A stretch of 32,927 bases of DNA from Candidatus Didemnitutus sp. (lineage in GTDB: Bacteria > Verrucomicrobiota > Verrucomicrobiia > Opitutales > Opitutaceae). The stretch covers positions 1 to 32,927 of the forward strand of contig JAUXXD010000039.1 of assembly GCA_030681265.1 (NCBI GenBank). The letters are read 5' to 3'. How positions within the stretch are numbered: position 1 is the first letter of the stretch; each line of letters opens with the position of its first letter. Positions 1-32,927 of the stretch are shown one piece after another. The notes below the pieces were generated by a model. The model ran no database searches. It saw only the letters and a program-made list of their open reading frames with translations, and was not told the DNA's origin. The translations under genes were made by a program, and so were the position numbers.

Positions 1-1
1 G

Positions 2-2104
2 GCGACGGCGGCGGCGGCGACGCGCTTCGTCGAAGCACTGAATCGCGAACCCGCTTTCGATCAGGTCGTGCTCATGAGTGACCCCGCTGTGCGCGAAAGT
101 CTCGGACGCGAATTGTTCGAGCAACGCTTCACGCTGCTGTTTCCTCTTTGGCTGAACGCACGCACCGCAGCTTACGCGAGCAGCGGTGGCGAACCAACGG
201 GATTTTCTAACTGGCTCGCGCGCGACGCCGCGAAGGCACTCGAACAATTTTTGATCACTCCCGAGGCGCTCGCGTTTGCCGACGTGATTCCATCCGACCC
301 TTTGCTCCTGCTGCCCGGAGCCGTTGCGCGGTTGCAGGAAGGTCGCGGGTTTTCCGCCGTGCCGACGACCACGCTCGTGTGGGCGCGACTGGCCTCCTCT
401 CCGCTCAGCGAGGCGGGACAAGCGCCGGTATTTGCCGCCATCGCGCAGGTCTCAGCAACGGTGCAGTTGGAGCATTCGCAATTCGCCGTCGCTTACACCG
501 GCGTAAACCGATTCGCCGCGGCCAGCCGCTCTCGCATCGAACGAGAAGTTACGTGGCTAAACATCTTTTCACTTCTGGCTGTGTTGACCGTGGCCTTCAC
601 TTTCATCCGCCGACCACATCGCGGCCTGCATTTGTTACCCGTGGTCGGACTGTCTGTGCTCGGGGCCTGGGTGGCTGCGACTCTGGTGTTCGACCGGTTG
701 CACATCATGGTGTTCGTGATTGGTTCGTTGCTGACCGGCGTGGCCATCGATTACGGATTCTATCTTTTCATGCAGGCACCGGCAGGGCCGGACGAAAAAT
801 ATTGGGCCAAGGTTCGCCGGCTGACCAAACCCCTGTTGGCGAGCTGCCTGACCGCCGTCGCTGGCTTTTCGCTGCTGCTGTTCTCCGATTTGCCCTTCAT
901 CCGCCAGCTCGGCGTATTCGTCGGCGCCGGTCTGGTCGGCGCACTCGTCGCCGCCGTGCTTTATTTTTCCACGGTCAAAAATCATTTTCTCGAAACCCGC
1001 AATTTTCGCGGCGGATCCGCCTTGCCGAGCGGTTTGCGCCGCACTCTGCGACGGCTGCTCATCGCGCTGTGGATCATCGCGCTGCCGGGACTGGCTATGC
1101 TGCAATGGAAAGATGACATCCGTGAATTGGAAATTCCCTCTCCCGAACTCAAACAGGAATACGCGCGCCTCACCGCCCTGTTCGGCGAGGAGGAAGGTCG
1201 GACGGTTTATCTCACCTACGGCAACAACGTCAGCGAAGCCCGTGCGTCACTCGCGAAATTAGAGGCATGGCTGGACGCGACTAGCGGCGGACATTCCACC
1301 GCCATCGGACTCGGCACCGTGGTGCCGACCGTGGCGGCGCATACCGCCGCCGTAGATTTTTCTCGCGCCCACCCGGAGTTTGCCGGCCAGTTGCGCGTCG
1401 CATTGATTGCGGCCGGTTTTGACGATGCGGAATTCGCGCCATTCTTCGCGGCCTACGATCACTATGCAGTTAACGCCGACGCCTCCAATTACACGACTGC
1501 CCTCGATGCGCTGCAGACCAAGCTCACCGGACCGATCGGATTACTGCTGCACGTGGGCCAGCCGTTGAGCTGGTTCGTTACGCTCGTGCGCGCGGCGCCC
1601 GTGGTGTCGCCGCCGTCCGATACTAATACCGTCACCAGCGGGCAGCTCCAGACGCTCAACCATGTTTTCAGTTGCTACCGGCAATCCGCGCTGTGGCTCA
1701 GTCTGACCGGCTTTGCGTTGGTGGGTGCGGGTGTGTTTCTCACCTATGGCTGGCGCGATGGCGCGCGCATTTTTGCCATCCCTTGCGGCGCGTGTCTCGG
1801 TATCTTCGGCGTGTTCGGCTGGTTCGGTCATCCGCTCAATCTTTTCCATTTGCTCGGAGCTTTTCTCGGCGTGTGCCTGACGCACAACTATTCCATCTTC
1901 TCCGCAACGTCCGCGTTTCGCCGCGAGCCCACTCCGGTCTCGGTGCGGCTGTCGGCGTTAACCACCGCCGCTGCTTTTGGTGTGCTGGCACTGAGCGGCA
2001 TTCCCGTGGTGCGCGCACTTGGTTCGACCGTCTCGCTGATGGTGCTGGCCGCGTTGCTCGTCATCGAACTCGAACATCTCTCCGCGTTGGGTAAAAAATC
2101 ATGA
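2..2104 (+). CDS. MMPL/RND-family exporter, 3' part (5' end outside window)
   Basis: The reading frame is open to the left edge of the window, so the first internal ATG (68) is probably not the true start and the N-terminal part is missing. Counted from 68, the visible part has a large soluble segment (about residues 1-160), a block of membrane helices (about 163-305), a helix near 330-345 followed by a second soluble segment (about 350-540), and a final membrane block (about 545-675). This is the second part of an RND fold of the MMPL type, which moves lipids or other hydrophobic compounds across the inner membrane using the proton gradient. The stop overlaps the next start as ATGA, so it is translationally coupled to an AMP-dependent ligase. 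MMPL exporters with this partner are known from aryl-polyene and related pigment clusters. The family call is firm; the cargo is inferred from context. Confidence 0.85.
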   Translation, partial: ATAAAATRFVEALNREPAFDQVVLMSDPAVRESLGRELFEQRFTLLFPLWLNARTAAYASSGGEPTGFSNWLARDAAKALEQFLITPEALAFADVIPSDPLLLLPGAVARLQEGRGFSAVPTTTLVWARLASSPLSEAGQAPVFAAIAQVSATVQLEHSQFAVAYTGVNRFAAASRSRIEREVTWLNIFSLLAVLTVAFTFIRRPHRGLHLLPVVGLSVLGAWVAATLVFDRLHIMVFVIGSLLTGVAIDYGFYLFMQAPAGPDEKYWAKVRRLTKPLLASCLTAVAGFSLLLFSDLPFIRQLGVFVGAGLVGALVAAVLYFSTVKNHFLETRNFRGGSALPSGLRRTLRRLLIALWIIALPGLAMLQWKDDIRELEIPSPELKQEYARLTALFGEEEGRTVYLTYGNNVSEARASLAKLEAWLDATSGGHSTAIGLGTVVPTVAAHTAAVDFSRAHPEFAGQLRVALIAAGFDDAEFAPFFAAYDHYAVNADASNYTTALDALQTKLTGPIGLLLHVGQPLSWFVTLVRAAPVVSPPSDTNTVTSGQLQTLNHVFSCYRQSALWLSLTGFALVGAGVFLTYGWRDGARIFAIPCGACLGIFGVFGWFGHPLNLFHLLGAFLGVCLTHNYSIFSATSAFRREPTPVSVRLSALTTAAAFGVLALSGIPVVRALGSTVSLMVLAALLVIELEHLSALGKKS

Positions 2105-3420
2105 GGCATGCGCTCCTCATTGCGTGGACGAAAACGTTGCGCCGACGCGGCGATGATCACGCTGTGGTGCAAGCGAAGGACGGCGCCATCGTCACCTTTC
2201 GCGAACTCGACACGCGCGCCGACGACTGGCTCGCGCAACACGTGGCGGAACCGAATTCCTTGCAGGGTCGCGCGGTGATTTTTGCTGCGCCCAACGGCAT
2301 CGATTGGTTCGAGATTTTTATCGGTCTGCTCAAGGCTGGCGCAGTCGTGGTGCCGCTCGACGCCAACGAACCGCCGGTCGCGCAACGTCGGCTCGCGGTC
2401 TCGATTCGCGCCGCCGCCTGGTGGAATGGCACGAAACTCGAACTGCTGCCCAACGCGCGGCGTTACCGCGATCCGTCACTCTGCCTCATCAAGCTCACCT
2501 CCGGCACCACCGGCCAACCGCGCGCACTGGTGTTCACCGCGAACCAGTTGCTCGCCGACGCCCGTCAAGTGACCGTCACCATGGGCATCCGGCCGCGCGA
2601 CTTAAATTACGCGCTGATTCCACTCGGGCATTCCTACGGACTGGGCAATTTGACCGTGCCTTTGCTCGCGCATGGCGTGCCACTCGTCTGCGGCAGCGCG
2701 CCGTTACCTCACGCCATCGCCACCGATTTTTCCAACTGGCAACCGACCGTCTTCCCCGGCGTCCCGACGATGTGGCGAGCGCTGGCGGCGTCGGATCTGG
2801 CTTTGCCGAATTTGCGCTTGGCGATTTCCGCTGGAGCACCGTTGCCGCCCGAGGTGGCGCGGAATTTCGCTGAGCGCTTCGATCAGCCACTGCATAATTT
2901 CTACGGATCAAGTGAGACCGGTGGCATCAGCTACGACCGGACCGGCACGGCCACTCTCGCCGGCCACGTAGGTCGTGCGTTGCGCGGCGTGCAATTGATC
3001 GCGCGCTCCGGCCAGCGACTGCAAGTGTGCAGCGCGGCAGTGTTGACGCACGGGAATCGTCAACGCGGCAACTGGATCATGTCTGATCGCGCGGAACTGG
3101 ATGCCCGCGGCAAGGTGACCTTGCTCGGCCGGCGCGATTCCACCGTGAAAATCGCAGGCCGACGGGTAAATCTCGGCGAGGTGCGCGAACGGTTGTGCCG
3201 GTTGACCGGCGTGCGTGACGCGTGGGTGGATTTTTGTGGCGGCGCTGAGCCGACGTTGCGCGCGGTGCTGGCGACGGATCGGCGCGTGAGCGAATTGCGC
3301 GCCGAATTGCACGCCGACACGGCGGCGTGGAAAGTGCCGAAGAAAATAACCGTGATGTCCTCGCTGCCGCTGACCGCGCGCGGCAAGATCGACACGCGCG
3401 CCTTAGCTGCGTCGGCTTAG
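2101..3420 (+). CDS. AMP-dependent acyl/aryl ligase (ANL superfamily)
   Basis: 439 residues. The adenylation core is readable: phosphate-binding motif LTSGTTGQPRAL (about 132-143), the adenine/carboxylate motif NFYGSSETGG (about 267-276), the hinge-region segment LLGRRDSTVKIAGRR, and a C-terminal LTARGKIDT carrying the lysine expected to complete adenylation. The enzyme should activate a carboxylic acid as acyl-AMP and pass it to CoA or an acyl carrier protein. It is shorter than typical acyl-CoA synthetases (500-600 aa), as are the stand-alone ligases in aryl-polyene clusters. The ATG overlaps the stop of the exporter gene (ATGA). The chorismatase encoded at 4474-5388 could supply a hydroxybenzoate starter, but the substrate cannot be read from the sequence. 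Confidence 0.85.
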   Translation: MRHALLIAWTKTLRRRGDDHAVVQAKDGAIVTFRELDTRADDWLAQHVAEPNSLQGRAVIFAAPNGIDWFEIFIGLLKAGAVVVPLDANEPPVAQRRLAVSIRAAAWWNGTKLELLPNARRYRDPSLCLIKLTSGTTGQPRALVFTANQLLADARQVTVTMGIRPRDLNYALIPLGHSYGLGNLTVPLLAHGVPLVCGSAPLPHAIATDFSNWQPTVFPGVPTMWRALAASDLALPNLRLAISAGAPLPPEVARNFAERFDQPLHNFYGSSETGGISYDRTGTATLAGHVGRALRGVQLIARSGQRLQVCSAAVLTHGNRQRGNWIMSDRAELDARGKVTLLGRRDSTVKIAGRRVNLGEVRERLCRLTGVRDAWVDFCGGAEPTLRAVLATDRRVSELRAELHADTAAWKVPKKITVMSSLPLTARGKIDTRALAASA

Positions 3421-3426
3421 TCGGCA

Positions 3427-3505
3427 TGTAGGAGCCAGTTTGCAGGAGGGGCGAAACGTCAGCTCCCGGAGAACGCGCTCAATCGCCTGCCAGCAGGCTC
3501 CCACC
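3427..3505. repeat. REP-like inverted repeat pair
   Basis: GTAGGAGCCAGTTTGCAGG near 3428-3446 pairs with CCTGCCAGCAGGCTCCCAC near 3486-3504; 15 of 19 positions match when one arm is reverse-complemented. The GTAGGAGC start resembles the extragenic palindromic repeats of many GC-rich genomes, and a related GTGGGAGC palindrome lies at 13282-13342. It sits just after the ligase stop codon. No RAYT transposase gene is visible in the window. Confidence 0.5.
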
Positions 3506-3583
3506 ATGGGCCGTAAATTTCCCCGGGTATTTGAGGTGATGGTGTTTACTCAACAGTCGCGAAAATGATTTTCTCGCGGCGGT

Positions 3584-3632
3584 GGGTGTTGGCCCCATCG
3601 ACGGCGCTGTCCCCAAGACGTATCTTGCGACC
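3584..3632 (+). promoter_or_regulatory. Shared operator plus -10 box; predicted leaderless promoter
   Basis: GGGT-N5-CCCCATCG (3584-3600) is a member of the recurring intergenic motif described in this window. The hexamer TATCTT (3621-3626) begins 28 bp after the first C of CCCC and ends 6 bases before the ATG at 3633, so transcription should start at or within a base or two of the start codon. The arrangement repeats at 18118-18165 and 24089-24137. Confidence 0.55.
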
Positions 3633-3809
3633 ATGAATCTCAATTACCTCCTCGGCCTGCTCTTGTTTATTTTTTGGATCGTTGCGCTGGTCGACTGCAT
3701 CAAGGGCAACAGTCCGAACAAGCTGCTCTGGATCGTGCTCATCGTCTTGGTGCCTTTTCTCGGCTCGATCCTCTATTTCCTACTCGGTCGTAGTCCGGCT
3801 CGCGTCTGA
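3633..3809 (+). CDS. Small membrane protein, PLDc_N-like (cardiolipin synthase N-terminal type)
   Basis: 58 residues: two hydrophobic helices joined by a short loop containing DCIKGNSPNK, ending after LYFLLGR. This matches the phospholipase-D nuclease N-terminal family, which occurs as stand-alone small inner-membrane proteins and at the start of cardiolipin synthases. An upstream in-frame GTG at 3582 would add 17 unrelated residues and overlap the operator motif, so the ATG at 3633 is preferred. No Shine-Dalgarno sequence is present, in line with a leaderless transcript. The function of the stand-alone form is not established; its operator groups it with stress- and envelope-type genes in this window. 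Confidence 0.75.
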   Translation: MNLNYLLGLLLFIFWIVALVDCIKGNSPNKLLWIVLIVLVPFLGSILYFLLGRSPARV

Positions 3810-3836
3810 TTTCGCGCCGCGTCTCGGGCAACGCGC

Positions 3837-4439
3837 TTAAGCGGAGCCCGTGTCCACGCTGTCCACGACGCCGCCGGTCACGGCGAATTTCATCACCTCA
3901 CCGGAAGCGAGATGCTCGATGGGACGAACCCGGTCGCGCTTCACGAGATAAAGTTGCCCCGCGACATTGTAAGCCTGCGGGACGTAGACGGCGACATAGC
4001 CTTCCCCGAGTTTGTAATTTTCCAGATCTTCGCTGGTGAGAAAGCCCATCATCCAGACTTCCTCGGCGAGCACGTTGACCAACACGGCTTGGTTGAAGCG
4101 ACGCTTGTTGCCGACGAACGCTTCGAAGAAATCGCGCAAAGTAGAATAGATAAAACTCACACCCGGCGTCTGCTCGATCCAACCGTCCACGACCTTGAAC
4201 ATCCGGCGCATGAAAAAATAGGAGGCGAACCACCCGACCAGCACCACCGTGGCCAGCACGAGCACGAAGCCAACCCCGGGATATTTCACGTAGTCACGGA
4301 GGATGCCGTCCACCCCCTCGAACAACCAGACCAGCGTCACGACGGTGAGGGCGATCGGCGCGATCACGAAGATGCCCGACCAGAAATACCGCAGCAGGCG
4401 GCTCATGGCGCGGGAGGGTCGGCGTTTTCCAGAAGTCAT
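3837..4439 (-). CDS. DUF502 family membrane protein
   Basis: 200 residues. Two transmembrane helices (about 15-42 and 55-78) are followed by a cytoplasmic domain with the DUF502 features: a TPGVSFIYSTLRDF stretch, a glycine/valine-rich strand LGEGYVAVYVPQAYN, and a late segment on membrane sorting of the type SGEVMKFAVTGG. Bacterial members have no settled function. It is the last gene of a minus-strand operon, 34 bases downstream of the chorismatase gene. An in-frame Met at residue 12 is an alternative start; the first ATG directly follows the intergenic gap and is kept. It converges on the small membrane gene with only 27 bases between the two stops, and I see no clear terminator hairpin there. 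Confidence 0.8.
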   Translation of the reverse strand: MTSGKRRPSRAMSRLLRYFWSGIFVIAPIALTVVTLVWLFEGVDGILRDYVKYPGVGFVLVLATVVLVGWFASYFFMRRMFKVVDGWIEQTPGVSFIYSTLRDFFEAFVGNKRRFNQAVLVNVLAEEVWMMGFLTSEDLENYKLGEGYVAVYVPQAYNVAGQLYLVKRDRVRPIEHLASGEVMKFAVTGGVVDSVDTGSA

Positions 4440-4473
4440 GGGTAGAAAAGCGGCAATGTTTGGGCGGACGAAA

Positions 4474-5388
4474 TCAGCGTAACTGCGCTTTGAAGAGCGA
4501 CGCCTCGATTTCCACCAAGAGCGAGGAACGGCAGATGTCGGCGCGGAGGTAGGATACGCGGTCGCCGTCCCGCAGCAGTTGTTCCTCTAAAATAGTCGCG
4601 ACCATGGGCTGATCTTCCGCGTGCCGCACATACACTTTGAAATGACGGGCAACACCGTGTCCGGCGCCCAGTCCGGGCCCCAGCCCACAGGCCGTGGCGA
4701 TGCCTTGCAGATTTTCCAACGTGCACGCCAATTGCAGTCGCGTGCTCTCCGGCGCGATTGAGGCATGACCGCGAATCGCCGCCGTGCCGGAAATGAATAC
4801 CGTAGCCCCATCGGAACCAGCGACCACGCTTGCCCGGGCAAAACTGGGAGCGCGCGGACCGTAGTCGCCGGGATAATCGTAGGCCGCAACCTGCAACGGA
4901 TTCTCCACATGGCGCGGCACCGCGTCGCACGCGGCAAAGACCACTGTCAACATGTCCGCGTCGCACCCGACCGCGGAAGCAGACGGCAACTGCGCGTTGA
5001 AGTTGAGGCCGAAGTGCGCCTCGAACGCGAGGGAGCGCCCGCGGCAGAACAGTCGATAGTTTTCCATACCCTCGGGGCCGGCATGGTTGATCGCTGGCAC
5101 ATAATTCCAAATTCGCGCGAGATGGAAGCCGCGCGACGCCTTAAAAATATTTGCATACAATCGGTGCGACGCTTCTTCCAATCCGACGGTGAGCGGCAAC
5201 GAAGCGCAGCCGAAGAGCCAACCATTGGTTTGAAAGAGCAAAAAATCCCCGTGCTGCCCGACGGAATCCGTCGAACCAAAAAGCGCTTCGTTCCTCTCCC
5301 CCGCCAACACCGGCACGCCTACGGTAAAGGCTTCGCGTGGCCCGAAGGTGATTTTTAATGAGGGAAGTTCTGTCGCGGAGAGGGACAT
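4474..5388 (-). CDS. Chorismate-converting enzyme, FkbO/Hyg5/XanB2 family
   Basis: 304 residues, two RidA/YjgF-like halves as in bacterial chorismatases. The diagnostic segment LARIWNYVPAIN lies at about 90-101, followed by GMENYRLFCRGR. The C-terminal LLVEIEA (Glu293/Glu295) is where this family carries its catalytic glutamate. Known members cleave chorismate to pyruvate plus 3-hydroxybenzoate, 4-hydroxybenzoate or a dihydroxy-cyclohexadiene acid; which product is formed here cannot be told from the sequence. In Xanthomonas, XanB2 provides hydroxybenzoates for the xanthomonadin pigment and for ubiquinone. With an MMPL exporter and a stand-alone ligase nearby, a role in an aryl-polyene-type pathway is a reasonable inference. 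It lies 6 bases after the VTT gene in one operon. Confidence 0.8.
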   Translation of the reverse strand: MSLSATELPSLKITFGPREAFTVGVPVLAGERNEALFGSTDSVGQHGDFLLFQTNGWLFGCASLPLTVGLEEASHRLYANIFKASRGFHLARIWNYVPAINHAGPEGMENYRLFCRGRSLAFEAHFGLNFNAQLPSASAVGCDADMLTVVFAACDAVPRHVENPLQVAAYDYPGDYGPRAPSFARASVVAGSDGATVFISGTAAIRGHASIAPESTRLQLACTLENLQGIATACGLGPGLGAGHGVARHFKVYVRHAEDQPMVATILEEQLLRDGDRVSYLRADICRSSLLVEIEASLFKAQLR

Positions 5389-5394
5389 GATGAA

Positions 5395-6102
5395 TTACTT
5401 CGCAGGAATTGCGTGATTGATCTCGGGGAGGCGACGCGCCGTGTGTTTGAGCCAGAGTTGCCGCGCGGCGATGGCGATGACGAGCAACGCGACAGTGGCG
5501 AAAGCGTAGCGGCCGTTGCCCTCCATGATCGCCACTCCACCAAACACGAGTGCCACAATGTAACCGGTCATGATCGCGCTGGAGACGACCAAGTAGGGCA
5601 AAAGCGACACGCGCAACAGACCAAGCAGATAATTCTGCGCCCAGAACGGCGGGCCGGGCGTCAGCCGCACAATCAGCGCAAGCTGCCAGGGTCCAACCGC
5701 CGTAGTCTCCGGCAGTGAAAATCCGCACCAAGTCAGCAATCGCCTCACGAGCGGACGCAGCGCGCGATCCGCCAGCCAGTAGGTGAGCAATAAATTAATC
5801 ACCACCGCCGCCACCGACCACGTGATCACCCAACCCACTCCGAGCGTCGGCGCGAACACCGGCCCAGCAGACAGCGTAAAAAGCATCATCGGAAAACCCA
5901 CCGCTGGCAGCAGCGCCATCGCGGTGAAAAAAACCAACGGGCCCGCTTCGCGCAAGCCCAGCACCACTCCATTCACGGCATCACCGACGCCCATTTTCAT
6001 TCCAACCAGCACCGCCGTCGCGACGATCGCCAAAAGTGCGCCAATCAGAAGGAGCTGACTTTTTGTCCCAAAGGGACGCCGTGTCGGAGTGAGTTGTTTC
6101 AT
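5395..6102 (-). CDS. TVP38/TMEM64 (VTT/DedA-like) membrane protein
   Basis: 235 residues with about six hydrophobic segments. The central part fits the VTT domain: an early LPAVGFPMMLFTLSAGPVF segment, then RLTPGPPFWAQNYLLGL, a good match to the family's R-x-x-P-x-x-P-F-x-x-x-N-x-x-x-G motif, then a helix ending in VFGG. VTT proteins act in membrane lipid handling, with undecaprenyl-phosphate and phospholipid scrambling shown for some relatives. It is the first gene of the operon VTT, chorismatase, DUF502, transcribed leftward from the 131-base intergenic space shared with the divergent pagL-like gene. The ATG at 6102 is directly followed by a short basic stretch and the first helix. Confidence 0.8.
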   Translation of the reverse strand: MKQLTPTRRPFGTKSQLLLIGALLAIVATAVLVGMKMGVGDAVNGVVLGLREAGPLVFFTAMALLPAVGFPMMLFTLSAGPVFAPTLGVGWVITWSVAAVVINLLLTYWLADRALRPLVRRLLTWCGFSLPETTAVGPWQLALIVRLTPGPPFWAQNYLLGLLRVSLLPYLVVSSAIMTGYIVALVFGGVAIMEGNGRYAFATVALLVIAIAARQLWLKHTARRLPEINHAIPAK

Positions 6103-6150
6103 GAGCCGAGCTCAGTGTGCGACTCCCTTCGCCTGATGTCACATGGTTTG

Positions 6151-6172
6151 CTATGGAGTGACCACCCCATAG
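6151..6172 (+). promoter_or_regulatory. Perfectly spaced dyad of the CCCCATAG operator family
   Basis: CTATGGAGTG (6151-6160), two bases, then CACCCCATAG (6163-6172): an inverted repeat with 9 of 10 positions paired. The right half is the CCCCATAG core of the motif seen before six other transcription units. It lies between the divergent VTT (start 6102) and pagL-like (start 6234) genes and could serve either. Unlike the other sites, no convincing -10 box is found 27-28 bp downstream in either direction. Confidence 0.45.
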
Positions 6173-6233
6173 CCGGATCGTCATTCGTCGTTCAAGGTGG
6201 AGCGTTGCTCCGCGCTCCGGCGGTTCCTTTTGC

Positions 6234-6824
6234 ATGTCTCCGTTCATCAAGTCCGTCCTGTTCGGTTCCACCCTGTGTGTGGTCGTGTTGGCCAACGAGT
6301 CGCCACCCACTCCTCCTTGGGCGGCCAGCGCACTGACTTTTGAAACCGGCGTGCTCTGGGAAATCGGCACAGGCACACCTTTCGCATACCACCTCGTGCC
6401 CGCGCAACTCTCGTGGCGCTCCGCGGAATTCTGGCACCGTGAATATTCCGACGGAACGCGCCTCGTCCTTCGTCACCGGCTCACGCTGCTGGTCGATCTG
6501 TTGCAAAGCGGACCGGAGTCCCGCTATCTCGGATTCTCCGCTTCGCCTTCACTGGAATGGTGGAATCGCTCCGCCACCATGTCGCTGTTCGCCGGTATCG
6601 GCGGCGGTTTCGGACTCACTGATTCGCGCGGAAACACTGGCGGACTCGGTCAGGACTTTACGCTCAACTGGTTTATTCGCGGTGGCATCGAACAGGCCAT
6701 CGCGCCCGGGCGCAGCGTGAGCGCGGGGTTGATGTATCAACACTTGTCCAACGGCGGCATGACCACCCCGAATCCGAGCATCAACGCGCTGGGCTTCACG
6801 CTTGGCTACAGTTGGCGCTACTGA
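6234..6824 (+). CDS. PagL-like acyloxyacyl hydrolase family outer-membrane protein
   Basis: 196 residues: an N-terminal signal segment (about 1-20), alternating polar/hydrophobic strands typical of a small beta-barrel, and a C-terminal aromatic residue (GYSWRY). The signature YQHLSNGGMTTPNPSIN (168-184) matches the active-site region of lipid A 3-O-deacylase PagL, with His170 and Ser172 in the positions of the catalytic His and Ser. The catalytic Glu of Pseudomonas PagL lies 12 residues after the Ser; here that position is Asn184. The fold assignment is solid, but deacylase activity is uncertain. The gene has its own promoter region with an operator dyad (6151-6172). I see no Shine-Dalgarno sequence. 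Confidence 0.75.
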   Translation: MSPFIKSVLFGSTLCVVVLANESPPTPPWAASALTFETGVLWEIGTGTPFAYHLVPAQLSWRSAEFWHREYSDGTRLVLRHRLTLLVDLLQSGPESRYLGFSASPSLEWWNRSATMSLFAGIGGGFGLTDSRGNTGGLGQDFTLNWFIRGGIEQAIAPGRSVSAGLMYQHLSNGGMTTPNPSINALGFTLGYSWRY

Positions 6825-6847
6825 ACGAAACAGAAATGAAACGTCGG

Positions 6848-6964
6848 ATCAGTCACCACGAAACACACCTAAGACACCAAATGATGAAGCTCCGAAAAAC
6901 CGTCGGCCTGGCGGGAGTTTCCTCCGTGTTCTTGATGTGTTTCGTGGTGGCCAAATGACTGACC
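6848..6964. repeat. Dispersed inverted-repeat element, copy A
   Basis: The left end (CACCACGAAACACACCTAAG, from 6854) is repeated in inverted form near 6926-6953, where the reverse complement reads GGCCACCACGAAACACATC. The roughly 115-bp unit fills the gap between the pagL-like and deacetylase genes. It shares its end sequence with copies B (7753-7882) and C (7921-8041), so it is a repeat family and not a single hairpin. Confidence 0.6.
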
Positions 6965-6974
6965 AATAGCTCCC

Positions 6975-7733
6975 GTGCGGCTCCTGCTCATCATCAACTT
7001 GGCCGGAAAATTGGCGGCGGTCTTTTTGTTCCAAAGCAACCTGAGCACCGCGCTGTCGTTGTGGTTCGGACCGGACTTGCTGCTGGCATATCACTTTTTT
7101 GCTCCGCGAGCGCAGGGTCTGGTGCGCATGCACCGACGTTTTGCCACGATGCAGCGCGAGGTGTGGCTGACGATTGACGACGGTCCTGATGCCGACGACA
7201 CGCCGAAAATTTTGCAGCTACTCGCGGCGCACGAGGCCAGCGCAACTTTTTTTGTGATCGGTGAAAAAGCCGCCGCGCATCCGGAGCTGATCAATGCCAT
7301 CGTCGCGGCCGGCCATGAGGTGGCCCACCACACGCACACGCATCCGCTCGCCACTTTCTGGTGCGCGTCACCCGCTCGAGTCGCGTGGGAACTCGACGCG
7401 GCATTGAACACGTTGCACCGCGCCGGAGTGCGACCAACGCGATTTCGTCCGCCGGCCGGAATTAAAAATCTTTGGCTGGCGGCGGCGCTTCGGTCACGTG
7501 GACTCACCGGCGTGGGTTGGAGCGCACGCGGCATGGAGTTGTGGTCGAGCGATGCCGAGAAAGTTGCGGCACGTGTGCTACGCGGTCTCGCTCCCGGAGC
7601 GATTCTGTTGCTCCACGAAGGACCGGCAGTTCCCGACGCAATTCGCCTTCACGCCATTCGTCGCGTGCTCGAACGGCTGCGCGAATCGGGTTACCGCTGC
7701 ATCATCCCGCGAACGTCGCAATTGGCGAATTAA
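6975..7733 (+). CDS. Polysaccharide deacetylase (NodB) family protein
   Basis: 252 residues starting at GTG. An N-terminal hydrophobic stretch (about 1-45) probably anchors it in the membrane. The NodB domain follows: motif 1 LTIDDGPD with Asp68 and Asp69, motif 2 AHHTHTHP with His119 and His123 as metal ligands, then RFRPPAGI (motif 3) and a late ILLLHEGP (motif 5). Such enzymes remove N-acetyl groups from envelope polysaccharides or peptidoglycan using a divalent metal. All the main catalytic motifs are present, so it should be active; the substrate is unknown. It is flanked on both sides by copies of the inverted-repeat element, and the short gap after the pagL-like gene is filled by copy A, so co-transcription is uncertain. 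Confidence 0.85.
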   Translation: MRLLLIINLAGKLAAVFLFQSNLSTALSLWFGPDLLLAYHFFAPRAQGLVRMHRRFATMQREVWLTIDDGPDADDTPKILQLLAAHEASATFFVIGEKAAAHPELINAIVAAGHEVAHHTHTHPLATFWCASPARVAWELDAALNTLHRAGVRPTRFRPPAGIKNLWLAAALRSRGLTGVGWSARGMELWSSDAEKVAARVLRGLAPGAILLLHEGPAVPDAIRLHAIRRVLERLRESGYRCIIPRTSQLAN

Positions 7734-7752
7734 GTTTGTCACCGATTCTATC

Positions 7753-7882
7753 TCAGAAGATTGGCCACCAAAAACACCAAGAACACAAAAACAGTCGGAG
7801 CAAATTGGCATCGCGCCCATGGGCGCGCCAGATGTCCGCAGATCGGACCGACCTATTTTGTGTTTTCGTGGCCAAAGATCTG
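7753..7882. repeat. Dispersed inverted-repeat element, copy B
   Basis: Ends are TTGGCCACCAAAAACACC (7761-7778) and the inverted match TGTTTTCGTGGCCAA (7861-7875). A perfect 16-bp palindrome, CGCGCCCATGGGCGCG (7812-7827), lies inside. Terminal repeats with a central GCGCC/GGCGC hairpin are shared with copy C. Confidence 0.65.
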
Positions 7883-7920
7883 AATCACGACAGCGTCGCG
7901 ATCGACTGAAGCGGAAAAAG

Positions 7921-8041
7921 ATTTTGCCACCAAGAACGCAAAGTCAGTTTTGCCATGCCAAGCAAGTCGTCCCCGCGCCTCTAGGCGCCTTGCTGGCCTC
8001 GATTGCCACCGGATACCTTGTGTTTTTCGTGGCTAACAATT
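7921..8041. repeat. Dispersed inverted-repeat element, copy C
   Basis: The left end is TTTTGCCACCAAGAACGC (from 7923). The right end is TGTGTTTTTCGTGGCTAAC (near 8019-8037), whose reverse complement matches the family end GTTAGCCACGAAAAACACA. A nested stem, GCCAAGCAAG with CTTGCTGGC and inside it GCGCC-TCTA-GGCGC (near 7975-7988), corresponds to the palindrome of copy B. Copies B and C together make up the 299 bases between the deacetylase and the PAP2 gene, so no gene is expected there. Confidence 0.6.
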
Positions 8042-8731
8042 CGGCTCACCACTGCGCCGCAACCAGCGCAAATGCACGCCGGCCACAATCACGCCCAGCA
8101 CGGTGCCGGCGAGAACGTCGAGCGCCACATGCTGCCGCGTGGCAATGGTGGAATAGAGGATGCCGACGCACCACAGCCAGTTGAGCATGCGCGCCGAGCG
8201 ACTCGCGTTCATCTGTCGCAGTAGTCGCTCGAACCAAACCGCGCTGAACACGGCAAAGGCCACATGCAGCGACGGACACGCGTTGCCCGCCGCATCAGTA
8301 GATTTGAGCCAAGCGATTGACTGGTGCTGCGACCAGTCGATGTCTGGCGCCGGCACCGCGGTTGGCCAAAAAAAGAAAATTCCGAGACCAACGGCACTCA
8401 GCGCCACCCATGCCACGGCCATGGACCAAAGCTCGCGCCGGTCGATTACCAGCGCTGGTGCCAGCGACACATATAACCAGAGCGAAAAATAAAGCGGCAG
8501 CGCGGCGGGCTGGAATCCGATCCACCGATCAACCGCCGTGAACGGGATGATCGTGACTGGAAACTGCGGATGATTGAGCACCCAGAAATAGACCGTGAAG
8601 AACACCATCATCCCCAGCGAAGTGCCGACCAACTTGATCGGCCACGACACGAACAGACGCGCGCACGCCTCCGACCAACGAAACGTTTTTGTGCCCTGAA
8701 TTAGGCGGGAGTGCGAACGCGCCGGATTCAC
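8033..8731 (-). CDS. PAP2-superfamily membrane phosphatase/transferase
   Basis: 232 residues with about six transmembrane helices. The PAP2 motifs are ACPSLHVAF (His156 in the PSLH position) and TRQHVALDVLAG (Arg199, His201, Asp205), with the T-x-Q-H-x-x-x-D form found in the PAP2_3 group related to inositol-phosphorylceramide and sphingomyelin synthases. The classical first motif (K-x6-R-P) is not evident, which also fits PAP2_3. It probably acts on a lipid phosphate or transfers a phospho-headgroup. The start is GTG and overlaps the stop of the upstream gene (GTGA), so the two are translationally coupled. Its 3' end touches repeat copy C. Confidence 0.75.
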   Translation of the reverse strand: MNPARSHSRLIQGTKTFRWSEACARLFVSWPIKLVGTSLGMMVFFTVYFWVLNHPQFPVTIIPFTAVDRWIGFQPAALPLYFSLWLYVSLAPALVIDRRELWSMAVAWVALSAVGLGIFFFWPTAVPAPDIDWSQHQSIAWLKSTDAAGNACPSLHVAFAVFSAVWFERLLRQMNASRSARMLNWLWCVGILYSTIATRQHVALDVLAGTVLGVIVAGVHLRWLRRSGEPNC

Positions 8732-9309
8732 TTTCGGTTATCGTGCTTCTTCTTGTCCTTGTTCTTGTCTTTGTCCTTGTCGCGACCGTCACCGTCCGAG
8801 TCGCGTTCGTCGTGATTTTTGTTCTGCGGGTGAACATCGCGACGGTTATCATGCTTGTCCTCATGTTGGAGTCGCACGCGGGTGCCAAAATAATTGGACG
8901 GGTAACGGCCCACGACTTTCTCGTGATAAGTGTAGGGCCGGTCAGTGAACATGTTCACCGTCACACTGCGGCCGAAATCGATGCGCACAAAATCGGGCAA
9001 GTTGCGGTTCGAGCGCCATTGGCCGCGTTCCAAGTAGAACCACATCTGGTCGGACTGGCGGTAATAGACATCGTCGCCCGGATAATAGTAGTAGGCGCGG
9101 CTGCGCTGATACCAATGACCACGGTGTTCCCACTGGTGCGGACCGTGGCTATCGTTTTCCTGCACCACGATGACGACGGCGGGAGGCGGCGGAGGCGCAC
9201 GACGCCCGAGCCGGATGTCGATGGTGACGTTATCGAGAAGATCGGCGCGAGCGCTGGCCGCGGAGATCGCGAGCAGCACGAAGGAGAGGAAGATCAATTT
9301 TGTTTTCAT
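8728..9309 (-). CDS. Secreted protein with aromatic-rich core and Asp/Lys repeat tail
   Basis: 193 residues. A signal peptide (MKTKLIFLSFVLLAISAASA) is followed by a proline run, a Tyr/Trp-rich region (HWYQRSRAYYYYPGDDVYY, QMWFYLERGQW) and a basic segment around YPSNYFGTR. The last 45 residues are nearly all Asp, Lys, Arg, Asn and His, including a run of alternating D and K. Such tails usually bind ions, nucleic acid or polymers, but the function is unknown to me. It is the first gene of a two-gene operon with the PAP2 protein and overlaps it by four bases (GTGA). Confidence 0.65.
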   Translation of the reverse strand: MKTKLIFLSFVLLAISAASARADLLDNVTIDIRLGRRAPPPPPAVVIVVQENDSHGPHQWEHRGHWYQRSRAYYYYPGDDVYYRQSDQMWFYLERGQWRSNRNLPDFVRIDFGRSVTVNMFTDRPYTYHEKVVGRYPSNYFGTRVRLQHEDKHDNRRDVHPQNKNHDERDSDGDGRDKDKDKNKDKKKHDNRK

Positions 9310-9375
9310 GGAGTTGATGACCCCAGCAAAGGAGCATGGTAACTGCGCCCATGGTGTTTTCGTGGATTAGCAGAG
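9303..9375. repeat. Possible degenerate copy D of the inverted-repeat element
   Basis: The stretch TGCGCCCATGGTGTTTTCGT (near 9344-9363), followed by GGATTAGC, joins the inner palindrome half of copy B directly to its right end, as if the middle were deleted. It lies just upstream of the secreted-protein gene start. This is weak evidence from similarity by eye. Confidence 0.3.
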
Positions 9376-9439
9376 ATAACCCCAGCGCGCCTCCTGGCCG
9401 CCACGCCGCGGCCCCTGCAAGTCGGTGGCGAGTGATGGT

Positions 9440-9511
9440 AGGTGAATACCCCATAGGGTCAGGCCCCATTGTTGATTGGAAAGACCTAGGGCAATGTAAC
9501 GCTATTCTTGA
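9440..9511 (+). promoter_or_regulatory. Double CCCCAT operator upstream of kaiC
   Basis: Two overlapping motif copies: AGGT-N5-CCCCATAG (9440-9456) and GGGT-N4-CCCCATT (9456-9470). TTGATT (9472-9477), then 17 bases, then TGTAAC (9495-9500) is a possible weak promoter. No clear -10 box is found 27-28 bp after either CCCC. No Shine-Dalgarno sequence precedes the ATG at 9512. Confidence 0.45.
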
Positions 9512-11275
9512 ATGAAAAAGAAAGGCACCAAATCCCTCTCACCAAAGACGACACTTTTGCCCAAGTGTCCCACGGGAATCCAAGGCCTCGACGAAATCAC
9601 AGGCGGCGGGTTGCCCTGCGGACGCCCGACACTGATCTGCGGCGGCGCGGGTTGCGGCAAGACGTTGCTGGCCGCGGAATTCCTCGTGCGCGGCGCGACG
9701 CAATTCGACGAGCCGGGTGTGTTCATGGCTTTCGAGGAAACCGAGGGTGAACTGAAGGCCAACGTCTCGTCCCTCGGTTATGATCTGGCGGGCCTCGTCC
9801 GCCGAAAATTGATTGTGGTGGACTACGTCCATATCGAGCGCAGCGAAGTCCAGGAAAGCGGCGAGTATGATCTCGAAGGATTATTCGTTCGGCTCGGGCA
9901 CGCGATTGATTCCATCGGGGCGAAGCGCGTGGTGTTGGACACGATGGAGGTGCTCTTTGCCAGCCTGCCCAACGAGGCGGTATTGCGGAGCGAACTGCGA
10001 CGGCTCTTCCGTTGGCTCAAGGACAAAGGCGTGACCGCCGTCATCACCGCGGAGCGCGGCCGCGAATCGCTCACGCGCCACGGGCTGGAGGAATATGTTT
10101 CCGACTGCGTCATCTTGCTCGACCACCGGGTCAACGACCAGATCGCCACGCGACATTTGCGCGTAGTGAAATACCGCGGCGCCCTGCACGGCACCAACGA
10201 GTTTCCCTTCCTCATCGGCGAAGAGGGCCTGAGCGTGCTGCCTATCACATCGTTGGGGTTGCATCACAACGTGACGAACGAGCGCATTGCCACTGGTATC
10301 CCACGGCTCGACGCCATGCTCGGCGGGCGCGGTTTTTTTCGCGGCAGCAGCATTTTGCTCACCGGCACGGCCGGCACCGGCAAGACGATCATCTCCTCCA
10401 ATTTCGCCGAAGCTGCCGGGCGTCGCGGCGAGCGTGTGCTCTTCTTTTCGTTCGAGGAATCGCCCAACCAAATCGTGCGCAACATGCATGCCATCGGGTT
10501 GCGCTTGGAACCGCTGGTGAAACGCGACTTGCTGCGCTTTCACTCCGCCCGACCCTCGCTTTGTGGTCTGGAAATGCATCTCGCCACGATGTTCAAAGAG
10601 ATCGCCACGTTTCAGCCACATGTGGTCATCGTGGACCCCATTACCAGTTTGATGGAGCTAGGCACCGTCTCCGAGGGCAAGGGTATGGTCACGCGCTTGA
10701 TCGATTATCTGAAGGCCAGACATATCACTTCGCTCTTCACCAGTCTGACCCAAGGTGGTCACGCCCTGAATCAAAGTGAGGGCGGTATGTCCTCGTTGAT
10801 GGATGCGTGGATGTTGCTGCAAGATTTCGAGGGCAACGGCGAACGCAACCGCGTGTTTTACGTGCTCAAGGCGCGCGGCATGGCGCATTCGAACCAGATC
10901 CGCGAGTTCCTGATTTCGGACCACGGCATCGACATCGTTGACGCTTACATTGGACCCAGTGGCGTGTTGACCGGCTCCGCCCGTGTGGCGCAGGAAGCAC
11001 TCGAAAATGCCGCCGTGCTGACCGGCCAACAGGAGGCCGCTCGACTCAAACGCGAAGTGGAGCGCAAGCGCACGGCCATCGAACGCCAGATCAGCGGGCT
11101 GCGCTCAGACTATGAAGCCGAAGCCGAGGAACTGCGGCGCATTGCGGAACAGGTCGGCACCAGCACACTCAAATTAACCACCGAACGCGCGGCCTCCGGG
11201 CTCCTGCGCCAAGCGGATGCCAAAGTGGCAGCCAACAGTCGGGGCAAAGCCAAGCCACGCGAGGCAAACCTGTGA
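9512..11275 (+). CDS. kaiC: KaiC-like double RecA-fold ATPase/kinase
   Basis: 587 residues with the two-lobed KaiC layout. CI lobe: Walker A GGAGCGKT (44-51), the catalytic Glu pair in AFEETEGE (75-76), Walker B RVVLD (Asp143). CII lobe: Walker A GTAGTGKT (285-292), Glu pair in SFEESPNQ (315-316), Walker B VVIVD (Asp375). The cyanobacterial Ser431/Thr432 autophosphorylation pair aligns with Ser427/Ser428 in GGMSSLMDAW, so the sites are kept as Ser-Ser. IREFLISDHGIDI matches the conserved CII end. A C-terminal extension (about 491-587) rich in Glu, Arg and Lys is probably coiled-coil and replaces the cyanobacterial A-loop tail. KaiC hydrolyses ATP and autophosphorylates in a hexamer. No kaiA is present; two kaiB genes follow directly. 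Confidence 0.92.
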   Translation: MKKKGTKSLSPKTTLLPKCPTGIQGLDEITGGGLPCGRPTLICGGAGCGKTLLAAEFLVRGATQFDEPGVFMAFEETEGELKANVSSLGYDLAGLVRRKLIVVDYVHIERSEVQESGEYDLEGLFVRLGHAIDSIGAKRVVLDTMEVLFASLPNEAVLRSELRRLFRWLKDKGVTAVITAERGRESLTRHGLEEYVSDCVILLDHRVNDQIATRHLRVVKYRGALHGTNEFPFLIGEEGLSVLPITSLGLHHNVTNERIATGIPRLDAMLGGRGFFRGSSILLTGTAGTGKTIISSNFAEAAGRRGERVLFFSFEESPNQIVRNMHAIGLRLEPLVKRDLLRFHSARPSLCGLEMHLATMFKEIATFQPHVVIVDPITSLMELGTVSEGKGMVTRLIDYLKARHITSLFTSLTQGGHALNQSEGGMSSLMDAWMLLQDFEGNGERNRVFYVLKARGMAHSNQIREFLISDHGIDIVDAYIGPSGVLTGSARVAQEALENAAVLTGQQEAARLKREVERKRTAIERQISGLRSDYEAEAEELRRIAEQVGTSTLKLTTERAASGLLRQADAKVAANSRGKAKPREANL

Positions 11276-11616
11276 TAACCCAACCCAAAAAACGCCGACT
11301 CCTTGCCCGGCACGCAATCGGTCCCCCCTGGCAACTGCGCCTTTACGTGATCGACTCGACTCCCAAATCGGTGACGGCATTTGCGAACCTGAAGTCGTTT
11401 TGCGAGACCCACCTCAAAGGCCATTATCGGATCAAGGTGATTGATCTGCAGAAGCATCCCCACCTCGCCAAAGACGACCAGATCCTCGCTGTGCCCACCG
11501 TAGTGCGCCGGTTGCCAAAGCCCATCCGCACGATCATTGGCAACCTGTCCGATACCCAACGCGCACTTATCGGCCTGGACTTGCGGCCGGTCGCTCAACC
11601 GAGACCACCATTCTGA
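11272..11616 (+). CDS. kaiB: KaiB-like protein 1
   Basis: 114 residues, GTG start overlapping the kaiC stop (GTGA). LRLYVIDSTPKSVTAFANLK is the first strand and helix of the KaiB fold. YRIKVIDLQKHPHLAKDDQI and LAVPTVVRRLPKPIRTIIG follow, and NLSDTQRALIGLDL closes the domain. KaiB is a thioredoxin-like, fold-switching protein that docks on the CI ring of KaiC. An N-terminal basic extension of about 20 residues and a short proline-rich tail differ from cyanobacterial KaiB. This copy is closer to the classical sequence than the second one. Position and coupling argue that it works on the KaiC encoded just upstream. Confidence 0.9.
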   Translation: MITQPKKRRLLARHAIGPPWQLRLYVIDSTPKSVTAFANLKSFCETHLKGHYRIKVIDLQKHPHLAKDDQILAVPTVVRRLPKPIRTIIGNLSDTQRALIGLDLRPVAQPRPPF

Positions 11617-11687
11617 AAGCCAAGAAGACCAGCCGGGCCAAGCCGGTCACCACCAAGTTCCCCCGCCACCAGCCCAAGGACAATTAT

Positions 11688-11966
11688 GTGCTGCGCCTGT
11701 TCGTGGCGGGAGCCACCACCCGCTCGCATCAAGCCGTGCGGCGCGTCCGGGTGTTGTGCGAAACCATCCTGAAAGACCGGGTCAAACTCGAAGTGATCGA
11801 CATCTATCAGCAGCCCGCACTGGCGCGCGCCAACCAGATCGTCGCCACGCCGACGCTCATTATCGTTCTGCCGCTGCCATTACGCCGGTTCATCGGTAAC
11901 CTCACCGACATCACCGAACTTTTCAGCCTGTTGGATTTAGGGGTTAAAAATAAAATCATCCTGTGA
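11688..11966 (+). CDS. kaiB: KaiB-like protein 2
   Basis: 92 residues from GTG 11688: LRLFVAGATTRSHQAVRRVR, LEVIDIYQQPALARANQIVA, TPTLIIVLPLPLRRFIG, NLTDITELFSLLDLG. The KaiB fold is complete, but the end of the domain diverges from copy 1 and from cyanobacterial KaiB (LFSLLDLG in place of LIGLDL). The frame is open upstream back to the kaiB1 stop and encodes a basic stretch; a CTG (11613) that would overlap that stop as CTGA, or an ATT at 11610, are possible rare starts. GTG 11688 falls exactly at the first KaiB strand and is the conservative choice. The stop overlaps the kinase start (GTGA). Two unequal KaiB copies suggest split duties, such as KaiC remodelling versus signalling to the kinase. 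Confidence 0.85.
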   Translation: MLRLFVAGATTRSHQAVRRVRVLCETILKDRVKLEVIDIYQQPALARANQIVATPTLIIVLPLPLRRFIGNLTDITELFSLLDLGVKNKIIL

Positions 11967-13213
11967 AAAAATCCCGTCCTCAGCCCGTCCGCGCCAAGCC
12001 TGCCCGCTTGCCTCACCGCAAGCCGGCGAAGGTGGACGAACTCGCCGAGCTTCGTGGGCGCCTCGCCGAAGCCACCGAGACGCTGCGCGCCATCCGCGGC
12101 GGCGAAGTGGACACGGTAGTTGTGGCAAGCAAGCAAGGTCCGCAAGTTTTCACCCTCGAAGGCGCCGAGCACGCCTACCGCGTGCTGATCGAATCCATGA
12201 ACGAGGGCGCACTGACGCTGACGTCCGACGCCGTCATCCTCTACGCCAACCAATGTTTTGCCCAGATGGTTCGGCGTCCTCTGGCGCAGGTGATAGGCAT
12301 TTCCTTCCGCCACTTTCTTTTCGCCGATGATCGGGCCCGGCTCAAGCCGCTGCTGAAGCAGTCTGCCGCCTCGGGCGCCAAGCTCTCCGTGCTGCTCAAG
12401 ATCAGCGACGACTCGCAAATGCCGGTGCAACTCTCCCTCCGTCCCATGGCCCGGGAAAAATCCGAAAGCACGATCTTCGGTCTCGTGGTCACTGACATGA
12501 CCGAGGCGCGGCGCAGTGAGGAACAACTGCGCGCCTTGGCGCACCGGGTAGTGCAGGTGCAGGAAGCCGAGCGCAGCAGCGTCGCGCTCGATCTGCACGA
12601 TCACATTACCCAACCACTGATTGCCGTGCTGTTCAGCAGCCAGGCGTTGGCGAACAAGCTTTCGCAGCACGACGGCCCGGCCAAGCGTGAGGCGGTAAAA
12701 CTTCGCACGTTGCTCGGCCGCACCGCCGACGAGGTGGAACGCATCGCACGCAATCTGCGGCCGAGCATCCTCGACCAGCTCGGCCTCTTCGCAATGCTAC
12801 GCGTCACCTGCAACGAATTCGCGACGCGCACCGGCCTTGCAGTCAAGCTGGAGGGCGCGCCCTTGGTCGTGCGGCTGCCCGCCGACGCCGAACTGGCACT
12901 CTACCGCATCGCGCAAGAGGCCCTGAAAAATATCGAGAAGCACGCCCACGCCAAGCACGTCACCGTTTCACTGCGCCCAGCAGGCGCCTATGTCCAGTTG
13001 GTGATCAATGACGACGGGATCGGCTTCGACGAAAAGCATCACGCCGCCCGGCGCAGCGACCAAGGAATCCTCGGACTAGCCGGCATGCGCGAGCGCGCCG
13101 CTTATGTGGGCGCCACCCTCACAGTCAAATCCGGCCGGCGTGCCGGCACCGAAATCGAAGTGCGCATCCCCCATCCGACCGGCACCACCACGGCGGCTCA
13201 GTCTGCCGCCTAA
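11963..13213 (+). CDS. PAS-domain histidine kinase of the HisKA_3 (NarX/DesK) type
   Basis: 416 residues, GTG start overlapping the kaiB2 stop. A basic N-terminus and short coiled region (about 25-45) lead to a PAS domain (about 65-185, ending TDMTEARRSEEQL). The HisKA_3 dimerisation segment carries phospho-acceptor His212 in LDLHDHITQ. The HATPase domain has RIAQEALKNIEKHAHA (N box), NDDGIGF (G1) and GLAGMRERA (G2). There is no transmembrane segment, so it is cytoplasmic. Its coupling to kaiC and kaiB puts it in the place SasA holds in cyanobacteria, as output kinase, but it senses through PAS and has no KaiB-like domain of its own. The likely partner regulator is the NarL-type protein encoded at 17331-18017. 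Confidence 0.88.
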   Translation: MKKSRPQPVRAKPARLPHRKPAKVDELAELRGRLAEATETLRAIRGGEVDTVVVASKQGPQVFTLEGAEHAYRVLIESMNEGALTLTSDAVILYANQCFAQMVRRPLAQVIGISFRHFLFADDRARLKPLLKQSAASGAKLSVLLKISDDSQMPVQLSLRPMAREKSESTIFGLVVTDMTEARRSEEQLRALAHRVVQVQEAERSSVALDLHDHITQPLIAVLFSSQALANKLSQHDGPAKREAVKLRTLLGRTADEVERIARNLRPSILDQLGLFAMLRVTCNEFATRTGLAVKLEGAPLVVRLPADAELALYRIAQEALKNIEKHAHAKHVTVSLRPAGAYVQLVINDDGIGFDEKHHAARRSDQGILGLAGMRERAAYVGATLTVKSGRRAGTEIEVRIPHPTGTTTAAQSAA

Positions 13214-13281
13214 GGCATGTATCCAAACCTCTCCACAATTTCCTCAGCCCGTCATGCTGATTCGCGAAAGTCGCGCATTCC

Positions 13282-13342
13282 TGTGGGAGCGACACGCCTT
13301 CTTGTGGGAGCGACCTTGGTCGCGACTGTCGCGCTCCCACCA
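13282..13342. repeat. REP-like GTGGGAGCGAC palindrome cluster
   Basis: TGTGGGAGCGAC occurs at 13282-13293 and again at 13303-13314. The second copy forms a hairpin with GTCGCGCTCCCACCA (13328-13342). It lies in the 270-base gap between the Kai-linked kinase and the CheB/CheR gene. The rest of that gap (13343-13483) contains no gene I can support; a plausible but unproven promoter could sit near TTTAATGATAAC (13397-13408). Confidence 0.55.
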
Positions 13343-13483
13343 ATTCGCCAACAAACACCCCAGACTTAACTTGTCGCTATCCATGGCGAGCAGGTCTTTA
13401 ATGATAACTGACGGAAGTCATGCCCCCCAGACCATCCATTGCCCGTTGTCGCTTGGCAGCAGTGACCGGATGCCACAAGGCCA

Positions 13484-16400
13484 ATGAAAGCTCTTAAAAC
13501 AAAACCTCAATCCCCTGCTCCCGCCGCTTCCGGCTGCCCCATCGTCGGCGTCGGCGCGTCAGCCGGCGGCCTGGAGGCTTACACGCAGTTGCTGATGCAA
13601 CTGCCGCTGGACACTGGCTTCGGCTTCGTGCTGGTGCAGCACCTCGATCCGCAACATGACAGTGCGCTGACGCAACTGCTCGCGCGGACGACGGCGATGC
13701 CCGTGTGCGAGGCGACCCACAATCTCCGGGTGCAGGCGAACAAGGTTTATATCATCCCGCCGAACACGAGCATGGGCATCTCGCGCGGACGACTGAAACT
13801 GCAGCCCCGCAAACGCAACGGCACCTCGGCCCACTCGATCGACTTCTTTTTTGAGGCACTGGCCCATGACCAACAGGAACGCGCCGTCGGCGTGATCCTC
13901 TCCGGCAACGCCAGCGATGGCACGATCGGCCTCGAGGCCATCAAGGCCGAAGGTGGTCTCACTTTCGCACAGGACGACTCCGCCCGCTACGACTCGATGC
14001 CGCGTAGCGCCATCGCGGCCGGTTGTGTGGACTCCGTGCTTTCGCCAACCCAGATTGCGCGCGAACTGGCACGGATCGCGCAGCATCCCTATGTCGCCGG
14101 CCGGTCCACGGCAAAGGCCCCGCGTCCCCGCGCGGCGCCCCCCCCGACGACCGCCGCCACCGATCTGTCCGAAACGGATGGCTACAAGAAAATTCTCCTC
14201 CTGCTCCGCAACCACAGCGGAGTCGACTTTTCCCATTACAAGTCCAGCACCGTTCACCGGCGCATGACGCGGCGCGCGGTGTTGAACCACCGGGAGTCGC
14301 TCGAGAGCTATGCTGATTTTCTGCGGGGCAATGAGAAGGAACTCGACGCGCTTTACTCCGATTCGCTCATCAGTGTGACGAGTTTCTTCCGCAACGCCGA
14401 TGCCTTCGCTGCGCTCAAAGCCAAGGTGCTGCCGAAGCTGCTCGCCGCGCGCAGCGACGATCCCGTGCGCGTTTGGGTGCTCGGTTGTTCCTCCGGACAG
14501 GAGGCATATTCCATCGCGATGTTGTTCACCGAAGCCGCGGAGAAATCCCACCGGCCGCGCCAGCTCCAAATTTTCGCCACCGACCTGAGCGAGGCCAATC
14601 TGGAAAGAGCCCGCCACGGGCTCTACCCCAAGAGTATCACGTCCGACGTCTCGCCGGAGCGGCTGCGGCGCTTTTTTGTGGCGGAGGAAGGCGGCTACCG
14701 GGTCATCAAATCCCTGCGCGAGCAGGTCGTGTTTGCCCGTCACAATCTCATCAGCGATCCGCCGTTCTCCCGCATGGATCTGATCACGTGCCGCAACGTG
14801 ATGATTTATTTCGAACCGAGTCTGCAAAAGAAGGCGCTGCCCGCCTTCCACTATGCGCTCAAGCCGGAAGGCTATCTGTTCCTCGGCGCGTCGGAATCCG
14901 TCAGCGCTTTTATCGATTTGTTCTCACAGGTGGACAAGCGACAGAAGATTTTCGCCAAGAAGGCGGCGCCGAACCTCGCTTTTCATCTGCCGCTGCGCAG
15001 CGAGTCCAGCGTGAGACTCGGTGCGGTGCGCGCTCCGGCCCTGACCGGCCGCGGCCATGGCGGTGCCGCCGAAGCCTTCCGCGGCGAACTCAACGCCGAA
15101 CGCGAAGCCGACCGCGTAACGGTCAACCAGTTCGCCCCGCCGAGCGTGCTGATCAACGAGGACCTGCAAATCCTGCAATTTCGCGGTCCGACCGGTCTCT
15201 ATCTCGAACCGCCGACCGGCAAGGCGCGCTTCGATCTGCTGAAGATGGCCCGCGATGGCCTGATGCTGCCACTGCGCGCCACGATTAACCGAGCAAAGAA
15301 GAGCCACCAGACCGCCCGCAAAACGAGTGTGGAATTTAAATCGGAGGGCAAAAATCGCGTCGTGCACCTCGAAGTCGTCCCGCTGAAAAATCTCAAGGAG
15401 CGCCGTTACTTGGTCCTATTTGAAGATCCGGACAAACTTGGCCATTCCCTCCTGTCCGCAGAGGAGACCCCGGCCCGGGCACCCATCAGTAAGCGCGAGG
15501 AAGCCAGCCGCATCGCCAGTCTGGAACAGGATCTGGCGGAGACGCGTGACTACCTGCAGTCCATTCAGGAACACCAGGAGGCCGCCAACGAGGAACTCCA
15601 AGCATCCAACGAGGAAGGCCAGTCCGCCAACGAGGAGTTGCAGAGCCTCAACGAAGAATTGGAAACCTCCAAGGAGGAGCTCGAGTCCACCAACGAAGAA
15701 CTCACCACCGTCAACGAGGAGATGGTCAGCCGGAACGCCGAACTCAATCGCCTCAACGGCGATCTCACCAACCTCCAGACCTCGACCAAGCTCGTCATTT
15801 TGTTGCTCGGGCGCGACCTGACGATCCGACGCTTCAGCGCGCAGGCCGAGAAGCAATTCAACCTCCACGCCAGTGATCTGGGCCGGTTCATCGGCGGCAT
15901 CCGCCACAACCTCGACGTGCCCGACCTCGAGACACTCATCACCGAAGTCATCACGACCGTCCGCGAGTGCGAGCGCGAAGTGCAGACACGGGACGGACAC
16001 TGGTATTCGCTGCGCGTGCGCCCTTACCTCACCCTCGACAACAAGGTGGACGGGGCGGTGCTGGTGCTGGTCGATATTGACGTGGCCAAGCAGGCCGGGC
16101 GCGAAGTCGCGCGTGCCCGCGATTTCGCCGAGGCCGTCATCGACACGATGCGCGACCCGCTCCTGATCCTAGACGTCGAGTTCCGGGTCCAGAAAGCCAA
16201 CGAATCTTTTTTCGCCACCTTCAAGGCTTCCCCGGAAAATACCCTCGGGCATTCGGTCTTCCGGCTCGGCGAAGGCAACTGGAACCTCCCTTCGCTGCGG
16301 AAGCTGCTGCGCGAAATCCTGCCGCGCCATAATTCCTTCAATGATTTCGAGGTCACGCATGATTTTGCCCGCCTCGGTCGTCGCACCTTTCTCCTGCACG

Positions 16401-16657
16401 CCCGGATGCTGAGCCAAGACCCCGGTCATCGGGAGAAAATCTTGCTCGGATTTCAGGATATCACCCAGCGCAGAAAAACCGAAAACGCTTTGCTTACCGT
16501 CCAAGACCTGCTGGCCAAGATCGCCGTGAAACAGGAGGAGCTCGTGATCAAGCGCACCAAACAGCTGACTTCGACCAACAAGAAACTGGTCTCGTCCTTG
16601 ACCACCACTCGCTTGGGTGCAGAAAAAACCGGGCACTGCTCCTCGAATCTCAGGTGA
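13484..16657 (+). CDS. CheB-CheR-PAS signalling protein, separated from its kinase module by a probable frameshift
   Basis: 1057 residues as read. CheB methylesterase-like domain (about 18-200): GVGASAGG with Ser26, VQHLDP with His53, GNASDG with Asp145, so the Ser-His-Asp triad is present. CheR methyltransferase domain (about 232-490): SAM loop LGCSSGQEAYSIAM (333-346, with Gln where CheR usually has Glu), FATDLSE, and DLITCRNVMIYF. Then a linker, a long Asn-Glu-Glu-Leu repeat coiled coil (about 679-760) and two PAS domains (about 765-875 and 880-1000). Proteins of this class normally continue into a HisKA_3/HATPase kinase. Here the frame ends in an out-of-character tail (KTGHCSSNLR) after an A6 run at 16623-16628; the -1 frame continues with the expected NRALLLESQV and runs into the next gene. 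The start at 13484 has a weak AAGG upstream. Confidence 0.88.
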   Translation: MKALKTKPQSPAPAASGCPIVGVGASAGGLEAYTQLLMQLPLDTGFGFVLVQHLDPQHDSALTQLLARTTAMPVCEATHNLRVQANKVYIIPPNTSMGISRGRLKLQPRKRNGTSAHSIDFFFEALAHDQQERAVGVILSGNASDGTIGLEAIKAEGGLTFAQDDSARYDSMPRSAIAAGCVDSVLSPTQIARELARIAQHPYVAGRSTAKAPRPRAAPPPTTAATDLSETDGYKKILLLLRNHSGVDFSHYKSSTVHRRMTRRAVLNHRESLESYADFLRGNEKELDALYSDSLISVTSFFRNADAFAALKAKVLPKLLAARSDDPVRVWVLGCSSGQEAYSIAMLFTEAAEKSHRPRQLQIFATDLSEANLERARHGLYPKSITSDVSPERLRRFFVAEEGGYRVIKSLREQVVFARHNLISDPPFSRMDLITCRNVMIYFEPSLQKKALPAFHYALKPEGYLFLGASESVSAFIDLFSQVDKRQKIFAKKAAPNLAFHLPLRSESSVRLGAVRAPALTGRGHGGAAEAFRGELNAEREADRVTVNQFAPPSVLINEDLQILQFRGPTGLYLEPPTGKARFDLLKMARDGLMLPLRATINRAKKSHQTARKTSVEFKSEGKNRVVHLEVVPLKNLKERRYLVLFEDPDKLGHSLLSAEETPARAPISKREEASRIASLEQDLAETRDYLQSIQEHQEAANEELQASNEEGQSANEELQSLNEELETSKEELESTNEELTTVNEEMVSRNAELNRLNGDLTNLQTSTKLVILLLGRDLTIRRFSAQAEKQFNLHASDLGRFIGGIRHNLDVPDLETLITEVITTVRECEREVQTRDGHWYSLRVRPYLTLDNKVDGAVLVLVDIDVAKQAGREVARARDFAEAVIDTMRDPLLILDVEFRVQKANESFFATFKASPENTLGHSVFRLGEGNWNLPSLRKLLREILPRHNSFNDFEVTHDFARLGRRTFLLHARMLSQDPGHREKILLGFQDITQRRKTENALLTVQDLLAKIAVKQEELVIKRTKQLTSTNKKLVSSLTTTRLGAEKTGHCSSNLR

Positions 16658-17334
16658 TGCACAAGAAACTCCGTCACTTGACCCACCAAATCCTCACCAC
16701 GCAGGAAGAGGAACGGAAGAAGATCAGCCGGGAACTACACGACGAAGTCGTGCAGACGCTGGTCGGCATCAACGTCGAGCTCTCGTCCCTGATGCACGGC
16801 AACACCTCCGAGGTGGAACACCTGAAAGAAAAAATCGCCCGCACCCAGCGGCTGGTGGAGGACTCCGTGGACTCCGTGCACCGGTTCGCTCGCGACCTCC
16901 GGCCGGCCGTGCTCGACGACCTCGGCCTGATCCCAGCCCTGCACGCCTTCTGCAAGAGCCTGCCCGCTCGGAAAAATCTCAAGATCCACCTGACCGCTTT
17001 CAGCGGCGTTGAGAAGCTGGAGAGCGACCGGCGCATCGTGCTCTACCGCGTCGCCCAAGAAGCGCTCACCAACGTCGCCCGCCACGCGCGCGCTACGACC
17101 GTCAAAATCAGCATCCTGAAAATCGGCGACAAGCTCCGAATGGAGATCCGCGACAACGGCAAAGCGTTCTCCGTCCGGAAAATTTTGCACGCCAAGAGCA
17201 AACGACTGGGCCTGGTTGGCATGAAGGAGCGGGTCGAGATGGTCGACGGCTCGTTCACGATCGAATCCACGCCCGGCAAGGGCACCGTCGTGCGCGCCGA
17301 AATCCCGTTCATCGCGGGAAAATCAATTAAATGA
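16654..17334 (+). CDS. Histidine kinase module (HisKA_3 + HATPase), probably the 3' half of the CheB-CheR-PAS kinase
   Basis: 226 residues from GTG 16654, overlapping the previous stop (GTGATG; an ATG at 16657 is equally possible). HisKA_3 has ISRELHDEVVQ with phospho-acceptor His29. The HATPase part has YRVAQEALTNVARHAR, the unusually ending IRDNGKAF (G1) and LGLVGMKERV (G2). It has no sensor of its own. The frame stays open upstream of the start and reads naturally as NRALLLESQVMHKKLRH, which is how intact relatives connect PAS domains to the kinase. With one extra A, or a -1 slip at the A6 run, the product would be a single protein of about 1283 residues. Whether the split is real, programmed or a sequencing error cannot be told here. 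The stop overlaps the regulator start (ATGA). Confidence 0.85.
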   Translation: MMHKKLRHLTHQILTTQEEERKKISRELHDEVVQTLVGINVELSSLMHGNTSEVEHLKEKIARTQRLVEDSVDSVHRFARDLRPAVLDDLGLIPALHAFCKSLPARKNLKIHLTAFSGVEKLESDRRIVLYRVAQEALTNVARHARATTVKISILKIGDKLRMEIRDNGKAFSVRKILHAKSKRLGLVGMKERVEMVDGSFTIESTPGKGTVVRAEIPFIAGKSIK

Positions 17335-18017
17335 CCGCTCCTCAACAAATCACCATCCTGCTCGCCGAGGATCACGCCATCGTTCGCCAAGGTCTGAGCG
17401 CGTTGTTGCACGTTGAGGACAATTTCAAACTTGTCGGCCAAGCCTGCACGGGCCGAGAAGCGGTGGCACTCGCCGCCAAACTTCAACCCGACGTCATCAT
17501 GATGGACATCGCCATGCCCATGCTCAACGGCTTGGAAGCGACGTGCCAAATCCTCACCGCCAATCCCGCCGCGAAGGTGGTCATCCTTTCCGCCCACAGT
17601 GATGATGTCTACGTCGAGCGCATGATCGAGGTCGGCGTGAAGGGCTTTCTGGAGAAGCAGACCTCGGCGGAGATTCTCATCAAAGCTATCCGCGCGATCG
17701 CCGAAGGCCGCACTTTTTTCAGCCCGTCCATTGCCAAGCGCTTGCAAGATAATCCCAATCGGCCACGCGATCGCAACGGCCTGATCAAGGCCAGCGGCAG
17801 CCGACTGACCTCTCGCGAATCCGAGGTGCTGCAGCTCGTCGCCGAAGGATTGGCGAACAAGCAGGTCGCCGCCGAACTCGGCATCAGCATCAAAACCGTC
17901 GAGAAACACCGCCAGCACCTGATGGACAAGCTCAACATCCATGACACCGCCAGCCTGACCCGCTACGCCATCGCCCGCGGCGTCATCGAAAGCAGCGTGC
18001 AAGTGACGATCATCTGA
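17331..18017 (+). CDS. NarL/LuxR-family response regulator
   Basis: 228 residues. Receiver domain (about 7-125): acidic pocket AEDH, phospho-acceptor Asp59 in MMDIAMP, switch Ser in VVILSAH, and Lys in GFLEKQ. LuxR-type helix-turn-helix (about 158-222): LTSRESEVLQLVAEGLANKQ, then VAAELGISIKTVEKHRQHLM. It is coupled by ATGA to the HisKA_3 kinase module, the standard pairing for this type of regulator, and it may also receive phosphate from the Kai-linked kinase. A decayed copy of its last 30 codons lies at 18967-19060. It is the only DNA-binding regulator in the window, which makes it the first candidate for the GGGT-N4-CCCCATAG sites, one of which starts 100 bases downstream of its stop. Confidence 0.92.
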   Translation: MTAPQQITILLAEDHAIVRQGLSALLHVEDNFKLVGQACTGREAVALAAKLQPDVIMMDIAMPMLNGLEATCQILTANPAAKVVILSAHSDDVYVERMIEVGVKGFLEKQTSAEILIKAIRAIAEGRTFFSPSIAKRLQDNPNRPRDRNGLIKASGSRLTSRESEVLQLVAEGLANKQVAAELGISIKTVEKHRQHLMDKLNIHDTASLTRYAIARGVIESSVQVTII

Positions 18018-18117
18018 CCGCTAAGTCACTGCCTCTGGTAACTTTGGATCGATGCACTGGGCCACGGATCAGATAGAGCAGGAACACGGCCCCGCCAACT
18101 CGATCCGAATCAATGCA

Positions 18118-18165
18118 GGGTTGTGCCCCATAGCGAAAGGTCGCCGAAGGGCTATAATTGCTGCT
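18118..18165 (+). promoter_or_regulatory. Shared operator plus consensus TATAAT; predicted leaderless promoter
   Basis: GGGT-N4-CCCCATAG (18118-18133) is followed by a perfect TATAAT (18153-18158), 27 bp from the first C of CCCC. The ATG at 18166 begins 7 bases after the hexamer, the usual distance to +1, so the mRNA should be leaderless. No -35 hexamer is seen at the normal spacing; the operator occupies that place, as for an activator touching RNA polymerase at -35 to -40. Confidence 0.6.
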
Positions 18166-18951
18166 ATGAATATCAAACAACTCTCCTCGTTGGTTGCGGT
18201 CGCACTCGCCGCTCTCGCGCCATCAGTCGGCGCGCAAACGATGGTCAATCTGGGCTCCGCCTCGACCTTCGCCGTTCTGGCGGGCACCACGATCACGAGC
18301 ACCGGAGCGACAACTCTCACCGGCGACCTCGGAGTCAGTCCAGGAGCCACCGTGACGGAAACACCCGCGATGACAGTGAGCGGAACCCGCCACGTGAACG
18401 ACAGCACCGCCAGTGCGGCACAGTTAGCCCTCACGGCGGCCTATAACGACGCCTCGACGCAGACGCCCACGCTCTCTCTCGGCGCGACCTACGATCTTGG
18501 CGGGCAGACATGGCAGCCCGGGGTTTACAACAGCTCAGGCTCGTTCGCGGTCACTGGGATTCTCATCCTCGATGCCCAAAGCGATCCCAATGCCGTCTGG
18601 ATTTTCCAAGCCGGATCCACTCTCACCACGGCGACCAACAGCCAGATTCAACTCATCAACGGTGCCCAAGCAGCCAACGTCTTCTGGCAGGTCGGCAGCT
18701 CGGCCACGCTCAACACCTCCTCCCAATTCGCGGGTAATGTCCTGGCCTTGACCAGCATCACCTTGACCACCGGCGCCATCGTGGACGGTCGGATGCTCGC
18801 GCGAAACGGTGCGGTGACCTTTGATACCAACACTGTCACGGTTCCGACAGCCATTCCCGAGCCCTCCACCTATGCCATCCTCGCGGGATTGGCGGCACTG
18901 GCCACGGTCATGGTCCGCCGCTCCGTCCGCCGAGGCGCGAACGAACTCTAA
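18166..18951 (+). CDS. Ice-binding-like (DUF3494) protein with PEP-CTERM anchor
   Basis: 261 residues. Signal peptide (about 1-22, cut after VGAQ or close by), then a repetitive Thr/Ala/Gly-rich beta-helix region with the DUF3494 features: LGSASTFAVLAGTTITSTGA, TLTGDLGVSPG, PGVYNSSG, DPNAVWIFQAGSTL and NVFWQVGSSATL. The end is a PEP-CTERM signal: IPEPSTY, a hydrophobic helix and an Arg-rich tail (VRRSVRR). DUF3494 includes the ice-binding proteins of polar bacteria and fungi, but many mesophile members exist, so ice binding is not assured; adhesion to a surface or polymer is an alternative. An upstream in-frame ATG at 18052 would bury the signal peptide and the promoter and is rejected. The flanking regulator fragments suggest the gene was inserted beside the regulator. 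Confidence 0.85.
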   Translation: MNIKQLSSLVAVALAALAPSVGAQTMVNLGSASTFAVLAGTTITSTGATTLTGDLGVSPGATVTETPAMTVSGTRHVNDSTASAAQLALTAAYNDASTQTPTLSLGATYDLGGQTWQPGVYNSSGSFAVTGILILDAQSDPNAVWIFQAGSTLTTATNSQIQLINGAQAANVFWQVGSSATLNTSSQFAGNVLALTSITLTTGAIVDGRMLARNGAVTFDTNTVTVPTAIPEPSTYAILAGLAALATVMVRRSVRRGANEL

Positions 18952-18966
18952 TCGGTTCTCAAAGGG

Positions 18967-19060
18967 AATAAACTCAACATCCACGACACGGCCGGTCTCA
19001 CGCGCTACGCCCATCGCGCAAGGCGTGCTCGAAAGCAGCGTGCAGGTGACGATCAACTAG
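18967..19060 (+). pseudogene. Decayed copy of a LuxR-type response regulator 3' end
   Basis: Reads NKLNIHDTAGLTRYA, then one extra C shifts the frame, then IAQGVLESSVQVTIN and stop. The intact regulator (17331-18017) ends DKLNIHDTASLTRYAIARGV followed by IESSVQVTII. The copy is about 80% identical in DNA over some 93 bases and lies 15 bases after the ice-binding gene, in the same orientation as the parent. It is either the remnant of a second regulator gene or a duplication made when the ice-binding gene arrived. Confidence 0.8.
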
Positions 19061-19128
19061 ACGGGCGCGTCACGCCCGACTCGCGAGTGCCGCTGAGAGC
19101 GCACCTCCGCAACGGCATGAAATCCGGC

Positions 19129-19932
19129 TCAGCTGGCGGCGCGCCGCTTCCGCATCGCCTGCACACCTACCAGCACGAGCATCAGGCCCGCCACCACGCC
19201 GGTTGCCGCCGCCGGTTCCGGAATCGCGGTCGCGGTGACATCGTCCCAATACACCGAGTAGCTGGCTGGCTGGCCGAAATTGTATCCCTGCACCATTGCG
19301 CTGAGCAGGTTGTCTCCTGCCGCCGTGGCCCGGCTGTAAACGAGCGCACCGTCGATGAAATAATCAAACGTGCTCCCGGCGAACGTGCCGGTCAGGGTGT
19401 GCCAGGTATCGAATACAAAACCGGCGGGCACGCCGAGATCGAGCAAGTCGCCAAATTCAGTATCAACTGCGTGAAAGCGAAACGCGCGATCGCCAGCGGC
19501 CGGATTCAGCGGGTCGGTCGGGCTGGTGTTGGTGAAACCAAGAATCAGGTAATCGCCCCCGGCATTCGTCGTTCCGGTGTGACCCCACAGGGCACTGTGC
19601 ACCAACGGACCGGTGGTGGTGTTGAAGGTCGAGCTGACAAAAACCTGGGCACTGAGTGACCAGAGACCAAGAACGTCGCCCGGGCGGGCGCGACCCTGAG
19701 TGTTATAGAATGCATCGCTGAAAGCAGGCGGACGATTGGCGGCGCTGTCAGTCGCGGCGATCGTCAACCGCAGGCGGTTGTCACCGTCGAATTGCACCGA
19801 CTCAAAACCAGCCGGATCGTAACGATTCGTGACCCAGGCTGGATCCAAGGAGCTGAAGGTGTCGGTGAATTGAGCGTGCCCGGCTGCAGGCAGCACGCAG
19901 ACAGCCAGAAGGATCAGGTGAAAACGGTTCAT
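19129..19932 (-). CDS. Secreted PEP-CTERM protein with LamG-like beta-sandwich
   Basis: 267 residues from the ATG at 19932. A signal peptide (MNRFHLILLAVCVLPAAGHA) precedes a single all-beta domain: TDTFSSLDPAW at its start, AQVFVSSTFNTTTG, DTWHTLTGTFAGSTFDYFID and YSVYWDDVTATA. This pattern is like concanavalin/LamG-type or DUF1080-like sandwich domains that bind glycans. The C-terminus is a PEP-CTERM signal, IPEPAA, a helix, then MRKRRAAS, for exosortase-type sorting to the surface or the exopolysaccharide. A longer reading from 20079 would add 49 residues before the signal peptide and is rejected. The binding partner is unknown. It has no close neighbour in the same direction, and I see no copy of the shared operator before it. 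Confidence 0.75.
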   Translation of the reverse strand: MNRFHLILLAVCVLPAAGHAQFTDTFSSLDPAWVTNRYDPAGFESVQFDGDNRLRLTIAATDSAANRPPAFSDAFYNTQGRARPGDVLGLWSLSAQVFVSSTFNTTTGPLVHSALWGHTGTTNAGGDYLILGFTNTSPTDPLNPAAGDRAFRFHAVDTEFGDLLDLGVPAGFVFDTWHTLTGTFAGSTFDYFIDGALVYSRATAAGDNLLSAMVQGYNFGQPASYSVYWDDVTATAIPEPAAATGVVAGLMLVLVGVQAMRKRRAAS

Positions 19933-20083
19933 GGGAAAAATAATTTCGGGGGTGACTTTCGACCGGAGGAGCCCGGGCAAGACTTGACGGAAAGCCAGCC
20001 GAGGAAATTCGGCGGGCGCGTAACTTTGCTGGGCAAGATTTGATCCGGTCACGGTCAACGGGTCGGCGGCTGATGGCACGGGA

Positions 20084-20354
20084 TCACTTGGAGGTGACCG
20101 GTTGGGGTTTCCCCACGGTGAGCTGGTTGTCCACGAGTTCCAACCGGGCGGCAGCGATGGCGATTTTCGCCGAGGCGGCGACGATCATCTTCGGTGTCGG
20201 TCCAGCCGCGCAGCGGCACGCGATCATGCAGCGTGCCGACTTCGACGTTCCAGACGTTGCTCTTGGTGGCGCGAAAATCGCGATCGATGCGCCCGGTCTG
20301 GTCGATGTCCCGCTAGCTCCGGACCTGCATGATCGCGACGTCGATGCGCGGGTT
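20084..20354 (-). pseudogene. Decayed BON-domain copy related to the PRC/BON gene
   Basis: On the minus strand this reads NPRIDVAIMQVRS, a stop codon, RDIDQTGRIDRDF, EVGTLHDRVPLRGW, then a frameshift and KIAIAAARLELVDNQLTVGK. The intact protein encoded at 20885-21976 ends with GPRTNVALRQGDSYRDIDQT, IGTLNDRVTLRGWAY and ASRVELVDNQITVGK, so the two align throughout. One nonsense change (Tyr to stop) and one frameshift disable it. It abuts the stop of the small coiled-coil gene. With the leader of the PEP-CTERM gene it accounts for the 421 bases without an intact gene between 19933 and 20353. Confidence 0.8.
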
Positions 20355-20830
20355 CAGGAACTGGCGCTGTCCTTGAGCTTTTCAAATGCCGCCTGCGTGC
20401 GCTTCCACGAATCAGCGACTTTCACTTTGGCCGCCGCCCAAGTGTCGGCCGTCGCGGCGTTCAACTCAGCGAGGTTGGTTTTCAGACTGGCACGGGCCTC
20501 GGCAAACTCCTTGGCCGCCACGTCGCGTTTTTGCGCAGCGGCGTCCGTCAAGCCTTCGAGCTTGGCGTTCATCGCTTTGATCTCGGAGTCGTGCTTGACC
20601 GCGAGGCGGTCAAGTCCGGCCGAGAAGTCGGCGCGCTTTTCGTAGGTGTAGTCCTTAATGCTGTCCCAGGAATCGATCGCGGCGCTTTTCACGTCGGCGG
20701 CGATTTCCTTGGCTGCCGCTTGGGTTTTTTGCCCGACCGAGGGTGCCGGGTCGTTTTTGGAACAACTACGAAGGAGGAGAACAGCGGGGCTCAGGGCCGC
20801 GAGGAGCAGGAAGGGACGAAGTGTTTTCAT
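20354..20830 (-). CDS. Small exported coiled-coil protein, possible lipoprotein
   Basis: 158 residues. A hydrophobic leader ends in LLLRSCSKND; the Cys could be a lipobox cysteine (L-R-S-C), though Arg at -2 is unusual. The rest is an amphipathic, Ala/Lys/Asp-rich helix with repeated units of the type AAAKEIAADVKSAAIDSW and ATADTWAAAKVKVADSW, resembling the apolipoprotein/YtxH-like stress proteins. It lies 54 bases downstream of the PRC/BON gene in the same direction and is probably co-transcribed with it from the operator-bearing promoter at 22089-22130. The decayed BON fragment starts right at its stop codon, so the original operon may have continued with a BON gene. The exact function is unknown. 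Confidence 0.65.
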   Translation of the reverse strand: MKTLRPFLLLAALSPAVLLLRSCSKNDPAPSVGQKTQAAAKEIAADVKSAAIDSWDSIKDYTYEKRADFSAGLDRLAVKHDSEIKAMNAKLEGLTDAAAQKRDVAAKEFAEARASLKTNLAELNAATADTWAAAKVKVADSWKRTQAAFEKLKDSASS

Positions 20831-20884
20831 AGATAAATTTTCGGGAATGGAATCCGGCGCAGCCGGGTGTCGGGCCAGTGGGTG

Positions 20885-21976
20885 CTAGTTGGCCGCCACT
20901 GGTTTGCCCACGGTAATTTGGTTGTCCACGAGTTCGACGCGGGAAGCGGCAATCGCGATTTCGCCGAGGCGGTTTTTATCGGACTCGGAGTAGGCCCAGC
21001 CGCGCAACGTCACGCGGTCATTGAGTGTGCCGATCTCAATATTGCGGGCGTCGATATTCGAAGCGTGGATATTTTTGTTGATCCGCACCGTTTGGTCGAT
21101 GTCGCGATAGCTATCGCCTTGGCGGAGGGCGACGTTGGTGCGCGGGCCTTGGTAGGATTCTTCTTTGTAGTAGGACTCGTTGCCGTAAGCGGCCGGGGTG
21201 AAGATATAGCGCGGCTCTTTGGCGTATTCGATCTTGGTGCTATCGAGTAGCAGCGCTGTCCGCGCGGGATTGAAACTCAGGGCCATGGCTGGGATGACGC
21301 TCTTCGTCAGGAAATTGCCCGGCGCGAGCACGATGACGTTCAGGATGCGACCGCGCGGGATATCCATCGTGAGGGTCCACACCTTGCCGAACGGTTCGCC
21401 CTGCAGATTACCCACGGGCAAATCGAGTAGTTTCTGACAGCGCTCCACGGTGCCAAGTGCGACTTTCGGGCGAACATCCGTCTTGCTGGCGGTGTCGCCT
21501 TCCTCGAGGAAATAGGGCTCTTGACCGAACAGGCGATAGGCCGCCGCAACGCGGCGACTCCGACCGTAGTCTTCCCAATTCGAGAGGTCGATCGCCGCGG
21601 CCGTTTTAAACGTGGCCGTGCTGACGTTCAGCCGGTAGACGTTGTTGATCATGTCCGGCATGAAGGCGAGCGGTGGCACCGCCACGACCTTATTACCCAC
21701 ATCGAGTGAGCTGTCGGACTCGATCAGCGCTTCGACAATACGGCCATTGATCAGATCGACGCCGAGGTCGATAATGCGGCCCAAGGGCTCATCCTGAAAA
21801 TTTCTGACTTCAATGCGGATGAAGTAGTTGGAAGTTTTCTCCGGTCCGAGTTTTACCTTTTCGCCAGTCACGACCAGTGGGTCGAGTTTGACGGGAGGGT
21901 CAGATTGCGCCCAAGCGGACAGGGAGAAGGTGGCGGCGATAGCCGCACCGATGGCAAGTTTAAGGAATGTTTTCAT
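20885..21976 (-). CDS. Exported PRC-barrel / BON-domain protein
   Basis: 363 residues from the ATG at 21976. Signal peptide (about 1-23, ending SAWA). Two PRC-barrel-like units: about 50-110 (FIRIEVRNFQDEPLGRIIDL, GRIVEALIE) and about 180-235 (LLDLPVGNLQGEPFGKVWTL, GRILNVIVLAPG). A BON domain closes the protein (about 288-357: YRDIDQTVRINK, IEIGTLNDRVTLRGW, RVELVDNQITVGK). PRC barrels and BON domains are often found in osmotic- or envelope-stress proteins of the OsmY type; BON binds membranes or polymers. An upstream reading from 22090 would run through the -10 region and is rejected. The gene is first in an operon with the coiled-coil protein and has the operator with TATATT. Confidence 0.78.
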   Translation of the reverse strand: MKTFLKLAIGAAIAATFSLSAWAQSDPPVKLDPLVVTGEKVKLGPEKTSNYFIRIEVRNFQDEPLGRIIDLGVDLINGRIVEALIESDSSLDVGNKVVAVPPLAFMPDMINNVYRLNVSTATFKTAAAIDLSNWEDYGRSRRVAAAYRLFGQEPYFLEEGDTASKTDVRPKVALGTVERCQKLLDLPVGNLQGEPFGKVWTLTMDIPRGRILNVIVLAPGNFLTKSVIPAMALSFNPARTALLLDSTKIEYAKEPRYIFTPAAYGNESYYKEESYQGPRTNVALRQGDSYRDIDQTVRINKNIHASNIDARNIEIGTLNDRVTLRGWAYSESDKNRLGEIAIAASRVELVDNQITVGKPVAAN

Positions 21977-22088
21977 GGGAATATTGCAGAACAGTGAGTG
22001 CAGCGGGAAACTCCCGCGAGTGTCGTGGCCTGCTTGACATTGGGTGCCTGGATGGCATCCGGAGCAGTCCGTGGTTTTTAGTTTGGCC

Positions 22089-22130
22089 AATATAGGCGAT
22101 AAGCAGAGCGGAGAATATGGGGTTTAACCC
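22089..22130 (-). promoter_or_regulatory. Shared operator plus TATATT -10 for the PRC/BON operon
   Basis: On the minus strand GGGTTAAACCCCATAT (22130-22115) is the operator; TATATT (22094-22089) begins 28 bp after the first C of CCCC. The motif is here nearly a full dyad (GGGTTAAACCC). The ATG is at 21976, so this transcript would carry a leader of about 105 bases, unlike the leaderless cases. Confidence 0.55.
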
Positions 22131-22166
22131 GCTTGGGGTCCGGCGATCAATTTGCCCGAACCGACA

Positions 22167-22199
22167 CGGAGGAAAGCACCGGTGTTTCGCCCTCCTCCG
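22167..22199 (-). terminator. Hairpin after cbpM, weak terminator candidate
   Basis: CGGAGG (22167-22172) pairs with CCTCCG (22194-22199), and an inner CACCGGTG palindrome strengthens the stem. It starts 4 bases past the cbpM stop. No T-run follows on the minus strand, so intrinsic termination is uncertain. Confidence 0.35.
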
Positions 22200-22202
22200 G
22201 CT

Positions 22203-22541
22203 TCAAGGGCCGCGCAGGAATCGGATTTCGGCCTGCAGTTGCTCGACCTCGCGCCACAATCCGCAGATCAGCCGCAGGGTCTTGCGGTTGATCCCGTGGT
22301 GCCGGCGAAAGTGTTCGAACCGGCGCAATTCGAAGAGCGCATCGTCGTCGAAAATCGGTTCGGACTCCGTCTTCGCGCGCGCTTCACCGAAGAGTCCGAG
22401 TTGGCAATAATACCGCAGCATCTCCGGATGGACCGCGGCGAGGCGAGCGGCGTGCGCGAGCGAATAGGTCGCGGGACGCGCGCGAGTCACCAGCACCAAC
22501 GACAGCGACCGCGCCTGTTTTTCGGAGTGGGGCTGTTTCAT
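22203..22541 (-). CDS. cbpM: CbpM-like chaperone modulator
   Basis: 112 residues from the ATG at 22541, which overlaps the cbpA stop (ATGA). The central region has the CbpM/MerR-like pattern: YSLAHAARLAAVHPEMLRYY, a helix-turn-helix-like unit, then the QLGLF segment and FDDDALFELRRFEHFRRHHG with INRKTLRLICGLWREVEQLQ. CbpM binds the J domain of CbpA and blocks its co-chaperone and DNA-binding activity. A longer reading back to 22814 lies inside cbpA and is rejected. It is preceded by cbpA and the receiver gene in one operon; the N-terminal 25 residues are polar and poorly conserved. Confidence 0.8.
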   Translation of the reverse strand: MKQPHSEKQARSLSLVLVTRARPATYSLAHAARLAAVHPEMLRYYCQLGLFGEARAKTESEPIFDDDALFELRRFEHFRRHHGINRKTLRLICGLWREVEQLQAEIRFLRGP

Positions 22542-23518
22542 AATTCGCTCCTTGGTTTGAACGGGGAAACCTTGGCCAACTGCTCCCAGAGAACTTGTTC
22601 TTCCGCCGACACGGTTTCCGGAACTTGAATCCGCACGGTCGCAAAAAAGTCGCCGCGCACCCCGTCTGCACGCGGCAGACCCTGGCCGCGCACCCGCAGT
22701 TGCGTGCCGGCCGTCGTGCCGGGTGCCACGCGAATTGTGGTGGCACTCCCGAGTGTTGGGATGGGCACCTTCGCGCCGAGCAGAGCTTCCCACGGTGCAA
22801 GATCGAGTTCGCAATGGATGTCATCACCCAGCACCCGCAGATCGGGGTGTCTCGCAAAACGCACGCGCAGGTAAAGATCACCCGCCGACGCGCCGCCCTC
22901 GCCCGGACCTCCTTGGCCGGCGAGTCGGATGCGCTGGCCTTCTCTCATGCCGGGCGGGATGCGCACTTGGTAAGTATTGGTTCGTCCAGACTCTCGGCCG
23001 ATGCTTGGTCGCCGCAGTGTCACCTTGCGCTGCGAACCCCGCAGGGCTTCCTCCAACGTGACAAGTAAATCGGCCTCGATGTCGGAACCGGGATGAGCGA
23101 AATCCCGCGCGGCGCTTCTGCGTCCTGCAGTTTCTGGGGCGGCAGAAAAACCGCCGTCCCGTCCGCTGAAAAACGATTCAAAGAAATCGCTGAAACCGGT
23201 GCCGCCAAATTCGAAATCGGATTCATTCCCAGCGGCGCGCGGCTGTCCGCGCGAGTGATTTCCATGAGGGGACGGCGATTCTCCGTTTGGTTTCCAATTG
23301 GCACCGAGCTCGTCGTAGCGTCGCCGTTTCTCCGGATCGCTCAGCACTTCGTAGGCTTCGTTGATCTCCTTGAATTTCGCTTCGCCGGAAATTTTGTCCT
23401 TCGCCACATCGGGATGATAGAGACGGGCGAGTTTGCGGAACGCCTGCTTGATCTCCTCCGCCGCGGCGGTGCGGACCACGCCCAACGTCTCATAGTAGTC
23501 CTGAAATTTTACGGCCAT
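22538..23518 (-). CDS. cbpA: DnaJ-type co-chaperone CbpA
   Basis: 326 residues. J domain (about 6-75) with the HPD motif in LYHPDV and FKEINEAYEVLSDPEKRRRY. A Gly/Phe/Ser-rich linker follows (about 80-140, including GGTGFSDFFESFFSGRDGG). Two C-terminal substrate-binding beta domains follow: DIEADLLVTLEEALRGSQRK, VRIPPGMREGQRIRLAGQG, DLYLRVRFARHPDLRVLGDD and RGDFFATVRIQVP. The zinc-finger region of true DnaJ is absent, which together with cbpM downstream identifies CbpA. It stimulates DnaK ATPase and in Escherichia coli also binds curved DNA during starvation. It lies 17 bases after a single-domain response regulator, an unusual partner, and overlaps cbpM by four bases. Confidence 0.9.
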   Translation of the reverse strand: MAVKFQDYYETLGVVRTAAAEEIKQAFRKLARLYHPDVAKDKISGEAKFKEINEAYEVLSDPEKRRRYDELGANWKPNGESPSPHGNHSRGQPRAAGNESDFEFGGTGFSDFFESFFSGRDGGFSAAPETAGRRSAARDFAHPGSDIEADLLVTLEEALRGSQRKVTLRRPSIGRESGRTNTYQVRIPPGMREGQRIRLAGQGGPGEGGASAGDLYLRVRFARHPDLRVLGDDIHCELDLAPWEALLGAKVPIPTLGSATTIRVAPGTTAGTQLRVRGQGLPRADGVRGDFFATVRIQVPETVSAEEQVLWEQLAKVSPFKPRSEL

Positions 23519-23535
23519 AAGGGGCCAGACGAGGG

Positions 23536-23928
23536 TCAGCCGGCGACGGCGACGGCGGTGCGGTCCGGCAACACCTCGTTGATTGTCGCCAGCAACATTT
23601 CACGAGTAAATGGCTTGGCGAGCACCCGAACTGCGCCCAGCAGACGGGCGGTATCGAGCGGATGCTTCTCCCCAGGTCGCCCACCACCGGAGATCGCGAT
23701 GATCTGCACCGGTGGCTGTTTTTCCCGGAGCGCTCGGATAACTTCGTGGCCGCATTTTCGAGGCATCATCATGTCGGTGATCACCAAATCGGCAGCCGTA
23801 TCGGGAAACAGCTCCAAGCCTTCCTGACCGTCACATGCTTCGATCACCGTATGACCATAACGGGAGAGCAACAACCGCACGATAGTGCGCACCGATTCGT
23901 CGTCATCGATTACGAGAATGCGAGCCAT
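23536..23928 (-). CDS. Single-domain (CheY-like) response regulator
   Basis: 130 residues from the ATG at 23928; the longer reading from 24027 would cross the operator and is rejected. Receiver features: acidic pocket VIDDDES, phospho-acceptor Asp52 in VITDMMMP, switch Ser in IIAISGG, and Lys in VLAKPF. There is no output domain, so it must act through protein contact. It is the first gene of the operon receiver, cbpA, cbpM, with a copy of the shared operator about 65 bases upstream. No kinase is adjacent; the orphan kinases at 11963-17334 are candidates. A short hydrophobic end (TAVAVAG) is of no clear meaning. Confidence 0.88.
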   Translation of the reverse strand: MARILVIDDDESVRTIVRLLLSRYGHTVIEACDGQEGLELFPDTAADLVITDMMMPRKCGHEVIRALREKQPPVQIIAISGGGRPGEKHPLDTARLLGAVRVLAKPFTREMLLATINEVLPDRTAVAVAG

Positions 23929-23990
23929 GGGAGAGTGGGTGAGGGCTTCATTGCTTGACGACTTAGCTTGCCGAAAATTCGCCGCGGACA

Positions 23991-24006
23991 CCATGGGGTG
24001 AAACCC
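23991..24006 (-). promoter_or_regulatory. Shared operator upstream of the receiver-cbpA-cbpM operon
   Basis: On the minus strand GGGTTTCACCCCATGG (24006-23991), the GGGT-N4-CCCCAT form, with a dyad GGGT/ACCC. No good -10 box lies 27-28 bp downstream; CTAAGT about 33 bp away is a poor match. It is 15 base pairs wide and lies about 100 bases from the divergent operator at 24089. Confidence 0.45.
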
Positions 24007-24088
24007 GCCACAGGTTCGGCCAACCACCAGGTTGGCTCCGAACTGGGCACCGCTTGGTCAAGTGCCACATTCGTCATCCGGCTTGGAT

Positions 24089-24137
24089 GGGTAAGGCCCC
24101 ATAGCCGCGGGCCCGACGACCTGTTAATTTTCCCGCC
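24089..24137 (+). promoter_or_regulatory. Shared operator plus TTAATT; predicted leaderless promoter
   Basis: GGGT-N4-CCCCATAG (24089-24104), then TTAATT (24124-24129) beginning 27 bp after the first C of CCCC, then 8 bases to the ATG at 24138. The geometry is the same as at 18118-18165, which supports a real promoter and a start codon at or next to +1. Confidence 0.58.
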
Positions 24138-24293
24138 ATGAACCTACTCTTGTTGATCATCATCCTGTTACTCCTGTTCGGCGGTGGCGGCTTTTATATC
24201 GGCGGTCCCGCCATCGGCGGCAGCGGCATCGGCCTGATCATTCTGATCTTCCTCGTCATTTATATCATGGGTGGTTTCCGCAGCCGGAAATAA
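24138..24293 (+). CDS. 51-residue hydrophobic membrane protein, DUF3309-like
   Basis: Begins MNLLLLIIILLLLFGGGGFY, continues through a glycine-rich turn (IGGPAIGGSGIG) into a second hydrophobic helix (LIILIFLVIYIMGG) and ends in a basic tail (FRSRK). Two helices joined by a Gly-rich loop are typical of DUF3309-type small membrane proteins of unknown function, which are common in stress-induced sets. It is too short for usual gene-length cut-offs and could easily be missed. The operator and -10 box placed exactly before the ATG are the best argument that it is a real gene. There is no Shine-Dalgarno sequence. It stands alone, with a hipA remnant converging from the right. Confidence 0.7.
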   Translation: MNLLLLIIILLLLFGGGGFYIGGPAIGGSGIGLIILIFLVIYIMGGFRSRK

Positions 24294-24364
24294 GACGGAT
24301 GAAGATCCCTCGGCGGCGCCCCACTCCCTGCGGCATGATCCAACTCACTTCCCAGTGCTCCGGT

Positions 24365-25190
24365 TCACCCGTGGAATCCCCTTCCAATCGAACGGCTGAT
24401 AACGCGGCCGTGCTGGTCAGTTTGCAGGAATCGTAAATATTCCTCAGATACAAACGAGCCTTCGAGGCCACGATCGGTCTGCCACTCGCGCACAGCCGCG
24501 CACACGTCCGCGAGAATCGCCGCGCTTCGTCCGCGTTTCATCAGCGCGGTCTTGGCGCAAGTGGCGAAATCCGCCTGCGTAAAGTGGTCGCGTTTCCCAT
24601 TGAGCGTCATCTGGTGCGAAGCCGTCCACGAGCCGCCGGGGTTGTAACCGTAAGTGACATCAAAGGCCGGCGCGAGCGACCACTCGCCTTGTTGGTTCAT
24701 CAAAAAGGCGATGTTCTTCACGTGGTCGTCCTGATTGCGCGCGACGATATTGAAAACCATACGGCGGAATTGCTCCTCCACGTCCGCCATCGGCAGCGGC
24801 AACTGGCGGATGGTGCGCAACGCTTGTTCGTAGGAGTAGGCACCCGCCTGGTTGAAATCGAAATGGGCCAGCGCACCGAGGGATTGCATGTGCAATTTCG
24901 CCCCGCCCGCGCGGCGATCGAAGCGGCGCGTCATGAAGTGTCGCCGACCGTTTTCCTCGAGCAAGCGGCATTCGGTCATCGTGAGGCCAGCGGCTTTGGC
25001 CATCAGTGGATACGCATACTCGATCGCGCCATAATCCGGCGGATCGACGAATTCCTTGTCGCGGTTGCCTTCGACGCCGTCGAATTTTCAGTAGCCAATA
25101 CGCCAACCCGTCGGCGGCGGCAATCTGACCGGAGCGCACTTCGTTCGTGGTGCGATTCCACGCAATCACCGCCTTCGCACGCGCGAAGAT
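24365..25190 (-). pseudogene. hipA-like kinase, truncated and frameshifted
   Basis: The readable part from 25003 downward is the HipA C-terminal kinase domain: CRLLEENGRRHFMTRRFDR, VARNQDDHVKN (catalytic Asp/His region) and LAPAFDVTYGYNP (metal-binding Asp). Upstream, in another frame, ARAKAVIAWN and EVRSGQIAAADGLAYWLLK are the ATP-binding side; joining the two needs removal of one A in an AAAA run at 25085-25088 (AAATTC instead of AAAATTC). Before ARAKAV the expected glycine-rich loop and the whole N-terminal subdomain are missing. HipA is a Ser/Thr kinase toxin that phosphorylates glutamyl-tRNA synthetase; no hipB antitoxin is nearby. The gene is probably dead, though the 24365-25003 part could still be translated. 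Confidence 0.75.
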
Positions 25191-25291
25191 CGTCGTCGGG
25201 GTCTCCAGCAACACGCCTTGGCGTTCGACGCCGGCCATGTGCAGCCGAAACGAATTGGCCAACTTCAGCTTCGTCCCGATGGAAAACATCG

Positions 25292-25452
25292 AAACACCAA
25301 GCCCACCGGCAGGTTGAATAATGGACCGATCACCATACCGGCTACGAGGCAGCCAACCATCGCGAGCAAGCCCGCCCGTTGGCTCAACCACCCGACCAGT
25401 CCTGCGACCAAGGTGGCGACGGCGAGATCTTGGAAAAAATTCAATTCCGTGA
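25292..25452 (-). pseudogene. N-terminal fragment of a Kef-type cation/proton antiporter
   Basis: The minus strand reads FFQDLAVATLVAGLVGWLSQ, RAGLLAMVGCLVAGMVIG and PLFNLPVGLVF. This is the first two helices of the CPA2/Kef family, whose members start with a similar Asp-Leu-Ala-hydrophobic pattern and the G-Y/C-L-x-A-G-x-x-I-G-P motif. Only about 50 residues remain before the sequence changes to an unrelated stretch and then the hipA remnant. No good start codon is visible. The 100 bases between the two remnants (about 25191-25291) encode nothing I recognise. Confidence 0.6.
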
Positions 25453-25571
25453 CTGGATGACCAAAGGGTCACAGATGCGACGGGCACAAAGCGTCGTTGC
25501 GTCAAGCCACCGCTACTGCTTCCCTTGAGCAGATTTTCTTTCCAAGCTCCCGACCTTCAAGGCCTTTGGCT

Positions 25572-25601
25572 TTGACAATTTCTCGCGCGCGGGGCTTTGA
25601 T
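25572..25601 (+). promoter_or_regulatory. mreB promoter
   Basis: A perfect TTGACA (25572-25577), 18 bases, then TTTGAT (25596-25601, four of six matches to TATAAT). Transcription would start near 25608, leaving about 15 bases before the ATG at 25624. This is a sigma-70-type promoter without the CCCCATAG operator. Confidence 0.55.
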
Positions 25602-25623
25602 ACGGAAACCCTGTCACCGCCAC

Positions 25624-26649
25624 ATGTTTAATCAACTGCTGGGACTTTTCTCCAACGATATCGGCATCGACCTCGGAACTGCCAACACCCTCGTCTACGT
25701 CAAAGACAAGGGCATCGTGCTGCGCGAGCCATCGGTCGTTGCCGTCCACACCAGTTCGCGCAAGGTCCTTGCGGTCGGTGACGAAGCGAAGCGGATGCTC
25801 GGCCGCACGCCCGGCAACATCACCGCCATCCGCCCGATGAAGGACGGCGTCATCGCCGACTTCGACATCACCGAGGCCATGCTGCGCTACTTCATCAAGA
25901 AGGTGCACAACAACTCCAAGGTCGTTTCGCCGCGCGTCGTCGTCGCCATCCCGAGCGGCATCACCGAAGTAGAAAAACGCGCCGTGAAAGAATCCGCCAC
26001 GCACGCCGGTGCGCGTGAAGTCATCACCATTCTCGAACCCATGGCCGCGGCCCTCGGCGTCGGCCTACCGGTCGATGAACCGGCCGCGAACATGATCGTG
26101 GACATCGGCGGCGGCACCACTGAGATCGCCATCATTTCCCTCTCCGGCATCGTCTTTTCGAAATCCATCCGTGTCGCCGGCGACGAAATCGACGCGGCGA
26201 TCATCAACTACATGAAGCGCGCCTATAACTTGCTGATCGGCGAGCGCACCTCGGAAGAAATCAAGATGACGATCGGCTCCGCCTATCCGCTCGCCACCGA
26301 ACTCTCGATGGAAGTGAAGGGCCGCGACTCCGTCGCCGGGTTGCCGAAGACGATTCACATCACGTCGCAGGAAATTCGCGAAGCCATCTCCGACACGATC
26401 ACCGCGATCGTCGAAGCCGTGCGCGCCGCCCTCGAACGTTGCCCGCCCGAACTCTCCGCCGATCTCGTGGATCGCGGGTTCGTGATGGCCGGTGGCGGTT
26501 CGCTCATTCGCGGCATCGACAAATTGCTCTCCGAGAAAACCGGACTGCCCGTAACGGTTTCCGACGATCCGCTGTCGGCCGTCGCCAACGGCACCGGTGT
26601 GTTCCTCAACAACATCGACGAGCTCTACCGCATCGCCTCGGATTTCTAA
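25624..26649 (+). CDS. mreB: Rod-shape actin homologue MreB
   Basis: 341 residues from the ATG at 25624; an in-frame reading from 25597 would begin between the promoter and the ATG. Actin-fold nucleotide motifs: phosphate 1 GIDLGTANTLVYV, phosphate 2 VDIGGGTTEIAI and the adenosine motif FVMAGGGSLIRG. MreB forms membrane-bound filaments that position the elongation machinery of the side wall. The N-terminus MFNQLLGLFSNDI includes the amphipathic membrane-binding helix. Length and motifs are those of a normal, active MreB. It is the first gene of mreB-mreC-mreD-mrdA. Confidence 0.97.
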   Translation: MFNQLLGLFSNDIGIDLGTANTLVYVKDKGIVLREPSVVAVHTSSRKVLAVGDEAKRMLGRTPGNITAIRPMKDGVIADFDITEAMLRYFIKKVHNNSKVVSPRVVVAIPSGITEVEKRAVKESATHAGAREVITILEPMAAALGVGLPVDEPAANMIVDIGGGTTEIAIISLSGIVFSKSIRVAGDEIDAAIINYMKRAYNLLIGERTSEEIKMTIGSAYPLATELSMEVKGRDSVAGLPKTIHITSQEIREAISDTITAIVEAVRAALERCPPELSADLVDRGFVMAGGGSLIRGIDKLLSEKTGLPVTVSDDPLSAVANGTGVFLNNIDELYRIASDF

Positions 26650-26691
26650 GCGAGGCCGGCCTACCCCGCCGGCCGAAATGCCGACCACGCC

Positions 26692-27528
26692 GTGTCCCCG
26701 CAACGCTTCGATCAGGCCCGCCCCTTTGCCACGCTCGCGATTGTCGTGCTCGCGTGGGTCTTCGTGCCCTACGTGGTCAAAGCGTTCACGCGCGCGACGT
26801 TTTTCGAATTCCAAGCGCCCTTCGCCGCCGCGCAATCCTACGTGCAGGACCTGCAGGAATACTGGGGCCAGCGCAGTCGCTCGAAAGAAGAGTTGCTCGA
26901 AGCCGGTCGCTCCCTCGCACATCTCAACAGCGCGTATGAATTCAGTTTGCAGGAAAAGGAACACCTGCGCGTCGAACTCCTGCGGCTGGAAAATCTCCTG
27001 AAACTTCCGCCGCTGCCCACCCATCGCTTCGAACCCGCGCGGGTGGCACGCCGCGATTTCTCCGGCTGGTGGCAACGTCTCGTGATCCGCAAAGGTCGCA
27101 ATTACGGCATCACCGTCGGCGCTCCGGTCGTGTTTGTCGGCGGCGTGGTCGGCCGCGTCGTCGAAGTCTACGCCTACACCTCCGTCGTCGATTTGGTGTC
27201 GAGCCCGACATTTCGCGTTGCCGCCGCGGCGGAAGGCGACAGCCGCCCCATTTCCTATCAAGGCGGCATCAACGACTCGCTCAAGGCTCCGCGCGGCACG
27301 ATCGAGTTTGTGCCGGCGGATATTTTTGCGCATAAAGGCCAGCCGCGCCGGCTCGTGACTTCGGGTCTCGGCGGCGTGTTTCCGCCGGGCCTCACGCTCG
27401 GCGACATCGTGCAACTCGAACCCTCCACCGACGGTTTGTTCAAGAGCGGCGAAGTGCGCCTCGATCCGCGATTGAGCGCCTTGACCGAAGTCACCGTGCT
27501 CGTGCCGATCAATCCCGAGGAGTTTTAA
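26692..27528 (+). CDS. mreC: Rod-shape protein MreC
   Basis: 278 residues, GTG start. One transmembrane helix (about 11-32), a periplasmic coiled coil (about 60-103, LAHLNSAYEFSLQEKEHLRV and following) and the MreC beta domains: WWQRLVIRKGRNYGITVGAP, VVFVGGVVGRVVEVY and a second barrel with GLGGVFPPGLTLGDIV. MreC links cytoplasmic MreB filaments to the periplasmic wall synthases and activates PBP2. It lies 42 bases after mreB and 5 bases before mreD. There is no Shine-Dalgarno sequence before the GTG. Confidence 0.92.
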   Translation: MSPQRFDQARPFATLAIVVLAWVFVPYVVKAFTRATFFEFQAPFAAAQSYVQDLQEYWGQRSRSKEELLEAGRSLAHLNSAYEFSLQEKEHLRVELLRLENLLKLPPLPTHRFEPARVARRDFSGWWQRLVIRKGRNYGITVGAPVVFVGGVVGRVVEVYAYTSVVDLVSSPTFRVAAAAEGDSRPISYQGGINDSLKAPRGTIEFVPADIFAHKGQPRRLVTSGLGGVFPPGLTLGDIVQLEPSTDGLFKSGEVRLDPRLSALTEVTVLVPINPEEF

Positions 27529-27533
27529 CCGCC

Positions 27534-28067
27534 GTGAAAAACCGCGACATCCGCTGGTTTCTCGTGCTGCTCGCCAACGGACTTTTTATCTGGCTGAACG
27601 CGCTGGCGAATCACCACCTCGCGCCATTCGCCGTGCATCTTTATCTCGGCGGAGCACTCGTGACCTACTCGGCGCTGCGTTTGGACTTTCGCCACGGGCT
27701 CATCGCGGTCGCGCTCACCGGACTCGCCTTCGATGCGTTGGAGCCGGTGCCGTTCGGCACGCACATTGTGTTCCTCGGGATCATTCACGCGACGTTGCAT
27801 TCGGGACGCCGTCAATTTCCGCGCGACGAACCGATCTTCGCCACCGTAGTCGCCTTGATCGCGAATCTTTTTCTGTTCCTCGCGCTCTCGTTTCTCCTCG
27901 TCGGAGCAAATCCGCGACCGGGCGAGGCGTGGCTGCGCTTGTTCGTGGATCTCCTCGCATCGCAAATCGTGATCGCGGTCGTCATGCCGTGGTTCATGTC
28001 GCTCAATGGGCACCTCCTCGCCCGCGCCAACCTGAATCCCGAGACCGGTCGGCGCGTGGAACTTTGA
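27534..28067 (+). CDS. mreD: Rod-shape membrane protein MreD
   Basis: 177 residues, GTG start, about five hydrophobic segments. MreD is poorly conserved at sequence level; the assignment rests on size, topology, a SALRLDFRHGLIAVALTGLA segment typical of the family's second loop, and position between mreC and the PBP2 gene. It completes the MreBCD membrane complex. The C-terminus is short and cytoplasmic (LNPETGRRVEL). The next gene starts 30 bases downstream. Confidence 0.82.
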   Translation: MKNRDIRWFLVLLANGLFIWLNALANHHLAPFAVHLYLGGALVTYSALRLDFRHGLIAVALTGLAFDALEPVPFGTHIVFLGIIHATLHSGRRQFPRDEPIFATVVALIANLFLFLALSFLLVGANPRPGEAWLRLFVDLLASQIVIAVVMPWFMSLNGHLLARANLNPETGRRVEL

Positions 28068-28097
28068 TTCGCCGCGAAAACTGAGCCTGTTGTTCCC

Positions 28098-30017
28098 GTG
28101 AGCCGTCCCACCATCGAATCCCACTCCGCGCGCCATCCGCGCCTCATGGTGTTCTATGCACTGATTGCCGTGATGCTGCTCACCCTCATCTCGGGCATGG
28201 CTTACCGTCAGCTCTTCACCAGCGGACTCTACAGCGAGCGCGAGCGCCTCCAAAACCAACGCCGCGTCATCGTGCCCGGTCCGCGCGGCACGATTTACGA
28301 CCGCAACGGCAAGGTGCTCGTCGGCAACCGCGCGCGTTTCTCCGTCGTGCTCAATCTCGCGGAACTTCGTCCGGAATTTCGCGCTGAGTTCAGCAAAGTC
28401 CTGCGCGCCTACCGCGGGCAACCGCGTGAAGACCGCCCGACCGCCGAGCAACTTGAACGCATCGCGCGCAACGCCGTCGCGCAGCGCTACCTTGATCAGA
28501 TCAATGGCATTCTCGCGCGCCACGAGCGTGTGCAAAGCGGCAGCCTCAACCGGCATTTCGCACAAACGCTCCTCCTGCCCTACATCCTGCTCGATGATCT
28601 CGCGCCCGACGAATACGCGCGGCTAATCGAGCGCATTCCCGTCGATTCGCCGCTGCAAGTCTACGCTTCGAGCACGCGCCATTATCCCTACGCCTCCGCT
28701 GCCGCGCACGCGCTCGGCTACGTCGGCATCGACAACAATCCCGAAGCCGAGGAATTCCCCGGCGACGATCTGCTCACCTTCAAGATGAAAGGCTCGTTCG
28801 GTCGCGACGGCATCGAGAAACAATTCGACGCCCATCTGCAAGGCCAGGCCGGTGGCGCGATCTATCGTGTCGATCCGGCGGGTTTCAAAGTCGATCTGCC
28901 GATTGAAAAACGCCTGCCCGTGCAAGGCCGCAATCTCACCACCAGCCTCGACATCGATCTGCAACTCGCGGCCGAACGCATGATGGCCGGCAAAGTCGGT
29001 GCCGCCGTCGCGATGGATGTGCGCACCGGCGAAGTCCTTGCGATGGTCTCGGCCCCGAGTTACGATCTCAACGCCTTCGTGCCGCGCCTCGGCGTCGCTA
29101 CCGCCAAATCCATCGAAGAAAACGGCGCGTGGCTCAACCGCGCGCTCCAAGGCGCCTACGCCACCGGCTCCACCTTCAAAATCATCACCGCTGTCGCCGG
29201 ACTGCGGGCGGGTGCCATCGACCGCACCGAGACGCACACCATTTGCCCCGGCTACCTGATGGTCGGCAACCGCCGCTTCCCGTGCAACTCGCGCCATGGC
29301 CACGGCGAACGCGATCTCGTCGGCGCCATCCGCGACTCCTGCAATATTTTCTTCTACAAAACCGGCGTCGATATCGGCCCGGAGTTGCTCGCCGCCGAGG
29401 CCCGCCGCTTCGGCTACGATCGTCCCACCGGCATCGAACTCCCCGGCGAAACCCGTCGCATGCTCGTCGGCGATCCGTCGTGGAAAATGGAGAAACTGAA
29501 AGAGCGTTGGTTCCCCGGCGACACCGCCAACATGTCCATCGGGCAAGGCTTCCTCGACACCACGCCGTTGCAAGTTGCCGCCTTCGTCGCGTCGTTTGCG
29601 CGCGGCGAAACGCACACCAAACCCACGATTCTCCACGTCGCCAATCGCGCCCGCCAACGCAGCGCGCCAATCGGACTCAGTCCGGCCGACTATGCGGCGG
29701 TCGTCAACGGCATGGAGCAGTGCGTGCAGATCGGCACCGGTCGATTCGCCCGCGTCGATGGACTCCGCATCGCCGCCAAAACCGGCACCGCCCAACGGCG
29801 CACCGCCGGTGGCACGATTGAACTCGCGTGGATGATTGCCTTCGCACCGGTAGAAAATCCGCAAATCGCCCTCGCCGTCATTCTGGAGAGTCAGGAAGTG
29901 GACGCCAACTACGGCGGCGGTCTCCACGCCGCGCCTGTCGTGCAGCAAGTGATGAAGACGTGGAAAGAGATCAGCGAACGCGAACCCGTCGCGACCTTCC
30001 AAATCAGCGGCCCGTAA
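28098..30017 (+). CDS. mrdA: Penicillin-binding protein 2 (elongasome transpeptidase)
   Basis: 639 residues, GTG start. One N-terminal helix (about 15-35), a dimerisation/pedestal domain beginning RRVIVPGPRGTIYDRNGKVL, then the transpeptidase domain with GSTFK (Ser358 nucleophile, Lys361), SCN (Ser414-Asn416) and KTGT (Lys561). It cross-links peptidoglycan during side-wall growth, together with the glycosyltransferase RodA. rodA, which often follows mrdA, is not here; the stop is instead overlapped by a convergent gene. The long insert between residues about 90 and 145 (ending HFAQTLLLPYIL) is also seen in other PBP2 proteins. All catalytic motifs are intact. Confidence 0.95.
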   Translation: MSRPTIESHSARHPRLMVFYALIAVMLLTLISGMAYRQLFTSGLYSERERLQNQRRVIVPGPRGTIYDRNGKVLVGNRARFSVVLNLAELRPEFRAEFSKVLRAYRGQPREDRPTAEQLERIARNAVAQRYLDQINGILARHERVQSGSLNRHFAQTLLLPYILLDDLAPDEYARLIERIPVDSPLQVYASSTRHYPYASAAAHALGYVGIDNNPEAEEFPGDDLLTFKMKGSFGRDGIEKQFDAHLQGQAGGAIYRVDPAGFKVDLPIEKRLPVQGRNLTTSLDIDLQLAAERMMAGKVGAAVAMDVRTGEVLAMVSAPSYDLNAFVPRLGVATAKSIEENGAWLNRALQGAYATGSTFKIITAVAGLRAGAIDRTETHTICPGYLMVGNRRFPCNSRHGHGERDLVGAIRDSCNIFFYKTGVDIGPELLAAEARRFGYDRPTGIELPGETRRMLVGDPSWKMEKLKERWFPGDTANMSIGQGFLDTTPLQVAAFVASFARGETHTKPTILHVANRARQRSAPIGLSPADYAAVVNGMEQCVQIGTGRFARVDGLRIAAKTGTAQRRTAGGTIELAWMIAFAPVENPQIALAVILESQEVDANYGGGLHAAPVVQQVMKTWKEISEREPVATFQISGP

Positions 30018-32253
30018 TTGTCACGCGGCACTTTGGGCGTCGCACGCGCTTTGCTTGTTGAAAGATGGCACGCGGATTCGGCCACGTTTCGCGGCGACCA
30101 TAGCGCAAACGTTGCAAATCCAACACAAGCGGGTCGGGCCAAAGTGCCGCGTTCCCTTCTCGCGCGTAATCTTGCCGGTGCCGCAACCAGCGCCCCGCCT
30201 CACGCCGCACCGGATCGAGCGCCCCCGGTGCGAGCCAACCTTGCCAGCGTCGCCACGCGAGCCGCGCGATACGCGCCAGCGCCCAACCGAGTGCCACCAG
30301 CAGAATTCCGCCGGTTGCCACGCGTCCCGCGCGCGCCAAATCCCATGGTCCCGCCAACCACGCTTTGAGTTGCTCACCCCATCGCCCCAGTCGTGCGCGC
30401 AGCGCCTCACCCGCCAAGGTCGCGTAACCCTTCACCGAGTCGGCGAGCTCGACTTGCTGGCGGGTGTCGAAATTCACCACGCGCCGATACCAAAACACCC
30501 GCAGCGTATCCAAGCGCGCCGACCAACTGCGGTCGCCGGTCCGCGCCACTGCCGTCGCCAGCACGCGCATCCCGCGGGCGGCGTTCCCCGGCGTCGGATC
30601 TGTGCGCACCCACCGTCCGTCGCCATCGAAAACCTCCACCCACGCATGCGCGTCGGAATTCCGCACCATGATGTAATTTTCAAACGCATTGAGCGCGCCA
30701 CCGCGAAAGCCCGCCACAACCCGCGCCGGATGTCCCGCCGCCCGACAAAGGACAACCAGTCCGCTGGCGAAATATTCGCAAAACGCCGGTTCGTTCGACT
30801 CCAGCCAGCGCACGATGTCATCGGCCTCCCCGCGCGGAATACTCGCCGACAACGCATAAGCGTGACGCGCCTGCATCCAAGCCGTCGCCCGCGCGACAAA
30901 CTCCGCCGCCGATAAATCCGCGCCGGAGGAAATCTCCGCGACCATGCGCTGCAGCGCAGTTTCGTTGGCGACACCGGCCGGTATTTCTGTGCTCGCGAGC
31001 AAGTGACGCGCGGGGTCGGTCGCGCTCAGCGTGCCGTCACGTTGGGCTTGCCACACCCGGCCGAAGCCAGCGTCCGCCACGTCCGACAACAGTTCGACCC
31101 CGTCCAATTGAAATGCCGTCATCGTCAGCGGTTCACTGCGCAGCGCCACCAAGCGGTTACTCATGCTCATTTGCACGGGTGTCGTTTCGCGCAGGCGCAG
31201 CGTCGCGAATTTCCCCGGCAACGGCAAAAAGCGACTGACGCCCGGCTCGACGTAAAAGGTCCATTGTCCGCCCGCACTGCCGAGATTCGGCCCGTGTCCG
31301 GCGCCGCGTTCGCGCAGGGTTTGCGTGAAGCGTTGCGCGCGGAGCAGATCATTCTTCAGTCCCGCCGACATCCGGAATCCGGTCGGTGTGTATTCATCGA
31401 GCACGATCAGCCGAAAATACGGCAACTCGGGCAGCGATGCCGCATCGGTCAGATCCACTCGCAGCGCCACACTCTCATCGCGCACGAGTTCGGTTACATC
31501 GCCAAAACGCACCTGCTCCGTGAAACCGGTGCGACTTTTCCGCGTGATGTATTTATCAAGAAAGAAACTGCTCCCGATCTCGAACCGCGGAATTAGCATG
31601 AACAGCAACGCCGACACGCCCACGACGCCGACGAACAGCACGCTGGCAAAGCCCACCACGCGCCAATCAATCGCGCGCCGCAGTTGGCGCAACGCGGTGG
31701 CCCAATCACCTTTCGCCCACGTGGGCACTTCGCGCAATTCCTCCGGCCGCATCACCCCCGGTCCGGTATCGACGAGATCAACCATCGTCACCGTAAACAG
31801 AAACCCCAGCGCGCACGCGGTGAATACGAGCAACAGCAGCGCAAATTCCAAAGAGACGGTCAGCACGCCCGCAACGACGACGAGAAACAATCCCAACACG
31901 ATGAGTTGAAGGTCCTCGCGCTTCCGCCGATACGCCACGGCGCGATACGTCACCAGCAACACCGCGAGACGAATCAGCACGGGCAATGTTTCCGCGCTGA
32001 AATAGAAGTCCGCCGCCACCCCCGCGATGATCGCCGGCACCGCCAGCCGCCACAGCAGCGCCGGCACCCGCGCGGGCCATTGCGGTCGTGCCATCGCCGC
32101 CACGATCACCACACTCGCCACCGCCACCAAACCCAATGCCTCCACATCGAGAAAGAAGACGGTCCACAACGACACGAGCGCCAGCGCGCCGCCGAGCAGC
32201 CACTTGAAGCGACGCAATTCGTCGAGGCTAAGCTGAGGCCGCACGGTTGCCAT
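30004..32253 (-). CDS. TgpA-like membrane transglutaminase
   Basis: 749 residues from the ATG at 32253 (a longer reading to 32472 would lie mostly inside the neighbouring gene). About six N-terminal helices (about 15-210) lead to a periplasmic transglutaminase-core domain with Cys492 in FCEYFASG, His536 in DAHAWVEVF and Asp552 in RTDPTPG, the expected Cys-His-Asp triad. A further helix (about 645-670) and a basic, Trp/Arg-rich cytoplasmic tail close it. TgpA of Pseudomonas is essential for viability, but its substrate is unknown. It follows a DUF58 gene with a 26-base overlap, the usual MoxR, DUF58, transglutaminase order. Its 3' end overlaps mrdA by 14 bases, convergently. Confidence 0.88.
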   Translation of the reverse strand: MATVRPQLSLDELRRFKWLLGGALALVSLWTVFFLDVEALGLVAVASVVIVAAMARPQWPARVPALLWRLAVPAIIAGVAADFYFSAETLPVLIRLAVLLVTYRAVAYRRKREDLQLIVLGLFLVVVAGVLTVSLEFALLLLVFTACALGFLFTVTMVDLVDTGPGVMRPEELREVPTWAKGDWATALRQLRRAIDWRVVGFASVLFVGVVGVSALLFMLIPRFEIGSSFFLDKYITRKSRTGFTEQVRFGDVTELVRDESVALRVDLTDAASLPELPYFRLIVLDEYTPTGFRMSAGLKNDLLRAQRFTQTLRERGAGHGPNLGSAGGQWTFYVEPGVSRFLPLPGKFATLRLRETTPVQMSMSNRLVALRSEPLTMTAFQLDGVELLSDVADAGFGRVWQAQRDGTLSATDPARHLLASTEIPAGVANETALQRMVAEISSGADLSAAEFVARATAWMQARHAYALSASIPRGEADDIVRWLESNEPAFCEYFASGLVVLCRAAGHPARVVAGFRGGALNAFENYIMVRNSDAHAWVEVFDGDGRWVRTDPTPGNAARGMRVLATAVARTGDRSWSARLDTLRVFWYRRVVNFDTRQQVELADSVKGYATLAGEALRARLGRWGEQLKAWLAGPWDLARAGRVATGGILLVALGWALARIARLAWRRWQGWLAPGALDPVRREAGRWLRHRQDYAREGNAALWPDPLVLDLQRLRYGRRETWPNPRAIFQQAKRVRRPKCRVTITGR

Positions 32254-32927
32254 TGAGGTAAGCACCAACGGTCCGCGGACCCTCCGGCGCAAAGGTGATG
32301 AGGTTGGGCGCGGCGCGTTCGCCCCGACTCGCCCGAACGTTTCCGCCATGCGGCAATGCGGTCGGACGCAACGCGGCGAGTTGATCCAAGAACGCTTCGA
32401 GATCGCGCAAGCGTCGCGTTTCGCACCACGGCTCACCCGCGATCCCGACGCCGCGCAAGCGACCGCTCGCAAATAAATCCTCCGCCAACGTGCCCGCGAA
32501 ACTACAGAGCACTTCGAATTGTTCGGGCCGCGTCCAAACCTCTGCCATCGGATCGACTAAGAGCGAGAATCCCGCGTGGGTTTCTGCCGCGAATTGGCGC
32601 ACGAGCAGACGGCCGAGACGTGCACTCGCCTTCCAATGCACAAGGCGATGCGAGTCGTCCGGCTGGTATTTGCGCAGGGCAAACAAATCGTCGCCGCCGC
32701 CCGCATGCGCCGTGCGGCGACCGGACGCCCCGATGGTCGCCGTCGCCGACACGTGCCATTGGTAATCAATCTGCGCGGGCCAAACCAACACCCGCTGCCG
32801 CAGCGCCGTGCCGATGCTTTTGCGCAAAAAGCCAAACGGAAACAGCGAGCCCACCGCCGCGAGTTCCAGCATCACCACACCGCGTTTTTGCGGTTGATGC
32901 ACCCACTCCAACGCCGCCGTGCCGTTG
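32228..32927 (-). CDS. DUF58 family protein, C-terminal part (5' end outside window)
   Basis: The frame is open to the right edge, so the start is missing; about 230 residues are visible. The DUF58 core is seen: DLFALRKYQPDDSHRLVHW, KASARLGRLLVRQF, and a late VWTRPEQFEVLCSFAGTLAE. DUF58 proteins have a vWA-like fold and work with a MoxR AAA+ ATPase, which is probably encoded just beyond the window, and with TgpA-like proteins. The upstream residues (RKSIGTALRQRVLVWPAQID) are the family's membrane-proximal lead-in. It overlaps the TgpA-like start by 26 bases. Confidence 0.82.
   Translation of the reverse strand, partial: NGTAALEWVHQPQKRGVVMLELAAVGSLFPFGFLRKSIGTALRQRVLVWPAQIDYQWHVSATATIGASGRRTAHAGGGDDLFALRKYQPDDSHRLVHWKASARLGRLLVRQFAAETHAGFSLLVDPMAEVWTRPEQFEVLCSFAGTLAEDLFASGRLRGVGIAGEPWCETRRLRDLEAFLDQLAALRPTALPHGGNVRASRGERAAPNLITFAPEGPRTVGAYLNGNRAASA

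Follow-up and report, generated by a model that had tools for sequence, protein, structure and literature searches.

Timers built on KaiB and KaiC without KaiA are widespread, and their output is poorly understood. In the window, i.e., the whole stretch of 32,927 nucleotides from Candidatus Didemnitutus sp. (Verrucomicrobiota; Opitutaceae) that was analysed, a single KaiC is accompanied by two unlike KaiB proteins and a PAS histidine kinase, which raises the question of what each KaiB does and where the signal of such a system goes. A preliminary description of this DNA had proposed a timer or a redox/stress switch, in which one KaiB may act on KaiC and the other on the kinase, and this overall interpretation is partly supported by the analysis presented here, which gave no sign of a redox role. 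We consider it about an even bet (probability roughly 0.5) that the locus encodes a KaiBC hourglass in which KaiB2 serves as the detached SasA-type sensor of the kinase, and which feeds an autoregulated regulon.

The kai Operon and Its Conservation

The kai operon is real: kaiC, the two unequal kaiB genes and the PAS-HisKA_3 kinase gene, as previously described, were all confirmed by profiles (Table 1), and KaiA (PF07688) was not found by profile search in the organism's own genome, which is 98.9% complete in 220 contigs and in which the presence of KaiB and absence of KaiA are those of a KaiBC hourglass. The junctions read GTGA at kaiC/kaiB1, CTGA at kaiB1/kaiB2 and GTGA at kaiB2/kinase, so that the four genes overlap as one chain. 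Of the GTGA overlaps reported earlier, those of kaiC with kaiB1 and of kaiB2 with the kinase gene stand, whereas kaiB1 is not joined directly to the kinase gene. The start of kaiB2 is probably the CTG at 11613, since the equivalent codon in close relatives is ATG, GTG or TTG; GTG 11688, offered by an ORF list limited to ATG, GTG and TTG, was rejected, as it would truncate the first strand, which is conserved in relatives.

Table 1. Genes of the Kai module and operator sites in the window.
Feature	Position	Strand	Remarks
kaiC	9512-11275	+	587 aa, two KaiC domains and C-terminal extension
kaiB1	11272-11616	+	114 aa, GTG start overlaps kaiC stop; clock-type KaiB
kaiB2	11613-11966	+	117 aa, probable CTG start; second-position KaiB, predicted fold-switched
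PAS-HisKA_3-HATPase_c histidine kinase	11963-13213	+	GTG start overlaps kaiB2 stop
CheB-CheR-PAS protein	13484-16657	+	first gene of next operon
HK2, HisKA_3-HATPase_c kinase	16654-17334	+	orthologues precede kaiC in relatives
NarL/LuxR-type response regulator	17331-18017	+	candidate operator binder; orthologues follow kai kinase in relatives
Two tandem operator sites	9440-9471	+	before kaiC; 9441-9456 GGTGAATACCCCATAG; 9456-9471 GGGTCAGGCCCCATTG
Operator-like site	3585-3600	+	before small PLDc_N membrane protein gene (3633-3806)
Palindromic operator site	6151-6172	.	before PagL-like gene (6234-6824)
Operator site	18118-18133	+	before ice-binding-like PEP-CTERM protein gene (18166-18951)
Operator-like site	22115-22130	-	before PRC/BON-domain gene (minus strand, ends at 20885)
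Operator-like site	23991-24006	-	before receiver-domain gene (minus strand, 23536-23928)
Operator site	24089-24104	+	before gene of 51-aa membrane-like protein without Pfam match (24138-24293)

As a check of its reading, the preliminary description had suggested looking for the four-gene order in other Verrucomicrobiota. The order kaiC-kaiB-kaiB-kinase recurs in many of them, which excludes non-conservation, and among 286 genomes of the class searched, 25 of the 36 with a KaiB over the cut-off contain a tandem kaiB pair, so that the two-kaiB arrangement is not due to chance. At two loci with a lone KaiB2 (L168 and L177), KaiC lies on other contigs of the same genomes, and two genomes without kaiB1 at the locus (L124 and L139) possess another KaiB pair elsewhere. 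Searches of mostly open-access literature on tandem KaiB, verrucomicrobial Kai proteins and palindromic regulons yielded no recognisable account of the module.

KaiC matches PF06745 at 1.3e-106 and NCBIfam NF006799, 'circadian clock protein KaiC', with 711 bits against a cut-off of 408, and its nearest solved structure is Rhodobacter sphaeroides KaiC (8dba, E 2.7e-186). At the catalytic and phosphorylation sites of KaiC-RS, the matching residues are E75/E76, E315/E316 and S427/S428; the double domain, a Glu pair in each of CI and CII and the Ser-Ser phosphorylation pair of this type are all present. The C-terminal extension aligns to residue 536 of 8dba, and a simple test of its periodicity could not tell a helix from a coiled coil; in the KaiC-RS type, the extension forms a coiled coil joining two hexamers.

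Two KaiB Proteins with Different Predicted Folds

Both KaiB proteins score above the PF07689 cut-off of 27 bits (KaiB1, 82.3; KaiB2, 73.9), fall under the NCBIfam KaiB equivalog cut-offs, and are indeed divergent, as had been claimed, with 40% identity over 92 residues. In a tree, first-position (52/52) and second-position (52/52) KaiBs of group A form separate clades, and the 10 single KaiBs group with the second-position clade. AlphaFold2 placed KaiB1 in the ground-state fold and KaiB2 in the fold-switched fold, both with low confidence (mean pLDDT 62 and 57, respectively). Foldseek searches with these models retrieved ground-state KaiBs at the first 17 ranks for KaiB1, and for KaiB2 fold-switched KaiBs at ranks 1-10 followed by SasA-N at rank 11. 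The two proteins are thus predicted, with low confidence, to adopt opposite resting folds.

By manual mapping, the three switch prolines are kept in KaiB1 (33/33) and in KaiB2 (32/32), and all 33 KaiB1 sequences have a Gly and an Asp at the positions of G88 and D90; together with the ground-state best matches, drawn from a weak model, these are the features of a fold-switching KaiB. Clusters of fold-switched KaiBs are enriched in Arg at the site of KaiB-RS residue 68, as stated in PMC10808063, and the corresponding KaiB2 site, mapped manually, carries a hydrophobic residue (L, V, M or A) in 32/32, which counts against a locked fold-switched state. A KaiB2 profile matches SasA at 1e-4 and ordinary thioredoxins nearly as well (3.6e-4). 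Judged by profile and model, KaiB2 is the only protein of the operon that resembles the SasA sensor.

The PAS Kinase and Its Tie to KaiB2

The kinase consists of PAS, HisKA_3 and HATPase_c domains, without a KaiB match at E 0.001 in a Pfam profile search, and none of the 211 KaiB reading frames at the loci is fused to a kinase. SasA, which is of the HisKA type, unites a KaiB-like sensor and a kinase in one chain; the present kinase does not, and its HisKA_3 type and missing KaiB domain rule it out as a SasA orthologue. The earlier label of a SasA-like kinase without the KaiB-like sensor is therefore right about the sensor and unsupported as to the likeness.

Three kinds of comparison across the loci bear on which genes each KaiB goes with. 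NTGA overlaps join kaiC to kaiB1 in 49/55 and kaiB2 to the kinase gene in 59/70, and join kaiB1 to kaiB2 in only 9/62, in a count that takes the start nearest to the stop and so favours overlaps at all three junctions equally. Partial rank correlations of distances over 49 loci, which for adjacent genes may come from shared transfer, are highest for KaiB2-kinase (0.42, bootstrap 0.26 to 0.59), followed by KaiC-KaiB2 (0.34) and KaiC-KaiB1 (0.30), with little for KaiC-kinase (0.10) and KaiB1-kinase (0.00). Finally, about ten genomes lack kaiB1 yet retain kaiB2 and the kinase gene, and IMCC26134 retains this pair in the absence of kaiC; KaiB2 there has no KaiC to sense, which counts against its being a KaiC sensor. 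Oleiharenicola (L171), first taken as a second kaiC-less case, was withdrawn, as a distant KaiC and another KaiB occur elsewhere in its genome. Junctions, distances, losses and predicted folds lend indirect support to the earlier suggestion that KaiC is the partner of one KaiB and the kinase that of the other.

The same data bear on two other readings. It is rather unlikely that both KaiBs act alike on KaiC with different affinities, making a graded timer, while the kinase is no more than co-expressed with them and relies for sensing on its PAS domain alone: the switch prolines shared by both KaiBs, the co-variation of KaiB2 with KaiC and the existence of single-KaiB operons with a kinase, as in C. 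sphaeroides, agree with such a timer, but overlap and co-variation with the kinase are seen for KaiB2 and not for KaiB1, the kaiB2-kinase pair persists without kaiC in IMCC26134, and the predicted folds differ. Somewhat less probable still is that KaiB2 has become a thioredoxin-like kinase regulator that no longer works through KaiC, so that KaiC-KaiB1 and KaiB2-kinase are two devices in one operon. The division of the junctions into two coupled pairs, the lack of a residual distance link of the kinase with KaiC or KaiB1, and the IMCC26134 pair all suit this idea; against it, KaiC and KaiB2 co-vary despite kaiB1 lying between them, and in the about ten genomes that lost kaiB1, kaiC is kept with kaiB2.

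The Operator and the NarL-Type Regulator

Orthologues of the NarL-type regulator adjoin the kinase gene or kaiC in relatives; this regulator is part of the module, as are HK2 and the CheB-CheR-PAS protein, and the output of the module is not the kinase alone. The shared operator is a site of the GGGGT-N4-ACCCC type near -43, upstream of kaiC and other genes. As previously noted, it stands before kaiC, where two sites lie in tandem, and further genes of the window are preceded by others; a -10-like CAATGT (9492-9497), read by eye, lies at the expected distance from the second kaiC site. When long shared operators were sought as repeats, only weak repeats emerged, and the first operator pattern tried matched nothing but itself. 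The present pattern has 197 matches in 81 loci, compared with 28 for the reversed pattern (the palindrome being counted in both orientations), which rules out chance. It is present at 38/59 modules versus 3/59 in the control, in a count that treats five loci as kinase-less, three of which (L126, L147 and L166) have the kinase further downstream. A -10-like TANNNT follows at +37/+38 in 61/155 sites, compared with a mean of 1.7 per offset.

The exact palindrome occurs in 30/59 genomes with the regulator and in 6/227 without it, an association not made of independent cases, as the genomes are related. Its absence from 29/59 regulator genomes, the organism's own among them, disqualifies it as a sure marker of the regulator. 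All 18 genomes with at least three sites carry the regulator, and sites adjoin its gene in several genomes (e.g., G172:C15 and G220:C8). Of the six exact-palindrome genomes without a regulator match of at least 200 bits, one (G079) has a truncated match (171.7 bits) close to a site. The position of the site, centred near -43, is suited to an activator of the LuxR/NarL type, and the palindrome, the fixed place next to the -10 and the tie to a NarL-type regulator are those of a class II regulon of this type. The regulator at 17331-18017 is likely to bind the operator, and the self-feedback suggested earlier gains indirect support from site conservation, -10 spacing and regulator co-occurrence. 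It is improbable that the operator belongs to another regulator, whose regulon would simply include the NarL-type regulator and the Kai module; this idea draws on the six exceptional genomes and on the relatedness of the genomes, but sits poorly with the 18/18 genomes, the sites beside the regulator gene and the centre near -43.

Comparison with Known Systems

The Rhodobacter (Cereibacter) sphaeroides hourglass is alike in having the closest solved KaiC, with catalytic and Ser-Ser sites kept, in lacking KaiA (PMC10076222), and in its gene order kaiC-kaiB-kinase; it has a single KaiB and an HWE kinase, whereas the present module has a second KaiB and a kinase of the HisKA_3 type, and is tied to a NarL-type regulator and to an operator shared with other genes. 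In Rhodopseudomonas palustris, a PAS histidine kinase gene likewise follows a KaiA-less kaiC-kaiB pair, and the passages of PMC4794148 consulted describe one KaiB and neither a regulator nor an operator. A plasmid of the more distant Pararhizobium qamdonense (NZ_CP119568.1; KaiC 59% identity) bears kaiC-kaiB-kaiB, its first and second copies falling in the same two clades, and a fourth gene of 563 codons annotated just as 'response regulator'. The cyanobacterial SasA sensor (1t4y, 6x61) is similar to the KaiB2 model and profile, although in the present operon two genes encode sensor and kinase separately, and the kinase belongs to the HisKA_3 type. Legionella Lpp1115 (4kun) and KaiB-TV4 (8ubh), at Foldseek ranks 7, 9 and 10, rest in the fold predicted for KaiB2 and share 36-40% identity with it; the passages of PMC10808063 consulted mention no kinase partner for them.

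A Proposed Signaling Pathway

Computation established which genes are present, in what order and with what overlaps, how they are conserved and lost, and that the operator exists, lies beside the -10 and co-occurs with the regulator; the binding, phosphorylation and timing steps below, binding of the regulator to the operator among them, are what we infer. A KaiA-less KaiBC hourglass would drive a two-component system. By analogy with R. sphaeroides KaiC, KaiC may autophosphorylate unaided, its state following ATP/ADP, and KaiB1, as a clock-type fold switcher, would slowly capture post-hydrolysis KaiC. KaiB2 would rest in the thioredoxin-like fold and, synthesised together with the PAS kinase, whose gene its own overlaps, act as the detached KaiC sensor of that kinase, a 'split SasA', so that the state of KaiC would gate the kinase while KaiB1 competes for the same sites. 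The PAS kinase, HK2 and the CheB-CheR-PAS protein would set the phosphorylation of the NarL-type regulator, which would activate genes with the operator near -43, namely kaiC itself (feedback) and envelope or stress genes. The Kai module is apparently wired in this way, via kinase and response regulator, to stress and cell-surface genes.

We more tentatively entertain the possibility that KaiB2 is locked in the thioredoxin-like fold as a free-standing, exchangeable kinase sensor, and that the KaiC ring is a platform where KaiB1, slow to switch its fold, competes with a KaiB2-kinase pair that is ready at all times. The refolding of KaiB1 would then time the regulator, and hence kaiC, and the IMCC26134 pair would have gained a KaiC-independent use.

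One conserved module thus holds a whole candidate chain, comprising a timer, two KaiBs with separable roles, a kinase, a regulator and an operator. It could show whether a metamorphic clock protein can split into two forms, one that switches and one that is always ready as an adaptor, and whether stress and surface genes are under the control of hourglass timers in non-cyanobacterial bacteria.

The Operon and Its Relatives

The kaiC, kaiB1, kaiB2 and kinase genes are joined by stop/start overlaps at every junction (GTGA, CTGA and GTGA), and the downstream CheB-CheR-PAS, second kinase (HK2) and regulator genes are likewise linked by overlaps. The start of kaiB2 is probably a CTG codon, since relatives carry ATG, GTG or TTG at that position. 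Neither a KaiA nor a third KaiB was found in the same genome.

Features of the kai operon and the genes downstream
Feature	Position	Strand	Basis or placement
kaiC	9512-11275	+	profile match and reading frame
kaiB1	11272-11616	+	profile match and reading frame
kaiB2	11613-11966	+	profile match and reading frame; putative CTG start
PAS-HisKA_3 kinase	11963-13213	+	profile match and reading frame
CheB-CheR-PAS	starts 13484	+	profile match
HK2	starts 16654	+	after CheB-CheR-PAS
NarL-type regulator	starts 17331	+	after HK2

The preliminary description of a four-gene kai operon was right: the module is real and conserved, and its gene order, which was to be sought in other Verrucomicrobiota, recurs there. 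KaiB scored above the cut-off in 36 of the 286 genomes of the class that were searched, 25 of which carry a tandem kaiB pair; kaiC lies upstream of the pair in 24, the remaining locus (genome G244) stopping at a contig edge, and a kinase of the window type follows in 24, five of these being weak matches (38–43 bits). Among the 25 tandem loci, no kinase matching that of the window was seen behind the pair in genome G201. The close form of the module (group A) occurs in 11 genomes of the class, the present one included, with both KaiBs in eight, kaiC-kaiB2-kinase in two (G084 and G167), and kaiB2-kinase without kaiC and kaiB1 in IMCC26134 (G137). A scan of named genomes confirmed 156 places and retained 80 loci, a set biased towards KaiB2 by the KaiB2 query; by record title these are almost all Verrucomicrobiota, with some Lentisphaerae/Victivallales, one Fibrobacteria and two Syntrophaceae records, and those closest to the window belong to Opitutaceae and other Verrucomicrobiota. 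In the 79 loci tallied (L182 was excluded because its second KaiB is not assignable), kaiC was present in 56 and kaiB1 in 47 of the 60 with sufficient upstream contig, and the kinase was in place in 73 of the 78 with sufficient downstream contig. The distribution is patchy, because KaiC matches at E 1e-150 or better were found in 16 of 387 phylum genomes, and KaiB was absent from three genus mates in the class-genome search. Other bacteria are already known to carry kaiC-kaiB-PAS kinase operons as well as tandem kaiBs, so the module is a variation of a known type and not a new one.

Several loci differ in form. A more distant Verrucomicrobiota operon family (L041, L049, L051-L054, L058-L066, L068, L070 and L071; KaiC about 680–750 bits) has mostly kaiC-kaiB-kaiB followed by a different, frequently longer kinase. 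A single KaiB lies at L038 5959-6378 in G113, a genome without a KaiC match at E 0.001, and the second KaiB of L045 (6277-6635; G059) is broken across two reading frames by a frameshift. The gene at 8728-9309 (−), divergent from kaiC, has a signal-peptide-like start and no Pfam match; a protein encoded beside the kai module at L035 3464-4099 has a similar start (MKTK...ADLLDN).

KaiC and the Two KaiB Proteins

The solved chains closest to the window KaiC are those of R. sphaeroides KaiC (8dba and 8fwi), and its C-terminal extension can be aligned to that of 8dba. The window KaiC retains both Glu pairs and the Ser-Ser pair of the C. sphaeroides KD131 protein. In the alignment to KD131, whose numbering was shifted by four to match PMC10076222, the published allosteric path residues Trp433, Tyr450, Leu452 and Arg464 are conserved and Val449 is replaced by Ile463; Val421, a Leu in KD131, was excluded. 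The R. sphaeroides system is described in PMC10076222 as an hourglass reset by ATP/ADP, in which it is fold-switched KaiB that binds the CI ring.

A FastTree phylogeny was built from 197 distinct KaiB sequences (210 with duplicates; some genomes were represented twice) and rooted at the midpoint. It places all 52 first-position group A KaiBs in one clade (support 0.96) together with R. sphaeroides KaiB and the first KaiB of Pararhizobium, and all 52 second-position group A KaiBs, along with 10 single ones, in another (support 0.95) with the second Pararhizobium KaiB. Group B, which is more distant, shows the same division for 17 of its 18 first copies and all 18 of its second copies. With the start closest to the stop chosen throughout, NTGA overlaps occur at 49 of 55 kaiC-kaiB1 junctions and 59 of 70 kaiB2-kinase junctions (6 undetermined), but at only 9 of 62 kaiB1-kaiB2 junctions (7 undetermined); the junctions thus form two coupled pairs, kaiC-kaiB1 and kaiB2-kinase. 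Partial rank correlations of distances over 49 distinct four-gene loci run as a chain KaiB1-KaiC-KaiB2-kinase (0.30, 0.34 and 0.42 in that order), the other pairs reaching 0.14 (KaiB1-KaiB2), 0.10 (KaiC-kinase) and 0.00 (KaiB1-kinase), and the KaiC-KaiB2 co-variation is not explicable by adjacency alone. Thirteen genomes were searched again for KaiB: seven, including IMCC26134, have a single copy, two have one KaiB and a weak KaiB fragment nearby, one (that of G167) has one KaiB and, at another place, a weak match, and the remaining three carry other KaiBs at separate sites. Ten genomes, counting G084, hold kaiC and kaiB2 without an intact kaiB1. The suggestion that one KaiB may act on KaiC and the other on the kinase is a prediction that gains indirect support.

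Predicted folds of the two proteins were compared using AlphaFold2 with alignments of close sequences (32 for KaiB2, 33 for KaiB1), an approach whose predictions followed the resting state for several KaiBs studied in PMC10808063. The KaiB2 model (mean pLDDT 57) is strand-helix-strand-helix-strand-strand-helix, and Foldseek ranks fold-switched KaiBs first and SasA-N eleventh; the KaiB1 model (mean pLDDT 62) has a helical, strand-ended C-terminal half, and its top 17 matches are ground-state chains. SasA models and chains match KaiB2 better than KaiB1, and thioredoxins match KaiB2 nearly as well as SasA does. The three switch prolines described in PMC11551320 are invariant in both sets. By our own mapping, the Gly equivalent to G88 of PMC5520375 is present in 33 of 33 KaiB1 and 8 of 32 KaiB2 sequences, and the equivalent of position 68 is hydrophobic in both proteins, which does not favour a KaiB2 locked in the fold-switched state.

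The Operator and Its Probable Regulator

A shared operator had been placed before kaiC, and the site does stand there and before other genes of the genome. CCCCATAG is present four times in the window. The pattern GGKNNNNNCCCCATAG, with at most one mismatch, gives 38 matches in the genome versus 33 for its reversed control, so that most scattered matches are due to chance; nine of the 38 (eight places) lie in the window's contig, against 0.35 expected under an even spread. On this contig the sites precede kaiC and the ice-binding-like, PagL-like, PRC/BON, receiver-domain and small membrane protein genes; those on other contigs stand before genes for dodecin, BON and ice-binding-like proteins. 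In relatives, the operator is a near-perfect palindrome, CTATGGGGT-N4-ACCCCATAG. Of 59 loci, 38 carry a site close to where a module gene begins (at most two mismatches, CCCCAT fixed; control 3 of 59). In the Oleiharenicola record L171, a site (7805-7821) directly precedes kaiB2 at a locus that lacks kaiC and kaiB1; a distant KaiC is encoded at another place in that genome. In 61 of 155 sites a TANNNT stands at +37 or +38, which would centre the palindrome near −43, the position of a class II activator.

Exact palindromes occur in 36 of the 286 class genomes, namely in 30 of the 59 with the regulator (at least 200 bits, a cut-off chosen after a gap in scores was seen) versus 6 of the 227 without it, and all 18 genomes with three or more exact sites have the regulator (Fisher p 1.5e-18 and 4e-14, respectively, which serve as a guide only, the genomes being related). 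The present genome has no exact palindrome. G021, G055, G168, G244, G245, G265 and G280 contain 11 to 18 each, and their regulons are probably larger than its own.

Two further repeats were observed in the window. Positions 18970-19058, behind the ice-binding-like gene, copy the regulator 3' end (17928-18015) at 83–85% identity and appear to be the remnant of a second regulator copy. A 61-nt repeat of 80% identity (20106-20166 and 20901-20961) lies within the PRC/BON gene region and ahead of it, and is perhaps a decayed duplicate of the PRC/BON gene.

The regulator and HK2 also accompany the kai genes elsewhere. Among the 79 named loci, the regulator is present in 35 and HK2 in 27; a regulator orthologue lies directly 3' of the kai kinase in L039, L040, L044, L047 and L069, an HK2 orthologue directly 5' of kaiC in L039, L047 and L055, and the order in IMCC26134 is HK2-regulator-kaiB2-kinase. 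All 11 group A genomes have the regulator; ten reach at least 200 bits, and in G079 the match is shortened and scores 171.7 bits. The close Kai form is absent from 49 of the 59 regulator-bearing class genomes; Kai therefore looks like an optional input.
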